From Haloglycomyces albus DSM 45210 (GTDB lineage: Bacteria; Actinomycetota; Actinomycetes; Mycobacteriales; Micromonosporaceae): a stretch of DNA of 64,000 nucleotides. A program made the position numbers and the translations under genes. The stretch is taken from contig NZ_AZUQ01000001.1 of the NCBI RefSeq assembly GCF_000527155.1, positions 1,482,554-1,546,553 of the forward strand, written 5' to 3'. Shown here piece by piece: positions 1-64,000 of this stretch. Within the stretch, counting starts at the first letter, position 1; each line of letters begins with the position of its first letter. The notes under the pieces were generated by a model, which saw only the letters and a program-made list of their open reading frames with translations, was not told where the DNA came from and did no database searches.

Positions 1-62
1 CCTGGGAGAATCCAGCGGTCACCTAACCACATAACCCCCACTGTTGTACGTAGGAGTACCGG

Positions 63-3000
63 ATGACAGAACCAACCACGACCTCGACGTCGCAGCATGA
101 AGACGTCCTGGAGAGCCTGGCGGGTGCGCTCGCCCAAATGGAGAAGGGCGATTTCAGTATTCGACTTCCCCGCCGGGAAGGCGCGGAAGGTGAGGTCATC
201 GACCGGTTCAACGCGGTCATCGAGCAGGTGGATCGGCAGAAGCGTGATATTCAGCTGATCAGCCGCGTGGTGGGGCGTGACGGGCGCTGGACGTCTCGTC
301 TCGACATCGAGCACCTCGACGGCGACTGGAAGCTGACAGAGGAATATCTCAATGAGCTTATCGATCAGTTGGTGCGTCCGACGTGGGAACTGTCGCGCGT
401 CATCCAGGCGGTCGCCGAAGGCGATCTCAGCCGAGTGGCGTCGTTGAACTACAACGGGCAGGAACTGCGCGGCGAATTCCGGCACCTGGGTGAGACGGTC
501 AACGGCATGGTCGGCTTCCTGGGGAACTTCGCCGACGAGGTTACGCGTGTGGCCCGAGAGGTCGGTACGGAAGGAAAGCTGGGCGGTCAAGCCGAGGTCG
601 TGGGGGCCTCCGGAGTCTGGCAGCAGCTGACCGAGTCGGTCAACACCATGGCGTCGAACCTGACCGATCAGGTGCGTTCGATTTCAACGGTGACCCAGTC
701 GATCGCGGCGGGTGATCTGAACCGCCGTATCAATATCGCCGCTCGAGGCGAGGTGGCTCAGCTGGCCGAGACGATCAACTCCCTCACCGAGACGCTGCGA
801 ATCTTCGCCGGTGAGGTCACGCGTGTGGCACGCGAAGTCGGAACGGAAGGCCGCCTGGGCGGTCAAGCCGACGTGCCGGGCGTGGCGGGTACGTGGAAGG
901 ACCTGACCGACAATGTGAACTCCATGGCCTCCAACCTGACCACTCAGGTACGTAATATCTCGTCGGTGGCCACGGCGGTGGCGTCGGGGGATTTGAACCG
1001 CAAGATCACCGTCGCCGCGCAAGGCGAGATCCTCGAGCTGAAGAACACGGTCAACACCATGGTCGACCAGCTCTCCAACTTCGCCGCCGAGGTCACGCGT
1101 GTGGCCAAGGAAGTCGGCACGGAAGGGAAGCTGGGCGGTCAAGCGCAGGTATTCGGAGTGTCGGGTACGTGGCGCGATTTGACCGAGAACGTGAACCAGC
1201 TGGCACGCAACCTGACCGACCAGGTCCGTAACATCGCCAAGGTGACCGAGGCGGTCGCTCAGGGAGACTTCAGTCAGAAGATCACCGTCGACGCCTCCGG
1301 TGAGATCCTGGGTGTGAAGAACACCGTCAACATCATGGTCGACCAGCTGTCCTCGTTCGCCGACGAGGTCACGCGTGTGGCCCGTGAAGTCGGTAGCCAA
1401 GGGAAGCTGGGCGGACAGGCCAATGTCAAAGGCGTGTCGGGTATCTGGAAGGACCTGACCGAGAACGTCAATTTGATGGCGTCGAATCTGACCGCGCAGG
1501 TGCGAAACATTTCCGACTTCGCCACGGCGGTGGCCAAGGGTGACCTGGACCAGCAGATCACTGTCGACGCACAAGGTGAGATGCTGCGGTTGAAGAACAC
1601 GCTGAACTCCATGGTCAACCAGCTCGACAAGTTCGCCGACGAAGTGACCCGTGTGGCCAAGGAAGTCGGTACCGACGGTAAACTCGGTGGTCAGGCAAAC
1701 GTGCCCGGAGTGTCGGGTATCTGGAAGGACCTGACTGAAAACGTCAATGGTATGGCGTCGAATCTGACCGCGCAGGTGCGAAACATCTCCGACTTCGCCT
1801 CCACGGTCGCCGCCGGTGACCTGTCCGGGCAGATCACCGTGGATGCGCAAGGCGAGATCCTCGAACTGAAGAACACGCTCAACTCCATGGCCGGGCAGCT
1901 GTCCCAATTCGCCTTCGAAGTCACGCGTGTGGCTCGCGAGGTCGGCACGGAAGGAAAACTCGGTGGTCAGGCGAACGTGCCCGGGGTGTCGGGTATCTGG
2001 AAGGACCTGACCGACAATGTGAACTCCATGGCCTCCAACCTGACCGCACAGGTACGTAACATCTCCTCGGTGACGACGGCCGTCGCCGCCGGAGACCTGA
2101 CCGGCCAAATCACCGTCGACGCACAGGGCGAGATCCTGGCGTTGAAGAACACCGTCAACAAGATGGTGAACCAACTGTCCGGCTTCGCCGACGAGGTCAT
2201 CCGTGTGGCCAAGGAAGTCGGTGTGGAAGGAAACCTCGGTGGTCAAGCCAAGGTCACCGGGGCGTCGGGAACCTGGCTGGCCCTGACCGAGAACGTCAAC
2301 TCCCTGGCGGCCACTCTGACAACCCAGCTGCGTGGTATCGCCAACGTGGCGCACGCGGTGGCCCGTGGAGACCTGACCCAATCGATCGACTTCCCCGCCG
2401 CCGGTGAGGTCGCCGACCTGACCGACTCGATCAACCAGATGATTCAAGCCCTGCGGCAGAAGACCGCCGAGAACGCCGACGCCGACTGGTTGAACTCGAA
2501 CCTCGCGCAGGTATCCGGACAACTGCAGGGACACCGCAACATCGAGCACGTCACCGCCATGATCCTCGAGACGGTCACCCCGCTGATCGAAGCGCAGACG
2601 TCCAGCTTCTACGTACGCGACGAAGACGTGGAAGGCGACGTCGTCTACCGGCTGGCGGCGGTGTACGGACGCGACGAGCCGCGCGCTCGCCAGACGATCT
2701 ATCAAAACGAGGGGCTCGTCGGGCAGGCGGCCGCGTCCAAACGCACCATCCTGCTCAACGACATTCCCGAAGGCTATATGGACATCAGTTCCAGCCTCGG
2801 TTCGGCCCCGCCCAAGAGCCTGGTGATTCTGCCGGTCCAATTCAACGACAAGGTGCGCGGCGTCATCGAGATGGCCTCGTTCAACGAGTTCTCTTCACTG
2901 CATCGGCGTTTCCTCGACAACCTCGCCTCCAACATCGGCGTGGCGCTGACGACCATTCACGGCAATATCCGTACCGAGTTGCTGCTGAAGGAATCGCAAC

Positions 3001-4436
3001 GCATGGCGCAGGAGTTGCAGCAGACGGCCGAACAACTGCAGACGACCAACGCCGACCTGGAACAGCAGACCAAACTGCTGGCCAAACAGAACCGGACGGT
3101 GGAGGACAAGAACCGCGAGGTCGAAGCGGCGCGGCGCGACATCGAGGCCACTGCCGACCAGCTGGAACGTGCGTCGCGATACAAGACGGAGTTCCTCGCC
3201 AACGTCAGCCACGAACTTCGTACTCCACTGAACTCGCTACTGCTGTTGGCACGTCTGTTGGCGGAGAACCCGGACAACAACCTCAACGAACAGCAGATCA
3301 ACTTCGCCACCACGATTTACAACGCGGGCAGCGATCTCCTGTCGCTGATCGACGACATCCTGGACCTGTCCAAGATCGAGGCCGGCCGCATGGACGTGTC
3401 GCTGCACGAGGTGAACCTCAGCGACATCTTCAACGACTTGGAAGCGACCTTCCGTCCTCAGGTGGAGGACAAGGGACTCGATTTCGGTCTGTCGCTCGAT
3501 CCACGACTGCCCCGGTACTTGACCACCGACGGCCAGAAGTTGCAGCAGGTGCTGCGTAACCTCTTGGCCAATGCCGTCAAGTTCACCGCCGAAGGCTCGG
3601 TGAGCCTCGAGGTGTCGCGTCTGGAGCACAACCCGCAACCGGGCGTGGAGTCACTCGCCAACGCCGAGCACGTGTACGCCTTCCGAGTCCACGACACCGG
3701 AATCGGGGTGCCGGAGGACAAGCACAATTCCATCTTTGAGCCGTTCCGGCAGGCGGCGACCGGTTCCGGGAAACAGTTCGGCGGAACCGGACTGGGCCTG
3801 TCGATTTCCAGCTCGCTGAGTGAGATGCTGGGCGGTGCGGTCTACATCGAACACACCAGTGAAGCGGGATCGACCTTCACCCTTCTGGTGCCGGGAATCT
3901 CCCAGCGACCGGCCATTACGGCGGGCGACGACAACGAGGCCCTGCCCACCAACGCCGTCACCACCGATATCCTCACCGAGACCGATACCACGGTGCAGCA
4001 CAATCTGGAGGGCATGGAACTGCTGATCGTCGACGACGACATCCGCAACGTCTTCGCCCTCACTGCCGCTCTGGAGCGTCACGGTCTGATCGTGCACCAC
4101 GCCGACAACGGGCGCAACGGAATCGAGGAACTGCGGGAATACCCGGGTACGTCCATGATCCTCATGGACTCCATGATGCCGGTGATGGACGGAAACGAAA
4201 CCACCCGGACTCTGCGTGCCATGCCCGAATACGCCGAGATCCCCATCATCTTCCTCTCCGCCCAAGCCCACACCGAGTACCACGAGAAAGCCAGGGAGGC
4301 AGGCGCGGACGGTTATCTGACCAAGCCTGTGGATCTGGACCAACTGTTCGATACCATGAACCAGTTTGCCCCTCTGGAACGTCAAAACGAACAGCCGGAC
4401 GATACAACTGAAGACCCAAGTGAAGGGGATAAATGA
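63..4436 (+). CDS. Poly-HAMP hybrid histidine kinase (GAF-HisKA-HATPase-REC)
   Basis: 1457-residue soluble sensor kinase. Residues about 20-800 are a chain of HAMP-type units of about 92 residues; the motif [14 protein letters not shown] recurs seven times and an AVAxGDL motif about eight times. A GAF domain follows at about 822-962, then a coiled coil, a HisKA box ([11 protein letters not shown], about 1045), HATPase motifs (DTGIGV about 1210, GTGLGLS about 1241) and a C-terminal receiver with phospho-acceptor Asp in [11 protein letters not shown] at about 1368. No membrane segment or signal peptide is visible, so it should act in the cytoplasm. The architecture resembles fungal group III (Nik1-type) kinases and large actinobacterial poly-HAMP kinases. 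The start ATG follows TAGGAG. Its stop overlaps the next ATG, so the response regulator is probably co-translated. The signal sensed is unknown. Confidence 0.93.
530..2450 (+). repeat. In-frame tandem repeats encoding HAMP units, period 276 bp
   Basis: Seven near-identical blocks recur every 276 bp (92 codons); the core GAGGTCACGCGTGTGGC-like word sits at about 537, 813, 1089, 1365, 1641, 1917 and 2193. The period is a multiple of three, so gain or loss of a unit would keep the reading frame. Nucleotide similarity between neighbouring units is high enough to allow recombination. Confidence 0.9.
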
Positions 4437-4984
4437 GCACCGCCCGCGTTCTATTGGTAGACGATCGCAATGAAAACCTTGTCGCGTTGGAAGCGATCCT
4501 CCAGGGGCTTCCCGTCGAGTGCGTGGTCGCCCGTTCCGGAGAGGAGGCGCTACGGCAACTGCTGCGTGGAGAGTTCGCCGCTATTCTGCTCGACGCGCAA
4601 ATGCCGGGGATGGACGGATTCGAGACCGCTCGCCACATCAAACAGCGCGAGCGCACTCGCCATACTCCGATCATATTTCTGACCGCCGCCGACCGCGACA
4701 GCCACCTGGAGATGCGGGGTTACTCCGTCGGTGCGGTCGACTACATTACCAAGCCGTTCGACCCCTGGATGTTGCGTACGAAGGTCAAGGTGTTCATCGA
4801 CCTGTGGAAGCGCGGGGAGGAATTGCGGGAGGTGCACGAGCATTTCCTCAAGTTGGAACAACGACAACAGGAATTGTTGGACAAGCTGCATCAGGCGGGC
4901 ACTCGGGTGAATAAGCTGAAGAATGAGCATCCGAGTGTTGATGTTGACGAACTCTCCAAAATCGTGCAGGTATCGCCGGACTGA
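4433..4984 (+). CDS. Stand-alone response regulator with C-terminal coiled coil
   Basis: 183-residue receiver-domain protein. VLLVDDR opens the domain, the phospho-acceptor Asp lies in LLDAQMPGMDG at about residue 54, and the conserved Lys is in ITKPFDP at about 106. After the receiver there is only a charged helical tail of about 60 residues, predicted coiled coil, with no DNA-binding output domain. The ATG overlaps the TGA of the poly-HAMP kinase (ATGA), which implies translational coupling. It probably receives phosphate from that kinase and signals by protein contact, possibly with the STAS protein downstream; that link is inference. Confidence 0.9.
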   Translation: MSTARVLLVDDRNENLVALEAILQGLPVECVVARSGEEALRQLLRGEFAAILLDAQMPGMDGFETARHIKQRERTRHTPIIFLTAADRDSHLEMRGYSVGAVDYITKPFDPWMLRTKVKVFIDLWKRGEELREVHEHFLKLEQRQQELLDKLHQAGTRVNKLKNEHPSVDVDELSKIVQVSPD

Positions 4985-5181
4985 TACCCTTCCAGTAGGG
5001 GTCTGGTTGGCAGACCGGATAAGCCGGGAACGGGATTGGGCGTAGCGGCCGGTGAGGCAAAGACGCCCGGTCGGTGAGCCCCGAAACCGTCTTACGAGTT
5101 CGGACAACGTCGGAGACCATCCCCTCTCAGCGACGGCCTGACCAATGGCCGTAGCGTGAAGTGCGAGAGTAGGTAAGCGCA

Positions 5182-5520
5182 GTGGACCAGCAAAGACTTA
5201 ACACCAAAATGGTCGTCCACGACGAGAAGGAAACGGTTGTGGCGGTCAACGGCGAAATCGATCTGCAGACCAAGGACGTTTTGACCGCCGAAGTCGAATC
5301 CGCGCTGGCCCGTCATCCGCAACGTATCGTTCTGGACCTGGAAGGGGTCACCTTCTGCGACTCCACGGGGTTGGGGACGTTGGTGGTGCTCAACCGCGCG
5401 GCCGCCAAGGCGCGGGCGGTTCTGATCTTGACCGGGGTGGGAGAATTCCTGCGGCGCTTGCTGTCGGTCACCGGCACCACCGACCACTTCATCATTCGCA
5501 ACAAGAGTCCCGAAGTATAA
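5182..5520 (+). CDS. STAS-domain anti-sigma factor antagonist
   Basis: 112 residues covering one STAS domain of the SpoIIAA/RsbV type. The phosphorylatable serine region is DSTGLGTLV at about residue 57-65, preceded by the typical VLDLEGVTFC strand. The family binds an anti-sigma serine kinase and frees a sigma factor when unphosphorylated. The start is GTG at 5182. No anti-sigma kinase lies next to it; the neighbouring two-component genes suggest it belongs to a partner-switching stress pathway. A simple-sequence tract begins three bases after its stop codon. Confidence 0.9.
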   Translation: MDQQRLNTKMVVHDEKETVVAVNGEIDLQTKDVLTAEVESALARHPQRIVLDLEGVTFCDSTGLGTLVVLNRAAAKARAVLILTGVGEFLRRLLSVTGTTDHFIIRNKSPEV

Positions 5521-5523
5521 TCT

Positions 5524-5650
5524 TTGGTTGGTTGGTTGGTTGGTTGGTTGGTTGGTTGGTTGGTGGGTGGGTGGGTGACCGCTCTTTGGTGGGTGGGTGA
5601 CCGCTCTTTGGTGGGTGGGTGACCGCTCTTTGGTGGGTGGGTGACCGCTC
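5524..5650 (+). repeat. (TTGG)10 microsatellite plus 22-bp tandem repeats
   Basis: Ten perfect TTGG units occupy 5524-5563. They run into GGGT units and then a 22-bp tandem repeat, whose word GACCGCTC occurs at 5577, 5599, 5621 and 5643, each separated by CTTTGGTGGGTGGGT-like sequence. The G-rich strand has many GG and GGG runs and could form G-quadruplexes. The last repeat unit contains the terminal motif of the inverted element that follows. Confidence 0.95.
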
Positions 5651-5886
5651 AGCTTGCCCCAGGCACTCCATATTTACGCTGTGGGGGCCTCTTGCGGCCA
5701 TGAGGCCGCTGCGAGTCCTCCGCGCGCAAATCTGCAGCACCTGGAACAACCTGAGCTCTTCTCCAGCTCTACCGCCGCTGATCTCGCGCTTCGCGCGTCG
5801 GCCGCGGCTCGCCGGTTGCGTTGTCCGTGGGGAGGGCTGGTCGGTGGAGCTCTATTGATAACACACAGGCAGCTTCGCTGCTGCCG
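5636..5886 (+). repeat. Left arm of long imperfect inverted repeat with small hairpins
   Basis: This arm matches the reverse complement of 6110-6357. Shared blocks in order are GGTGGGTGACCGCT, AGGCACT, a CGCTG(T/C)GGGGGCCTCT block, GCGAGTCCTC, GCAGCACCT, a 20-bp identical block ending CTACCGCCGCTG at 5780, CGGCTCGCCGGTTGCGT, and CACAGGCAGCT. Local hairpins lie at 5694-5709 (GCGGCC/GGCCGC), 5785-5797 (CGCGC/GCGCG) and 5868-5885 (GGCAGC/GCTGCC). No convincing reading frame is present. It may be a structured RNA or a non-autonomous DNA element. Confidence 0.75.
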
Positions 5887-6109
5887 CACTTACGTTTCTG
5901 CAGCGATCAGGTTGTCTTGGAAGTGCGGTTAGCTCTTCTACCTTGTTGGGCGTTCAGAAATTTCGGCTTCTAGGTTTGGTAACGGCCTATGTGATGTCGA
6001 GTTCGGGGTGACCTTTCCGGCGGCTTAATCAGTGAGCCGGCTGTACCTTCAGGAAGAACTTGACCACCACGTACTTCCCTGCCGAAGCCGGCGAGCTTCG
6101 AGTGCAGCG

Positions 6110-6357
6110 CAGAAGTGATAGAGCTGCCTGTGCTTTCACAGCAAGACTCGATGTCCCGCAAACCCTTACGCAACCGGCGAGCCGCCAACATCGCGCCGTA
6201 GGCGCGTGTGCAGCGGCGGTAGAGCTGGAAAGGAGCTGGGGGCTGCTGAGGTGCTGCGAATTCGTGCGAGGAGGACTCGTAGCGACCTTCAGGTCGTGAG
6301 AGGCCCCCGCAGCGCGAAGGCGTAGTGCCTCAGCAGCCCCCAGCGGTCACCCACCTA
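6110..6357 (-). repeat. Right arm of long imperfect inverted repeat
   Basis: Reverse-complement partner of 5636-5886. Its own hairpins at 6283-6296 (CGACCT/AGGTCG) and 6192-6206 (CGCGCC/GGCGCG) sit at the same relative places as in the left arm but use different bases, so pairing is kept while sequence drifts. The outer end AGCGGTCACCCACC (from 6341) abuts the stop codon of the sulfotransferase gene. About 220 bp between the arms (5887-6109) shows no gene. Confidence 0.75.
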
Positions 6358-7575
6358 CAAACCGCCTTGGTTCATGGACTGGACAAGTCGGTTATAGTCT
6401 CCGAACGCTTCCGAAACGTGTTCGGTGGTGAGGCCGTAGTCGGACAGTTGGTATTCGTGGCGGCGCATCTTCTTGGGGCGGTTCAGTTCTTCTTCCAGTA
6501 GAGCGGTGTCGCTTTCGGTCCACTGTGCGTTGATGCGGTCGTAGAGGTCGGGAACCATGGTGTAGGGGTCGGCCATCAAGCGGTGGTAGGGGAGGTCGAT
6601 GATCGATCGGGGAGGTAGATTGTGTCGGGCCTTGCGGCCTTGTTCCACGTCGTGGGTGAGGATCTCGAGCCACAGTTCCCCGATCCGTTCCCGGTCGATG
6701 TCCTTGACGTGGATGCCGTGGGCCGTTTCGGCCAGCGAACACATCGATCCCATGACCGTTTCCGGTTCGCGGTGAGTCCAGACGATCTGCGCGTCGGGGA
6801 AGACCTTCATGATCGTATCGAGGTGAGCCAAATGCCCTGGATACTTCATGATCCAGCGTTTCCGTTGCCGTCCGTGCTGTAGGACCTGCAGGGACTGCTT
6901 CAGGTAGGTCAGGTCGTCGGTCATGTCGCGATCGCGTAGCCAGCGCCAGTATTCCGGCATCGTGGCCACGCACAGGTGTGCCCAGGTGTGCGGCAGAATC
7001 ATGATCGTCTCGTCGGGAAGTTCCGCGCGGACGGGGTGAATGACGTCGAACGCGGGGGAGAACTTCGGGAGCATGGACAGGTCTTTGGCGACCTTTTGGA
7101 TGCGGTTTCGCTCGGTTTTCTCGTCGACGGTCAGATCGGTGTACTTCATTTCCCACATCAGCGGCCCACGGTGTCGGGCGGAGCGCGCCAGGATTCGGTG
7201 TGTCAGGGAAGTCGCCGTGCGCGGCAGGCCCACCACGAAGACGGGCCGTTCAATGGGTTCGGCGGCAATTTCGGGGCGCTCGCGCAGTAGACGGGAGACG
7301 CGCAGGCGATTGTCCCAGCGTGATTTGGCGTCTTCGAACTGTCCCAGCCAGCCGAGTGCGCGGAAATCGGGTTGTTGGCAGAACTGCCGCAGGAGGTAAC
7401 CGTAGTCGGCGAGGTAGGCGCGGTCGCTCGCGGACGGTTCGACACCGGCCTGCTCGGCCATCTCGTTGGCGGTGTCTTCCCACAGTCGCAGGGCCTTGTC
7501 GGGATCTTTCCGGGCGGAGGCGATGGGAGACAGGAAGGTATCGACAATGCGGGCCTTGCGGGTCAGACGTTCCAT
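6355..7575 (-). CDS. PAPS-dependent sulfotransferase family protein
   Basis: 406 residues of the Sulfotransfer_3 type. The 5'-phosphosulfate-binding loop is VVGLPRTATSLTH at about residue 113-125, and a later segment WTHREPETVMGS matches the 3'-phosphate-binding region. The family moves a sulfo group from PAPS to a hydroxyl or amine acceptor. No signal peptide or membrane segment is seen, so it is cytosolic. The acceptor cannot be named. The gene stands alone on the minus strand. Its stop codon falls at the outer end of the inverted repeat element, so the element may provide or disturb its transcription end. Confidence 0.85.
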   Translation of the reverse strand: MERLTRKARIVDTFLSPIASARKDPDKALRLWEDTANEMAEQAGVEPSASDRAYLADYGYLLRQFCQQPDFRALGWLGQFEDAKSRWDNRLRVSRLLRERPEIAAEPIERPVFVVGLPRTATSLTHRILARSARHRGPLMWEMKYTDLTVDEKTERNRIQKVAKDLSMLPKFSPAFDVIHPVRAELPDETIMILPHTWAHLCVATMPEYWRWLRDRDMTDDLTYLKQSLQVLQHGRQRKRWIMKYPGHLAHLDTIMKVFPDAQIVWTHREPETVMGSMCSLAETAHGIHVKDIDRERIGELWLEILTHDVEQGRKARHNLPPRSIIDLPYHRLMADPYTMVPDLYDRINAQWTESDTALLEEELNRPKKMRRHEYQLSDYGLTTEHVSEAFGDYNRLVQSMNQGGL

Positions 7576-7855
7576 GTCATTCCTTACGTTCGGGTGTGCG
7601 TGTGATGGGCATCCGGCGGGGACGTGGGCCTCCCGAAGCCGAGTGTCCTAGGGCCCCAGGAGAAGATTGTCGATTGCCTGGATTGTTCACTTATGGGCGG
7701 CAGTATATTCCATGCCGTATTTCCACGATTCATACGGGTGTCGTTTGCTAACGTCCTGTACAACATGTGTGTCAAACCGGAAAAACCCCACACGGTCGTC
7801 ACGGCGAGTGGCTTGGTATTAGGCTGGAATGGACGCGACTAGAAGGAACGATAAG

Positions 7856-9235
7856 GTGACAGACGACCCCACTGCGGCGCGCCCCCAAGGAGCCAACCAG
7901 GCCGTTTTGCCTCCGGTAACGGTTCCTCGACCTCCTGGCGGCATCGCGCACCGACCTCCCGTCGATCCGCGCGGCTATTACACCCGGAACCGCCGGGTGG
8001 TGTACTGGCTGATCAGCCTCGTGGCCTTCCTGAGCGGCGGCAGCGCGATTGCCTGGGTCATTCTCGCCAGCAATGACACCATTGCGGTCGGCGCGGGCGT
8101 GCTCGCCGCCTTTCTCCCCGCACCGCTGCTGGTCGGCTCATTCCTCTGGATCGGACGCCACCGCCACTACGGATGGAAACCGCTGGCGTTCGCCTTCGCC
8201 TGGGGTGCCACGGTCGCCACCGGCATCTCGGTCGGCGTCAACACCTACGTGGCCAAGCTTCTCCACGATGCGGACGTGAGCACCAATTGGGCGGCCGTCA
8301 TCTCCGCTCCCGTCATCGAAGAACTCACCAAGTTCCTCGCCCCACTGGCGATACTGATCTTCGCCGCCAACCACCTCCGGACCGGACTCGACGCGCTCGT
8401 CTTCGCCGGACTCTCCGCCGCCGGATTCGCGGTGGTGGAAAACGTCCTCTACGCGTCGGGGGCCTACCAATCGGGAGTCGAACTGTACGGAGACGGAGTG
8501 GCGAACGTGACCGTGCTGGTGGTGGTACGCGGAATCCTCACCATGTTCGCCCACCCCCTCTTCACCTGCGTCATCGCCTTCGGTTTCGTCCTCGCGATCG
8601 GGAAAAGCACCGGAGTGAAACTGCTGTGGGCCTTCTCCTGCCTGCCTGTGGCCATGGGACTGCACGCCCTGTGGAACTGGTCGGCCGTCTTCGGGGCCGA
8701 ACACGGTCAGCCGGCGCTGTTCATGATCCTGTACGTCGCCCTTCTCATGCCCCTGTTCACTGGGCTGCTCGGCTATGCACTCCGGGCCCGAGCGAGCATC
8801 GCGCGACAGACGTATCACGATCTGCAGCCCTTCGTCTCCAGCGGGCATATCGCCCCACCCGAGGCCGCCGCCGTCGCGGGGTACGGAAACCGGTCGCGCT
8901 CGCGCGCCTGGGCCCGGAGGCTCGGCGGTCCCGATGGTGAGCGGGCCATGGCTCGGTTCCACCGTCTGGCCGATGACATCTCCGAGGGGGTCCGGTTCGG
9001 AACGACGTCCGAGGCGTTGAGCGTGCAGCTGCGGGAAATGGATCAGCTGCGGCAGTGGTTCTTCCTGCGCGATCCCACGATGCCCCGCACTGTGTGGGAC
9101 GGCACCGCGTACCACATCACCTTCCCCAATCAACAAGTCCATCGTGTGGCACGCACGTCCCCGGATTTGATGCCGATTCCGGTGCACGCCTCTCAGATTC
9201 AGCCGGGGGCGGTTCGGAGGCCCTATGGCGTATGA
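7856..9235 (+). CDS. PrsW-family intramembrane metalloprotease
   Basis: Multi-pass membrane protein with PrsW signatures: APVIEELTK (the glutamate pair), AVVENVLYA and a histidine in MFAHPLFT. The family contains PrsW, which cuts anti-sigma factors at site 1 in Bacillus. I place the start at GTG 7856, because AGAAGGA lies nine bases upstream; an ATG at 7829 in the same frame would add nine residues without a good ribosome site. The N-terminal 30 residues are proline-rich and cytoplasmic. The C-terminal part after about residue 320 is soluble and not part of the protease fold. It overlaps the next small membrane gene by 11 bp. Confidence 0.88.
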   Translation: MTDDPTAARPQGANQAVLPPVTVPRPPGGIAHRPPVDPRGYYTRNRRVVYWLISLVAFLSGGSAIAWVILASNDTIAVGAGVLAAFLPAPLLVGSFLWIGRHRHYGWKPLAFAFAWGATVATGISVGVNTYVAKLLHDADVSTNWAAVISAPVIEELTKFLAPLAILIFAANHLRTGLDALVFAGLSAAGFAVVENVLYASGAYQSGVELYGDGVANVTVLVVVRGILTMFAHPLFTCVIAFGFVLAIGKSTGVKLLWAFSCLPVAMGLHALWNWSAVFGAEHGQPALFMILYVALLMPLFTGLLGYALRARASIARQTYHDLQPFVSSGHIAPPEAAAVAGYGNRSRSRAWARRLGGPDGERAMARFHRLADDISEGVRFGTTSEALSVQLREMDQLRQWFFLRDPTMPRTVWDGTAYHITFPNQQVHRVARTSPDLMPIPVHASQIQPGAVRRPYGV

Positions 9236-9551
9236 GGACGAGGGCGGCCGTCCGTTGACGGCGGAGGGACGCCCTTATTGGAGAGAGCCGCACCCGGTGA
9301 CGGCGGGGTCGATCATCGGAGCGGCGGCGATCTCGGGCCTGGTGCTCGCCGTAGTCATCATGGCAGCGTACGGTAACGCTCCGCTGACTTTGGTGACCTT
9401 TACCGCCAGTTGTGTTCTCGGGGGCGTGGCGATGATTCTGACGCGCTACGGTATTCGAGGCGCGGGGGTCGGCACTGCGGCCGTAGCGGCCACCGCCGCC
9501 GCGATCGCCCTCGCCGCAGCGGCGGTCGACTTGGCCATGGCTGTGCTTTAG
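9225..9551 (+). CDS. Small membrane protein, two to three TM segments
   Basis: 108 residues, unrecognised. After a hydrophilic N-terminus of about 25 residues, hydrophobic stretches occur at about 28-50, 55-72 and 80-105, the last very alanine-rich. The start ATG overlaps the end of the PrsW gene by 11 bp, so the two are probably co-translated and may work together at the membrane. No catalytic motif is visible. Confidence 0.7.
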   Translation: MAYEDEGGRPLTAEGRPYWREPHPVTAGSIIGAAAISGLVLAVVIMAAYGNAPLTLVTFTASCVLGGVAMILTRYGIRGAGVGTAAVAATAAAIALAAAAVDLAMAVL

Positions 9552-10149
9552 GACGCGGAACACGTCCCCGGAATCGGTAACCGGCCATTGCCCACGCCGG
9601 GATCGTGCCGCATAATGAAGCTCGGCCACAGGACTTTGTTCCGGTGTGGATCGGTGGGTTCAGCGTAGTCGCCGACGTTGCCGCTGCCTGGAGGGCAATG
9701 CGGCCATGACGGGGGCTTCGTCGGCACGGTTGCCGGAGCTCATGGTTCATCCGCCGCTTTCAAGCCGGCACTGCAGTGTCCTGCTTGGGAGAGGTCCTAA
9801 CATTGGACTGTCCAAGTAGAGCCGTGTGCGTCGCGGGTGTCCCTGTGACGTTTCATCTGGAATCATCGGGTTCCGTTGAGAATCCCAGTACGACCGGACC
9901 GGGAACATCCGGGTCGGGCCGTGAGCGTCCATGCCCCTCGCGGGGTTTGGCGGGTTTCTCAGTGGCCCCGGCACGTCCAGTGCCACACTGAAAAAGAATC
10001 GACCGGGAAACTACGGAAGTAGAGCCGTCCATGTTTTCATGGTGAGCTCCGGCGCCGCACAATGCGTCGATCGGCGGGGGTTTGGAAGAATCCGTCGTGG
10101 CGTGCTGTGGTGGGGCGGAGCGTACCTACCACCAACCTGAGGAGGGGAA
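9552..10149. other. 600-bp gene-free stretch upstream of the tadA pair
   Basis: No reading frame with convincing composition and no tRNA or known RNA was recognised. A 12-bp direct repeat AAGTAGAGCCGT occurs at 9814-9825 and 10017-10028. A ribosome-binding site GAGGAGGGG lies just before the GTG at 10150, so the promoter of the tadA operon is likely inside this stretch. Confidence 0.5.
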
Positions 10150-10653
10150 GTGTCGTACTTCGCTGTTGCCGTCGCTCAGACCGGCGACGACTGGGAAGCC
10201 ACTGAAGTGGACCTTGACGATGTCAGCGACGTGGAAGATGCCGCGGACGTCCTGCGAGAGACCTACCAGGACGCCGATGTCGGGCTGCTGTTCGTTGACG
10301 CCGACGACGAGTACTTGACCGTCATTCGCCTCGACGAAGGGGACGGCCTCCGGGTATTCGGCTCCGACAGTGAATACGCCAACGGCTCACGCCTGGGCGC
10401 GGCACTTTTGGGTGAATTGGAGCCCGAGGACGACGATATCGACACCGAGGACGAGGACGATATCAATTCCAAACCCACCGAGCTCGACGCCGAGCCGGTC
10501 GGAGAGTCCGACCTGCTGTCCGATCTGGGAGTCACCGGAAGCACCCTCTTGGCGCTGTGCGCCAAGGAAGGCCTGATGCCCTCGGACGTCATGGCCGAAA
10601 TATCCGAAATGGCGGGATTCGCCGAGGTTCTGGAAACGGCACAGGGCGCCTAG
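10150..10653 (+). CDS. tRNA adenosine deaminase-associated protein
   Basis: 167-residue acidic protein matching the actinobacterial family always found just before tadA. It opens MSYFAVAVAQTGDDW and has a long run of Asp/Glu around residues 90-110. Its biochemical role is not established to my knowledge; the name comes from gene neighbourhood. The start is GTG with GAGGAGGGG seven bases upstream. Only 12 bp separate it from tadA, so the pair forms an operon. Confidence 0.88.
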   Translation: MSYFAVAVAQTGDDWEATEVDLDDVSDVEDAADVLRETYQDADVGLLFVDADDEYLTVIRLDEGDGLRVFGSDSEYANGSRLGAALLGELEPEDDDIDTEDEDDINSKPTELDAEPVGESDLLSDLGVTGSTLLALCAKEGLMPSDVMAEISEMAGFAEVLETAQGA

Positions 10654-10665
10654 GACCGGATCACG

Positions 10666-11154
10666 ATGGATCGCCTCTCGCCCAGCCGTCGACAGACGCA
10701 CCGGAGCTGGATGCGTCGGGCTCTAGAGGTGGCGGCACGGGCCGGTCCGGACATCCCGATCGGAGCGGTCGTCTACGACCCCGACGGTCGAGAACTGGCC
10801 GCCGCACACAATCAACGGGAAGCACTGGGCGACCCCACCGCGCACGCCGAAATACTCGCCCTGCGGCAGGCCGCCACCCGCCACGGGGACGGTTGGCGGT
10901 TGGAACGATGCACACTCGTGGTCACGATCGAACCCTGCGCCATGTGCGCGGGCGCGGCCGTGAACGCCCGTATCGGACAGATCGTGTTCGCCGCGTGGGA
11001 ACCCAAGACCGGAGCGGTCGGTTCGCTCTGGGACCTACCGCGCGACGAGCGGCTCAACCATCGCCCCGAAGTCTACGGCGGAGTCCTGCCCGACGAAGCC
11101 GCCGCACTCATGCGGGACTTCTTCGTACCCGAGACGGACAACGGCGGGCCGTAA
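10666..11154 (+). CDS. tadA: tRNA(adenosine-34) deaminase
   Basis: 162 residues. Converts A34 to inosine in the anticodon of tRNA-Arg(ACG). The zinc and catalytic motifs are HAE at about residue 61-63 (HAEILALRQA) and PCAMCAGA at about 90-97. Length is normal for the family. The ATG follows the previous gene by 12 bp. The 3' end overlaps the antisense ThrE-type gene by 120 bp, and here the TadA frame is the one that matches the family. Confidence 0.95.
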   Translation: MDRLSPSRRQTHRSWMRRALEVAARAGPDIPIGAVVYDPDGRELAAAHNQREALGDPTAHAEILALRQAATRHGDGWRLERCTLVVTIEPCAMCAGAAVNARIGQIVFAAWEPKTGAVGSLWDLPRDERLNHRPEVYGGVLPDEAAALMRDFFVPETDNGGP

Positions 11155-12555
11155 GCCCCGTCGCTCGCCCGACACCGTGCTTGCGGGCTCCTCGTCCGTC
11201 GAATGCCGTCCGTTCAACCATCGCAGTGACGGCAAGGCGTGCTCGAACGACAGCACCACTCCGAGACGCGTCTGCGTCAGACTCGAACCCACCAGGACCC
11301 CCAGCGCGATCGACATGACCGTCAGCAGAGCGGTGATGATGTCGGCGATACCCGAGCTGATTCCGGTGCCCGAAACGAACTCCGCCACACCCGCCAGACC
11401 CAGCGAACCGGGAACGATCAGCCAGAACGCGGGAAAGAACGTCACCTGAGCGGGAGTACCGTTCTCCTGATTCTCGATCGAAAACGACAACAGCGGCAGC
11501 ACGAGCCCGGCGCAGAAGGCCCCCAACAGCGGGGACGCGAGGATCTGGCCGACGAACATCGCCATCCACACCCCGTACAGCACCACCATCACCCAGAACA
11601 GCGAACCACGCGGAGCCGACAGGAACAGATAGAAACCCACCCCCGTGATCGCCACGCCCAGCCAAGCGGCCCAGCCGCCCAGCGCGTCGTTGGACGGCAC
11701 CCCCGTTCCCGTCCGCATCAGCTGGTATCCGATGAAGATCCCGAACGCCAACAGAAACAGCATGTTGAACGCGTACATCATCCGCGCCGAACCCGCCACG
11801 ATCGAACCGGTCGCCAACTCGATCGTGCCGATCGTCAACGCCGCCCCGGGCAGGAAGATGATCAACGGCGGAATCAACAGACGGACCGGGTCGCCGCCGG
11901 TCAACGATGCCGGCAGGCTGAACGCCAAGACCGTGACCAGAGTTCCCGCCACCACCGGAAGCGCCAAAGACAGGATGCGCAGACGCTCGGCCACCAGCCA
12001 CAGCAGACCTACGATCAATCCGAGGAAGGCATAGGTGAACACCACGATCGACGGCGGCGTCCGCGTCAAACCCAGACCCACCGACAGCAACACCACCCCC
12101 AGGACGGCCACCGGCGTGCTGAAACGCCGGTTGCTCAGCTCGATCTGCTTGATGCGACGCAGACCCTCCTTCGGATCCAGGCGCGTCTCATACGCCTCCC
12201 GCATCAAGTGGTACAGCTCGGAGATCTGATCCAGACGCAGGGGAGTGCTCGACGCCGCCGCGAAGTCCGTAGACGTCGTCCCGTCCGGATCCTGAATACG
12301 CACGAACGCCCCGGTGGGAAGCACGAACACGTCGACCTCCGACGCCCCGTAGGCCCGAGCGATCGACCGCAGCTCCTCGGTCGCCTTGGTGGTGGAATCT
12401 CCGCTGGACGACAGCAGGACCGCGATGGCGCGCAGGAAGTCGATCAGATCGCGCGACGGCGGCGGAGGCCCGTCGGACCGCACGGCACCGGCCTGATGCC
12501 GTCCCTGCCACCTTTGGTTAAGGGAGACAACGTTTTCCCTGAAGCTGCGAAACAT
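11035..12555 (-). CDS. ThrE-type threonine/serine exporter family protein
   Basis: Membrane protein of about 506 residues. The N-terminal about 140 residues form the soluble ThrE domain, followed by roughly ten hydrophobic segments in two blocks (PF06738 plus ThrE_2 arrangement). Family members export threonine and serine. I choose ATG 12555, preceded by GAGGTCAAGGAC; the frame is open to a TTG at 12576. The last about 60 residues are hydrophilic, and the final 40 codons run antisense through the 3' end of tadA, so the tail may be a read-through extension. Confidence 0.85.
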   Translation of the reverse strand: MFRSFRENVVSLNQRWQGRHQAGAVRSDGPPPPSRDLIDFLRAIAVLLSSSGDSTTKATEELRSIARAYGASEVDVFVLPTGAFVRIQDPDGTTSTDFAAASSTPLRLDQISELYHLMREAYETRLDPKEGLRRIKQIELSNRRFSTPVAVLGVVLLSVGLGLTRTPPSIVVFTYAFLGLIVGLLWLVAERLRILSLALPVVAGTLVTVLAFSLPASLTGGDPVRLLIPPLIIFLPGAALTIGTIELATGSIVAGSARMMYAFNMLFLLAFGIFIGYQLMRTGTGVPSNDALGGWAAWLGVAITGVGFYLFLSAPRGSLFWVMVVLYGVWMAMFVGQILASPLLGAFCAGLVLPLLSFSIENQENGTPAQVTFFPAFWLIVPGSLGLAGVAEFVSGTGISSGIADIITALLTVMSIALGVLVGSSLTQTRLGVVLSFEHALPSLRWLNGRHSTDEEPASTVSGERRGLRPAVVRLGYEEVPHECGGFVGQDSAVDFGAMVEPLVAR

Positions 12556-12654
12556 GTCCTTGACCTCGATCGACAATCCTCATGCAAGAGGAATTCTAGG
12601 CCGCCGACGGCCCTCGAGAGAGCGATCGGCGAGGACGAGACCATGAACACAAAA

Positions 12655-12699
12655 ATGAGCCCGTCTCGGGATCGAGGATCGATCCCGAGACGGGCTCAT
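12655..12699 (-). terminator. Strong Rho-independent terminator of the Fe-S oxidoreductase gene
   Basis: A perfect 20-bp stem (12655-12674 with 12680-12699) has a five-base loop. On the minus strand it is followed by TTTTT. It sits 54 bp past the stop of the gene ending at 12753. Confidence 0.9.
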
Positions 12700-12752
12700 A
12701 CGTACACAGCGTGGAGTCAGCGGCCCTCCGGCTCACCCCTCCACGTCAGCGG

Positions 12753-14864
12753 TCAGCCCGCGCCGTTCTGACGCGCCAACAGCTGAGCGACGTCGACCAC
12801 TTCGACATCGTCCTCCTTACCGGCATCGGCGACACCGTCACGCAGCATCGTCGAACAGAACGGACAACCGACCGCGACGGTCTCCGCTCCCGTACCGATG
12901 GCCTCGTCGGCGCGCTCGCGGTTGACGCGTTTACCGATCGGCTCTTCCAGCCACATGCGGCCACCACCGGCGCCACAGCAGAACGATTCGGTGCCCGACC
13001 GTGGCATTTCGGTCAGACCCTCACCGATGAGCTCACGCGGAGGCGTGAAGACGCGGTTGTGTCGACCCAGGTAGCAGGGGTCGTGCCAGGTGACGCCCTT
13101 CTGCTCCATCGGCTGGATCTTGCCCTCGTCGACCAGCTGCGACAACAGTTGGGTGTGGTGGACGACCTCGTAGTGGCCGCCCAGCTCCTCGTACTCGTTG
13201 CCGATGGTGTTGAGGCAGTGTGGACAGGTGGCGATGACCTTGGTGACGCCGACTTCGTTGAGCGTCTCGATGTTCTGCTCGGCCATCATCTGGTACATGA
13301 ACTCGTGTCCGATGCGACGGGCCGAATCACCGGTGCAGGTCTCGGCCTCACCGAGCACGGCGAACTTGACCCCGGCGGTGTGCAGGAGCGTGGCGACCGC
13401 ACGGGCGGTCTTCTGCGCCTTGGGATCAAAGGCACCGGCACAGCCGACCCAGTAGAGGTACTCCCAGTCGCCGCCCTCGTCGGCCATGGGCACCTCGAAG
13501 TCGAGGTCCTTGGCCCATTCGAGGCGCTTGTTCGGGTTCTCACCCCAGGGGTTGCCCTTGTTCTCCAGGTTGCGCATCATCGTCTGCGCCTGTTCGGGGA
13601 AGTCCGATTCCATCATCGTCTGGAAGCGACGCAGGTCGAGAATGGTGTCGACGTGTTCGATGTCCACCGGACACTGCTCCACACACGCCCCGCACATCGT
13701 GCACGACCACAGCACGTCGGGATCGATGACGTCGCCGATGATGTTGATGCCCTCGTGGGACTCTCCGTTGGCCGAGGCCGCCTTCAAATAAGGTGCCTCG
13801 TTGTAGAGGTGGTCCCGCAGGTCGGTCACCAGTTTCTTGGGCGAGAGCGGCTTACCGGTGTTCCAGGCCGGGCACTGCGACTGGCAGCGACCACACTCGG
13901 TACAGGTGGAGAAGTCCAGCAGACCCTTCCAGCTGAAGTCGTCGATCGTGCCGACGCCGAAGGGATCGGTCTCGGGGTCGGCCGTCTCGAAGTCGGCGGG
14001 CTTGCCGTCGATGAGCATGGGCTTGGCGGGCCCGAGTGCGACGGAACCGTCGGCGTTGCGTTTGAAGTAGATGTTGAAGAACGCGGTAATGCGGTGCCAA
14101 CCGATCCCCATCGTCTGGTTGAGACCGATGATGAGGAAGAACGTCCAGGAGATGATGATCTTGATTCCGGCCGCCAGAGTGATGGCCAGCAATGCGGCAT
14201 CGGTCGAGATACCGCCGTACAAGTTGGACAGTCCTGCCGAAATCGGCGATGCCCACGTCTTCTCGGTGGCACCGGCGGCGAACTCCATGGATCGGATGAC
14301 GAAGAAGGCCGCCGCGATGCCGAAGATGGTCCCTTCGACGTAAAAGGCCTGCCACTGGGTCGAGTTCTCAAAGCGCGAGGAGCTCTTGCGCTGTCCGTCC
14401 GGGCTGGCCTCGCCTTCCGGCGGTACGGACTTGGCCTTGGGCTGGTTCAGCATGCGAATGCTGAACAGCGTGATAATGCCCAGCCCGGTGATCAGTGCGA
14501 TGAACTCGGTGGCCAGCATCCACGGGCCCCAGTGGCCGATGAAGGGAAGTGACCATTCGGGGTTGAGTACTTCCAGGTAAGCGGTGACAAGGATGGGGAA
14601 CAGCGAGAAGAACCCGATGAAGACCACCCAGTGCGCAATCCCGACCAGCGTCCATTGCAGCATGCGGGTGTGTCCGAGGGTTTCTCGGATGAGCGTGGTC
14701 AACCGTTGTTTACCGGTGCCGTTGAGCTTGCCGCTGCGGCTGTCATCTTTCTTGCCCAGCCTGATGGTGGCAAGCATGCTGACACAGGCGCGCGCGAACA
14801 GCCAGATCGCCACGCCGGTATAGGCGAAGGCGATGATCGCCGTAACTATCTGGACGGCTCCCAT
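12753..14864 (-). CDS. Membrane-anchored Fe-S (heterodisulfide reductase-like) oxidoreductase
   Basis: 703 residues. The N-terminal half has about six hydrophobic segments resembling a nitrate-reductase-gamma-like membrane domain. Two 4Fe-4S motifs follow: CTECGRCQSQCP at about residue 316 and CTMCGACVEQCP at about 380. The C-terminal half holds two CCG-type cysteine-rich modules: a divergent one with CTGD and a canonical one ending FCCGAGGGRMW. It resembles mycobacterial iron-sulfur reductases of the Rv0338c type, thought to pass electrons between a soluble donor and the membrane quinone pool. Start ATG 14864. Ends at a strong terminator. The electron donor is unknown. Confidence 0.88.
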   Translation of the reverse strand: MGAVQIVTAIIAFAYTGVAIWLFARACVSMLATIRLGKKDDSRSGKLNGTGKQRLTTLIRETLGHTRMLQWTLVGIAHWVVFIGFFSLFPILVTAYLEVLNPEWSLPFIGHWGPWMLATEFIALITGLGIITLFSIRMLNQPKAKSVPPEGEASPDGQRKSSSRFENSTQWQAFYVEGTIFGIAAAFFVIRSMEFAAGATEKTWASPISAGLSNLYGGISTDAALLAITLAAGIKIIISWTFFLIIGLNQTMGIGWHRITAFFNIYFKRNADGSVALGPAKPMLIDGKPADFETADPETDPFGVGTIDDFSWKGLLDFSTCTECGRCQSQCPAWNTGKPLSPKKLVTDLRDHLYNEAPYLKAASANGESHEGINIIGDVIDPDVLWSCTMCGACVEQCPVDIEHVDTILDLRRFQTMMESDFPEQAQTMMRNLENKGNPWGENPNKRLEWAKDLDFEVPMADEGGDWEYLYWVGCAGAFDPKAQKTARAVATLLHTAGVKFAVLGEAETCTGDSARRIGHEFMYQMMAEQNIETLNEVGVTKVIATCPHCLNTIGNEYEELGGHYEVVHHTQLLSQLVDEGKIQPMEQKGVTWHDPCYLGRHNRVFTPPRELIGEGLTEMPRSGTESFCCGAGGGRMWLEEPIGKRVNRERADEAIGTGAETVAVGCPFCSTMLRDGVADAGKEDDVEVVDVAQLLARQNGAG

Positions 14865-16033
14865 TGGCGTCCTCCCTAGGTGCGTTCTGCGGTGCTTGAT
14901 AGGTCAGGTGGCCGCTGGGTGCGTCCCGTCGTCGCGCGTTGCGCTTCGCGGTTACGCTCCAGCACCTGATCGGTCTCGGTCGCGTTCATGGACACGCCGT
15001 CTTAAACCCTAAGTGGCGGCGTCCTCCCGTCGCCCTGCGGGCCAGAGGCATCCTGGAATGTCGCCCTGGCTCGGGCCCGTTAAACACGCCCTAACAGTAC
15101 ATGTTACCGGCTAGTAATTTCCATTCTGTGCCGAGGTCGGGTTCGGTTTGTTGCCGCTTTGCGACATGAGGGGACATCATGGCTACGGCGGCGTTCGCGA
15201 GTGAGGCTCCCGAACGACTGGGTAACGGCCATGACCTGCGTCTCTCCGGGGTGGTCCAGGCTACGTCCGTTGTGGAATGGTAACGAAGATGGTATGGAAT
15301 CGAAATATAACCCTCCGACAGTGGGTATTCATAGCTATCCATGCAAGCGCCTGATTGGATGATATTAACACTCCAACATTCAGATTGAATTTTTCTGAAA
15401 ACGGTTGAATAACAAGTATTCTGATGTCCGAAATATGGGGTTTTGTCCTGAAATAATTGCTTCGTCTGTACGTTTATGAGAGAAGAACCGAACTAATGGA
15501 CGCCCCTGGTGAAATCATTGAACGTTCGTCATGCTGGAATTAGCAGGGTTCACCGCTATCCGATCAAGGATCAATGTCGTACGACCGCACCTAGCGGTGC
15601 CGAACGGACTTGTCTCTCATGACCGGGTAGCAGGACTTGAAGCGCGACGCAGCGGCGTTCGCGCTGGACAGTAACTGGATTCGATCCAGGTGCCTCGAAT
15701 GTGGCAGGAAAGGAACCGTCGTGGCCGATGGCCGGGTACGGGCCGAGACCGACATGCCGAGGCTCTTGGGGCGGACCCAGAGGACACCTGCTCGGCGAAC
15801 CGGTGGCCCCGCGCTCTGCCGTCAGCAGAGGACCGGCACTTCGTCAGATCCAGTGCCCCTTTCAGTAGCCCATGAGCACGCCCGCGTCGAGCAAAGACGA
15901 ATACGGCTCATTCGGTGCCCGGTGATTCACGCCTGGGCCCGAATCGCGGACGGTCCAACAGCGTCTATGCGCGGTGGGCCGCTACAGCGTATGGACTGCT
16001 CAATTGAAGATGACCGCCCAGGAGGCAGCAAAG
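14865..16033. other. 1.2-kb gene-free stretch between divergent operons
   Basis: No credible gene is seen. It must hold the promoters of the Fe-S gene (leftward) and the conservon (rightward). An AT-rich part lies at about 15360-15500, unlike the surroundings. An open frame covering 15637-16041 has skewed composition and no family resemblance. No known riboswitch was recognised in the leader. Confidence 0.5.
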
Positions 16034-19000
16034 GTGAGTAAACGCAGCTCAAGTCGTAAGGCTTCAGCGGTGAAGCGAGGAGCGTTGGGCTTCCCGCGTA
16101 TCTCGGATATGAGAATCAGGTCCAAACTGGGTCTGATCCTCCTGATCCCATTGATCGTCCTGCTCGCGGTCGCATCGCTCCGTCTCTATGATCTGACCGA
16201 TCGGGCCTTCGATGCCGACGACATGGTCAACCTGGTGGAATTCAACGACATTACCGCTGAACTTCGTTTCAACCTCCAGCGTGAACGTTCTGAACTCGTC
16301 ACCTTCCTGCGCCGTGACTCCGACTACGTCGAAGGTCTCGACCCGGACGACTACACCGAAGAGTCGATGCGGAAACTGATGGCCGCCTCAGACGAATCCT
16401 TCGACGACTTCGTCCAGGCCGGACAGAATCTGCCCCTCGACAACGACGAGATCGACCGCCGTATCACTCTGGTCGCCGATACGCGCGAGAGCTTGAAACG
16501 CATTCGTGACAATGCTTTGGAAGACCCCGAGACTTCATCGATCGCCTCGACGTCGCGTGTATATCAGAACATGATCGGATCGCTGGTGACGATCACCGAC
16601 GTTTCCGCCCGTGTCGTGACCGACCCGGAAATCGCCCGTCAATTCCAGGTTATGGCCGCCGTGACCGAACTTCTGGAACAGACCGAGGAAGAACGCGCCA
16701 TCGCCGTCAGCGTCGGAAACGGTAAGACGTTCTTCAACAACGGTCGCGCCCGTGACTTCGCCTTCCGCGCCAATCAACGTGAAAAGGCGCAAGAGGACTT
16801 CCAGAGTCTGTCCAACCGTGACGAACAGCAGTCGTTCTACTTCGGCAGTGGCGGATTGGAAACCAATGAGGTCCAGCTGGCCACCGAATTCGAGGACGAG
16901 ACCAAGGCCGCCAACTCCGACACTCCCTTGGACGTCTCGGCCGAACTATTGGCCTCGTACGACGCCCTTCTCGAGGGTGGCGCCGGATTCATCGACGAGG
17001 TCAGTACGGAGACGTTGTCGGACGCGCAAAGTGAACGTGAAGCTCAGATCTTCCAGTTGTTGCTGGAAACCATCGTTATTCTGGTGGCCCTGATCGTGGC
17101 GACGCTGGTTGCCCTGGTCATCGCCCGCAACATGGCCAACGGGCTGAAGCGTCTGCGTGAAGGTGCGCTGGACGTGGCCCACGTTAGCCTGCCGCGCGCG
17201 GTGGCGGAGATGCGTGATCAAGACGCTCTGGGATCGCGCACTCCCGATGAAGTCGCCGCCGACGCCGGCAAGGCGATCGAGATCGACCAGCGCGACGAGA
17301 TCGGTAACGTGGCGCAGGCCTTTAACATCGTCCACACCGAGGCGATCCGAATTTCCGCCGAACAGTCGGCGCTGCGTGCCAACGTCGCGACCATGTTCGT
17401 CAACCTGGCGCGGCGTTCGCAGGGTCTGGTCGACCGTCTGATCGGGCACCTGGACGAATTGGAACGCGGTGAGGAAGACCCGGACCGCCTGTCCGAGCTG
17501 TTCAAGCTCGACCACTTGGCGACCCGAATGAGGCGTAACGACGAGAACCTGCTGGTTCTGGCCGGTGCGGACTCGTCGCGTCAGGAACGCCACCCGGCTC
17601 AGGTCGGCGACATTCTGCAGGCCGCTCAGTCCGAGGTCGAGCACTACACTCGCATCGAGTTCGGTCAGATTCAGACCGACCGCGACGTCAAACCGGCAGC
17701 GGTCAACGACGTGGTTCACCTGGTCGCCGAGTTGATGGATAACGCGACCTCCTTCTCGCCGCCGGAATCGGGCGTCCTGTCCGAGGCCGTGCAGTTGAAG
17801 GTCAACCATCCCGAACCCGGCGACGGCATCCGTATCCGCATTATCGACAGCGGTATCGGAATGTCGGACGCACAGATCAACGAGATCAACGAGCAGCTGT
17901 CGCACGACACCAGCTCGGTGGACATTACGACCTCCCGCATGATGGGTCTGGTCGTGGTGGCGCGACTGGCGCAGCGTCACGGTATTCGGGCCGAACTGCA
18001 CGCCGGGGCGGAACGCGGCATCATCGCCGAAATCATTCTGCCCGAGTCGGTCCTGACCGAGCCGAAGTTGAACCGTCGTCCCGCCGACAACACGGCCAAT
18101 ATTCCGTCGATTCCCGACAGCCCGGAGGGCATGTTCGGTACGTCGCAGCCGGCGCCCATGTCGCCGCCGATGCCGAACGGCCAGGCCGATCCGCTGAACG
18201 GTTCCGCGCCGTCGATTCCGTCGCAGCGTGAACCGGCGCCACCGCCTCAGCCGGCCGGGGACGGCGGATTGATGTTCCGTCCCGGTGGCTTCTCGGAGCC
18301 CACTCCGGCGGAGGAACAGCGTCCCATGGAAGTCACCGGGGAGATCGTTCACTCGGAGAACGTGGCGCTGCCGAAGATCCAGCTGGAAGCGGCTCCGCAA
18401 CCGGAGCCGCCGTCGTGGATGGATACCGCCAACACCGGTGGTACGGCTCAGCCTCAGGAGAACTCGGGCCGCATTTCCGCCTTGGACGAAACCACCGAGC
18501 TCCCGATCTACCGGGAGGCGGAGTCGGCCTGGTTCAAGGCCACCACTCCGCCACCGCAACCGGCGACGGACGCCGCCCCCAAGGGTGAGCCCGAGTCCGT
18601 TCCCGGGGGTTCCGGCTCGGTGACTCCTTCCGATACAGTCGAAAGCGACGCTTCGATTTCAACCTCGGATGGGAACACTATGTCAGAGCAACGGAGTGCT
18701 GACGCCGGAAGTCAGACCGGTTCACCGGAATCGGCCGCGGCGACGAGCGGAACTACTCCGGCTGCGGAATCCGCGAGTGAACCCCAAGGGGCGCAAGAGG
18801 ATGCGTACCGTCGTCGGCTGGGAAGTTCTTCACCTGCGGACTCGACAAACGGTGAGGAATCCGCTTATTCTTGGCGGACGGCAGCTGACAGCGCGTGGGA
18901 ACGCGTCGATTCCGCCTTGGGTAGTGAGGAAACGGATACCACCGCGAACGGATTGCCCAAGCGTCGTCCCGGCGCCAAGCTGTTGCCGGGTGGCGTTACC

Positions 19001-19108
19001 GAACCACAAGAGACTGTCAGTGCCCAGAAACGAAACCCCGAAGGCATCCGGGGCTTGCTGAGCGCCTATCACCGAGGGGTTCAGCGTGGCCGAGGCAGTG
19101 ACAACTAG
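16034..19108 (+). CDS. Conservon sensor histidine kinase (CvnA type)
   Basis: 1024 residues. First membrane segment at about 35-52 and a second at about 340-363 enclose an extracellular helical sensor region of the nitrate/nitrite-sensing type. A HAMP-like linker, a dimerisation helix with FKLDHLATRMRRND and an ATPase domain (LMDNATSFSPP, DSGIGM) follow. From about residue 690 a long Pro/Ser/Glu-rich disordered tail carries the short motifs ESAWF and GLPKRxPxAxLLPG. The start is GTG 16034, with AGGAGG eight bases upstream; the frame extends 20 codons further without a ribosome site. First gene of a four-gene conservon with roadblock, DUF742 and GTPase partners. Confidence 0.93.
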   Translation: MSKRSSSRKASAVKRGALGFPRISDMRIRSKLGLILLIPLIVLLAVASLRLYDLTDRAFDADDMVNLVEFNDITAELRFNLQRERSELVTFLRRDSDYVEGLDPDDYTEESMRKLMAASDESFDDFVQAGQNLPLDNDEIDRRITLVADTRESLKRIRDNALEDPETSSIASTSRVYQNMIGSLVTITDVSARVVTDPEIARQFQVMAAVTELLEQTEEERAIAVSVGNGKTFFNNGRARDFAFRANQREKAQEDFQSLSNRDEQQSFYFGSGGLETNEVQLATEFEDETKAANSDTPLDVSAELLASYDALLEGGAGFIDEVSTETLSDAQSEREAQIFQLLLETIVILVALIVATLVALVIARNMANGLKRLREGALDVAHVSLPRAVAEMRDQDALGSRTPDEVAADAGKAIEIDQRDEIGNVAQAFNIVHTEAIRISAEQSALRANVATMFVNLARRSQGLVDRLIGHLDELERGEEDPDRLSELFKLDHLATRMRRNDENLLVLAGADSSRQERHPAQVGDILQAAQSEVEHYTRIEFGQIQTDRDVKPAAVNDVVHLVAELMDNATSFSPPESGVLSEAVQLKVNHPEPGDGIRIRIIDSGIGMSDAQINEINEQLSHDTSSVDITTSRMMGLVVVARLAQRHGIRAELHAGAERGIIAEIILPESVLTEPKLNRRPADNTANIPSIPDSPEGMFGTSQPAPMSPPMPNGQADPLNGSAPSIPSQREPAPPPQPAGDGGLMFRPGGFSEPTPAEEQRPMEVTGEIVHSENVALPKIQLEAAPQPEPPSWMDTANTGGTAQPQENSGRISALDETTELPIYREAESAWFKATTPPPQPATDAAPKGEPESVPGGSGSVTPSDTVESDASISTSDGNTMSEQRSADAGSQTGSPESAAATSGTTPAAESASEPQGAQEDAYRRRLGSSSPADSTNGEESAYSWRTAADSAWERVDSALGSEETDTTANGLPKRRPGAKLLPGGVTEPQETVSAQKRNPEGIRGLLSAYHRGVQRGRGSDN

Positions 19109-19133
19109 GTCCCAATTAAGGAGCGACTAATAC

Positions 19134-19529
19134 ATGAGTACTGCTGGAACGACTCCCCAGGACTTGGGGTGGCTGCTGGCCGGCTTCGCTGAGCGCGTCC
19201 CTGGCGTCGCGCACGCCGTGGCCGTGTCGGCGGACGGACTCCTGTTGGCCTCGTCTCGTGACCTACCCCGGGACCGAGCCGACCAATTGTCCGCTGTGAC
19301 ATCAGGTTTGGTGTCACTCACTCAAGGTGCGTCACGGTGCTTCGAAGGCGGTTCGGTACTTCAGACGGTCGTGGAGATGGATCACGGCTTCCTCTTCTTG
19401 ATGTCCATTAGCGACGGTTCGTCCTTCGCTGTGCTGGCATCCAAGAATTGCGACGTAGGTCAGGTGGGTTATGAAATGGCCCTCCTGGTCGACCGTGTCG
19501 GACAGGCATTGACGCCCAACCGGCGTTGA
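19134..19529 (+). CDS. Roadblock/LC7 domain protein (CvnB type)
   Basis: 131 residues forming one roadblock/LC7 domain. The typical segment [21 protein letters not shown] lies early in the fold. In conservons this protein binds the sensor kinase and the small GTPase at the membrane and probably acts as a GTPase-activating or scaffold unit. It lies 25 bp after the CvnA gene. A paralogue is encoded at 34988-35437. Confidence 0.93.
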
Positions 19530-19696
19530 TCGATTACTCTCAGGTCGCAGTGTCGGGACCAGCTCGAGGGTCAAACGCACACGTTTGATACAAATTAGCT
19601 AACACGTTAATAGGTTTTTTTCAAAATCAACGGACTGCGCGTCCCATTGGAGCCCTCTTAAAGCGGGAATCCGTGAGGCAGCGGTTGGAGGTAAAC

Positions 19697-20077
19697 ATGG
19701 TCTTCGGTGGTGGAGAGGAGCCGACTGGCTCGCTCGTGCGGCCTTATGCGGTGACTCGCGGCCGAACACGACCGCAACTTGAAATCGCTCTGGAAGCGCT
19801 GATCGAAACGACCATGCGTGGTCGTTCCGGTGAATTTCTGGGTGGAAGAGAACAGCAAGCGATCGCTCACCTATGTGGGGGAGGTTTGCAGTCGCTCGCC
19901 GAAATCGCCGCCCGGATGGAAGTGCCCATCGGTGTTGCCCGCGTGCTCGTCGCCGATATGGCCGCAAACGGCCTGTTGGCAGTGCACGAACCGACTGCTA
20001 TCTCTGACGACACTTCCGACGATACCGTCGGTACCGACCTTCTTGAGCGCGTGCTCTCTGGACTCAGGAGGCTTTAG
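19697..20077 (+). CDS. DUF742 protein (CvnC type)
   Basis: 126 residues with the DUF742 pattern: SLVRPYAVTRGRT near the N-terminus, then a winged-helix-like region (SLAEIAARMEVPIGVARVLVADM). I take ATG 19697, because GGAGG lies six bases upstream; the frame is open to GTG 19673. It is third in the conservon, after a 167-bp spacer that is AT-rich around 19600. Role in the complex is not established. Confidence 0.92.
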   Translation: MVFGGGEEPTGSLVRPYAVTRGRTRPQLEIALEALIETTMRGRSGEFLGGREQQAIAHLCGGGLQSLAEIAARMEVPIGVARVLVADMAANGLLAVHEPTAISDDTSDDTVGTDLLERVLSGLRRL

Positions 20078-20083
20078 AACTTA

Positions 20084-20668
20084 ATGAACGCTCCCGCGAA
20101 TAATGCTCGCGTCACCAGTGCCAAGATCGTGGTCGCCGGCGGGTTCGGTGTCGGTAAGACGACCCTTGTCGGGTCGGTCTCCGAGATCACCCCACTGACC
20201 ACCGAGGCCATTATGACGTCAGCGTCAGAAGGGGTTGACAACAACAACCTCGTGCCGGACAAGGGCACCACGACCGTTGCGATGGACTTTGGGCGTATCA
20301 CCATCGACTCCGAACTGATTCTGTATCTGTTCGGTACTCCCGGACAGAACCGGTTCTGGTTCATGTGGGACGAATTGGTACGCGGTGCCATCGGTGCGGT
20401 GGTACTGGTCGACACTCGCCGATTGGCCGACTGCTTCTCGGTCGTCGACTTCTTCGAACACCGCAAATTGCCCTATGTGGTGGCCGTGAACTGCTTTGAC
20501 GGCAAGCAACTGCACGATCTTGAAGATATTCGTGACGCCCTTCAGGTGTCGTCGGACGTCCCGATCATGTACACCGACGCGCGCAACAGGGAATCCACGA
20601 AACAGGTTCTGATCAAACTGGTCGAGTACGTCTTGACCATGCGTCGCACGCAAACGGTCGGTGTCTAA
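20084..20668 (+). CDS. Conservon small GTP/ATP-binding protein (CvnD type)
   Basis: 194 residues, Ras-like P-loop protein. Walker A is GGFGVGKTTLV at about residue 25, the switch region includes TTVAMDFG at about 64, and GTPGQ at about 85-89 replaces the DxxG motif. The guanine specificity motif appears as AVNCFD rather than NKxD, as usual in this family. It ends the conservon operon, six bases after the DUF742 stop, and is followed by a terminator. MglA-like in fold; it acts as the switch of the complex. Confidence 0.93.
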   Translation: MNAPANNARVTSAKIVVAGGFGVGKTTLVGSVSEITPLTTEAIMTSASEGVDNNNLVPDKGTTTVAMDFGRITIDSELILYLFGTPGQNRFWFMWDELVRGAIGAVVLVDTRRLADCFSVVDFFEHRKLPYVVAVNCFDGKQLHDLEDIRDALQVSSDVPIMYTDARNRESTKQVLIKLVEYVLTMRRTQTVGV

Positions 20669-20690
20669 ACACGACCAAGCCATGAAAAAA

Positions 20691-20717
20691 GCCCGCCTGA
20701 GCGAAGCTCAGGCGGGC
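20691..20717 (+). terminator. Rho-independent terminator after the conservon
   Basis: Twelve-base perfect stem GCCCGCCTGAGC with its complement, three-base loop GAA, flanked by AAAAAA on the left and TTTTT on the right. It can work in both directions and separates the conservon from the convergent gene ending at 20729. Confidence 0.95.
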
Positions 20718-20728
20718 TTTTTCGTCCT

Positions 20729-21439
20729 CTAGCCCCACTGGATCCTCTCACTGATCTTGCTGATGACGGCGCGCCAAGCGATCGCGGTCTGTTCGGTCGG
20801 TTGACGCTTGATGCGGCGCTTGGCCCGCATCCCCCGCAGCCCGCCGTTCAGGCTGTCGCGCAGGAAATTGTCAAAGACGTCCAAGGGCGATCCGGGGTCG
20901 AGCGCCTCGGTGACCGAATCCAGATCCAAGACGTAGGCGGCGTCGCGGGAGAACTCTCCTGCCGCGATAAGGTCTTCGGTCTTCCACGTCCCGCGACGCA
21001 GTTCGGACACCACCCCGCTGAGTTCGTACTCGTCCTCTTCGGCCGGTGCGATGTGCTCAACGGTCAGAGTCTTCTGGAGTTCCTCGTATTCGTCCAACCA
21101 GTCCAATTGGTTTCCGTCGTTGGCTTTGACGTAGTCGACCAGGGCCTCGGGCTCTTCGAACAGCAGAAGCTCGCCTTTGCGTACCAGCATGACCGGGACT
21201 TCCTCCGGCTCGGCGTCATTGGCACTGAAGTCGATATCCTGCGGCTCGGGGTTCGACTCGTCCTCCGGTTCGTCCGAGACGGGCGGGTCCGAGAGATTGC
21301 CCGACCAGTTTGGCAGGGTGTCCGACATTCGATACGCCCGTAGGGTGTAGCCGGTCTTGTGGTTAACGGTGACTGCGATGGGGTCGATACCGAGATCTTT
21401 CCAGTATTGCTCGACCTCACGACTGCGTTTGGAGCTCAT
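20729..21439 (-). CDS. Conserved hypothetical acidic protein, unrecognised
   Basis: 236 residues, no family recognised. An N-terminal section of about 35 residues (EVEQYWKDLGIDPIAVTV) is followed by an acidic linker at about 55-85, then a domain of about 150 residues rich in Asp/Glu, ending in a basic stretch AKRRIKRQP. No signal peptide or membrane segment. Start ATG 21439 with GAAGGA five bases upstream. It lies ten bases downstream of the mutase-like gene, so the two are one operon, probably transcribed together and perhaps functionally linked. The longer open frame upstream is a shadow of the mutase gene. Confidence 0.78.
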   Translation of the reverse strand: MSSKRSREVEQYWKDLGIDPIAVTVNHKTGYTLRAYRMSDTLPNWSGNLSDPPVSDEPEDESNPEPQDIDFSANDAEPEEVPVMLVRKGELLLFEEPEALVDYVKANDGNQLDWLDEYEELQKTLTVEHIAPAEEDEYELSGVVSELRRGTWKTEDLIAAGEFSRDAAYVLDLDSVTEALDPGSPLDVFDNFLRDSLNGGLRGMRAKRRIKRQPTEQTAIAWRAVISKISERIQWG

Positions 21440-21449
21440 AGTTCCTTCC

Positions 21450-22886
21450 CTAGTAGGCGATCCCCAGAAGTCCGTTGACTTCAGTGGACAATGCCTCCAC
21501 GCTAGCGCGTGCCCGTTCCCGCGATACCGCCAGGCCGGGTTGTGAGGATTCCTTGACTTCGGCCCGGAAATGCGGGCGAGGAGAGTTGTACAGCCGCACG
21601 GTGAAGCTCGCACTGGACAGGCTGACGTGGTCGTCGTCGGCGGCGACGGCCCGCACGTTTTCGTCCAGCAGTCGCTCACACTTCGCCAAGCGTCGCAGGT
21701 AGACGTCGGCGTCGTTGTCGGCCGGAAGCGGTTGACGGTTGCTGACGAAGACCCCGTGTTCCTCGGCCAGCTCGTCCAGACGCTCCACCGGGGTACGGAA
21801 CTGGGCCGCCATCCCGGCGGCGATCTCGGTGAGCACCAGGGCGGTGGCGATACCGTCGCCGTGGTCGACCAGGTCCGGCGCGGGACAGTGTTCCCTACCG
21901 TCGGGGCCGGCGGTGAAACGATAGGCCGGACCGTCGTCCCCGACGGCACGCCATTCGACACCATGGGTTTCACACAGGGCCTGAATCAATCCGTGGTCGC
22001 CGATGTAGGTGCCGCGACGGCCCTTGCGCATCCAATGGTCGGCCAGCAGAATCCCCATGTCGGTCGCCGAGAGGTCCCGCCATTGCTCATCGTCGTGATA
22101 GCTCACCGAACACGTCGTTCCCTCCGGAGACAGCCGCAGTATCAGACGGCTGCCGTCGGATTCGGCCTGCTCGTCAAGCTTGTCGGAATCGGTGTGCGTC
22201 ACGGGACCGAATCCCGCCTCTTCCAAAGCTTCGGCCAGCAGGGGATGGTCGCACACCAGGGGAATGATCTTGGGATCGAATCTATCCACCAACGACACCA
22301 GAGATTCGAGGTATCGCTCCCTGAGGTCGTCCGGAGCCACGTCGGGTTCCGGGCCGACGGGGATCTCGGTCAACGGCCCGATCTGCGCCGTCGTGGAAGG
22401 CAATGTGGCCTCGTCGGGCCCGTCGATGACGGTCATTCGCGCCCGTTCGCCTCCGACGTCGCTGGCGGTGAACATGATGCCGCAGACGGCGGCCGTATGC
22501 CGGGTGGCGTGGGTGAGAACCGGAGTGGCCACCGGATCGGAAATGATCAGGGCCTTCCGGCCGGAACCGGTCACGACTCGTCCGGCCGTCTCCGCCAGGC
22601 GCGCGGTTGCCGCCGAGCCGTCGTGGGCGAGCAACACCGGTCCGTCGAGCTGCAACCGCTGGAGCAGGGCGGTGGTGTAGGCGCGAACGGTGGCGGTGTT
22701 GAGGCCGTTCGGTCCGGCACGCAGCGGTCCCTCCAGAATGTGCGGTTCGTGGAAGCGGTCGCGTAGTTCGGCGGCGGACTCGGGGAGCCGATCGAGGAGA
22801 CGATACAGTTCGTCCCGATCGGCCGGGTCAGGGTCGTCGGTAATCCAGGTGAAAATGGTGGTACGGAGATCTGCGATATCGTCCAT
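21450..22886 (-). CDS. Degenerate phosphohexomutase (phosphomannomutase-like), likely inactive
   Basis: 478 residues. The order of segments matches actinobacterial phosphomannomutases: an N-terminal helix with DDPDPADRDELYRLLD, then PLRAGPNGLN, then an active-site-like strand GIMFTASDVGG, then LSATDMGILLADHW, then a sugar-binding-loop region HGDGIATALVLTEIAA. Three catalytic elements are altered: the phosphoserine loop TASHNP reads TASDVG, the metal loop DPDADR reads SDGSR, and FGTAGLRG is shortened. The protein is shorter than typical enzymes (about 550). It is intact, without frameshift, so probably kept for a non-catalytic role. Start ATG 22886 with GGAAAG upstream. Operon with the unknown gene behind it. 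Confidence 0.75.
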   Translation of the reverse strand: MDDIADLRTTIFTWITDDPDPADRDELYRLLDRLPESAAELRDRFHEPHILEGPLRAGPNGLNTATVRAYTTALLQRLQLDGPVLLAHDGSAATARLAETAGRVVTGSGRKALIISDPVATPVLTHATRHTAAVCGIMFTASDVGGERARMTVIDGPDEATLPSTTAQIGPLTEIPVGPEPDVAPDDLRERYLESLVSLVDRFDPKIIPLVCDHPLLAEALEEAGFGPVTHTDSDKLDEQAESDGSRLILRLSPEGTTCSVSYHDDEQWRDLSATDMGILLADHWMRKGRRGTYIGDHGLIQALCETHGVEWRAVGDDGPAYRFTAGPDGREHCPAPDLVDHGDGIATALVLTEIAAGMAAQFRTPVERLDELAEEHGVFVSNRQPLPADNDADVYLRRLAKCERLLDENVRAVAADDDHVSLSSASFTVRLYNSPRPHFRAEVKESSQPGLAVSRERARASVEALSTEVNGLLGIAY

Positions 22887-23374
22887 GCGTTGATCTTTCC
22901 ATAAAATCGGGTCGATGAGTTCCCGTTCTCAACGGATTCAGCGACGGGCGTGTGGCGTTCCCACCATTGCCGACCGGGGTTCGGTCGGCGGTCACGAGGA
23001 CGTACGGCGGTGCGGTGCACCAGCGCGAAGACGCTCGTGGGGTGGGAGTCGGTAGCACGAGGGCCGTCGATGGGACGGATTGTCGTTGTCGTGTGTCGTG
23101 CGAGCCGGCCGTAACTCGGTGGGAGTGGCGGCGGCAGAGCCGTCAGGGCATGTCGTGCCCGGTTGGAAATATGTTACTACAGAGTATCCGTAGACGCACG
23201 CCTGTTAGGCAGTCGATTGACGTCGCCGATGGCGACGATTCGAGGCGGTCCTTGCTGCGGCGTCCAGTGATGATGCGGTCGTTTTCGGGGCGAACGCCGC
23301 CCAAGGGCGGGATACATTCGGGCTCACCACGTTGGCCACACGCTTATTATGCCCAACATGGCTCACCAGACGTT
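22887..23374. other. 490-bp gene-free stretch
   Basis: Lies between the mutase-like gene start and the stop of the GNAT gene. The promoter of the mutase operon should be here. Frames open on the plus strand have no family resemblance and lie mainly antisense to the GNAT gene. Nothing else recognised. Confidence 0.4.
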
Positions 23375-24241
23375 CTATCCGACCCGGCGCAGATCCGGTA
23401 CTGCGGGTTCTGGCTGGTATCCGGCGGAGCGGTAGGTGGCGACGGCTGCGGTATTGGAGCCTTCGGCGCATACGGTCGCGCTGGACGAACCCATGTCCTG
23501 CAAAGCTTCGGCGGCGGCGACCGCAATTGCCCTGCCATAACCGTGTCCCTGATGGTCGCTGTGCACGCCCAGAGGTTCAAGCATGCCGATGTTCCCTGGA
23601 CCCGCTGACCAGACGGTCGTGCCCGCGACCGCGTCGCCTCGGTCGTCGTACCCGATAAGGCATCGGGCATTGGCGTACATCGGCCCGGCGGCAACGGCCC
23701 GCCATCGCTCCACGCTGAACTTCGACCCGGTGAACGCCCCGCGGTGAACCGCGACCCGGTCGGCGACCCGATCAGGGCCGACCACCTCGACCCGCAGGCC
23801 ACAGTCCGCAACAGGTTCGCTCAGATCACGAAACATCGGAATCCACGGTTCATCCGGTTCCCAGCCGTCTTCCAGAAGAACCTCGCGGAATCGGCCCTTC
23901 CAGAGCGCTTCCACACTGCCGTTTTCCGCCGACAGGACGCCACGGTCGGGTCGCGTCAGATCCTCGGCCATCTGACGGGCGAGCGCTTCATCCTCGCGCG
24001 TTTCCGGATCGATGGCCAACCGCACCAGGTCGGGGCCGTCGAGCAGACCGACTCCGAGAATCCGATCCCGGCGACTCCATGTTCGTACCGCCGCGGCGGT
24101 CTTCTCCGGGCCGAACTGCCAGTACCATCCGATGTCCCCCGGATGCAGTTGCGGTGGAGCCCCTTCGTACTGCCACTCCATCATCGTGTGTACAACCTCG
24201 ACCAAGTCGCCGGGACTCGGTGTACTCAACAGAATAGTCAT
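23375..24241 (-). CDS. GNAT-family N-acetyltransferase
   Basis: 288 residues. The acetyl-CoA-binding motif is VHSDHQGHGYGRAIA near residue 220 and a following helix AEALQDMG; the closing strand NTAAVATYRSAGYQ is also typical. The N-terminal half is a second, divergent GNAT-like region, so this may be a double-GNAT protein. Substrate unknown. I use ATG 24241; the frame is open to 24301, but the extra residues show no ribosome site. Confidence 0.82.
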   Translation of the reverse strand: MTILLSTPSPGDLVEVVHTMMEWQYEGAPPQLHPGDIGWYWQFGPEKTAAAVRTWSRRDRILGVGLLDGPDLVRLAIDPETREDEALARQMAEDLTRPDRGVLSAENGSVEALWKGRFREVLLEDGWEPDEPWIPMFRDLSEPVADCGLRVEVVGPDRVADRVAVHRGAFTGSKFSVERWRAVAAGPMYANARCLIGYDDRGDAVAGTTVWSAGPGNIGMLEPLGVHSDHQGHGYGRAIAVAAAEALQDMGSSSATVCAEGSNTAAVATYRSAGYQPEPAVPDLRRVG

Positions 24242-24460
24242 CCTGTGATTAAATACGGTCGCACCCAACGCGTCCAACGATTTTCCACCAAACGCCGGCA
24301 CAACGGCTCGACGCCGGCGGCAACACCTGCTCGCTACCGGACGATCGGATTGTTGACCCGGAGTGCTCCATCAGCAGTGGCGGGACCTGGCGACACGATA
24401 CGCGAAACAGGCCTCGATGTACCGAGCGAGCCTGCTGGTTGCCGACACCTTGTGTTCCTC

Positions 24461-24497
24461 AAAAAAGAAGGGCCGTCCGTTGGATTGGACGACCCTT
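24461..24497 (-). terminator. Rho-independent terminator of the lipoprotein gene
   Basis: An 11-bp stem (24468-24478 with 24487-24497) with one mismatch. On the minus strand it is followed closely by TTTTTT (24461-24466). It lies about 55 bp past the stop at 24553. Confidence 0.85.
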
Positions 24498-24552
24498 ACA
24501 GTTCGGGTTACCGATCGCAACACGATGTCGCGATGGCGATGTAGTTGAAGGA

Positions 24553-25434
24553 CTATTCCGCCAGTGCCGCGTCCCAGAGGAAGTCGGACACCTGCGAACT
24601 GATCTCCATTCCCGCGTCGCGGAGATCGGAGTCTATAGCGCTGAGTAGCGGAAACGGGTCAAAGTATCGTACCGTGCTACCACCGCTGGAGGTTTCGGTG
24701 ACGATCGCGTGCGTGGGGACCACCAGCGCCGCCTCCGGGAACTCCTCGATCAGCGACGAGCTGTCGGTCTCTCCTTCTACTCCAAGGGCGATGAGGTTCT
24801 GCGATTCGGCGGATTCCAGGTGCTCGACGGTCACGTCCTGCGATTCCGCTTGATCGTCCAGGGTTTGGAGAAGATCGGAGGCGGAATGCTCGGAGTCGAC
24901 CTGCGTGAAGGTCACTGCTGCGGGAGTGCTGATGTCGGGATCGCCGTCGCTGAGGTCCGTAATGCTTTCTTCGATGGGATCCCAGGCGGCGGCGACGTCC
25001 TCGGCCGATTCGCCCATGTTCTGTTCGAAGATGTCGACCTGTGAGTTCGGGCCGAGGTAGCTGATTCGGCTACCGGCCTCGTCCTCCCAGACGCCGATGC
25101 GGAAGGGAAGGATGAGATTGAGAGTCGGGTGCAGCTCGGCGGTGTCCACATCAGTCGGAGTAACCGACAGTATGCCGAGGTCGGAATCGGACTCGACCTC
25201 GTAGGCGTCGTCGAGGTCATCGGTGAGCGTCGCGCGAACGGATTCGGGATCGTCCTCGGCGAAGTGGCTGCGTATTTCCAAGTCGGAGTCGGGGAAATCG
25301 GGATCGGGACCGAGTGGTCGGTCGTCCTCTTTTTCGGGAAGTTCCGAGTCGTCATCGCTGGAGTCGGAGCAGGCGCCGACTCCCACCAGGAGAGCCGACG
25401 CGAGCAGAAAGGCGCTGATCCGGGAGTTTTTCAT
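24553..25434 (-). CDS. Secreted lipoprotein, unknown function
   Basis: 293 residues. A signal peptide with lipobox LVGVGAC puts the acylated Cys at about residue 20; an acidic Asp/Glu/Ser linker follows. The rest is a soluble domain of about 220 residues, acidic and unrecognised. Start ATG 25434 with GGAGAAG just upstream. The gene begins 36 bp from the right end of the TnpB element, so its native upstream region has been replaced; the element may now supply or block its transcription. Confidence 0.82.
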   Translation of the reverse strand: MKNSRISAFLLASALLVGVGACSDSSDDDSELPEKEDDRPLGPDPDFPDSDLEIRSHFAEDDPESVRATLTDDLDDAYEVESDSDLGILSVTPTDVDTAELHPTLNLILPFRIGVWEDEAGSRISYLGPNSQVDIFEQNMGESAEDVAAAWDPIEESITDLSDGDPDISTPAAVTFTQVDSEHSASDLLQTLDDQAESQDVTVEHLESAESQNLIALGVEGETDSSSLIEEFPEAALVVPTHAIVTETSSGGSTVRYFDPFPLLSAIDSDLRDAGMEISSQVSDFLWDAALAE

Positions 25435-25469
25435 TGCTTCTCCTATGGGTACGGCGTAGTTGCGGCACT

Positions 25470-25620
25470 TGACTTCCTCCCCACGGCTCAAGGCCGGGGG
25501 ATTCCAACCGGTGAGACCGGTTGACGCACGAGCCCTCGCGGGTGTGCTGGTTCCTGCTTCGCAGACTGACTCATGTCTCCGTCTCCACAGGCTGAGACCG
25601 CAAGCCCTGCGGCCTTAAGG
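25470..25620 (-). ncRNA. Putative omega RNA of TnpB (3' end of tnpB plus right end)
   Basis: By analogy with characterised TnpB systems, the guide RNA overlaps the tnpB 3' end and runs through the right-end hairpin; the guide would be the flanking chromosomal bases just beyond it, about 25445-25470, leading into the lipoprotein 5' region. The hairpin is seen; transcription and processing are inferred. Confidence 0.4.
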
Positions 25621-26717
25621 ATGTTTCTCGCCGCGTTCACGTCCGCATTCGCCCGATGCCCGCAGGCTGTGCAGCAGAAACTCGCTTGGCTATCGCGGTT
25701 GTCCGCTGCACAGTGTCCGCAGGCATGACAGGTCTGTGACGTGTACGCAGGATGGATCGTGACCAGCTTGGTTCCGGTGTACCGGGCCTTCGAGGCCAGC
25801 GCGAGTTCGAGCCGGTGCCAGCCTTTGTCGAGGATGGCCCGGTTGAGTCCGGCTTTCGCCTTGACATTCCGCTCACTCGCACGCGCAGTCATGTTCTTAG
25901 TCTTGAGGTCTTCCAGCACCACCACGGCATTGTCGGACGCGATCCGGTGCGCCACCTGCGCGGTGAAATCGCCGCGCCGATCGGTGACCCGGCAGGACAG
26001 ACGCCGCAGCCGAGCCAGTGTCCCGCCCCACGACGCCGAGCCCTTCCTCTGCCGGGCCAGCTGTTGCTGGAGGCGCTTATACCGCTTCACCTCGCCGGGA
26101 GTGACGAACGCGCGGTCATGGAACCGGCCGTCCGACGTAACCGCCGCATAGGTGACACCCCGATCGATCCCAACCGCCGCACCAGGGTCCGAATGCTGTT
26201 CAGGCGTGGTCTGGCCATCGTCCACAAGAAACGATATCCACCACCGACCTGCCTTAAACGATACGGTAGCCGACCGTATCGGACCACCGAGAGCACGTGT
26301 AGAACGGTAAGTGACCCACCCGAGTTTGGGGAGCTTCACCCTCCCCCATTTCCGGTTGATCCGCTCCACGGCCATGGGTTTCGGGTCAGGAAACCGAAAC
26401 GACGGAGACCACCGATGCTTCGCTCTCCACCGGACGGTAAACGTCCCATGCTCCCGGCACGCCCGGTCAAGATCCCGCAAAGTCTGCTGGAGGAGGTGCG
26501 ACGGCGCGGCGGCCAGCCATTCCAGGCCGGGTTCGCGTTTCGCTTCGGCCAGTTGGCGGGCTTGTGGAACGTAGTTCGCCCATGCTCCTTTGCGACGCGC
26601 CTCCCGGCGCTGATCCAGCGCGGCATTCCACACCGCCCGGCAGACGCCTCCGTACTCGGTACACGCTTCGACCTGCTCGGGGGTGAGCTTGAGACGAAAA
26701 CGGCGACCGGTCAACAT
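25488..26717 (-). CDS. tnpB: RNA-guided endonuclease TnpB
   Basis: About 409 residues. RuvC residues are complete: Asp in GIDRGV, Glu in VVLEDLKTKNM and Asp in ADVNAARN. Between the last two lies a four-cysteine zinc ribbon (CHAC...CTAC). An N-terminal helix-turn-helix segment starts RRFRLKLTPEQ, the usual TnpB opening. I choose ATG 26717 after AAGG; the frame extends to 26756 with no better site. TnpB cuts DNA guided by its omega RNA and preserves the element after excision. All catalytic residues are intact, so activity is plausible. Confidence 0.93.
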   Translation of the reverse strand: MLTGRRFRLKLTPEQVEACTEYGGVCRAVWNAALDQRREARRKGAWANYVPQARQLAEAKREPGLEWLAAAPSHLLQQTLRDLDRACREHGTFTVRWRAKHRWSPSFRFPDPKPMAVERINRKWGRVKLPKLGWVTYRSTRALGGPIRSATVSFKAGRWWISFLVDDGQTTPEQHSDPGAAVGIDRGVTYAAVTSDGRFHDRAFVTPGEVKRYKRLQQQLARQRKGSASWGGTLARLRRLSCRVTDRRGDFTAQVAHRIASDNAVVVLEDLKTKNMTARASERNVKAKAGLNRAILDKGWHRLELALASKARYTGTKLVTIHPAYTSQTCHACGHCAADNRDSQASFCCTACGHRANADVNAARNILKAAGLAVSACGDGDMSQSAKQEPAHPRGLVRQPVSPVGIPRP

Positions 26718-26932
26718 GCACACCACCTTATCGTTGGGGTCTGACATCGCGGTCATTGATGTGCTTACCCCACGGCTAAAGCCAGGGCCCTGCGCACTAC
26801 GAATCTCCGATCAGGGGCGAGGAGGTTGATATGCATTCATATCACGTTTGTACGATACCCGATCCGAACCCGGTAGGGAACTCGCGAGCGCGGCGAAATC
26901 TGTGCGAAGGGAAGGTACTCAGGGGGACAGGG

Positions 26933-26967
26933 GTTTGAGTCGGGATGCCGGGCACCCCGACTCAAAC
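26933..26967 (-). terminator. Hairpin after the lysozyme gene
   Basis: A 12-bp perfect stem GTTTGAGTCGGG with its complement lies 12 bp past the lysozyme stop. There is no T-run after it on the minus strand, so it may act as a transcript 3'-end stabiliser or a weak terminator. Confidence 0.55.
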
Positions 26968-26978
26968 GGGCAACGGAT

Positions 26979-27746
26979 TTAGGTGTTATTGGCGAGCGCG
27001 ATCAGGCGGCTGCGCGATCCGTTGAACTTGTTGCGGTCGACGTTTCCGGAGATTCCAGAGACGCTGCCGCTGTTGGTGTACTGCCAGAACGTCCAGAAGG
27101 TGTTGTTCCAGCCTGCGGGGAGGCTGGGGTTTTCGCTGGACGTCCAGTGGGCGACCCACAGCGGGCTCTTGCTGGCCATTCCGGACCAGTAGTTGGTGCA
27201 GGTGTTCCACCAGCTGGCGGTGGTGTAGATGACGACGTCGCGTCCGGTCCGGGCCTTGTAGGTGTTGTAGAAATCGGTGATCCAGCTGCGCATCTGTGAG
27301 GCGGAGAGTCCGTAGCACATGGCGCCGCTGGGGTTGTTTTCGATGTCCAACACACCGGGCAGGGTGCGGTCGTCGGCCGACCATGCTCCTCCGTTGGAGG
27401 CGAAGAAGTTGGCCTGGGTGGAACCGGCGGAGTAGTTCGGGCGGGCAAAGTGGTAGGCACCGCGGACGACTCCGGCGTAGTAGGCGTTCGGGTAGTTGCT
27501 GTTGAATTGCGGGTCGGTGTAGCTGGTACCCTCCGTCGCCTTGATGTAGGCGAATTCGATGCCATCGTTGCGAACGGCCGACCAGTTGATGCTGCCTTGC
27601 CAGTGGGAGACGTCGACTCCCTGTACGCCGGAATAGTGCGAGGCCGATGCCGGCGTGGCCGTGAGGAATCCGCCGAACATGACGGCGAATGCCGATACGG
27701 CAGCGACAAGGAGCGTCCGTACGCTCCGTTTACGTCCTGTAGCCAT
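26979..27746 (-). CDS. Secreted GH25 lysozyme (N-acetylmuramidase)
   Basis: 255 residues. A basic N-terminus and hydrophobic core end in TPASASH, a likely signal-peptidase site near residue 36. The mature part is one GH25 domain: GVDVSHWQG at about 42, AYIKATEG, and PGVLDIENN at about 130 containing the conserved acidic catalytic residues. The family splits the beta-1,4 bond between MurNAc and GlcNAc, as cellosyl-type lysozymes do. No cell-wall binding repeats are present. Start ATG 27746. Likely roles are wall remodelling or attack on other bacteria. Confidence 0.93.
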   Translation of the reverse strand: MATGRKRSVRTLLVAAVSAFAVMFGGFLTATPASASHYSGVQGVDVSHWQGSINWSAVRNDGIEFAYIKATEGTSYTDPQFNSNYPNAYYAGVVRGAYHFARPNYSAGSTQANFFASNGGAWSADDRTLPGVLDIENNPSGAMCYGLSASQMRSWITDFYNTYKARTGRDVVIYTTASWWNTCTNYWSGMASKSPLWVAHWTSSENPSLPAGWNNTFWTFWQYTNSGSVSGISGNVDRNKFNGSRSRLIALANNT

Positions 27747-27793
27747 TTGTATTTACCTATCCATTCTTGTGAATTTCTTGGATGGGATGATGT

Positions 27794-27815
27794 GAAGGTA
27801 GGTCAAATTACCTTC
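27794..27815. promoter_or_regulatory. Possible operator: GAAGGTA inverted repeat upstream of lysozyme
   Basis: GAAGGTA (27794-27800) and its exact complement TACCTTC (27809-27815) are separated by eight bases, about 50 bp upstream of the lysozyme start, in an otherwise AT-rich gene-free stretch (27747-28040). The size fits a dimeric regulator site. No regulator is known. Confidence 0.35.
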
Positions 27816-28040
27816 GCGTAGATTGTCGGATGATCCCACGCATGAGTCAATAGGAATATAGGAAAATATTGAATTAACATTCGGGCAAGTCGAGTCGCCG
27901 AAGTGACACGGGACGTTGACATGCCGATATTGTCAAGGGGAAAAGTGAGGGGCGCAAGAAGATGCAGGTGTATAAGACGTAAATATACCTAGTTGTCGCC
28001 AACCTGACAATCGTGTGTCCGATGTGTGCCACCGACACTC

Positions 28041-29396
28041 TTAGACGACCCGTCCGGGGTTCAAAATGCCCTGTGGATCCAAGGCGGCTTTGATGCCGCG
28101 CTGCACCGCTAGGTTGGTCTCGTCGACCTCTTCGGCCAGCCATTGCCGCTTGAGGCTGCCCACACCGTGTTCACCGGTCACCGTGCCGCCGCTGGAGAGC
28201 GCCAGGGTGAGAATGTCGTTGAAAGCCGCGTGCCCCCGCTCGGCGCTCCCTGGATCGTCGCCGTCGATGACGATGTTGGGATGTAGATTGCCGTCTCCGG
28301 CGTGGGCGACCACTCCGACGGTCACCTGGTGTTCCCGCCCGATGCCTTCGATTCCGTGCAGCACCTCGGCCAATCGGGATCGGGGAACGGCGATGTCGTC
28401 GACGAGGATGGCTCCCTGGCGTTCGATGGCGTGCAGGGCGCTACGGCGTGACTCCATCAGCGCCTCGGCTTCGGTGGCGTCGGTGGCGCGATGGACCTCT
28501 TCGGCTCCGGCGGCGCGACAGTGCCGCTCCACGTCTCGCAGTTCTCGTTCCGGCTCGGAGTCGGCGGCGACGAGAAGAAGCGCCGCCGCATGGGTGGGAA
28601 GTCCCATGGGGCGATATTCCTCGATCGCCCTCAGGTGGGTGTGGTCGATCAGTTCCATCAAACTGGGATGCAAACCCGCCGACATGATGTCGGTGACGGC
28701 TTGACCGGCCGTCGCCATGGTCGGAAAGACCGCCGCAAGGGTGAGCCGTTGCGTGGGAATCGGGCTGAGCTTCACCGTGGCTTCGGTGATGATGCCGAGG
28801 GTGCCTTCGGAACCACAAAACAGGCGCACGAGATCGTATCCCGCTACACCTTTGGCCGTATCGCTGCCGCATCGCATGACCGCCCCGGAAGCCAGCACCA
28901 CTTCCAGAGAACGGACGTATTCGGCGGTCACCCCGTACTTCACACAGCACATGCCACCCGCGCCCGTTGCGATATTGCCCCCGATGGTGGACTCCCGCCA
29001 CGATCCCGGATCGGGTGCATAGCGGAGACCGTACGGTTCGGCGGCGGTGCTGATGTCGGCGTTGACGACCCCGGCCTGACAGACGGCCAGCTGGTTGACC
29101 GGGTCGACGTGCAGGATATCGCGCATATCGGTCAGATTGAGCAGCAGGGAACCGTCCAGGGCCGACGCGCCTCCCGCGAGGCTGGTGCGGGCTCCTTGGG
29201 TAACGATCGGGACGTCGTGCCGCGCCGCGAGGGTCACCGCTTCGGCGACGTCGCGGGTGGAGGTGGGGCGCACGAGCGCCAGCGGCGCACCGGCCCGGAC
29301 CATGGGGGTCTGGTCCTGGGCGTAGGCGGCGAGAACGTCGGGGTCGGTGACGGGGCGCAGCCCGGTTTCGGTGAGTTCACTGAGGATCTCGTGCAT
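28041..29396 (-). CDS. FAD-linked oxidase (GlcD / D-lactate dehydrogenase type)
   Basis: 451 residues. The PCMH-type FAD-binding domain shows VTQGARTSLAGGASAL at about 70 and PGSWRESTIGGNIATGAGG at about 130. The C-terminal FAD-oxidase C domain carries HAGDGNLHPN and TGEHGVGSLKRQWL, the metal and substrate site of this family. It oxidises a 2-hydroxy acid such as glycolate or D-lactate; the exact substrate is unknown. Start ATG 29396 (MHEILSEL); a longer frame to 29426 has no support. Single gene. Confidence 0.9.
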   Translation of the reverse strand: MHEILSELTETGLRPVTDPDVLAAYAQDQTPMVRAGAPLALVRPTSTRDVAEAVTLAARHDVPIVTQGARTSLAGGASALDGSLLLNLTDMRDILHVDPVNQLAVCQAGVVNADISTAAEPYGLRYAPDPGSWRESTIGGNIATGAGGMCCVKYGVTAEYVRSLEVVLASGAVMRCGSDTAKGVAGYDLVRLFCGSEGTLGIITEATVKLSPIPTQRLTLAAVFPTMATAGQAVTDIMSAGLHPSLMELIDHTHLRAIEEYRPMGLPTHAAALLLVAADSEPERELRDVERHCRAAGAEEVHRATDATEAEALMESRRSALHAIERQGAILVDDIAVPRSRLAEVLHGIEGIGREHQVTVGVVAHAGDGNLHPNIVIDGDDPGSAERGHAAFNDILTLALSSGGTVTGEHGVGSLKRQWLAEEVDETNLAVQRGIKAALDPQGILNPGRVV

Positions 29397-29483
29397 GGCT
29401 CGATTGTTTCGCACTCCACAGTCCACGGCAAACCGGGTGCGAAGCGACTGCGGACCTCACGTCAGCCTCGACGATCGCAGTGG

Positions 29484-31229
29484 TCAGTTCAGAGTGAAAC
29501 TCTCGAGCGCGGCGTCGAAGGTCTGCTGGGAAACGTCGGCGTGTTTTTCGGCCCCCGAGACGTATACGCCCCACGTGAACCCGTTCGGTCCATAGGCGAG
29601 CGCGAACCACGAGTGGTATTCGACGCCGTCGTCGCCGGTGTTGGTGTATTCGACGAGGTGGCCGTCGTAGCCGGAGATGTCGACCGCTTCGGATGTGACG
29701 ATCTCGCCGCCGTAGTTGTTGGCCAGCTGGGTCAGGTGTGTTTCGGGGTCTTGGTCCTGTAGCTGGTAGGAGTTGTTGTAGTAACGGGCCCAGTGGCTGT
29801 CGTCCTCCGGGTTGACGAAGACGTTGTAGTCGTCGCCGTCGGGGCCCTGTTGCCAGTCGGCCGGGTGGTCGGCGCTGTAGCCTTCTCCGTCGAATGTGGC
29901 GGTTTCGAGGCTCGGTTTCTCCTCGCCGTCGGTGAGTTCGTCTTCGCTGGGCGGTTCTTCGTCGGGGCCCGCGTTCGATTCGTCGGAGGCCGTTTCGGAG
30001 TCGTTCGACGAATCGTCGCCGTCCTGGGTCCACAGGTATCCGAGGAACCCCAGCCCCCCGATGACGAGTACGAGGACGCCGATGATGGCGACGACCTTCC
30101 CGCTGTTGGATTTGGATTCGCGTTCCGGCCGTTCGCTCGGTTCGCGCCGGGCGGTCGGTCGGGGTGGTTCGGGGTCGTCGTTTCGGTTGTCGTTGGAGGC
30201 GGCGGGGTGGACGCCGCTGTTGAGGATGGGGGAGTTGGTGCTTTCGGAGAACGGCCCGGACAGAAGCGCGCTGAGTTCGTGGCGTGCTTCGTTGAGGGTG
30301 ATGCGTTGCTGGGGGTCTTTCTTCAGCATCGCGCCGAGCAGTGGGGTGAGTGCTCCCGCGTTGAGGGGGCTTTCGGGGGGTTCGTTGACGACGGCCCGCA
30401 TGGTGGAGATGACGTCGCCGCGGTGGAACGGGGGCCGTCCTTCGCAGGCGGCGTAGAGCGAGACGCCGAGGCTGAAGACGTCGCTTCCCGGTTCGGCCTT
30501 TCCGCCGACGGCTCGTTCGGGTGCGATGTAGTGGGCGGAGCCGAGTACTTTGCCGGGGGCGGTGCCGCCGGAGAGGGAATGCTGTTGGGCGGCTCCGAAG
30601 TCGGTGAGGATGCATCGCCCGTCGGCGGTGATCAGGACGTTGCCGGGTTTGATGTCGCGGTGAATGATTCCGGCTTCGTGGGCGGCCTGGAGTGCGCCGG
30701 TCAGTGCGAGTCCGATCTTGCAGACGACGCGGAGCGGCAGCGGACCGTCGCTTTCGAGGATTTCGGCCAGTGAGCGTGCCTGGAGTAGTTCCATGACGAT
30801 CCAGGGGCGTCCGCCGTCTTGGACGACGTCGAAGACGCGGATAACACTGGGATGGGAGATTCCGGCGGTGATCTGCGCTTCGCGCATTGACCGTTCGATG
30901 AGTTGCTGTTGCTCGTCGGCGGAGATTTCCTTGGGGAGCGTGACGGCCTTGACGGCTACGTCGCGTTGCAGCGTGGTGTCGAGCCCTTGCCAGACGGAGC
31001 CGTTACCGCCGCGTCCGATGAGGTTGGTGAGTTGGTAGCGGCCGCCGATGTGGTCGCCGATTTGGGGCTCGCGCTGTTCCGGGATGGGCTGGTTACCTAT
31101 GCCTGAGTTTGTCGTTACATTCGGTGATGATTGATTCCATGAGGCGGTTTGGAATCGGTTTCCAAAGGCGCCCGATGGTTGCTGTCCTTCGGGCATGGCC
31201 GGACCGTTTGGGTCGTTAAAGTACGACAT
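29484..31229 (-). CDS. Transmembrane Ser/Thr protein kinase (PknB-like)
   Basis: 581 residues. Kinase domain at about 65-325: glycine loop IGRGGNGSVW, Lys in VAVKAV, catalytic loop HRDIKPGN, DFG and a SAHYIAPE activation segment. A basic and proline-rich juxtamembrane part leads to one membrane segment at about 385-405 (VVAIIGVLVLVIGGLGFLGYLW region). The external C-terminal part begins with an acidic linker and ends in a domain of about 130 residues without PASTA repeats, unrecognised. The protein also has a disordered N-terminal 60 residues, unusual for PknB. Start ATG with AGGAAAT. Divergent from the mutase gene. Confidence 0.92.
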   Translation of the reverse strand: MSYFNDPNGPAMPEGQQPSGAFGNRFQTASWNQSSPNVTTNSGIGNQPIPEQREPQIGDHIGGRYQLTNLIGRGGNGSVWQGLDTTLQRDVAVKAVTLPKEISADEQQQLIERSMREAQITAGISHPSVIRVFDVVQDGGRPWIVMELLQARSLAEILESDGPLPLRVVCKIGLALTGALQAAHEAGIIHRDIKPGNVLITADGRCILTDFGAAQQHSLSGGTAPGKVLGSAHYIAPERAVGGKAEPGSDVFSLGVSLYAACEGRPPFHRGDVISTMRAVVNEPPESPLNAGALTPLLGAMLKKDPQQRITLNEARHELSALLSGPFSESTNSPILNSGVHPAASNDNRNDDPEPPRPTARREPSERPERESKSNSGKVVAIIGVLVLVIGGLGFLGYLWTQDGDDSSNDSETASDESNAGPDEEPPSEDELTDGEEKPSLETATFDGEGYSADHPADWQQGPDGDDYNVFVNPEDDSHWARYYNNSYQLQDQDPETHLTQLANNYGGEIVTSEAVDISGYDGHLVEYTNTGDDGVEYHSWFALAYGPNGFTWGVYVSGAEKHADVSQQTFDAALESFTLN

Positions 31230-31332
31230 ATTTCCTATAACTCCTCACCACACCAGCATAAGATGTGGTTTTTTACCGCCTGAGGCAGCCGCCACTCACA
31301 CTGTACGGTCATGTGTCTATAAGATCAAGAAT

Positions 31333-32904
31333 ATGGATCGAGACGTACAAGGTCGTACAGGGGTTCCGATCGAACCGCTCTATGAATCATATAAGCGAGA
31401 ACCAGAGCTGGGTAAACCCGGTTCCTTTCCCTACACACGCGGTGCGTACCCCACGATGTACACCACCAAACCGTGGACGATGAGACAGTACGCGGGCTTC
31501 GCGACCGCTTCCGAATCGAACCAACGCTACCGGGAACTGTTGGCCAACGGTTCGACGGGGTTGTCGGTCGCGTTCGACCTGCCCACCCAGATGGGTTATG
31601 ACTCCGACGCCGCGATCGCGGCCGGTGAGGTCGGCAAGGTGGGGGTCGCCATCGATTCGATCGACGACATGCGCATCCTGTTCAACGAGATCCCTCTCGA
31701 TCAGGTCTCCACCTCCATGACCATCAACGCCCCCGCCTCCGTCCTACTGCTTCTCTACCAGCTGGTCGCCGAGGAACAGGGCGTCTCCGGCGATCAACTT
31801 CGCGGCACGATTCAAAACGACGTGCTCAAGGAATACATCGCGCGCGGCACCTACATCTTTCCCCCGGAGCCGTCGCTGCGTCTGATATCCGATACCTTCG
31901 CCTACTGCTCGGCGGAAATGCCGCAGTGGAACACGATCTCCATCTCCGGCTACCACATGGCCGAAGCCGGTGCCGACGCCGGACAGGAACTCGGATTCAC
32001 CCTCGCCAACGGCATACAATACGTTCAAGCCGCCATCGACGCGGGCCTGGACATCGACACCATCGCCCCGCGCCTGTCGTTCTTCTTCGTGGCGCGCTCG
32101 TCGATCCTCACCGAAGTCGCGAAGTTCCGCGCCGCCCGGCGCCTGTGGGCCCACGTCATGCGCGACCGCTTCGGGACCGACAACCCCAAGAGTCAACGGC
32201 TGCGCTTCCACACGCAAACGGCCGGAGTGGAACTGACCGCGCAACAACCCGAGATCAACCTCTCGCGCGTCACCATTCAAGCGCTCGCGGCCGTCATGGG
32301 CGGCACACAATCGCTGCACACCAACAGCTTTGACGAAGCGCTCGCGCTGCCCACCGACAAGAGCGCCCGGCTTGCCCTGCGCACCCAGCAGGTTATCGCC
32401 AACGAAACCGACCTGACCGACACCGTCGACCCCTTCGCCGGATCGTATGCGGTCGAAAGCCTCACCGACGAGATCGAGGCGCAGGCCACCGAGCTCATCG
32501 ACGCCGTCTTCGCACACGGGTCGGCGGTCAAGGCGATCGAACAGGGCTTCCAGAAAACCGAGATCGAACGCACCGCTTACGCTACGGCCCAACGGATCGA
32601 CGCTGAGGAACAGGTTATTGTAGGGGTCAACAAATACCGAACCGAGGACGAAGAGCCTTACACGCCACTGCGAGTCGATCCCGAACAGGAAGCCTCACAG
32701 GTTAAGTCGGTTCAAGCGACCAGAAACGACCGCGACAACGACGTCGTGGCCGATAAGTTGGCGGCCTTGAAATCGGCCGCCGGTACGGACGACAACATCC
32801 TCTATCCGATGAAGGAGGCCCTGGCGGCGAAGGCGACCGTCGGGGAGGTCAGCGGTGCGCTGGCCGAGGTATGGGGCCGTTACGTCCCGCCGGAAACGTT
32901 CTAG
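31333..32904 (+). CDS. Methylmalonyl-CoA mutase large (catalytic) subunit, no B12 domain
   Basis: 523 residues, catalytic TIM-barrel only; the cobalamin-binding domain must be encoded elsewhere. YPTMY at the substrate tyrosine position, WTMRQYAGF, and IARGTYIFPPEP carry the tyrosine and arginine expected for methylmalonyl-CoA rather than isobutyryl-CoA (inference from family knowledge). LRFHTQTAGVELTAQQP is the typical barrel signature. Interconverts succinyl-CoA and methylmalonyl-CoA. Start ATG 31333; the frame is open further upstream, but those residues have no family match. It stands alone; divergent from the kinase gene. Confidence 0.85.
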   Translation: MDRDVQGRTGVPIEPLYESYKREPELGKPGSFPYTRGAYPTMYTTKPWTMRQYAGFATASESNQRYRELLANGSTGLSVAFDLPTQMGYDSDAAIAAGEVGKVGVAIDSIDDMRILFNEIPLDQVSTSMTINAPASVLLLLYQLVAEEQGVSGDQLRGTIQNDVLKEYIARGTYIFPPEPSLRLISDTFAYCSAEMPQWNTISISGYHMAEAGADAGQELGFTLANGIQYVQAAIDAGLDIDTIAPRLSFFFVARSSILTEVAKFRAARRLWAHVMRDRFGTDNPKSQRLRFHTQTAGVELTAQQPEINLSRVTIQALAAVMGGTQSLHTNSFDEALALPTDKSARLALRTQQVIANETDLTDTVDPFAGSYAVESLTDEIEAQATELIDAVFAHGSAVKAIEQGFQKTEIERTAYATAQRIDAEEQVIVGVNKYRTEDEEPYTPLRVDPEQEASQVKSVQATRNDRDNDVVADKLAALKSAAGTDDNILYPMKEALAAKATVGEVSGALAEVWGRYVPPETF

Positions 32905-33227
32905 TCGCCGTCGCCGTCCAAGCGCCGCTGTACGCGGGGCATTGGACGGGCCGGTATAAAAGTGGGAAATAATCCGCTATAACTGTGGCAATCCGAGCAA
33001 GCATCGGTAATCCTTGACTACGGGTTGAATATCATTCGAATCTACTTGAGGACTCGAAACGATAAACCATACTGGGGACTTACACATCAGCCGCATGGCA
33101 ATGACGCTGCGGTCGGCACGGAACAACCCACCGATCGCACTGCGACGCGCACTGAACCGGCGTCTCCGGTCGGCAGACCGCCAAGGCAACAACGGCCCTG
33201 AACAACGCGATGGAAGGAAGACGATAC
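32905..33227. other. Gene-free leader, 320 bp
   Basis: No gene or known RNA recognised. It must contain the promoter of the IS110-like/roadblock operon. A ribosome-binding site GGAAGGAAG lies just before the GTG at 33228. Confidence 0.4.
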
Positions 33228-34991
33228 GTGGACGTCTTTTGCGGGATCACCACCGTGATGCAGGAAGACGAGGAAAACGCCTGCGCCATCGCGCTCGTCA
33301 ACTCCACCGGTACACTCCTCGCCTCCGACACCTTCGCCGACGATATACGCGGCTGGGTCCAATTCCTCCTCTTCACCCACCCCCACCGCAGATTCCCCAT
33401 CGCGGTAGGCGACGCCGAGACCCTCATCTCCGACCTCGCCCACACCACCGGGCACCACGTCACCGTCGCCGAAACCCCCGAAGCCGGTAAAGACGAGATC
33501 GACAAGGCCATCTGCCTCGCCCGCAGCATGGCCACCGGAGAAATCTCCCTCGGCACCGACAACCACCACCCCGCCTCCGGGCACCTCCGCCCGCTACTCG
33601 ACAGCCTCGCGCAGGCCTGCGACTGTCGTGAAGCCGCCGTCCAGACTCTCACCAGCCTGCTGCGCGCCGTGTTCCCGGCCGCGCTCGCCGCGTGGGACGA
33701 TCCCGGTGACCCGGGCGCCGTCGCCATACTGACGCGGATGCCGCAACCGGGTGCGCTGCAAAGTATCTCCACCGGAGACCTCGCCAACGACCTGGCGACC
33801 TTCGCCGATCCGGCACATATCGCGGCCTTGGCCACCGCACTCACCCAGTCGATCAAGGAAATCGGCGGAGGCGACGACTCGATGGCCGCGCCGTCGATTT
33901 CGGCCACCGCCGAAGCCGTGGCCTCCTGGGACCGGTCCATCGAAGGCCTGACCGCCCTCGTCCAAGCGCATCGATCGCAGAACAACCGGCAGATGCCCGC
34001 CGCTGCGCCTACGGTCCCCGAGCCCGTTGCCGAGGAAGAGGACTCCTCCGACGGGCTCAGCATTAAAATTCCCGACGACCTTCCCCCGCGCCGCAGTCTG
34101 CGTGCGCTCGACCCGGCGACGGGAGCGGCACCGATTGTGGAACGGGCCGCCGAAGCCGCCACCCAGGAGTTCACCTCACCGATCGCGGAGACGAACGACG
34201 AGACTCCTCCTCCCGCAGAAGCAGAAGAGGAAAAACCGATCTCCGACACCGAAGCGGCCACTCGAATCCTGGAGGCGCTCAACTCGGAGGAAGAAGGTCG
34301 GACGGACGAGGAACCCGACGGCGACTCCGAAGGGGACTCCACCTCCACGATGTCGCTGCGTCCCGGACGGGCACGGCGCTCGTTTCGGAGGCGAGCCGAG
34401 GAACCACGGGACGAACCGACCGAACCACTCGCAGCGGCCGCACCATCCGCGTCGGAGGAAAGCGGACCGCCACTGCCGCGACGCGAACGCGCGTCTCGCC
34501 ACGCCGAGCCGGAGCCGGAAGCTCCCCAAGCGGCCGAACCGGAGCCGGAACCGGTGCCCGAGCCGGAGGCGCCGACTCAACCCAACATCGCCGACCTGCC
34601 CATCTCCGACGGCGACGACGACGGTCTGATGATCTTCAGTCAGACGCGAAGCGCCTGGTTCCAACGCCCCGAAAGCAGTGAGACCCAAGAATGGTCGATG
34701 CCGTCCGATGAGGAATGGCGAGCGGCCGCCGAGGTCACTGAGGCACCGAAACAGAGTGATCAGACTTCTTCAGGGTTGCCGAAACGTGAACCACAGGCTA
34801 ACCTACTTCCTGGTTCGGTTCTGGCCGAGAAGGACGTACGCAGCAAAGCGCCCATCGAACGCGATGCGGATCTGTTGGCGAACAACACGTCAGGATACTT
34901 CCGTGGCTGGAGTCGCGCCCGCACCGCTGATCGGAACGCCGAATCAGTCCCCGCAAACGCCCAGACGGGCCATAGGATGGCACAACCATGA
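33228..34991 (+). CDS. IS110-transposase-like N-terminal domain fused to CvnA-type disordered tail
   Basis: 587 residues. Residues about 1-215 follow the order of an IS110 (DEDD) transposase N-terminal part: VFCGIT where the transposase has GID, AIALVNSTGTLLAS, LISDLAHTTGHHV, KDEIDKAICLARS at the DxxD position, and LLRAVFPAALAAW with ILTRMPQPGAL. The first catalytic Asp is Thr, and the C-terminal Ser domain of IS110 is absent. From about 250 a Pro/Glu-rich disordered tail ends with SAWF and GLPKRxPxAxLLPG, as in the conservon kinase at 16034. Start GTG 33228 after GGAAGGAAG. Its stop overlaps the roadblock gene (ATGA). I infer a domesticated, probably non-catalytic protein; the function is unknown. 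Confidence 0.7.
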   Translation: MDVFCGITTVMQEDEENACAIALVNSTGTLLASDTFADDIRGWVQFLLFTHPHRRFPIAVGDAETLISDLAHTTGHHVTVAETPEAGKDEIDKAICLARSMATGEISLGTDNHHPASGHLRPLLDSLAQACDCREAAVQTLTSLLRAVFPAALAAWDDPGDPGAVAILTRMPQPGALQSISTGDLANDLATFADPAHIAALATALTQSIKEIGGGDDSMAAPSISATAEAVASWDRSIEGLTALVQAHRSQNNRQMPAAAPTVPEPVAEEEDSSDGLSIKIPDDLPPRRSLRALDPATGAAPIVERAAEAATQEFTSPIAETNDETPPPAEAEEEKPISDTEAATRILEALNSEEEGRTDEEPDGDSEGDSTSTMSLRPGRARRSFRRRAEEPRDEPTEPLAAAAPSASEESGPPLPRRERASRHAEPEPEAPQAAEPEPEPVPEPEAPTQPNIADLPISDGDDDGLMIFSQTRSAWFQRPESSETQEWSMPSDEEWRAAAEVTEAPKQSDQTSSGLPKREPQANLLPGSVLAEKDVRSKAPIERDADLLANNTSGYFRGWSRARTADRNAESVPANAQTGHRMAQP

Positions 34992-35437
34992 GCGCAGACC
35001 TAGGAGTTTACGAACGTTCCCTGTCCATGCTGCTGGGTTCCCTGGTGGCCCGCACGCCCGGACTGTCACACGCTGTTTTGGTGAGTGTAGACGGAGTCGC
35101 ATTGGCGGTGTCCACCGGTCTGCCGCGTGACCGTGCCGACCAATTGGCGGGCATCGGTTCCGGTCTACTGTCCATGGGCGAAGGTACGGCCCGTGCCATG
35201 AGTCAGGGTCCCACGCAACAGGTCGTGGTCGAAATGGCCGAAGGCGTGCTGGTGTCGTCCCCGGTGAGCCCGCAGATCTGCTTGACGCTGTTGGCCGTTG
35301 CCGAATGCAACCGGGAACAGCTGGGGTATGAGATAGGACAGTTCACCATGCAGGTAGGCCCGCTCCTCGCGGAAGCCCTGCACAACACCGGATCCCATCC
35401 GGTTGTGGCGCAAGAAGCCGGCGGTTACAACGCCTGA
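34988..35437 (+). CDS. Roadblock/LC7 domain protein coupled to the IS110-like gene
   Basis: 149 residues, one roadblock/LC7 domain: [22 protein letters not shown] matches the CvnB protein at 19134 closely. Extra residues at the C-terminus (about 130-149) are not part of the fold. ATG overlaps the preceding TGA by ATGA, so it is translated in a fixed ratio with the IS110-like protein. No GTPase or DUF742 gene follows, so it is not a full conservon. It may dimerise with, or bind, the tail protein or the CvnD GTPase of the other locus. Confidence 0.9.
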   Translation: MSADLGVYERSLSMLLGSLVARTPGLSHAVLVSVDGVALAVSTGLPRDRADQLAGIGSGLLSMGEGTARAMSQGPTQQVVVEMAEGVLVSSPVSPQICLTLLAVAECNREQLGYEIGQFTMQVGPLLAEALHNTGSHPVVAQEAGGYNA

Positions 35438-35493
35438 TCACCAGACGCCTCGCGTCCTTTGCTGTTGTGTCGTAGATCGCATATCATAGGGGC

Positions 35494-37536
35494 ATGTTTC
35501 GCCGTGCCCTCCTGAACCTCGCCCTCATCGCGATCACCGGCCCCGCGATCGTGCTACTGACCGCCACCACCGCCAACGCACAGACCGACGACGAACCCCC
35601 GAAGCCACCCGACGTCGTCGTGTGCGACCCCGACGAAGACGAATTCCACGAACGCAACGACGAGATCGAATTCGGCATACGGATGGAGAACCGCGATCTC
35701 TTCAAACGATGCCTGGAAGCGGAAACCTTCGACCTCAGCGCGGCGGTCACCGAAGCCGACGACGGCACCTCCATCGCCGTCCTCCCCGGACACTACCCGG
35801 TCACCGAACCGCTGGAACTGACCGGAACCACCGATATAGAGCTCTACGGCAACGCCGCACAACCCGACGACATCGTCATCGAAGCCGACGACGACCTCGC
35901 CACCCTCCTCGCCGTCCGCGACTCCACGGCGACAACCCTGCGAATGCTGACCTTCCTCCACGGCAACGACAACGCCGTCGACATTCGCGACAGTGCCGAC
36001 GTCGACATCACCGCAGTCGTCGCCAAGAACAACGGACGCAACGGTTTCTTGCTGAACAACACCGACGAGATCACCATGACCAAAACCTCGGCGTCCGGAA
36101 ACGCCGCAGCCGGCCTCCACTGGAACGCCTCCAACGGCAGCGTCACCGCAGGAAAATACCAACACAACCGCCACGGCCTCCACCTCCGCGACAGCAGCGT
36201 CGACATCGAAACCGTCTCAGTGGGACGCAACCTCATCGGAACCTACCTCGACGAATCCACCACCGTACGAATCCAAGACGGCGACTGGTACGAAAACAAC
36301 CTCAACCCCCTGCGAGACAACGACTGCGACAAACCACTCTTCGAACGCTCCCCGTCCTCGGTACAGATGTGCCCGTCAGTCGGCTCCTCCAGCGGCATCG
36401 GACTATGGATACACGGCAGCACCGACGTCACCGTCACCGACAACCACTTCTGGGGCCACCGAGGAACCGCCGTCGTCGCCACCGGCGACGGCGTCAACAA
36501 CCAAGCCAACGACACCATCACCGTTCAAGGCAACCACTTCGGCGAACGCAAACAAGGAGGAAGCCAACACAACCACACCGACATCTGGTGGGATGGCCAA
36601 GGAGAATCCCTCTGCTTCGACGTCGACACCAGCGACGTCACCCGCCCGGCCGCACTCCCCGCCTGCGACGACGGCATCGGACCGGTCAACCGCTACCTCG
36701 GCGACCCCGTCTCCACCCTCAAAACCGAATACTGCGGACAACCCGACTACCAACAACCCCAGGACTACTGCGACTGGCTGGGAGCACCGGCCTCCGAACG
36801 CCTCGAATTCCGCGTCGCGCTCGCCGTCGCGGTGGGAATGTTCGTACTGACCGGCCTAGGCTGGCTGGCGGCGGCACGCGGAACGCGCCCACCCGGATTC
36901 AACTCGGCGGGAGTATCGACCCTGACCCTCGCGGCGGCAGTGTTCCTCACGGTGGCGGCGGCCTGGTCCAACCGTTCGGATTACGAGGCCCTGGCGTTGG
37001 TGATGTGGGCGGTCGCCTGGGTGATCGCCGCACGGGCCTGGCGAGTGAGTGGGCTGGCGGCGCTCGCCTGGTTGAGTTATATCGTGTCGTTCCTTTTGGT
37101 AGTGGACGCGACCGATCGCGCGGTATGGACGGTTCCGTACCTTCCGGTGTCACCCGGCTGGTTGTGGCTGGCGCTGTTGCCCGTCTGGTTCGTCGTCATG
37201 TTCTTTTACCTGGTTCGGAAACGTCCGACCGACCCCGACGACCAGCCACCACAACAGCGGCAAGAGGAAGAGATCGCCGAGTACAACCGTTTCCATTGGG
37301 GAGATTTCCACGGTCAACCTCGAACATTAGCGCGGGCGATAAGCGGTAAAGTGTCGGTATGGCTTGGACATGGAAGTTTGAAGACCCCGACGGAACCGCG
37401 ATCGAAATCGAGTCCGAAGAGCACGACAACCAGGGCGACGCCGAAACGTGGCTGGGCGATATATGGCGTGACCTACGCGAAAAAGGCGCTTCAGCAGCGG
37501 TTCTCTTCGACAAGGACACCGAAGTGTACCGAATGA
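35494..37536 (+). CDS. Secreted beta-helix protein with C-terminal membrane domain
   Basis: 680 residues. Signal peptide ends at TTANAQ (about 30). Residues about 70-380 are right-handed beta-helix-like, with repeated short Asn/Asp/Gly turns as in NosD or pectate-lyase-like proteins. At about 450-570 come five to six hydrophobic segments, then a charged cytoplasmic tail. The final about 60 residues read through the start of the small gene at 37359 in another frame and have low-complexity composition, so the native C-terminus may be shorter and the stop may have been lost. Start ATG with AGGGGC. Function not known. Confidence 0.75.
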   Translation: MFRRALLNLALIAITGPAIVLLTATTANAQTDDEPPKPPDVVVCDPDEDEFHERNDEIEFGIRMENRDLFKRCLEAETFDLSAAVTEADDGTSIAVLPGHYPVTEPLELTGTTDIELYGNAAQPDDIVIEADDDLATLLAVRDSTATTLRMLTFLHGNDNAVDIRDSADVDITAVVAKNNGRNGFLLNNTDEITMTKTSASGNAAAGLHWNASNGSVTAGKYQHNRHGLHLRDSSVDIETVSVGRNLIGTYLDESTTVRIQDGDWYENNLNPLRDNDCDKPLFERSPSSVQMCPSVGSSSGIGLWIHGSTDVTVTDNHFWGHRGTAVVATGDGVNNQANDTITVQGNHFGERKQGGSQHNHTDIWWDGQGESLCFDVDTSDVTRPAALPACDDGIGPVNRYLGDPVSTLKTEYCGQPDYQQPQDYCDWLGAPASERLEFRVALAVAVGMFVLTGLGWLAAARGTRPPGFNSAGVSTLTLAAAVFLTVAAAWSNRSDYEALALVMWAVAWVIAARAWRVSGLAALAWLSYIVSFLLVVDATDRAVWTVPYLPVSPGWLWLALLPVWFVVMFFYLVRKRPTDPDDQPPQQRQEEEIAEYNRFHWGDFHGQPRTLARAISGKVSVWLGHGSLKTPTEPRSKSSPKSTTTRATPKRGWAIYGVTYAKKALQQRFSSTRTPKCTE

Positions 37537-37559
37537 GTCTGGAAGACCCCAACGCGTAA
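37359..37559 (+). CDS. Small conserved actinobacterial protein
   Basis: 66 residues opening MAWTWKFEDPDG and containing GDAETWLGDIWRDL and a closing EVYRMSLED, a pattern I recall from many small actinobacterial hypothetical proteins. No function known. It overlaps the 3' end of the beta-helix gene by 178 bp in a different frame. No clear ribosome site is seen, and TAAAGT lies eight bases before the ATG, so a leaderless transcript is possible. A hairpin follows. Confidence 0.75.
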   Translation: MAWTWKFEDPDGTAIEIESEEHDNQGDAETWLGDIWRDLREKGASAAVLFDKDTEVYRMSLEDPNA

Positions 37560-37575
37560 GAATTCCACACGACAG

Positions 37576-37598
37576 GGGAGGTCACTCGGTGACCTCCC
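37576..37598. terminator. Hairpin between convergent genes
   Basis: Ten-bp perfect stem GGGAGGTCAC with three-base loop, between the small gene ending 37559 and the CBS gene ending 37612. No T-run on either side, so a terminator role is likely but not certain. Confidence 0.5.
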
Positions 37599-37611
37599 GA
37601 TAAAAACACTT

Positions 37612-38040
37612 CTAGTTGTTGGGTGGGGCGGCGTAAACGCGTTCCACAAACTCGGCCACCTCGTCTTCGCTCAAATGCTGCGCGATGTCGGCTTCTGAGA
37701 TCATGCCGACCAACTTGCGATTGTCCAGTACCGGAACGCGGCGAACGGAGTTGTCCTCCATCATCTGCAGGCAATCGTGTATTTCGGTTTCGGCCTCCAC
37801 CCAGATAAGTCGATCGTCGGCCAGTTGACCGGCCGTGACTGTATTGGGGTCGTGGCCTCCGGCAATGCATTTGACCACGATATCGCGATCGGTGATGATG
37901 CCGTGCAGTCGATTGTCATTGCCGCAAATGGGAAGTGCCCCGACATGGTCGTCGCGCATCCGTTGGGCGGCCTCGCTCAACGATTCATTGGCATCGACGC
38001 ACTCCGCGTTGTTGTGCATGATGTCGCGGGCGGTCATCAT
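37612..38040 (-). CDS. CBS-pair domain protein (Hrp1-like)
   Basis: 142 residues made of two CBS domains: the first spans RDIMHNNAECVDANESL to GIITDRDIVVKCI, the second WVEAETEIHDCLQMM to VGMISEADIAQHL. Such stand-alone CBS proteins bind adenine nucleotides; hypoxic response protein 1 of mycobacteria is the best known relative. Start ATG with GAGGAGG upstream. The protein is cytosolic. Single gene. Confidence 0.9.
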   Translation of the reverse strand: MMTARDIMHNNAECVDANESLSEAAQRMRDDHVGALPICGNDNRLHGIITDRDIVVKCIAGGHDPNTVTAGQLADDRLIWVEAETEIHDCLQMMEDNSVRRVPVLDNRKLVGMISEADIAQHLSEDEVAEFVERVYAAPPNN

Positions 38041-38528
38041 GGCTTCTTCCTCCTCATAACGTCCTCATTGCGGCTTATCGGACCGTTCCCGACGCCTGAA
38101 TGAGAAATATTCAACACTTCTTCTTGTCAGTGTGGCGGAAAAACGCCGATCAGAGGCCGGTTATAAAAAACCAACCATCGCGCTGGTCGTGTTGTCGCGT
38201 TTTGGCCGTTTCGAGGCCGACCTCCGCCGGTTCCGCGTCATAGTTCTGGGTGTGGTGGCCGACGGCGGTTTGACCATTGAACGGTCGCACGTATCGAGCG
38301 TCCTAGGGCGATTCGAGTTCGGTTAGGTGTTCAGGGGCAAGATGGGTGGCGGCAGGAAGGTTGACGTAGTCGTAACTATGTTCGATACGTCCGGGAATAC
38401 CTGCCCATTTGAGTTCGGGCGTACGGTTATCGCTGTTCAGCGACTTCCCCGCGTTCTCCGTGGTATTCGGCTTGTGTATGGGTGTCCCAGGTCCAGTGGT
38501 CATCGGTCTTATAGCAACCACTGACCGA
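38041..38528. other. 490-bp gene-free stretch at the edge of the accessory island
   Basis: Contains the CBS promoter region and the 3' side of the membrane protein gene. No gene recognised; base composition becomes more AT-rich from here to about 47.6 kb. Confidence 0.4.
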
Positions 38529-38921
38529 CTATCGACGTTCCCATGGAGGTAGAAGCCATCTGGGTTTTCCTTTGAGAATGAGGGTAAACATGGCAACGGT
38601 AGTTCCGACGAGCAGAATGATGAGGATAAGCAGAACTGCCGTCAATATCAAAAGCACCGCCCCATCGGAGAAGTCGGATTGGAGGACGATCGGAATGACG
38701 ATAAAGAGCATCAGGAGGTATATCGACAAGGTGGTCATCGGGGCATAACCGCGATACCAGTACCTGAGAGATCGACCGTACTTTTCCATCTGCCGTGACC
38801 GCCGGTGCAGCAGCTTCATGATTCGTGCGTTGCCGGTCCAGACCAGAATTCCTAGAACTGTGGTCGCGATCAGCGCTGCGATAAATATGGCACTTATGAT
38901 CATGCCAGTAGTACTATCCAT
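38529..38921 (-). CDS. Small membrane protein, three TM segments
   Basis: 130 residues, unrecognised. Hydrophobic segments at about 5-25, 63-82 and 88-112, with a basic loop (HRRSRQMEKYGRS) between the first and second and a basic C-terminus. Start ATG 38921 with AGGAA eight bases upstream; an open frame to 39152 has no support and overlaps the lipoprotein gene. Base use is less GC-rich than core genes here. Confidence 0.65.
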   Translation of the reverse strand: MDSTTGMIISAIFIAALIATTVLGILVWTGNARIMKLLHRRSRQMEKYGRSLRYWYRGYAPMTTLSIYLLMLFIVIPIVLQSDFSDGAVLLILTAVLLILIILLVGTTVAMFTLILKGKPRWLLPPWERR

Positions 38922-39097
38922 AGCAATATTCCTGTTAGGGGCGGGCATTCCGGGCGTCGGTGGTAAAACTACGGCGATATCGGAGTGTAGGTGATCGCCT
39001 GAACCACCAGATATTTGGATCATACGTCCGACTCTGATTACCCATCCGAGGTAGGTGGCTGCAGGCAAAGGGCTCCGCACACCGCATTGGTAATGGC

Positions 39098-39802
39098 CTA
39101 CTCGGCAGCGAAACGTTCGATCAAATCGTCGATGGATGAGACAGAGCCCCATGCATCACCGAGCTCATCATGAGAAACCCCTACTCCAGTTATGGTGTCG
39201 TCTGATTCGGCTTGAAACCACATCCAGCCCGGTCCCGATTGGTATATGGGTGCGTCTTCGGGGATATCGGCAGGGCGATTGATAGTTACATCGTCCAAGT
39301 CCGTATAGGGATCCCGTTGCGACGCTTCGACACCGGCCATGACAATACGAAGTCCAATTCCCGCGTCGTCCAGCGTGGTCATCGTTCCATGACCGTGAAG
39401 TGACTGGTACAGGTAAATCGATTCGGCCGAATCATTGAGTCCCATGAGGTTTTGATCGACTGTGACTTCCAATATGATCGATTCGGTCGGTGTTTGGAAG
39501 TCTTCTAGAGTCATGTCGTTGTCTTCTTGATATTCGGGGTCGTGGAACTTATCGTGGTCGAAGCTCAAACCCTCGTGGACTGCGATGATCGACCCCGAAA
39601 CAATCACGTCTGCAGTCTCGGCAGCATGTTCCGGCGACACCATCGGTTGGTAGTCGATGTCTTCTGACCCCGTGAGCTGCGAGGTGAAATCACGTGCCTT
39701 CGGGCTCGAATCTGCTTCCGCTGTGTCAGGTGCGCTGGTACAGGCGGTCAGCGTGATGGTGAGAAGGCTTGCGACGAGGGCGATGCTGTAGCGATTCACC
39801 AT
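39098..39802 (-). CDS. Lipoprotein, unknown function
   Basis: 234 residues. Signal peptide with lipobox ITLTAC (Cys at about 20), then an Asp/Ser linker and a soluble acidic domain. The segment ADVIVSGSIIAVHEG followed by strands with TESIILEVTVDQ suggests a small beta-barrel-like fold, but no family is recognised. Start ATG 39802 with GGAGG. Probably anchored on the outer face of the membrane. Confidence 0.72.
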   Translation of the reverse strand: MVNRYSIALVASLLTITLTACTSAPDTAEADSSPKARDFTSQLTGSEDIDYQPMVSPEHAAETADVIVSGSIIAVHEGLSFDHDKFHDPEYQEDNDMTLEDFQTPTESIILEVTVDQNLMGLNDSAESIYLYQSLHGHGTMTTLDDAGIGLRIVMAGVEASQRDPYTDLDDVTINRPADIPEDAPIYQSGPGWMWFQAESDDTITGVGVSHDELGDAWGSVSSIDDLIERFAAE

Positions 39803-40251
39803 TTGTCCTCCGTGTGCACGATAGGGGTTGCAGGTATGCCGACATCCATTGGAGATGTCAACGCCGTTGTGTACTTCTCGGCTAGCCAAATGCACACATC
39901 AACGTCGGGTAGGGTAGCCGCAATGTTGATACCGTGCCAACACTCGTGAATCGGCACGATACGAATTCACCCATGCTCACAATGGCCCACCGGCCGGAGT
40001 GTTTGACTCCCATTCCAGTAAGCGTTCGTCCTAGTTCGACGTCTTAAGATGTGATCCGGTTTCGTCGTCGAGTGTGTTACTGAAAGCGTGGCGCATAGCG
40101 CGGCAGCTCGACTTCACAGGGCGCAGTGAGCCCCAACGCCTCGCGGGTGATCTTTCAGCCCCGCCCTTAAGGAACATAGACAATTCCGTTGCGCCTCAAG
40201 GAGAACAGTATTATTGTTAATTGTCCTGTCAATGATAGGAAGGACAGAACG
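39803..40251. other. 450-bp gene-free stretch
   Basis: Between divergent lipoprotein and glycosidase genes; should hold both promoters. No other feature recognised. Confidence 0.4.
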
Positions 40252-41871
40252 TTGCGAGATACGATCAAGTCAATTGCGCTCGCAAGTACTGCCGCGATTG
40301 CCATACCGCTGGTCCCCGCACCGGCGGCAGCGCAGCAGGAAAGTACCGTCGAAGAGATCGCCCCTGGTGTGGTGCACGAGACCTACACCTACAAGGGGCA
40401 ACCTGTCAATCAACTGTCCGTCAGCATTGTTGAAGACCATATCAGTGCTGACGTCCTTGTTCCCGACTCCATTGCCCACACGGAGAAGCCCTCGTTGATG
40501 GCCGAGCAGGCCGAGGCGACGGCCGTGGTCAATGGTGACTTCTTCAATAATAGCGAGGACGACTGGCCTCGTTATACCGATGCCCCGGTCGGCCCGATGA
40601 TTACCGACAACGCCGACCTGTTTCCGTCGCTTTCATTCACCGGACAAACGTATGTCAAGGGTGCAGTTCCTGGGAAGCAGCGTATGGGCCCCGGGCGCCC
40701 AGAGGGTTCACCGAACGAAAGCGCCTTGGCTTTCCAAGACGGTCAGCCGATCATGACGGAATTCCATGTCCAAGGAACGATTGACACCAACCGAGGTAAC
40801 CATGTCCTTGAAGGAGTCAATCAATACGGCCTTGCTCACGACAGCATCGGATATTTCGATTCCGGCTGGGGTGCAACAGATCGTTACCGAGCCGTCTGCG
40901 GCGACTATGACGACAGGACTAAGCCTTGTAGCGAGAACATCCACGACGTTCTCGTGCGTGACGGCGTTGTGGTTGGAATCGACGATATCGTTCCTCCTGT
41001 TGAACCAGGTGCCTATACTCCGTTCGAGCATTACCGAAACATACGCGACAACGAGTTCATTCTGCTCGCTCGTGACGATGCGGCCGATTGGCTACGGACG
41101 CTTGAGCCTGGAGACGAAGTGACTCCTAATTGGTCGCTTGACTCCCCTGACGGACCGGTCGATACGGCGATCGGAGGGATGCCGATCGTGCGTGACGGTG
41201 CGTTGGTACCTGGACTTCCTGAGGCCGACTATGATGACGGTGAGCTGGACCAGCCCAAGAACGCCGCCGTGCGTACCGCTGTTGGATACAATGCCGGAGC
41301 CAATGTTCTTTACATGGTCACAGTCGGTGAAACCGATGGCCGAGGAGTCACCCTTCGCGAACTAGGCGATCTGATGATCGATCTAGGCGCAGTCGATGCG
41401 CTCAATTTCGACGGAGGTGGTTCGACGATGATGGGAACCGCCACAGATGACGGATCGATCGAGGTGCGTAACGATCCGACCGACTTCTTTGGCGAACGCT
41501 CCGTGGCTAACGCTTTGGCTATCTTCGCCACCGATGAACGAGTCTCCTACATGGAAGGGCGCTGGAAACTCCAGAACGGCAGCCCCTTTGCCCCCTCATT
41601 GCTTGTTGACGAACGGGGCGCCACTCGATATATCGGACACAACTCCAGCGAGTTTTTCGGGCCTTTGAAGGTCTCATCGGCATCCTCGGCTGCTCAATGG
41701 GAGATGTCGGCTGACTTTCAGGAGTACTCGTATCTGGATGACACCATTAGCGACGGTTTCACTTTCACTTTGAACGTTGAAACAGATTCGCCTAACCTGA
41801 CGCCGCAACCCGGCGATCAATTCGTCGATTCGGATGGGAATGTCTGGGAGCGGCAGGAAGAAGAGCAATAA
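40252..41871 (+). CDS. Secreted phosphodiester glycosidase (NAGPA-type) domain protein
   Basis: 539 residues. I take TTG 40252, preceded by AGGAAGGACAG; the frame is open to 40189. A signal peptide ends at PAAAQQ. The catalytic domain matches the NAGPA family: ATAVVNGDFFN at about 100, a central GGMPIVRDG, AAVRTAVGY, and NFDGGGSTMM at about 405. The family removes GlcNAc from phosphodiester-linked GlcNAc in animals and acts on phosphosugar linkages in bacteria. A C-terminal segment after about 450 is not recognised. Likely acts outside the cell on a wall polymer; the substrate is unknown. Confidence 0.85.
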   Translation: MRDTIKSIALASTAAIAIPLVPAPAAAQQESTVEEIAPGVVHETYTYKGQPVNQLSVSIVEDHISADVLVPDSIAHTEKPSLMAEQAEATAVVNGDFFNNSEDDWPRYTDAPVGPMITDNADLFPSLSFTGQTYVKGAVPGKQRMGPGRPEGSPNESALAFQDGQPIMTEFHVQGTIDTNRGNHVLEGVNQYGLAHDSIGYFDSGWGATDRYRAVCGDYDDRTKPCSENIHDVLVRDGVVVGIDDIVPPVEPGAYTPFEHYRNIRDNEFILLARDDAADWLRTLEPGDEVTPNWSLDSPDGPVDTAIGGMPIVRDGALVPGLPEADYDDGELDQPKNAAVRTAVGYNAGANVLYMVTVGETDGRGVTLRELGDLMIDLGAVDALNFDGGGSTMMGTATDDGSIEVRNDPTDFFGERSVANALAIFATDERVSYMEGRWKLQNGSPFAPSLLVDERGATRYIGHNSSEFFGPLKVSSASSAAQWEMSADFQEYSYLDDTISDGFTFTLNVETDSPNLTPQPGDQFVDSDGNVWERQEEEQ

Positions 41872-42216
41872 TACGTTCTGCGCTGTTGACAAGGACGGTA
41901 TAACAACGATTGGACGCATTTGAGAGGTTCCGGCGTGATCGGGGGTGGCCTTTGGGCACCCCCTGCATCCGGTGAGTCTTGAATGGGATTAATGGGCGGG
42001 CCCGCAGCAGCTCGCCCATTTCACCGTTGGCCACCCGCTTTCAGGGCGCGGAGTCTCCACGGTGGTCAACGATGAAGTGTCCTATGACTACGATCCACGT
42101 AGGTCGCCTCCACAGTGCTGCCGATGGATGCATATGCCGGATCGGCAATCGGGGTGGAATACGGGTGAGCGGCCTACTTTGCACGATTGGTAGATCTCGG
42201 CATAGCCATGCGCTAC
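41872..42216. other. 345-bp gene-free stretch with weak GC hairpin
   Basis: GGGGTGGCC-TTT-GGGCACCCC-like hairpin at about 41942-41962 could end the glycosidase transcript; no T-run. Nothing else recognised. Confidence 0.4.
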
Positions 42217-42681
42217 TCAGAGTCCGATGTTTCGCTTGTGCCCAACATACTGGCCCGTATCAGGGAAACCCGAACGGACGAGCTCGCTAAACTTATAGGT
42301 AAAGCCGTAGTCTGTCAGCTCTTCTATAGGAACAAATCGGACGGCTGTGATCGTATTGTCGTCATGTTCATTGGTCGGAAGCCGCTCCTCTCCGCCGAGA
42401 TAATTCATCTGCAACATAAAGTGGACGATTGGGGGAGTACGCTCTGGAAAGTCTGATACGTACAGGAGACGATCGACGTTTGCTTCGATGCCTGTCTCTT
42501 CAAGGATTTCCCGCGCGGCTGCTTCGCCGATAGCTTCGCCTGTCTCAAGGTGTCCACCTGGTAGAGACCATGACCGGCCTTTATCCACCCGTTGTCTCAC
42601 AAGAAGAAGTCGGTTATCACGTATGAGTACACCGGTTACACGGATATTGATGGCATATTCGGGATGGAATTCGTTAGGCAT
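42217..42681 (-). CDS. NUDIX hydrolase
   Basis: 154 residues. The Nudix box is complete: GGHLETGEAIGEAAAREI with REILEETGI. The family splits nucleoside diphosphates linked to another group; the substrate cannot be told. Start ATG 42681 with AGGAAA upstream. Single gene inside the island, next to acetyltransferase genes. Confidence 0.9.
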   Translation of the reverse strand: MPNEFHPEYAINIRVTGVLIRDNRLLLVRQRVDKGRSWSLPGGHLETGEAIGEAAAREILEETGIEANVDRLLYVSDFPERTPPIVHFMLQMNYLGGEERLPTNEHDDNTITAVRFVPIEELTDYGFTYKFSELVRSGFPDTGQYVGHKRNIGL

Positions 42682-42839
42682 GGTAGTTGCGCTTTCCTAG
42701 GTAGGGTGATGACAAACAAGCATAGAGTCTGACGTATGTTGAATGATCCTGACTGTGGTAGTGGATTGACCGTGATGTCGCCAAGGGATTTTGGGTTGGG
42801 GTGGGAACAATCAAGGTCGGTCAATGCAGCCGGTTGGGA

Positions 42840-43869
42840 CTATTCATGTTTCTTTTGGAAGACACCCATTTTGCCGTATAGGCGGTAGCCGATGGCTTCA
42901 TTGATCGCGATCATATGATCGTTGACAGTGGCGTTACCGGTGATGACGTATTTCATGTGAGGGCGGTAGCTTTTCAGTAGCCGCTGGTTGGCGATCTTGA
43001 CCAGCAATCCGAGGCGATGTCCTCGGTGACGGGAGTCGACGACGGTGTTACCGTGTCGTGCCCAGGCTTCGCTGGCCGCTGGAACCGAGATGCTTGAATC
43101 GGCCACCACTGTGTCGCTCTGGCGGTGTAGTGCGATGGTTCGGATAGTCAGGTCACCGCGTCGAAGTTGCTCGGTCTGCTCGCGCCTGACGCGGGAACTG
43201 TCTATATTGGCGAGCTGCAGATCCCAGTCCTCAAATGGCATATCGGTGATAAGGAATTCCTCCATGCGGGCGATCCCGGCAAGATACCTTTTCGGAATCA
43301 TGCCAATCCCGCTGACGATCTCGTAGTCGTACGTTTTGGATTCGGCTTCCGCCTTCAACTGGTCGATTCTGCCTTCATCGACCGCTTGCAACTCAACTCG
43401 ACGTATATCCTGGGTGTTAACGTCACTGTATCCGAGACTGGCGCCGAATGGAACGGCCGTGTCGGGCACTCCGGTTTCTCCGTCGGGTAATACTGCACAC
43501 GTTTGAAGAGAGGTGCGATTCTCCTCCCGAGCAACGGCTTCCAGGAACCTGATGAACCGGCGTCCAATACCACGACGACGGTGTTCGGAGGTGGGCCTGC
43601 AGCTCGAAGTCAAGAATATGCGTGTTGTTGGCATCGGCGAGAAGATCCTCAGTCCACGCAACGGCTTTTCCATCAGTGAACGCCAGCCAACGACGGGTAC
43701 GAGAGTAGTATTCACCTTCTAACGGGCCAACCAAAGTTCTGGTCTCACTGTAAGGCGGCAGCCGAGAAAAGTCGTGTTTGTCCAACGTCGCCATCAGGCT
43801 GAACCAGTCGTCAAGGTGCTAGGGTTTATTGCGGTCGAGCGGAACGATATCGAGATCGACGTTAGTCAT
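42840..43869 (-). pseudogene. Broken double-GNAT acetyltransferase, paralogue of the next gene
   Basis: The reading starts at ATG 43869 (MTNVDLDIVPLD) and matches the intact gene at 44047 throughout. It has an in-frame TAG at 43819-43821 and a one-base insertion near 43587-43590, where CTCC stands in place of a three-base codon. After the frameshift the frame continues HRRRGIGRRF to the normal end QKKHE at 42840. Two independent lesions show it is not translated whole. Confidence 0.9.
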
Positions 43870-44046
43870 ACTTCGAGGCTCGACCACTGACCTTGATCGG
43901 TCAAAGCCTTACCTGGCGGCTGGGCAAACATGCAGTCTGAAGATCGCAAGACTGCATTCTGTGCGATCTCCTCAAAGCCATCCGCATCGGGAGTCGACAT
44001 TAATCGAGTGATCCCTAATGTCACAATCGATCTAACCGTTTCAGGC

Positions 44047-45075
44047 TCATTCCAGTTTTTTCTGGAGTACGCCTTCCTTACCGTATAGGCGGTATCCGAT
44101 CGCTTCGTTGATCGTGATCATGCTGTCGTTGACCGTAGCGTTGCCGGTCACGACGTATTTCATATGGGGACGGTAGCTCTTTAGTAGCCGCTGGTTGGCG
44201 ATCTTGACCAGCAGTCCGAGGCGATGTCCCCGGTGTTCGGGATCGACAATCGTACTTCCTTGGTGAGCCCATTCCTCGCTTCCTGCGGGAACCGAGATTT
44301 TGGTCGCGGCAACCACCGCGCCACTGGAACGGTGTACTGCGATCGTCTGCAATATGAAGGAACCGCGTCGAAGTTTTTCTAGATGAAGTCGCTGAATCTG
44401 AGCCGGATCAATCTTGGCCGGGCGGAGATCCCAGTCGCCCATAGGCATATCAGTCAGCATGAACTCGTCCATTCGGGCAAGACCCTCGAGATACTTCTCT
44501 GGAATCATGCCGACCCAGTTAACGATGTCGTAATCCGTCGCCTTTGCTTCGGCCTCTTGCTTAAGACGCTCGATCTCGTCCTCATCGACCGATTGCAATT
44601 CGACCCGTCGCAGGTCCTGAGGGCTGGCGTTCGTGTAGCCAAACTTGGCTCCAAAGGGCGCGGCGGTATCTGGAATCTCGGTGTCACCATAGGGCAGTGC
44701 CACCCATGCTTGAAGTGAGGTGCGACCCTCTTCACGGGCTATGCTCTCCAGGAATTCCACAAACTGACTACCGATCCCATTGCGACGATGTTGAGGGTGT
44801 ACTTCCAGTTCGAACTCGAAGATATGCGTATTGTCGGTGTCTGGAAGTTCCACTTTGGCCCAGGCGAGAAGTTCCCCGTCGACAAATCCGAGCCAGCGTT
44901 TGGTGCGGGAGTGCTTTTCGCTCTGTACTAGTTCAGCGAGCATAGCGGTGTGGCTGGTGGGTGGGAGCTTGGAGAAATCGTGTTCCTCAACGAGATCGAG
45001 GAGATTCAGCCAGTTTTCTATGTGGTCGGGGTTAGTGGGGTCGAGTGGAACGATATCGAGCGCGACTTTAGCCAT
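44047..45075 (-). CDS. Double-GNAT acetyltransferase
   Basis: 342 residues with two GNAT folds. Acetyl-CoA motifs are VHPQHRRNGIGSQF at about 95 in the first and DPEHRGHRLGLLV at about 285 in the second. Relatives of this layout (mycothiol synthase, aminoglycoside acetylases of the Eis kind) modify small molecules, but no substrate can be named. Start ATG 45075. The pseudogene copy lies directly downstream, so the pair is a tandem duplication. Confidence 0.85.
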   Translation of the reverse strand: MAKVALDIVPLDPTNPDHIENWLNLLDLVEEHDFSKLPPTSHTAMLAELVQSEKHSRTKRWLGFVDGELLAWAKVELPDTDNTHIFEFELEVHPQHRRNGIGSQFVEFLESIAREEGRTSLQAWVALPYGDTEIPDTAAPFGAKFGYTNASPQDLRRVELQSVDEDEIERLKQEAEAKATDYDIVNWVGMIPEKYLEGLARMDEFMLTDMPMGDWDLRPAKIDPAQIQRLHLEKLRRGSFILQTIAVHRSSGAVVAATKISVPAGSEEWAHQGSTIVDPEHRGHRLGLLVKIANQRLLKSYRPHMKYVVTGNATVNDSMITINEAIGYRLYGKEGVLQKKLE

Positions 45076-45310
45076 GCTCTGAAGTCTCCGGTACCGATCA
45101 CCATTGGTCAATCGAATTTCCATTCAGGCACTGCGTTTCAACCGTTCTACATGGCACCCGGTCGATCCACCCGTATACAAGCGACATTGCATTTGAGGAG
45201 CAGAGTCAAGTATCTGACATCAAAATACGCATTCGTCTTGGCCGGCACGCGTTTGTGGCTGTTGACTTTGTGTTAGCAATACGCGACACTAACGCACGCT
45301 GAGTGATCAC

Positions 45311-46240
45311 GATGGTCATTCAGGCGTACTTAGGGAGCGTATTATGGTGGATTGTCGGGTTTAGTTTTGTCGTGTACCTGAAGTGTTCTCTCGTTCGTTG
45401 GTTAGGTATGAGCGATGACCGTAGGGCTTATCCCAGTGATATGACCGATAAGCAGTGGGAACGATCAGGCCGATGGTAGAGCCGTGGCGGGAAGCGCGCC
45501 AAAAGCGCGGACTGGGGCTTGATCGCCCCAAGCACACGTTGCGTGAGATCGTTAATGCGATCCTCTACATGAACTGTACAGGCTTCCAGCGGGCGGACCT
45601 CCCCCATAACTTCCCTCCCTATCGGACTGTCCATAACTATTATCGTGATTGGAAGAGGGAGGGGAGCTGACAAAGCGATCCATGACGCACTGTGCGCCAA
45701 GGTGAGACGCCGGTCAGGGCGAGCGCCCCGACCGACAGGCGTCATGGCGGATGCCCAGTCGGTCAAAACATCGCCCAACGTGGGCGAATCTGACCAGGGC
45801 ATTGATGTGGGAAAGAAGATCAAAGGTCTCAAACGCCATATCGTCACCGATACCATCGGTCCGAAATTGACGGGGATGGTCACCGCTGCAAACATCTCCG
45901 ATACTGCCGGTGGCCGTGACCTTGTCGAGAGGGTTGCCGTAGACCATCCGTCCGTCTCAAAGTTCCAGGTGGACAACGGATACCGAAAATCGGTGACCGA
46001 AACAGCTGAGGCGGTAGGTATCGACGTGGAAGTGACACAGAAACCCAACCAGACCAAAGGATTCGAACCGACGAGGCGGTAGCCGGTCGAACGAACCTTC
46101 GGCTCGTTCATGCAGCACCGTCGGCTGGCACGAAGATACGAAACGACCGCGCGCTCAGTCGAATCCATGGCCTATTGGCCCATGACCGACACCATGTCCC
46201 ACACCCTGCACACCGTCCCGCTCACTGCGAAATGACCGGC
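45311..46240 (+). mobile_element. Decayed IS5-family insertion sequence
   Basis: Encloses a broken DDE transposase. A possible terminal inverted repeat is GGTCATT at 45314-45320 and AATGACC at 46231-46237; it is short, so the ends are tentative. The right end overlaps the 3' end of the GyrI-like gene. Confidence 0.7.
45409..46235 (+). pseudogene. IS5-family DDE transposase, frameshifted
   Basis: Translated pieces are YPSDMTDKQWER in the first frame, then RPMVEPWREARQKRG to YRDWKREG in a second, then MADAQSVKTSPNVGES to VDNGYRKS and, after a TAG at 46079-46081, VERTFGSFMQHRRLARRYE to PLTAK. The three DDE regions are all present but split by two frameshifts and one stop, so it cannot be made as one protein. 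Confidence 0.88.
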
Positions 46241-46842
46241 TGGCGGAGGATTGTACGTTGCCTCTCCGGCTTTACCTTCCGGAAGTCGCTCAGGTAGATC
46301 TCGTGATGCCTCCCGGACATCCGTAGTCCATTATCGGGTATGAACGCCTCATGCATCTCCCTCAACACTTCTGCCTCGTCATCAAACGAACCGATATGCA
46401 GGGTCTGTACACACCGAGTTTCAGAAAGAGACTCAAAACGGATATCGTCGATCCGCGCAGGTGGTTTCGTCTTCCGCACATATTCGATGGTTGCAGTGAC
46501 CATGTCCTGCCCAATCCAATCGGGGACCATCAACATGATCGTCCAATCCCACTGCGATTTATCACGCGCCGATGTAAAGGTATCCATATCCTCAGCTGAC
46601 CACAGTCCCTCCAGCGGAGGAACAACATAGTCGCGTTCAAGTTCCCGTTTGCTGGCGAACTTCAATTTATAGGCCACTGGGTACAGTGATTTTATAGCGT
46701 CTCTAAAAGCAGGCGACGTGTTCGGGTCGCCATGTCCATCGATCATTAGGTACTGCATGTCGGGCACGTCCAAGATACGGAACTGACTGCGCCGTGCCTG
46801 GTAAGAGCCGGAAAACTTCTTAAAATCGATTTTCGTTGGCAT
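46222..46842 (-). CDS. GyrI-like small-molecule-binding domain protein
   Basis: 206 residues. Matches the GyrI-like family that shares the ligand-binding fold of MerR/AraC-type regulators: VPDMQYLMIDGHGDPN near 30, then a core with EGLWSAEDMD and DWTIMLMVPDWI, ending DFRKVKPERQRTILRQPV. No DNA-binding domain. Start ATG 46842. The stop lies within the right end of the decayed IS, with a 14-bp overlap, so the IS landed at the gene end. Confidence 0.85.
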   Translation of the reverse strand: MPTKIDFKKFSGSYQARRSQFRILDVPDMQYLMIDGHGDPNTSPAFRDAIKSLYPVAYKLKFASKRELERDYVVPPLEGLWSAEDMDTFTSARDKSQWDWTIMLMVPDWIGQDMVTATIEYVRKTKPPARIDDIRFESLSETRCVQTLHIGSFDDEAEVLREMHEAFIPDNGLRMSGRHHEIYLSDFRKVKPERQRTILRQPVISQ

Positions 46843-46929
46843 TGAACGGACACCCGAGCCGATTTTAGGCTCATTTCCTTTCTGCGCCTAAGTAGCACGA
46901 GCCGATAGTACTATCGCACGGCGACAATT

Positions 46930-47562
46930 TCAGGAACGAAACTGGTATTCATCAAGTCCGAACTCTTGTTTCGCGTCCTCAAAACGCGTTTCGATGGCCC
47001 ACCGTGAACCATCCCTGGCAATCAGATCGGTTTTTGTGTCCAGAGAGGGATGACAACACACATAAAATGCATGATCGTTGTTCTCTAGTGAACGCCTCGA
47101 GAGGACAGAACGAGTAAATCATTGTGGTGCTCTCGTATCCGGCACTAGCGCTCCCCCGACCCATTGACACTCAACCGGGCCTCGTTTGCCTTCCTCCTTG
47201 TGGCGCTGTCTCCCATCGATGCTGAGGGACCGTCGCCATCAGGTCACGTATCTCCTTCTAACGGCCCTAAACATCCGTAAGAACATGATTGCTGCGTATT
47301 TCCAGAACGTACCGTATCCTCTCGTCTTCCACGAACTGACACAACGGGGGTATAGTTCCCATACGTGCTTTTGTCAGTGGCACAACTGTAGGCAAGATGA
47401 TCATCATTAGCGTCGGCCACCATACGCACTGTGCTCTCGGGCTTGGTGATCATCCCTTGGGTAACACGCTCGGAAAGAATCCCTGCCTGATCGCACCGGT
47501 CAGGGTTCTCGACCCAGGTACGTGGTAGATAGAGTTCCGTTTTAGAACGCTTTAAATCTTAA
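46930..47562 (-). pseudogene. Remnant of an IS701/IS4-type transposase
   Basis: The fragment ELYLPRTWVENPDRCDQAGI at about 47530-47470 and, in another frame downstream, RRSLENNDHAF to SRWAIETRFEDAKQEFGLDEYQ, ending at a stop at 46930-46932, match an IS701-type transposase. The middle is shortened and out of frame. It has no start and cannot be functional. No inverted repeats were found. Confidence 0.8.
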
Positions 47563-47646
47563 CGCAGGGATCGAGTGTCCCCTTATTTCCCCGGTTAATC
47601 CACCCACTAAACCTCATGAAGAGCCCTAAAAGGGGAGTAATAACGA

Positions 47647-48306
47647 CTAACCACGTGGCTTAACGAGCTTTACGTCGTAGGCGTAGATGACTGCTTGGAC
47701 GCGGTCTCTCGCACCGATCTTCTGGAGGATACGACCGATATGGGTCTTCACCGTCGATTCGGCCAGGAACAGTCGTTCGGCGATTTCGCCGTTGGTGAGC
47801 CCTTCCGCCATGGCTTGGAGGACTTGCTTCTCGCGGTCCGTCAGCTCGGAGGCGGTTTCGGGATCGGGGACGTCGTCGTCGGGGAGATGCCCGATGAATT
47901 GGTCCAGTAGGCGGCGGGTGAGCGACGGGGCGACGACGGCATCGCCGGAAGCGATGGCGCGCACGGCGTTCAAGAGTTCTTCGGGCTGCGCGTCTTTGAG
48001 GAGAAAACCGCTCGCTCCCGCGCGTAGAGCCGAGTAGACGTACTGGTCGATGTCGAAAGTGGTGAGAACCAGGACGCGGGTGCGTCCGCCGGAGCCGACG
48101 ATCTGCTTGGTGGCACTGATACCGTCCGTGCCCGGCATGCGTATGTCCATCAGGATGACGTCGGGGTTGCGGTCGGCGGCGAGTCGAACGGCTTCACTGC
48201 CGTTCTCCGCTTCACCGACGACGGTGATATCGTCCTGGCTTTCCAGCAGCATGCGGAAGCCCATGCGTTGTAGGGATTGGTCGTCAGCGATAGCAACCGT
48301 GGTCAC
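47647..48306 (-). CDS. NarL/LuxR-type response regulator
   Basis: 219 residues. Receiver domain with phospho-acceptor Asp in ILMDIRMPGTDG at about 54, and a C-terminal LuxR helix-turn-helix: LTDREKQVLQAMAEGLTNGEIAERLFLAESTVKTHIGRI region at about 155-195. Start GTG 48306. Ends a minus-strand operon of ABC ATPase, permease, sensor kinase and this regulator, so it probably controls that transporter. Confidence 0.93.
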   Translation of the reverse strand: MTTVAIADDQSLQRMGFRMLLESQDDITVVGEAENGSEAVRLAADRNPDVILMDIRMPGTDGISATKQIVGSGGRTRVLVLTTFDIDQYVYSALRAGASGFLLKDAQPEELLNAVRAIASGDAVVAPSLTRRLLDQFIGHLPDDDVPDPETASELTDREKQVLQAMAEGLTNGEIAERLFLAESTVKTHIGRILQKIGARDRVQAVIYAYDVKLVKPRG

Positions 48307-48330
48307 GTTGAGGTCCTTTGTCTCGTGGCG

Positions 48331-49512
48331 TTAATTCCCATTGACCGGTAGGTGGAGCGTGACCGTCCAACCTCCGGTGGCACTCGGTCCCGACTCCATT
48401 GTGCCGCCAAAGGCGCGAGCGCGTTCGGCCAGCCCGCTCAGTCCGCGACCGGGTTGGGCGTTGTCCACCAGGATGCCCGGGTTTGAGATTCGAAGGTCGA
48501 CGTCGTCGCTGCCGTATTCGAACTCGATTGTCATGGGCGTGCCTGGGGGCGTGTGTTTGAGCGCGTTGGTCATCGCTTCCTGGATGGTGCGGTAGATGAC
48601 CAGTTCGTGTCCTTGGTTCAGTTCGGGGCGTTCGCCGTGTGTGCGGTAGTTGACGTTTCGTCCGGTGGACCGGACGCGCTGTATCAACTCGTCGATGTCG
48701 TCCAGACCCGGCTGTGGCGCGATTTCGGCTTCTTCCTCGTCGTCGTGGCGTAGGACTCCGAGGACACGGCGTAGTTCGTTGAGTGCTTGGCGGCTGGTGT
48801 CGGATATCGATTCGAGTGCTTGGGTGGCTCCGTCGTGGTTTCCGGCTTTGGCGGCGTATTGTCCGCCGTCGGCGAGGGCGTTGACCACGGCGAGGTTGTG
48901 TCCGATGATGTCGTGCATTTCTCGGGCGATGCGGTGGCGCTCTTCGGTGGCCGATTGCTCGGCCTGTTGTTGTTCGAGCCAGACGACGTGGTCGCGTTTG
49001 GTGCGCAGGAGGAGCGCTACGGTCAAAATAAGTCCGAATATGACCAGGCTGGACGTGATGTCGGCGACGATGGTCCAGATATAGCCGTGGTTGGTGGTGA
49101 TGCTGTCGATCAACCCGTTGAGGTTGATCAGGATGAAGGTGAGGGTGACCTGCCAGTTTGGGCAGCGCATCCCCACATTGAACAGGATGAGGATGTAGGC
49201 CACTCCGTGGCTGGTGGCCATGACGGGGTCGGAGGACAGAGCGCTGATGAGGGACGGAACCATCACGATGAGCATGACGGTGAACGGGTTACTCCGCCTC
49301 CACACTAGCGGAATGAGCAGAGCCACTTGCAGAATCAAATAGGCGATGTCGCGCTCTTGGAACTCGCCCATGAACCACGGTACGACCCGTCCGGCAATGG
49401 TCACCAGGATCCAAAAAACGACGACGGACACGTCCCACCACCGTGGTCGCCGGGAGTCGAACTCCCAGAGTCGGCGGAGAGAGTACCGTCGTCGCTTTTG
49501 ATCCGTTGTCAC
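48331..49512 (-). CDS. Sensor histidine kinase (HisKA_3, DesK-type)
   Basis: 393 residues. About five hydrophobic segments in the first 170 residues, short loops and no large sensor domain, as in DesK-like or cell-envelope-sensing kinases. The phosphorylated His is in RHRIAREMHDIIGH at about 193-206. The ATPase domain follows with LKHTPPGTPM and GRGLSGLAERA. Start ATG 49512. It lies between the permease and its response regulator, 24 bp before the latter. Confidence 0.93.
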   Translation of the reverse strand: MTTDQKRRRYSLRRLWEFDSRRPRWWDVSVVVFWILVTIAGRVVPWFMGEFQERDIAYLILQVALLIPLVWRRSNPFTVMLIVMVPSLISALSSDPVMATSHGVAYILILFNVGMRCPNWQVTLTFILINLNGLIDSITTNHGYIWTIVADITSSLVIFGLILTVALLLRTKRDHVVWLEQQQAEQSATEERHRIAREMHDIIGHNLAVVNALADGGQYAAKAGNHDGATQALESISDTSRQALNELRRVLGVLRHDDEEEAEIAPQPGLDDIDELIQRVRSTGRNVNYRTHGERPELNQGHELVIYRTIQEAMTNALKHTPPGTPMTIEFEYGSDDVDLRISNPGILVDNAQPGRGLSGLAERARAFGGTMESGPSATGGWTVTLHLPVNGN

Positions 49513-49533
49513 TATGCCAACCTAATACATCGG

Positions 49534-50322
49534 CTAGACGTCGCGTTGCTTGACGACCAGCCCGGCGAATCCGAAGGCCACGATGAGCCAAGCGGCGATG
49601 CCGAGGTAGGCCGCGCCCATGCTGACGTCACTCTCGAAGCCTTGCAGAGGTCCGACAAGCTGTGCGGGAGCGTAGTTCATGGCGGTGTCGACCCATTCCC
49701 AGGGCAAGAGGCGTGCCAGGTCGGGAAGAATCATGACCACCGCGACGAAGAACGTGATCGCTCCGGCCGTGTTGCGCAGTAGGAATCCCAGCGCTACACC
49801 GAGCAGCGCGTAATACGCCGACGCGACCGAGTAGTGGAAGAGGGTGCTCAATACCTGGTCGTCTCTCAAGCTGAGTGCACCGATGTCGGTTCCCGACGTC
49901 ATGGTGGTGAACACGTAGAACATCACCAGGCTCACCAACGCGAAGAATACGAAGACCACCACCGCGTTGACGGCGGCTTTCGCGAAGACGACGGGAAGTC
50001 GACCGGGCACGGCCGTCATCGTCGGTCGGATGCTGCCGGTTCCGTATTCCCCGGTAACGGTCAAAATCGCCAGAATGGCGATGAGGATCGACGCGATGCT
50101 CACGGGACCGAGGATGAGCGACATGGGGTTGTCCCACATGGCCATCTGGCCGTCGTTGTAGGTGTGCGCGGTGATCCCGGCAAACGTCAGGGCGAACGCG
50201 GCGGCGATGAGATAGATGATCCACGTGGATTTGACGCTCCACATTTTCTTCCATTCGCCACCGATCACGCCGCCGAGGCGTAGGTGTACCCCTTCTTGCG
50301 GGGTCAGGGTTGCAGTCGTCAT
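49534..50322 (-). CDS. ABC-2 type transporter permease
   Basis: 262 residues with six hydrophobic segments of the ABC-2 pattern. The first is near 25-50, others at about 75-95, 115-145, 165-190, 195-215 and 235-258. No signal sequence. It follows the ATPase gene by three bases, so they are co-translated, and probably makes one transporter. The genes for its two-component system follow, as in peptide-antibiotic resistance or lipid export loci. Confidence 0.9.
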   Translation of the reverse strand: MTTATLTPQEGVHLRLGGVIGGEWKKMWSVKSTWIIYLIAAAFALTFAGITAHTYNDGQMAMWDNPMSLILGPVSIASILIAILAILTVTGEYGTGSIRPTMTAVPGRLPVVFAKAAVNAVVVFVFFALVSLVMFYVFTTMTSGTDIGALSLRDDQVLSTLFHYSVASAYYALLGVALGFLLRNTAGAITFFVAVVMILPDLARLLPWEWVDTAMNYAPAQLVGPLQGFESDVSMGAAYLGIAAWLIVAFGFAGLVVKQRDV

Positions 50323-50325
50323 CGC

Positions 50326-51246
50326 TTAGGCTCCTTGCTTGGCTTCGGTGGGACGGTACTCGACGGCACCGGCGGTGAGGTCCATGAATACGTCCTCCAG
50401 CGAGGACTTCTCGGTGGTGAGCTCGTGTAGTACGTAGCCACCGGCGGCAGCGGCACGGCCGACGACCTCGGGTTCGATTCCGGTGATGCTCAGGGTGTTG
50501 GCGTCGGATTCCGAAATCGTGACGTCGGGTCCCTGCAGCGACCCCTTCAGGGCGGCGGCGTCGGGAGACACCACGCGCACGGTGTTGCTGCTGCCTCGGT
50601 TGATGAACTCCGACATGGACGAGTCGGCGAGCAGTTTGCCTTGGCCGATGACGATGATGTGGTCGGCGATCAAGGACAGTTCGCTCATCAAGTGTGAGGA
50701 TAGAAAGACCGTCCGTCCTTCGTCGGCGAGGCGGCGCAGCAGGTTACGCATCCATTTCACCCCGTCGGGGTCGAGGCCGTTGACCGGTTCGTCGAGAATC
50801 AGCGTCTGCGGGTTGCCCAGCAGTGCGACGGCGATACCGAGACGTTGCCCCATGCCGAGGGAGAAGGCACCGGCCTTCTTTTTGGCCACCTGGCTCAATC
50901 CGACCAGGTCGATGACCTCTTCGACGCGTTGACGTCCGATGCCGTGGGTGCGGGCGATCGCGGTCAGGTGGTTGAACGCGCTGCGGCCCGGGTGGGCGGA
51001 TTTGGCGTCCAGCAACGCACCGACCTCTGAGATCGGCGCGGCCAGTTTCCGGTAGTCCTGCCCATTGACCGTGATCTGCCCGCTGGTGGGTGTGTCGAGG
51101 CCGATGATGGAGCGCATGGTGGTGGATTTTCCCGCGCCGTTCGGGCCGAGGAAGCCGGTGACCTGCCCGGGCTTAACCGTGCAGGTCAGGTCGTCGACGG
51201 CGACCTTCTTCCCGTAGCGCTTGGTGAAGTTCTGGATTTCGATCAT
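50326..51246 (-). CDS. ABC transporter ATP-binding protein
   Basis: 306 residues. Walker A GPNGAGKST at about 35-43, signature SLGMGQRLGIA at about 130, Walker B TLILDEPVNGLDPDG at about 150, switch His in SSHLMSEL at about 190. The C-terminal about 85 residues form an accessory domain seen in drug-type ABC-2 ATPases. Start ATG 51246. First gene of the four-gene transporter/two-component operon. Confidence 0.93.
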   Translation of the reverse strand: MIEIQNFTKRYGKKVAVDDLTCTVKPGQVTGFLGPNGAGKSTTMRSIIGLDTPTSGQITVNGQDYRKLAAPISEVGALLDAKSAHPGRSAFNHLTAIARTHGIGRQRVEEVIDLVGLSQVAKKKAGAFSLGMGQRLGIAVALLGNPQTLILDEPVNGLDPDGVKWMRNLLRRLADEGRTVFLSSHLMSELSLIADHIIVIGQGKLLADSSMSEFINRGSSNTVRVVSPDAAALKGSLQGPDVTISESDANTLSITGIEPEVVGRAAAAGGYVLHELTTEKSSLEDVFMDLTAGAVEYRPTEAKQGA

Positions 51247-51383
51247 GAACCCAAGGTTATGGGCGTTATGGAGTCACCACATCGGTCCATTGACTCAATT
51301 TCGACCGGTCGGGTAGTACCACGGTTGGACGCTGCGGAGTCCTTCTGTGAGGGGAGTGGTGTACGTCGGTGGTCCGGGGCATA

Positions 51384-52358
51384 ATGGCACCTATGACCAT
51401 CGACGCCGCTAAATTCGAGCCCCATCGAGTGGAACTGCGCGCCTACGCCTATCGCATGCTCGGTTCGGCAGCGGAGGCTGAGGACGCCGTCCAGGAAACC
51501 TTCGTCAAGGCCTGGAAGGCCGCCGACTCCTTCGAAGGTCGCGCCAGCCTCCGCACTTGGCTGTACCGGATCGCCACCAACGTCTGCCTCGACATGATCA
51601 AGTCGGCGCAGCGCCGAGTCCGTCCCATGGACATGCGTGTCTCCGGCCGCCCCGACGAGAATCCGCTGGAAACGGCCAACCCGGAGGCCCCCTGGCTAGG
51701 TCCCGTTCCGGACGAATGGGTGACCTCCGGCGACCCCAGCCGGTCGTTCGACAAGCGCGAAACCATCAAACTCGCCTTCGTTTCGGCGGTGCAGCATCTT
51801 CCCGCCCGGCAGCGTGCCGCCCTGATCATGCGCGACGTGCTGTCCTTCAGCGCTCGCGAAACGGCTGATGCGCTGGATATTTCCCCCAACTCGGTCAACA
51901 GTGCCCTGCAGCGCGCGCGAGCGACTCTGTCCGACCTGCGGAGTCAACCGTCCTACGCTCAACCGGAGTCGAACCGGGTCAACACCAAGCTCGCCGAGTC
52001 GTACGCCAATGCCTTTGAGACGTTCAACATCGACGCGTTGAAGACGCTCCTGCACGACGACGTGGTCATGTCCATGCCTCCGCTGGAACTGTGGTTGACC
52101 GGACCGGACAACGTCGGTGCGTTCATCACCGGTCCTGGGAAGGGATGCGAAGGGTCCAAGCTCATACCCGTTCACGCCAACGGAAGTATCGCGTTCGGGC
52201 ACTATAAACCCGACGAAGAGGATCCCTCGATCCTCACGCCCTGGTCGATCACCGTCCTGGAGACCGACGACCACGTCATTACCGGACTCAACTACTTCCT
52301 CGACGTCGAAACGCTCTGGCCCATGTTCGGCCTCGCGCCCCAACTGCCCGCCGACTGA
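51384..52358 (+). CDS. ECF sigma factor with SnoaL-like C-terminal extension (SigG type)
   Basis: About 324 residues. Region 2 contains AYRMLGSAAEAEDAVQETFVKAWK and LRTWLYRIATNVCLDMIKS; region 4 contains LPARQRAALIMRDVLSFSARE followed by a helix-turn-helix. After about residue 190 a SnoaL-like domain of about 130 residues follows, as in the SigG/TIGR02960 group, where the extension modulates activity. No anti-sigma factor gene is adjacent. The start is uncertain: ATG 51384 or 51393; neither has a strong ribosome site. Divergent from the ABC operon. Confidence 0.88.
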   Translation: MAPMTIDAAKFEPHRVELRAYAYRMLGSAAEAEDAVQETFVKAWKAADSFEGRASLRTWLYRIATNVCLDMIKSAQRRVRPMDMRVSGRPDENPLETANPEAPWLGPVPDEWVTSGDPSRSFDKRETIKLAFVSAVQHLPARQRAALIMRDVLSFSARETADALDISPNSVNSALQRARATLSDLRSQPSYAQPESNRVNTKLAESYANAFETFNIDALKTLLHDDVVMSMPPLELWLTGPDNVGAFITGPGKGCEGSKLIPVHANGSIAFGHYKPDEEDPSILTPWSITVLETDDHVITGLNYFLDVETLWPMFGLAPQLPAD

Positions 52359-52416
52359 CAACGGATCACAATATCGCCCCACCGAAGCACCGGAAAGGAT
52401 CTAATATCCTGGAGAG

Positions 52417-54696
52417 GTGACTTCGATCGAACTTATTACCGCACGTGCCCGCGCCGGACTCGAATCCCGGCGCGGCATTGTTCGACTTCATCCCGAAATC
52501 TTCACCGCCCTGGGGCTACAGCCCGGTGACGCGATCACCATGCGCGGACGGCACACGACCACGGCCATCGCCTTCGAGGCCGACCGCCACGCCTCACGAC
52601 GGTCGCTCTACGCCGACGACCTCACCCTCGGCAACCTGGGCGTTCGGGAAAACACCGAAGTTGACGTCAGCCCCGCCCAGCTCACAGCGGCACAGAACAT
52701 CACCATCGACGCCCCCGCCTCCATCGTCGCCGGAGTGGACACCGAAATCCTCCGCCGTTCCCTCCTGTCGAAAGTGGTGACCGAAGGCGACGACATATCT
52801 CTCCTCCCCATCGAAATCGGCGACAAAAGCCTGGCCGGTGCCACCCGCCGGACACTCAACAACACCCTCGGCATGGGTTGGACCAGCTTCATCCTGACCG
52901 CCACCTCCACCGACCCGGATGGACCGGTCATGATCACCAACGACACCCGAGTGCAATGGCTCAACCCGATGACCCACCGGCTCCGTCCCGAAACGACCGG
53001 TCCACGCCTCGCCACCGCCGAAGGCGACCGAGCGCCGCACTCAGTCACCAGCGCGCCCAGCTCACCGCAGGCCATCCGCCCCACGCCGCCGCGCGCACCG
53101 GCGATCAACCCCGGCACCCAGACGAGCGAGCTTCCCGACAACACCATCCCGTACGCCGACCTCGCCGGATACCGACAACCGGCAGAGGAACTGCGCGAGC
53201 TACTCGACCTCGCCTTCTTCCACAGCGAAGTACTCACCGTCGTAGGGACCAAGGTTCGCCTCGGCATCATGATGACCGGACCCTCCGGAACCGGAAAATC
53301 CACCATCGTCAACTCCGTCGTCAACGAACTCGGCATCAACCTCCACGAACTCAGCGGCCCCGACCTCGCCGCCATGGACGCCAACGCCGCCGCCGGACAA
53401 CTCCGCGACACTCGCGGCAACCTCAACGGCCACAGTGTTCTCCTGCTGCGCAATGTGGACGCCATCGCGCCGGAAGACAAACCCACTCCACTCAGCACCA
53501 TGTTCACCAGGTTCACCGAGGAGATCCTGGAAAGCGGAAACGCCGTCATCTGCACCACCACCAACATCGACGCCGTCAGCCGCGATCTGCGTGCCGCCCT
53601 CGAACACGAAGTCATCGTCGACCTCCCCGACCTCGAAGCACGGCGTGACATTCTCACCTACCTCACCAAGTCGATGAAGCTCGACGACGCGGTCGACCTC
53701 GACGCCATCGCCGCCCGAGCCCAGGGGTACGTCGCCGCCGACCTCGACGCCGTCATACGCGAAGCCGGAGTCAAAGCCGCCCTGCGTGCCAAAGACGGTG
53801 GAGCCACCGCACTGCAGACCGACGACCTCACCACCGCCCTCGACACCGTCAGCCCGAGCGCGCTCGCCGACGACCACGTCGATCTCGGCGGGTTGACCCT
53901 GGCCGACGTCGGGGGCATGCACGACCTGAAACAGAGTCTCACCGAAACCATTCTCTGGCCACTGTCCTATCCGGACGCCTTCACGCGCTTGGGCATCGAA
54001 CCGCCACGCGGCATTCTGCTGTACGGGCCGCCCGGGTGCGGAAAGACCTATATCGTTCGCGCCGTGGCCGGGGAGGGACAAGCCAACGTCATCACCGTGA
54101 AAGGCTCCGAACTGCTCAACAAATGGGTCGGGGAGTCCGAACGGAACGTGCGCGAACTGTTCCGTCGCGCTCGGGCCGCCGCGCCGACGCTCATGTTCTT
54201 CGACGAGATCGACGCCCTCGTCCCGCAACGTGGAGGAGGAAGCGACAATCCCACCGCCGACCGGGTCGTGGCGGCATTGTTGACCGAACTGGACGGAGCC
54301 GAATCGCTTCACGACGTCGTCATCGTGGGCGCGACCAACCGACCCGACATCATCGACCCCGCGCTACTGCGTCCCGGACGCCTGGAGCGTCTGCTGTACG
54401 TGCCACCGCCGGATGCCGAGGGCCGTGCCGACATCCTGCGCGCCGGAGCCAAGAACGTTCCCTTCTCGGAGGACGTGAACCTGGACGAGCTGGCCGACGA
54501 ACTGTGGCTGTACTCCGCCGCCGACTGTTCGGCATTGGTACGCGAAGCCGCCCTCACCGCTATGCGCGAGAGCCTGGACGCTTCGGTGGTCACCATGGCG
54601 CACTTGGAGAGCGCCCGGCAACGTATCCGCCCGAGCCTGGATATGAAACAGCTGGAGGACTTGGAGAACTACTCCGAAAAACGCAATGGGATGTAG
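52417..54696 (+). CDS. Cdc48/VCP-like AAA ATPase with two AAA domains
   Basis: 759 residues. An N-terminal double-psi-barrel-like domain covers about 1-90. The first AAA domain has Walker A GPSGTGKS at about 288, but its Walker B position reads LLLRNVDA, so the acidic pair of DE is missing. The second has GPPGCGKT at about 537 and FFDEIDA at about 592, and LRPGRLERLLYV, so it is complete. Such proteins unfold substrates, including proteasome-linked ones, in actinobacteria. Start GTG 52417 with GGAGAG nearby. A lone gene, downstream of the sigma factor. Confidence 0.92.
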   Translation: MTSIELITARARAGLESRRGIVRLHPEIFTALGLQPGDAITMRGRHTTTAIAFEADRHASRRSLYADDLTLGNLGVRENTEVDVSPAQLTAAQNITIDAPASIVAGVDTEILRRSLLSKVVTEGDDISLLPIEIGDKSLAGATRRTLNNTLGMGWTSFILTATSTDPDGPVMITNDTRVQWLNPMTHRLRPETTGPRLATAEGDRAPHSVTSAPSSPQAIRPTPPRAPAINPGTQTSELPDNTIPYADLAGYRQPAEELRELLDLAFFHSEVLTVVGTKVRLGIMMTGPSGTGKSTIVNSVVNELGINLHELSGPDLAAMDANAAAGQLRDTRGNLNGHSVLLLRNVDAIAPEDKPTPLSTMFTRFTEEILESGNAVICTTTNIDAVSRDLRAALEHEVIVDLPDLEARRDILTYLTKSMKLDDAVDLDAIAARAQGYVAADLDAVIREAGVKAALRAKDGGATALQTDDLTTALDTVSPSALADDHVDLGGLTLADVGGMHDLKQSLTETILWPLSYPDAFTRLGIEPPRGILLYGPPGCGKTYIVRAVAGEGQANVITVKGSELLNKWVGESERNVRELFRRARAAAPTLMFFDEIDALVPQRGGGSDNPTADRVVAALLTELDGAESLHDVVIVGATNRPDIIDPALLRPGRLERLLYVPPPDAEGRADILRAGAKNVPFSEDVNLDELADELWLYSAADCSALVREAALTAMRESLDASVVTMAHLESARQRIRPSLDMKQLEDLENYSEKRNGM

Positions 54697-54708
54697 TCGG
54701 TGTGCCGA

Positions 54709-55221
54709 CTAGGTTCTGTCCTCGGTGAGTTCGGTTTTCAGGCGGCCGCTCAACCAAAGGAAATAGCCGGTGGTTACCGTGAGCACGATAATCACCGGCA
54801 TCTCGAGGAGAAACTGAGCGAAGAGACTGGAGGCCAGTACAACCGTGTTGCATACGGTGGCGATGCGCTGCCAGTGCCGTTTCGGCAGTCGTGCGGCACC
54901 AACGGTTTTGGTGTACATAATCGCCGTGACAGCGCTACCGATGCCGGCCAGAACGGCAAGGGGGCCGAACAAGTCTATAAGCCGTGACGTCGCGGCAGTA
55001 GGGCTCCACCACGCTTGAAGGAGAAGCCCTACAAGGAAGGTCCCCAATATTGCGATGAACGCAATATGCGTGGTGGCGACGGCAATGGAGAACGGCTGAA
55101 AACGCTGTACGGCCCGTCGGTGTTGTTGCCGTCGTTCGTCCTTTAGACGCTGATTGACGATTTCGCGCACCTGACTGATCTGTTCGGGCGTCATTTCGGG
55201 GGAATCATCGGAGCTTGCCAC
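54709..55221 (-). CDS. Four-TM membrane protein, unrecognised
   Basis: 170 residues. A charged N-terminal helix of about 45 residues (VNQRLKDERRQQHRRA) precedes hydrophobic segments at about 50-68, 82-105, 123-140 and 140-157. Starts with an acidic stretch. The start is ATG 55221. Convergent with the AAA gene with 12 bp between stops. No function can be assigned. Confidence 0.72.
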   Translation of the reverse strand: MASSDDSPEMTPEQISQVREIVNQRLKDERRQQHRRAVQRFQPFSIAVATTHIAFIAILGTFLVGLLLQAWWSPTAATSRLIDLFGPLAVLAGIGSAVTAIMYTKTVGAARLPKRHWQRIATVCNTVVLASSLFAQFLLEMPVIIVLTVTTGYFLWLSGRLKTELTEDRT

Positions 55222-55553
55222 ATGGTGAATGGTACTCAGCGGTATTCAATCGTGACATCGCGACGTGTATCCGGGTCGAAGTCGCCGCTGCCGGTTGGTG
55301 CACGATCGTCTGAATGTTCGAAACGACTTTGGCTGACAAATCCGCCTCCCATGTGTTAACGCGGTTCCGCAGCGCCGAGCCCGACAGAAGGTTACGCTGA
55401 ATCGTTACAGGAACGGTTTCAACCCGAGCGGGAACCAAACGCCACTACCGCGGTCCAGCAACAGCGCACACGATCAACGAGACCGCCGTAGTGGCTTTGT
55501 CGTCCCGCTTGAACTGACTGCGACCGGTGTGAGGCCGCATGAGGGGGACGACG
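55222..55553. other. 330-bp gene-free stretch
   Basis: No gene recognised; presumably the divergent promoters of the membrane protein and the small gene at 55554. Confidence 0.35.
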
Positions 55554-55892
55554 ATGATGACTATCGACGCTAGAGAATCATTCACCTCCGCTGCCGCACG
55601 TCCCGCTGACGTCGACGTCAGCGAAGCGTGTGTGCTCGGCCGCTTCGGAGACGACAGTCGCCCGATGGTGGCGGTGTGCCCGCCGAGCGAACGGCCGCAC
55701 GTGGTGCTGGTGTACGCCGAGTTCCCCCATCGGATACCGCAGTTGATCTGCACGCTGAAGGTTACCGACGACGATGTGGACTCCACCTGGCACTCCACTT
55801 GCGAGTTGACCGGACCCGTGATTCGCCAGTGGGTGGAATACGAAGCGTTTCGACTCCTCTGCCGAGCTATGGAACGCGCCGCGCACTGGTAA
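55554..55892 (+). CDS. Small hypothetical protein
   Basis: 112 residues (112 from ATG 55554), unrecognised. It has alternating strands (RPHVVLVYAEF, LICTLKVTD) and a C-terminal helix rich in Arg/Ala/Trp. Weak ribosome site GAGGGGGACG. Composition suits coding, but no known family; the frame is moderately long, so it may be spurious. Confidence 0.5.
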   Translation: MMTIDARESFTSAAARPADVDVSEACVLGRFGDDSRPMVAVCPPSERPHVVLVYAEFPHRIPQLICTLKVTDDDVDSTWHSTCELTGPVIRQWVEYEAFRLLCRAMERAAHW

Positions 55893-56056
55893 TAATGCGG
55901 CTTCCACCCGAAGCAGTGGGATTCTGGACGCACCTGGCGTCTCCACCGTCGGATATTGATCCAGCACGTGTCGTTCAACCGTTCCGGCAGGCTCGATCTC
56001 TCCGGGCTCAACGGGTACGTGACTTGAAAGCCGCTGATGCCGACCGCAACTCGTGA

Positions 56057-56719
56057 CTAACCGAATTGCGAAGTGAGCGCTCGCGACGTGTCGGTCGATC
56101 GGGCCGCGAGCCCACCGACCCAATTGCGCAGTAGTCGGTGACCGTCCACCGTCAGGATCGATTCGGGATGAAACTGCACGCCCTCGACGGCCAGTTCCCG
56201 ATGCCGCAGCCCCATGACAGTGCCGTTTGAGGTGGACGCCGAGATCTCCAATGGAGACACCACGGTCGCCGGGTCAACCGTCAACGAGTGATACCGCGCC
56301 ACGACGGTGGGGTTGTTGGCGATACCGTCGAACAGGGTCCGACCGTCATGGACGACCTCCGAACTTTCCCCGTGCCGCATTTCCGGGGCTTGATCGACCG
56401 TCGCCCCCCAATGTTCGGCGATGATTTGATGCCCGAGGCAAACACCCAGGATTGGAGTGTGGCCGGCGAACTCGGTCAGGATCTCGTGTCCGAGACGCGC
56501 CGAACGAGGATGGCCCGGACCGGGCGACAGGATGATTCCGTCCGGCCGCAAAGCGTTGACGTCGCCGACCGTGATGTCCTCGGCACGACGGACGGTCGCA
56601 TCGGTTCCATAGGACCCCAGGTATCCGGCGATGGTGTGGACGAAGGAATCGCGAAAATCCACCAGAAGCAGGGACGGACGATACTTAATCGTCGGACTCC
56701 CATTCGTCTTGAAGTTCAC
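56057..56719 (-). CDS. pabA: Anthranilate/aminodeoxychorismate synthase glutaminase subunit
   Basis: About 220 residues, class I glutamine amidotransferase. Catalytic Cys in GVCLGHQ at about 91, His and Glu in VQFHPES at about 185, oxyanion loop PGPGHP at about 65. It releases ammonia from glutamine for the folate (or tryptophan) branch. I take GTG 56719 with GAGGAAGAAGG upstream, although this overlaps the preceding gene by 35 bp; a longer frame starts at 56746. Its place beside a class E sortase is usual in actinobacteria. The gene symbol follows that context; trpG is possible. Confidence 0.87.
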   Translation of the reverse strand: MNFKTNGSPTIKYRPSLLLVDFRDSFVHTIAGYLGSYGTDATVRRAEDITVGDVNALRPDGIILSPGPGHPRSARLGHEILTEFAGHTPILGVCLGHQIIAEHWGATVDQAPEMRHGESSEVVHDGRTLFDGIANNPTVVARYHSLTVDPATVVSPLEISASTSNGTVMGLRHRELAVEGVQFHPESILTVDGHRLLRNWVGGLAARSTDTSRALTSQFG

Positions 56720-57014
56720 GTCCTTCTTCCTCATCGGCGGTCTCATAGTCGGAGGGATCGAACTCGTCGTCGGGGCAATTCACCCCGGGAACGCAGTCCT
56801 CATCGCCGTCCTCGGAATCGGACGGCAACATCTGCTCGTCGGAATCGCCCGAATCGCTCGCGGCGGGATCGACGTTGCTCCACGGCATGTAGGGGCGTAC
56901 CGCCGGGAACGTCACAAACCATAGCAGGTAAAACGCCACCGCGACCAATGCGAGAGAACCCACGATCTTACCGGGAAGACCGCCGGGGAGCTTAGCCCAA
57001 ACCCAGGAATACAT
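56685..57014 (-). CDS. Small membrane protein between sortase and pabA
   Basis: 109 residues. One hydrophobic segment at about 18-35 (SLALVAVAFYLLWFV), then a very acidic Asp/Glu/Ser-rich tail with a CVPGVNC pair of cysteines at about 80. ATG shares a base with the stop of the sortase gene (TAATG), so co-translation is likely. It overlaps the start of pabA by 35 bp. A similar small gene at this place is known in other actinobacteria; function unknown. Confidence 0.8.
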   Translation of the reverse strand: MYSWVWAKLPGGLPGKIVGSLALVAVAFYLLWFVTFPAVRPYMPWSNVDPAASDSGDSDEQMLPSDSEDGDEDCVPGVNCPDDEFDPSDYETADEEEGRELQDEWESDD

Positions 57015-57982
57015 TACGCGTCCACCTCCACGGCCTCGTCCGGCAAATCACCTTCGGAATCACGGGCATAACTGTCTTTCAACTGTGAATACACCACATA
57101 CCGCTCATAGTTGTCCCATAGCGGGTGGCAGGTGAACAGCGTCAGCCAATAGTCGTCGTCCCCCGGAGTCGCGCCCGGCTGACGGGGAACCGGAGCGGTG
57201 ACGTCGACCTGGGTCTCGTCCACGATCTCATGACGCTGTACTTCGTAGATGTAAAAGGTGTCCTTGGTTTCGATGACGACATTGTCGCCCGGCTCCAGAT
57301 CGCGAATTTTCTGAAAAATAGCGGGATTATTGTGACCGGCGAGAGTGAAGTTGCCCTGTTCACCCGGATACGCGCCATCCAAATAACGTCCCGGAGCGTA
57401 GGCGATATCGGACATCTCTGTGCCCTCCACCAATGTCCACGACTGTTCACGGATCTTCGGAGCCCACATGCGCGCAAACGCGTCACCCAGTTCGGGAACC
57501 GGGTTCCCCTCCTCATCGGTCTGTTCCGTTTCGGCCCAGATATCGTCGAGGGTCTGCGACAGCTCATCCTGTTCCGCGTTGATCTCCGCGCTGACCCCCC
57601 AAATCTCATAGGCGGTAAACAACATGACGATCGCACCGAAGGTCAACAACAGCTCACCGGCGACCCGAACCGTATTGCGCACCCCGTTACCCGCACCCGC
57701 GCTACGATGCCGCTTCACGTTCAACGAATCACCGCCGGAGTCCGGCCCCTGATCGCCGTCGTCGATTTGCGGTAGCAAGGTGGTCTCATCGGGGCCCGGA
57801 ATCAGTCCCGCCGGCTCCCCCTTCTGAGTCGACGCCGAATCGCCGGTCCCGGCCGTGCCGCCCTGAGCAGCGGGAAGGATGACCGTGTCGTCGTCGGCGG
57901 GACCAGAGCTCGCCGCAGGCCCGGACCGAGGATGAGGGCTCGGTTTACGTCCTCGCGGGGACTCACTTCCAAATCCAACCAT
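57014..57982 (-). CDS. Class E sortase
   Basis: 322 residues. Disordered N-terminal about 110 residues rich in Pro/Gly/Ser with acidic spots, one membrane segment at about 110-130 (LLLTFGAIVMLFTAY), then the sortase fold: HNNPAIF holds the catalytic His at about 216, and LFTCHPLWDNYERYVVYSQ the Cys at about 286 and Arg at about 295. Class E sortases attach proteins with LAXTG-type signals to the wall. Start ATG 57982. First gene of the sortase-small protein-pabA run. Confidence 0.92.
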   Translation of the reverse strand: MVGFGSESPRGRKPSPHPRSGPAASSGPADDDTVILPAAQGGTAGTGDSASTQKGEPAGLIPGPDETTLLPQIDDGDQGPDSGGDSLNVKRHRSAGAGNGVRNTVRVAGELLLTFGAIVMLFTAYEIWGVSAEINAEQDELSQTLDDIWAETEQTDEEGNPVPELGDAFARMWAPKIREQSWTLVEGTEMSDIAYAPGRYLDGAYPGEQGNFTLAGHNNPAIFQKIRDLEPGDNVVIETKDTFYIYEVQRHEIVDETQVDVTAPVPRQPGATPGDDDYWLTLFTCHPLWDNYERYVVYSQLKDSYARDSEGDLPDEAVEVDA

Positions 57983-58325
57983 GCGTATTACCTGCGCCTC
58001 GCTGTCATCTATCGGGGGTCACGGAGCCGTATCGCCGACCAACGCATCCATCGTCGTCCACTATAAGAGGTAGTGCGGAAAACATCGCCTCCACAGGGAG
58101 CGAAGAATGTCGTCGTGGAAAGCGGCCTCCACACCATGTAGTCAATATACGTTCTATCTGTAGGGTCTAACGATCGGCTGAACGGAGGGTTTTGCAAAAG
58201 ACCTCGTCTTCTACTTCCGCTTATACACGAGTGTCGAAAATTCGCACGCAGGTCGGGTGCGGGGGTGGCTAAGCTGACCAAAGCAGGTAATCTGGTGGCG
58301 TCAGACCACGGAAAGAGAGTTCGCG
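57983..58325. other. Divergent promoter region of sortase and crgA
   Basis: 343 bp without a credible gene; should contain the promoters of the sortase operon and of crgA. Confidence 0.45.
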
Positions 58326-58586
58326 ATGCCTAAGTCACGTGTCCGCAAGAAGAAGGTGTACCACTCCAAGAGTGGCTCCAGCTCATCGACCGGAGACCAG
58401 TACGAGCCCAGTCCAGCCTGGGTTCCGGCTACGGCTGTCGGTCTGATCGTCTTCGGTATCGCATGGTTGACGATCTTCTACCTGTCCGGGCAGGAATATC
58501 CGGTTCTCGCATGGGGAAACTGGAACCTCGCCGTCGGATTCGTCTCGATGGTGCTGAGCCTCCTGGTGCTGTCGCGCTGGAAATAA
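58326..58586 (+). CDS. crgA: Cell division protein CrgA
   Basis: 86 residues with a basic N-terminus (MPKSRVRKKKVYH) and two membrane segments at about 32-54 and 65-84. The order and the closing VLSRWK match CrgA, which interacts with FtsZ and PBPs and helps place septa in actinobacteria. Start ATG preceded by AAAGAGAG. A hairpin follows the stop. Confidence 0.93.
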   Translation: MPKSRVRKKKVYHSKSGSSSSTGDQYEPSPAWVPATAVGLIVFGIAWLTIFYLSGQEYPVLAWGNWNLAVGFVSMVLSLLVLSRWK

Positions 58587-58595
58587 CGACAACGG

Positions 58596-58619
58596 GGCCT
58601 GTCCATGCCCGGACAGGCC
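58596..58619. terminator. Hairpin between crgA and the thiolase gene
   Basis: Nine-bp stem GGCCTGTCC with its complement, six-base loop, between convergent genes. Only three T bases appear a few bases downstream, so it is a likely but weak terminator. Confidence 0.6.
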
Positions 58620-58627
58620 ACCGCAAT

Positions 58628-59791
58628 TTAATTCAACAGCTCATAGACGGTAGCGTTGGCCATTCCGCCGCCTTCGCACATCACCTGCATCCCGTAGCGT
58701 TGCCCGGAATCCTGCATGTAATGCAAAAGCGACGTCGACAGGCGCGCCCCCGTCGCACCCAGCGGATGCCCCAGAGCGATCGCACCGCCGCGCGGATTCA
58801 AACGCTCGTCGTCGGCGGCCAGCCCGGTCGCTTGCGCCCACGCCATCGGGACCGACGCGAACGCCTCGTTCACCTCGAAAACCCCGATCTCGTCCGGACT
58901 CATCCCGGTACGCCCCAGAATCTTCTCCGTCGCGGGAATGACCCCGTCCAACATCATGACCGGATCAGAACCCACCGCCGCATGATCGACCACGCGGGCC
59001 ATCGGCTTGCGCCGCAAAGTACTCGACTTCTCGGCGCTCATCACCACCACGGCGGCGGCCCCGTCGGAAATCTGCGAGGCCAGACCGGCCGTAATCGACC
59101 CGTCCTCCGAAAAGGCAGGTTTCAGGCCCGCCAACTTCTCCAACGAGGTGTCTCGAATCCCCTCGTCAACCTCGTACTCGTCGAAGGGAACGATCTCGCG
59201 ATCGAAATCGCCCGCATCGCGCGCGCTCGCGGCCTTCTGGTGGCTGGCGAGGGCGAATCGTTCCATCGCAGCGCGGTCGATGCCCCATTTCGCGGCGATC
59301 TTCTCCGCCGCGACACCCTGATTGAACGGCAGCGTGCGGGTGGTGTCGAGTTGTTCGGCGTAGCGGGCCCGTACGGCCTCACCGTAGGGTTTTCCGTCGG
59401 CGGACGACGAGCCCATCGGGACGCGGGACATGGATTCGACTCCACCGGCCACGACGACGTCGGCCTGTCCGCTGGCGACGAGGGCGGTGGCGAAGGCGAT
59501 CGCCTGTTGCCCCGAACCGCATTGCCGGTCGACCGTCGTGCCGGGGACCGTTTCAGGCCAACCCGCGGCGAGAACGATGTTGCGGGCGATGTTCCAGGAC
59601 TGTTCGTCGACCTGGGAGACGCAACCGACGATGACGTCGTCGACTTGGTCGGGCAGCAGGCCGGAACGGTTCAAAGCGGTCTGGAACACCGGGGCGGCGA
59701 CGTCGACGGGGTGAATTTCGGAGAGCGCGCCGCCCGGTTTGCCCACGGCAACGGGGGACCGGGCGGCGGAACCAATAACTACTTCGCGCAT
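58628..59791 (-). CDS. Acetyl-CoA acetyltransferase (thiolase)
   Basis: 387 residues. Active-site Cys in RQCGSGQQA at about 87-95, GGxESMS at about 115, His and Cys in the C-terminal GGAIALGHPLGATGARL and CEGGGMANA. The family condenses or cleaves acyl-CoA and acetyl-CoA, in fatty acid breakdown or ketone body type pathways. Start ATG 59791; the frame is open further but overlaps the PEBP gene. It lies five bases after that gene, so co-transcription is likely. Confidence 0.93.
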   Translation of the reverse strand: MREVVIGSAARSPVAVGKPGGALSEIHPVDVAAPVFQTALNRSGLLPDQVDDVIVGCVSQVDEQSWNIARNIVLAAGWPETVPGTTVDRQCGSGQQAIAFATALVASGQADVVVAGGVESMSRVPMGSSSADGKPYGEAVRARYAEQLDTTRTLPFNQGVAAEKIAAKWGIDRAAMERFALASHQKAASARDAGDFDREIVPFDEYEVDEGIRDTSLEKLAGLKPAFSEDGSITAGLASQISDGAAAVVVMSAEKSSTLRRKPMARVVDHAAVGSDPVMMLDGVIPATEKILGRTGMSPDEIGVFEVNEAFASVPMAWAQATGLAADDERLNPRGGAIALGHPLGATGARLSTSLLHYMQDSGQRYGMQVMCEGGGMANATVYELLN

Positions 59792-59795
59792 GTGA

Positions 59796-60320
59796 TTACT
59801 CGGTTTCGATCCGGTAGACGGGGGTAAGGAAGCCACGCGCCAAGACGTTGAAGATGATATTGAACGAACCGACCGCGCAGGAAGCGCCGGGGTCGATGTC
59901 GACCTTCTGTTTCAGGGCGTGGACGGCGAAAATGTAGCGGTGCGGGATGTCTCCGGGGGGTGGCGCGGCACCGGCGAAGCCGGTCGAACCGGAGTCGTTG
60001 CGCAGTTGGACGACGCCGTCGGGCATATTGTCGGCCGCGCCGGTGTCAAGGCTGGTGACCGAGGCGTCGAGGTTGTGAGCCAGCCAGTGCCACCAGCCGC
60101 TGCCGGTTGGCGCGTCGGGGTCGAAGCAGGTGATGGCGAAGGCGGCGGTGTCGGAGGGGAAACCCGACCACGACAATTGCGGAGACACGTCGCCACCGGT
60201 GGCGGTGTGCTTGTCGGCGAGGGTCTCGCCGTCGGAGATGTCGGTCGAGGTCACCTCAAAGCTGGGCACTTGAGGTAGGTAGTCATACGGCCACGGTGCT
60301 TGTGGGCGTTCCAATGACAT
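59796..60320 (-). CDS. PEBP (YbhB/YbcL) family protein
   Basis: 174 residues. The family signature SPQLSWSGFPSDTAAFAITCFDPDAPTGSGWWHWL gives positions about 48-83, including the DPDAP and WWHWL parts, and GAAPPPGDIPHRYIFAVHAL follows at about 128. Length is normal. PEBP proteins bind phospholipid or anionic ligands; bacterial roles are unclear. Start ATG 60320 with GGAGG; a longer frame begins at 60350. Precedes the thiolase gene by five bases. Confidence 0.9.
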   Translation of the reverse strand: MSLERPQAPWPYDYLPQVPSFEVTSTDISDGETLADKHTATGGDVSPQLSWSGFPSDTAAFAITCFDPDAPTGSGWWHWLAHNLDASVTSLDTGAADNMPDGVVQLRNDSGSTGFAGAAPPPGDIPHRYIFAVHALKQKVDIDPGASCAVGSFNIIFNVLARGFLTPVYRIETE

Positions 60321-60409
60321 GTGTTCGTCCTCCAAAGCAAACGAGATCAATGCACTTACAGCCTACCGTCTTGATGCGGCGGCGATGTCCTTCCCGATAG
60401 GCTAAAAGG

Positions 60410-60775
60410 GTGTCAGATGATGTAATAACGCTGAAAGGGCTGCGGGCTTTCGGCTACCACGGAGTGTTCGATCAGGAGCGACGTGAGGGACAGGAGTTCG
60501 TGGTCGATGTGGAGTTGGAGACGTCGCTACGGCAGGCGGCTCAAACCGACGACGTGTACGACACCATCCACTATGGCATTCTGGCGGACCGGGTCGCCGC
60601 GATCGTATCGGGCACGCCGGTCAATCTCATTGAGACCCTGGCCGAACGGATCGCCGACATGTGCCTGGTTGAAAGCAATGCGACCCGAGTGGCCGTGACG
60701 GTGCACAAACCGCACGCACCCATCGAACACGCCTTCACCGACGTATCGGTGCGAATAGAACGGACCCGCCGATGA
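60410..60775 (+). CDS. folB: Dihydroneopterin aldolase
   Basis: 121 residues. Converts dihydroneopterin to 6-hydroxymethyl-dihydropterin and glycolaldehyde in folate synthesis. Seen: GYHGVFDQERREGQEF at about 12, TIHYGILAD at about 50, LIETLAERIAD at about 68, and the KPHAPI motif at about 99. Start GTG 60410. It overlaps folK by 4 bp (ATGA), so they are co-translated. Confidence 0.95.
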   Translation: MSDDVITLKGLRAFGYHGVFDQERREGQEFVVDVELETSLRQAAQTDDVYDTIHYGILADRVAAIVSGTPVNLIETLAERIADMCLVESNATRVAVTVHKPHAPIEHAFTDVSVRIERTRR

Positions 60776-61290
60776 TCACCGTAATACTCAGCCTGGGAGC
60801 CAACCTCGGCGAACGAGAAGAGACCATCCGACACGCGGTAGCGCAACTCCAGCCGGTAGCGGTATCGGCCCTGTACTACACGCCCCCATGGGGAGACACC
60901 GAACAGCCCGATTACGTCAACGCCACCGCCGTCGTGCGACGCGACGGATGGGGGACGGCCGAATGGTTCGCGCACACCCGCGAACTGGAACAACAGGCCG
61001 GCCGCGTCCGCGACCCGCAACGTCGGTACGGGCCGCGCAGCCTGGACATCGACCTCATCGCCGCCTGGGACGGCGAAACGGCGATATTCAGCGACGACCC
61101 CGAACTGACTCTGCCGCACCCCCGTGCCCAGCAACGCGCGTTCGTGCTGCAGCCGTGGCTGGAGATCCAACCGGACGCCGAACTGCCCGGACACGGCCCA
61201 CTCACCGAACTACTACAGCGACCCGAGCTCGACTCCGATCGAGCCGCCATCCGACGAGGCCCAGAGGTAGGACCGCACCACCATGACTGA
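60772..61290 (+). CDS. folK: 6-hydroxymethyl-7,8-dihydropterin pyrophosphokinase
   Basis: 172 residues. Next step after FolB: adds pyrophosphate to hydroxymethyl-dihydropterin. Seen: SLGANLGEREETI at about 5-18, YYTPPWGDTEQPDYVNA at about 38, RYGPRSLDIDLI at about 84 (the pterin/ATP site), and LPHPRAQQRAFVLQPW at about 112. Overlaps folB and the DUF3180 gene at its ends. Confidence 0.95.
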   Translation: MITVILSLGANLGEREETIRHAVAQLQPVAVSALYYTPPWGDTEQPDYVNATAVVRRDGWGTAEWFAHTRELEQQAGRVRDPQRRYGPRSLDIDLIAAWDGETAIFSDDPELTLPHPRAQQRAFVLQPWLEIQPDAELPGHGPLTELLQRPELDSDRAAIRRGPEVGPHHHD

Positions 61291-61792
61291 CCAAGAGCCC
61301 ACACCTTCGCTGAAACCCACCACGGCCGGAAGCATCGCCGTCGCCGCACTACTCGGCCTGTCCATCGCCTATGTAGTGGCCTCGTGGTGGTACCAAAACC
61401 TCCCCACCCTGGAGTGGTACAACGCGGTCGCACTACTGGTACTGGCTCTGATATTGGCCTACCTCGCGTGGCGAACGCGGAAACAACTGCGCACCCCGAC
61501 CTCCGAATACGAGGGCGAACCCTTCCACGCACTCCAGATGGCACGCCTGGCCGTGCTCGGCAAAGCCTGCACCGTAGCCGGGTCCTTCGTCGCCGGAGCC
61601 TACGCCGGATTCAGCCTCTGGCTACTACTGCCGGTATCCCAAGAAACCGCCGGAACACAGCACGACACCCCGAATGCGATTGGGGGCCTAGGTGCCTCAA
61701 TTGTGCTCGTCGCCGCCGCCATATGGCTCGAAAGATCCTGTCGGATTCCCCCGGAAGATACAAATCCAGAGGGCGGTGACGACGAAGGGTAA
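61283..61792 (+). CDS. DUF3180 membrane protein
   Basis: 169 residues with hydrophobic segments at about 16-34, 45-62, 88-115 and 135-152. It lies directly after folK, as in most actinobacteria, and overlaps it by eight bases. Contains LQMARLAVLGKACTVAGSFVAG, typical for the family. Function unknown; the fixed place suggests a folate-linked or membrane role. Confidence 0.92.
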   Translation: MTDQEPTPSLKPTTAGSIAVAALLGLSIAYVVASWWYQNLPTLEWYNAVALLVLALILAYLAWRTRKQLRTPTSEYEGEPFHALQMARLAVLGKACTVAGSFVAGAYAGFSLWLLLPVSQETAGTQHDTPNAIGGLGASIVLVAAAIWLERSCRIPPEDTNPEGGDDEG

Positions 61793-61934
61793 CCAGTTAA
61801 GGTAAGGGCTTATCTTGACTCTGAGAGTACGAATAACCTGCCCCAAGTCAAGACGAAGCCTGTAAGCGGACACAACCGTTTTCGAGGTCGTCAAAGGGTA
61901 AGGCACAACCTATTTGGTGTGGAGAACGGTATAT

Positions 61935-63080
61935 ATGGAAACCGAGCAGAAGAGTCCAACCCGCGACCGCCTGGGAATACACCTCGTTTGGGAAATCGCC
62001 TTGTTCCTATGCGCGGCGGGTCTGCTTTTCGCCCTGACACGCAGCGGGGTAGGGCCGTTCTCCGAAACCGGATGGTCGGGCTTCGCCGCAGCGCTCCTGC
62101 CACTACTACTGGGCACGGCCGGAATGGCGCTGTCCCTACGAGTCAGCACAGTCAACCTGGCCATCGGGCCGATCGCCCTCTTCAGCGGATGGCTATTCGT
62201 AGACGCCTCCGCCTCCGGAACCGTCCTGGCCATCGGAATGGCGTTGGGAGCGGCGTTCTTCCTCGGCCTCACCTCGGCACTGCTGAACGCCTGGCTACGA
62301 ATCCCCGGCTGGGCGACAAGCATTGGCATCGGTGGCAGCCTGATACTCCTCAGCCGCAGCGAACCGGGAGTATTCCACCTCGATGCCTTGGGAAACAACA
62401 TCGTCTATCTCGCTCTGGGCGCGACCGTGGTATTCACCCTCGGACTAGCCACCATCGGGGCGTTCGCGGGAATCCGCGCCCGACTGGAAGCCAACCGAGA
62501 AACCCCGGACGGACAATGGCGACCGCACCCATGGCTGCTGGGAAGCGGCATCATCGCCTCCTTCCTACTGGCCGGAGCGGCGGGAGTCGTATTCTCCTGG
62601 AGCGGCAGTAACGCCGAGACGGCGACGTTGATCAACCCATGGGAACTGAGCCTGATGGCGCTGGGAGCCGCCCTTCTCGGCGGCACGTCCGTCTACGGAC
62701 GGCGCGGTGGCTTCGCGGGAACCTTCCTCGGTGCCGTAGTGGTGCTGTCGTCCATGTGGTTCCTGGAAGACCGCGGTTGGTTCAACCCGCTGTGGATTCC
62801 GGTCGGAGCCATCGTGTTCGGATTCGTCCTCACCCGCGTCGTGGAAGTCTGGAACAGCGCTGAGGACAGCGACGACGAAGTCGCCGAACGAGCCGGAGAC
62901 ATCGACGACCTGAAGGCGGACGCGACGACGATCCTGCCCGGCGGCAACTCCGGTGAGGAAACGAAGCCCACTTCCATGCCCACCTCGGCGGACCCGGTAC
63001 AGGACAACGACTTCGCGGCCATGGCCAACGGCACCGGAGTGTTCGACCAGATGCCGGGAGAGGAAACGAACCGCCGGTAA
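61935..63080 (+). CDS. Integral membrane protein, ABC-permease (RbsC-like) fold
   Basis: 381 residues. About nine to ten hydrophobic segments to residue 305. LGGTSVYGRRGGFAGTFLGAVVV near 255-278 matches the signature of ribose/branched-chain permeases of the BPD_transp_2 family. The C-terminal about 75 residues are acidic, disordered and cytoplasmic, an unusual extension. No ATPase or binding protein gene lies near, so it may be an orphan permease. Start ATG 61935. A short gap of 140 bp separates it from DUF3180. Confidence 0.75.
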   Translation: METEQKSPTRDRLGIHLVWEIALFLCAAGLLFALTRSGVGPFSETGWSGFAAALLPLLLGTAGMALSLRVSTVNLAIGPIALFSGWLFVDASASGTVLAIGMALGAAFFLGLTSALLNAWLRIPGWATSIGIGGSLILLSRSEPGVFHLDALGNNIVYLALGATVVFTLGLATIGAFAGIRARLEANRETPDGQWRPHPWLLGSGIIASFLLAGAAGVVFSWSGSNAETATLINPWELSLMALGAALLGGTSVYGRRGGFAGTFLGAVVVLSSMWFLEDRGWFNPLWIPVGAIVFGFVLTRVVEVWNSAEDSDDEVAERAGDIDDLKADATTILPGGNSGEETKPTSMPTSADPVQDNDFAAMANGTGVFDQMPGEETNRR

Positions 63081-63307
63081 TCCACGTAGCTGCGGTGGCT
63101 GGTCCGGCGCTCGCGGTCTGCTCCGGTGAGCAGTACGTGGGGATGCGACTTATGCAGTGTGTATGGCTGCGGGACAAAGTGCGCCGTTTGAGCGGGCAAA
63201 GCGTATGTTCCTGGTGAACGTCATCGTTGTGGGAGCGTGAGTCGCGGCTGGATTATACGTAGAAGCTGAATAGTGTGCCGTGTGGATTTGCAGAAGGGGA
63301 GAGACGG

Positions 63308-63703
63308 GTGAATTCAGAATTTAGGGACCTTTGTAATACCACCGGTTTTAAGATAATGAAGTATGGCATGCGCGTATTTCTTGTAGTCATGCCCGTGACA
63401 ATCATAAGTTTTCTTATTGACATGGGGTATTTTTCGGATTATCCACTGGTGAACCATATAAGAAATTTCCCACCGGCTATAGTGTTCTGCCTATTGGTGG
63501 CAAATCTCGGAGTTATGGGTGTGGGGGCAGGTGAAATAGTCAATCGGCTAAAAATATTGCCTTCCCAGCATATGTCATCGGCTGCCATATGGGACCTTAT
63601 GGATTTTTTCCTTGTTCTATATGAAGCGCTTCGACAAGCTGTGTTTCTTAAACCACGAGCATTATTGGACCGGAACCGAATAGGCTCTGTCGCGCTCGAT
63701 TGA
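63308..63703 (+). CDS. AT-rich small membrane protein, probably acquired
   Basis: 131 residues, unrecognised. Hydrophobic segments at about 18-37 (VFLVVMPVTIISFLIDM) and 45-70. Start GTG 63308 with GGGGAGA upstream. The gene is markedly AT-rich compared with its neighbours, with many ATA, TTA and AAA-type codons, suggesting transfer from another source. No partner gene is visible. Confidence 0.65.
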   Translation: MNSEFRDLCNTTGFKIMKYGMRVFLVVMPVTIISFLIDMGYFSDYPLVNHIRNFPPAIVFCLLVANLGVMGVGAGEIVNRLKILPSQHMSSAAIWDLMDFFLVLYEALRQAVFLKPRALLDRNRIGSVALD

Positions 63704-63735
63704 CATCACTTGATGTGGTTGAAAACGATCGAGCG
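63693..63735. terminator. Stem-loop at the end of the AT-rich gene
   Basis: CGCTCGAT (63693-63700) pairs with ATCGAGCG (63728-63735); inside, ACATCA and TGATGT can pair too. It spans the stop codon. No T-run follows, so it is only a possible terminator. Confidence 0.4.
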
Positions 63736-63800
63736 AACGACTTCCTCAGATAAGTAAGTTCGTGAGTCGCTGCGGTTCTATTTCTTATTGAGTCCGCAAA

Positions 63801-64000
63801 TCAGTTCCATGTGGTGCGGGTGTGCGAAATATGGAATCCTTGGCGGGCGAGATTGGCATGGCTGGGAGACGCGAACGCGGTAGTCGCGATAGCCAAGTCG
63901 CTGTGCTCGGCAGCGTCCGACAGTCGTCGTTCGACAAGTGCTGCCTGGCAACCCCGCTTCCGGTAGGCCGGAATTGTGGCCACTCCGGCAAGGAGACTCG
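63801..64000 (-). CDS. GNAT acetyltransferase, C-terminal part (cut by window end)
   Basis: The last about 66 codons of a gene that continues beyond the window. The text ATIPAYRKRGCQAALVERRL is the acetyl-CoA-binding motif (RxxGxxxxL with Cys in place of the usual Gly/Ile) and ANLARQGFHISHTRTTW a typical closing strand. Stop at 63801. Substrate unknown. Confidence 0.75.
   Translation of the reverse strand, partial: SLLAGVATIPAYRKRGCQAALVERRLSDAAEHSDLAIATTAFASPSHANLARQGFHISHTRTTWN

What the first reader, a model, noticed from the sequence alone, without database searches (positions are those of the whole stretch)
33228..35437. IS110-transposase-like protein apparently domesticated into a roadblock signalling module
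The first 215 residues of the gene at 33228 follow an IS110 (DEDD) transposase from GIT (transposase GID) through the DxxD region to the LLRAVFPAALAAW and ILTRMPQPGAL segment. The C-terminal serine domain is missing and is replaced by a long disordered tail ending in the same short motifs as the CvnA kinase of the conservon. The gene overlaps a roadblock/LC7 gene by ATGA. This looks like a transposase fragment captured as a signalling or scaffold protein. I know of no described system with this pairing.
Basis: partly seen in the sequence, partly recalled or inferred. Interest (0 to 1): 0.78.

Follow-up and report, generated by a model that had tools for sequence, protein, structure and literature searches.

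The report
Dead IS110 recombinase recruited by conservon
A bacterial "jumping gene" enzyme of the RNA-guided IS110 kind has lost its cutting residues, been fused to the docking tail of a signalling kinase, and been kept for a very long time next to a small-GTPase signalling operon in nearly every member of one actinobacterial family, where it probably serves as a protein scaffold.

Summary
Residues 1-255 of the gene at 33228-34991 descend from an IS110 recombinase: the RuvC domain plus the following Nop-like helical domain. AlphaFold gives pLDDT 91, and the best PDB matches are IS621 and ISCro4. All four catalytic positions are changed in the window protein (T/G/E/K), and the first aspartate is lost in 57 of 57 relatives. 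The serine domain is absent and a disordered linker follows. The C-terminal motifs are homologous to the CvnA kinase tail (profile E 1.4e-14). The family is monophyletic and single-copy. It occurs in 60 of 61 genomes sampled from the window's GTDB family (Glycomyces, Micromonospora, Actinoplanes and others) and was not found outside it. It is under purifying selection and is usually convergent with one conserved conservon (57 of 62 loci). The ATGA-overlapping roadblock gene is ancestral but was lost in most genera, so the lasting partner is the conservon, not the pair. Best explanation: a domesticated, catalytically dead IS110 acting as a cytosolic scaffold or adaptor that competes with or replaces CvnA for the CvnB/roadblock–CvnD module. 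Domestication and dead catalysis are well supported; the scaffold mechanism is inferred. I found no published description.

The parts
33228..34991 (+). Domesticated IS110-like gene, 587 aa (GTG start, stop 34989-34991)
   Evidence: orthologues
33228..33569 (+). Residues 1-114: RuvC / RNase H-like domain of IS110 type, catalytic DEDD positions T/G/E/K
   Evidence: AF2; VIA-align Z 13.9 to IS621 8wt6; residues
33570..33992 (+). Residues 115-255: helical, Nop-like domain of IS110 type; most constrained part, no longer basic
   Evidence: Nop5 3pla Z 9.0; omega 0.095 in Glycomyces; net charge
33993..34616 (+). Residues 256-463: disordered linker replacing the IS110 serine (Tnp) domain
   Evidence: pLDDT mostly <50; composition
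34617..34988 (+). Residues 464-587: CvnA-type tail (IFxxxxSAWF, DxxWxxA, GLPxRxPxxxLxPG, GYFRGW)
34988..35437 (+). Roadblock/LC7 protein (CvnB/MglB-like), ATGA overlap with the gene above
15974..19108 (+). CvnA histidine-kinase-like protein of the conservon (NIT, HATPase); its C-terminal tail 18491-19105 is homologous to 34617-34988
19134..19529 (+). CvnB roadblock protein
19673..20077 (+). CvnC (DUF742)
20084..20668 (+). CvnD small GTPase

Best explanation
This is a domesticated IS110 recombinase that now works as a non-catalytic subunit of an actinobacterial G-protein system (conservon). Before the last common ancestor of Glycomyces/Stackebrandtia and Micromonosporaceae, the first two domains of an actinobacterial IS110 (RuvC and Nop-like helical) were joined through a disordered linker to the tail of a CvnA kinase, directly upstream of a CvnB-type roadblock gene. 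In effect a cvnA-cvnB pair had its membrane sensor and kinase replaced by a dead recombinase (shown: homology, gene order, loss of active site, vertical inheritance; inferred: order of events). The globular head is proposed to self-associate as a protein scaffold. The tail is proposed to dock the same partner that binds the CvnA tail, most simply the roadblock/GAP (its own where present, otherwise the neighbouring CvnB) and through it the GTPase CvnD. The protein would thus be a soluble adaptor or competitor that moves the GAP-GTPase module away from the membrane kinase and tunes CvnD (all inferred).
For: Fold: AF2 pLDDT 91.3, pTM 0.85 from an alignment without any IS110 row. Top PDB matches IS621 and ISCro4, Z 13.9, 2.2 A over 106 residues, ahead of SPT6/Tex (11.3) and RuvC (10.0). 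Family profile hits IS110 up to 5e-28. Catalytic D1 kept in 37 of 37 IS110s and 0 of 57 family members; no member keeps all four. Family monophyletic (UFBoot 100) beside GIDWA-type IS110s. Present in 58 of 61 genomes, then 60 of 61 with the profile; best score outside the family 100 bits against 241-345 inside. Purifying selection in Glycomyces: omega 0.31 RuvC, 0.095 helical, 0.31 tail, 0.45 linker. Head charge shifted negative, helical 115-215 median +5 in IS110 to -2 in the family, arguing for protein rather than nucleic-acid binding. Tail homologous to CvnA; outside this family the tail occurs on kinase ORFs. Convergent with the conservon in 57 of 62 loci. Outside the family, the roadblock's nearest relatives found (105-110 bits) include CvnBs lying directly behind tail-bearing CvnAs.
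Against: No interaction or expression data. What the CvnA tail binds is unknown in the literature I read. Synteny could persist simply because the region is stable: an upstream neighbour without a Pfam match recurs too. In the window the gene is 12.5 kb from the conservon, and in five other loci with at least 5 kb downstream no CvnD is near. The roadblock partner was lost in most genera without loss of the gene. The roadblock is its own clade, not nested with the neighbouring CvnB, so a local duplication is not shown.
Confidence: 0.6

Rival explanations
1. The head still binds nucleic acid: a dead, RNA-guided or DNA-binding IS110/Nop protein that links the GTPase system to a chromosomal or RNA target, i.e. 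the missing output of the conservon.
For: The RuvC plus Nop-like architecture is complete up to residue 255 and the Nop-like part is the most conserved; IS110 and box C/D Nop proteins bind guide RNA there (PMC12045711); dead RuvC with Nop is a known working design in box C/D proteins.
Against: The helical domain has lost its net positive charge (median +5 to -2; window -5) and the RuvC domain is strongly acidic; the C-terminal IS110 Tnp domain is missing; no Rfam match, no array.
Confidence: 0.15
2. Decoy only: the tail is the functional part, titrating the CvnA partner, and the IS110 head is just a stable folded cap.
For: The tail is strongly conserved across genera (mean column identity 56% against 46% for the N-domain).
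Against: In Glycomyces the helical domain is under much stronger purifying selection than the tail (0.095 against 0.31), so the head has its own function.
Confidence: 0.15
3. Unrelated RNase H-like protein that resembles IS110 by convergence, or a decaying transposase remnant.
For: Window protein has no Pfam hit; AF2 alone would also allow generic RuvC relatives.
Against: Profile-level sequence hits to IS110 at 5e-28 over residues 1-220, IS621/ISCro4 as top structures, tree beside IS110. Open frame in essentially all members, single copy, syntenic, purifying selection.
Confidence: 0.03

Closest known systems
IS110-family bridge-RNA recombinases (IS621, ISCro4; PF01548 + PF02371)
   Same: RuvC-like domain fold and the following helical Nop-like domain; sequence homology at profile level
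   Different: No DEDD active site, no serine/Tnp domain, single-copy, inherited vertically in a fixed locus, no Rfam-known RNA or array found nearby
CvnA kinases of conservons (actinobacterial G-protein systems)
   Same: C-terminal tail with the same four motifs in the same order, and a roadblock gene directly behind
   Different: No membrane, NIT, HAMP or HATPase domain; the N-terminal part is IS110-derived
Conservon accessory proteins CvnE (P450) and CvnF (GAF) (PMC13343842)
   Same: Extra, lineage-restricted protein associated with a conservon; CvnF8 binds and stimulates CvnA8
   Different: Different folds; usually encoded convergently rather than as fifth operon gene; here the neighbouring CvnA still has its NIT sensory domain, whereas CvnE/F accompany CvnAs without one
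Box C/D Nop5/Nop56 and TasR with inactive RuvC (PMC12045711)
   Same: Inactive RuvC-like domain followed by a Nop-like helical domain (3pla Z 9.0); in Nop5 the dead RuvC recruits a protein partner
   Different: No RNA partner or array found, head not basic, fused to a signalling tail

Membership tests
IS110 transposase/recombinase | RuvC-like fold of IS110 type | tested here: met
IS110 transposase/recombinase | Catalytic DEDD | tested here: not met
   window T/G/E/K; D1 in 0 of 57 family members, 37 of 37 IS110s
IS110 transposase/recombinase | C-terminal PF02371 domain with catalytic serine | tested here: not met
   no Pfam hit in the 587 aa; residues 256-587 disordered/tail
IS110 transposase/recombinase | Mobile, often multi-copy element | tested here: not met
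   one family-level copy per genome, fixed neighbourhood
IS110 transposase/recombinase | Bridge RNA encoded in element ends | tested here: inconclusive
   no Rfam match, but bridge RNAs may lack a model; no conserved RNA was searched for systematically
CvnA | Histidine-kinase core (HATPase) and sensor/membrane region | tested here: not met
   no Pfam hit, no hydrophobic stretch (max Kyte-Doolittle 19-mer 1.34)
CvnA | Four-motif C-terminal tail | tested here: met
CvnE/CvnF accessory proteins | P450 or GAF domain | tested here: not met
   no Pfam hit; fold is RuvC plus Nop-like
CvnE/CvnF accessory proteins | Modulates the cognate CvnA or GTPase | not testable with these tools
   needs biochemistry or genetics
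CvnB/MglB roadblock (34988-35437) | Roadblock/LC7 domain | tested here: met
   PF03259 E 7e-17; own clade among CvnBs
TIGR-Tas | Adjacent array of tandem spacer repeats | tested here: not met
   no tandem array in 28000-40000

The most novel reading that the evidence does not exclude
A whole family of bacteria has turned an RNA-guided recombinase into a permanent, catalytically dead subunit of a Ras-like GTPase signalling system by splicing it onto the partner-docking tail of the system's own histidine kinase, creating a cytosolic kinase-less version of CvnA.
Probability: 0.5. Interest if true: 0.85.

Novelty: new variant of a known kind. Interest (0 to 1): 0.72.

Why it matters
Domesticated transposases in bacteria are rarely traced this cleanly, and I found no report of a domesticated IS110 or of one serving signal transduction. 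How conservon kinases pass their signal to the GTPase is an open question in the field (PMC13343842). The shared tail, found on only two kinds of protein here, marks a likely docking site for that step and makes it directly testable. The protein is present in essentially every genome sampled from a large group of antibiotic-producing actinobacteria, yet the window's copy matches no curated family.

Tried and rejected
(1) Roadblock pair as the conserved unit: rejected; present in 25 of 80 loci and absent from 13 core genomes where a matched search found only CvnBs at about 101 bits or less against 210 or more for true orthologues. (2) Roadblock as a recent duplicate of the neighbouring CvnB: not supported; it forms its own clade, although the neighbour's CvnB is the best non-orthologous hit in many genomes. 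(3) Donor IS110 in the same genome: none; the only weak PF01548 hit (E 0.004) lies on an ORF that reads as a ROK-type sugar kinase. (4) Tail-bearing proteins without kinase elsewhere in Actinomycetes: none found in the hits checked; one 245-aa case is cut by a contig end. (5) PDB sequence search with the profile: no IS110 hit, three meaningless ones. (6) Rfam, tandem arrays, plasmid copies, defence-system models: nothing. (7) The helix at residues 340-353 in the linker model is window-specific, so I give it no weight.

Full report
WHAT IS THERE. The gene at 33228-34991 on the + strand encodes 587 aa from a GTG with a good Shine-Dalgarno site; its stop overlaps the start of a roadblock/LC7 gene (34988-35437) as ATGA. 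No Pfam or NCBIfam model matches the window protein, even at E 10 for the first 215 residues in Pfam. A conservon lies upstream on the same strand: CvnA 15974-19108 (NIT, HATPase), CvnB 19134-19529, CvnC/DUF742 19673-20077, CvnD 20084-20668.

IS110 ORIGIN. A search with residues 1-215 found one family-level copy in 58 of 61 genomes sampled across the window's taxonomic family, and in one of them, separately, a genuine IS110 transposase at E 3.7e-5 (L053 carries PF01548 and PF02371). Two orthologues hit PF01548 below cut-off (1.4e-4, 6.8e-4). A profile of 15 members (A1) finds genuine IS110s across the class at up to 5e-28 over positions 1-220. AlphaFold2 on residues 1-271 with 57 family rows and no IS110 row gave pLDDT 91.3, pTM 0.85. 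Foldseek's best solved structures are IS621 (8wt6, E 4.9e-4) and ISCro4 (9t56). VIA-align gives Z 13.9, rmsd 2.2 A, 106 residues for IS621 (model 1-114), against 11.3 for SPT6 and 10.0 for RuvC. Residues 112-252 match the coiled-coil/Nop region of Nop5/Nop56 (3pla Z 9.0; by itself a middling value for a helical domain). That agrees with the published finding that the IS110 RNA-binding domain is a Nop domain (PMC12045711). So the IS110-derived part is the RuvC plus the helical domain, ending about where the serine domain should begin.

CATALYTICALLY DEAD. In an alignment of 57 family members with 37 genuine IS110s, the first catalytic aspartate is D in 37/37 IS110s and 0/57 members; no member keeps all four (most common ADAR and TDAD); the window has T, G, E, K (the alignment at position 2 of the window is the least certain). 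PF02371 is absent. The helical domain's net charge (115-215) has shifted from a median of +5 to -2 (window -5), and the RuvC domain from -3 to -12.

TAIL. The last ~124 residues carry IFxxxxSAWF, DxxWxxA, GLPxRxPxxxLxPG and GYFxGW. The first two occur in 72/72 members with an intact tail, the third in 71 and the fourth in 68; matching patterns occur in the neighbouring CvnAs. The tail profile finds the window's CvnA at 5.3e-13; profile-profile E is 1.4e-14 over 74 columns. In other families of the class, the tail hits I checked lie on kinase ORFs (one at a contig end could not be judged). The linker is disordered (234 residues with pLDDT below 50).

CONSERVATION. With the profile, two of the three missing genomes are positive, so 60 of 61; the remaining one is in 780 contigs. 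In an order-wide sample, 42 genomes of the family score 241-345 bits and nothing outside exceeds 86; class-wide the best outside hit is 100 bits, a genuine IS110. Named hosts include Glycomyces, Candidatus Stackebrandtia, Longispora, Micromonospora, Actinoplanes, Asanoa, Phytohabitans and Virgisporangium. The tree puts the family as one clade (UFBoot 100, stem about 1 substitution/site) beside GIDWA-type actinobacterial IS110s; its first split is Glycomyces/Stackebrandtia against the rest. This indicates one domestication before that split, then vertical inheritance. Pairwise dN/dS in Glycomyces has medians 0.31 (RuvC), 0.095 (helical), 0.45 (linker), 0.31 (tail).

NEIGHBOURHOOD. Of 62 named loci with at least 5 kb downstream, 57 have CvnD of the conservon on the opposite strand within 6 kb, and all 66 loci with a CvnD show that convergent arrangement. 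The window is an exception: same strand and 12.5 kb apart. The roadblock gene is present in Glycomyces, Stackebrandtia, Longispora, Actinorhabdospora and Phytomonospora, on both sides of the tree's first split, so it is ancestral. It is absent from 13 of 17 genomes tested, where the best match is a CvnB at about 100 bits, while the four genomes chosen as positive controls score 210-256 bits. It forms its own clade. Outside the family its nearest relatives found (105-110 bits) include CvnBs lying directly behind tail-bearing CvnAs (compare coordinates). The gene pair therefore has the layout of a cvnA-cvnB pair whose sensor and kinase are replaced by an IS110 head.

HOW IT MOST LIKELY WORKS. 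Shown: IS110 descent, loss of catalytic residues, CvnA-type tail, linkage to one conservon, purifying selection strongest in the helical domain. Inferred: the head is a folded, probably self-associating protein module; the tail docks what the CvnA tail docks; the protein is a soluble adaptor or competitor acting on the roadblock GAP and the CvnD GTPase. GAP and GEF roles of CvnB and CvnC homologues are known from the Mfp system, and how CvnA passes on its signal is open (PMC13343842). The chief rival is that the head still binds RNA or DNA; the charge shift and the missing Tnp domain argue against it but do not exclude it.

KNOWN OR NEW. The described conservon accessory proteins are P450 (CvnE) and GAF (CvnF) proteins, which accompany CvnAs lacking a sensory domain (PMC13343842). 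Here the neighbouring CvnA has a NIT domain and the accessory is an IS110 derivative. That paper does not contain the word transposase, and my literature searches found no report of this family; the library covers open-licence papers only.

Noticed in passing
window 25491-26756 (-): An IS605 OrfB/TnpB-type gene (Cas12f1-like TNB E 1.4e-19, OrfB_IS605, HTH) lies between the conservon and the IS110-like gene; insertion or rearrangement here may explain why the two are 12.5 kb apart and co-directional in this genome.
   Followed up: no
G000:C1:783015-786188 (L243:3016-6188): A second CvnA-like protein (NIT, HATPase) followed by a roadblock gene, then cytochrome oxidase subunit I; no DUF742 or GTPase gene seen directly behind, and only a partial tail motif (NLPRRDPGSRLVPGS).
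   Followed up: partly
L116:5959-6918, L085:5624-6460, L109:5985-6947, L106:5939-6910: A conserved gene without Pfam match (two tested), ending ...WRxxIxKIxxxVDWR, sits directly upstream of the IS110-like gene in many genera but not in the window, where a methylmalonyl-CoA mutase gene (31195-32904) lies upstream instead.
   Followed up: partly
L118:6923-8567 and L141:6887-9741: In Actinoplanes sp. TFC3 and Phytohabitans flavus the gene is split into overlapping frames (N-domain ORF plus tail ORF); sequencing error or real frameshift not resolved.
   Followed up: no
L085-L105, about 60-120 bases upstream of the start codon: A strongly conserved non-coding stretch in Glycomyces (such as CTTGCGGATCAGAGTATTCTGCGGAAAACTGATAACGGACT), probably promoter or operator; not seen by eye in the window.
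   Followed up: no
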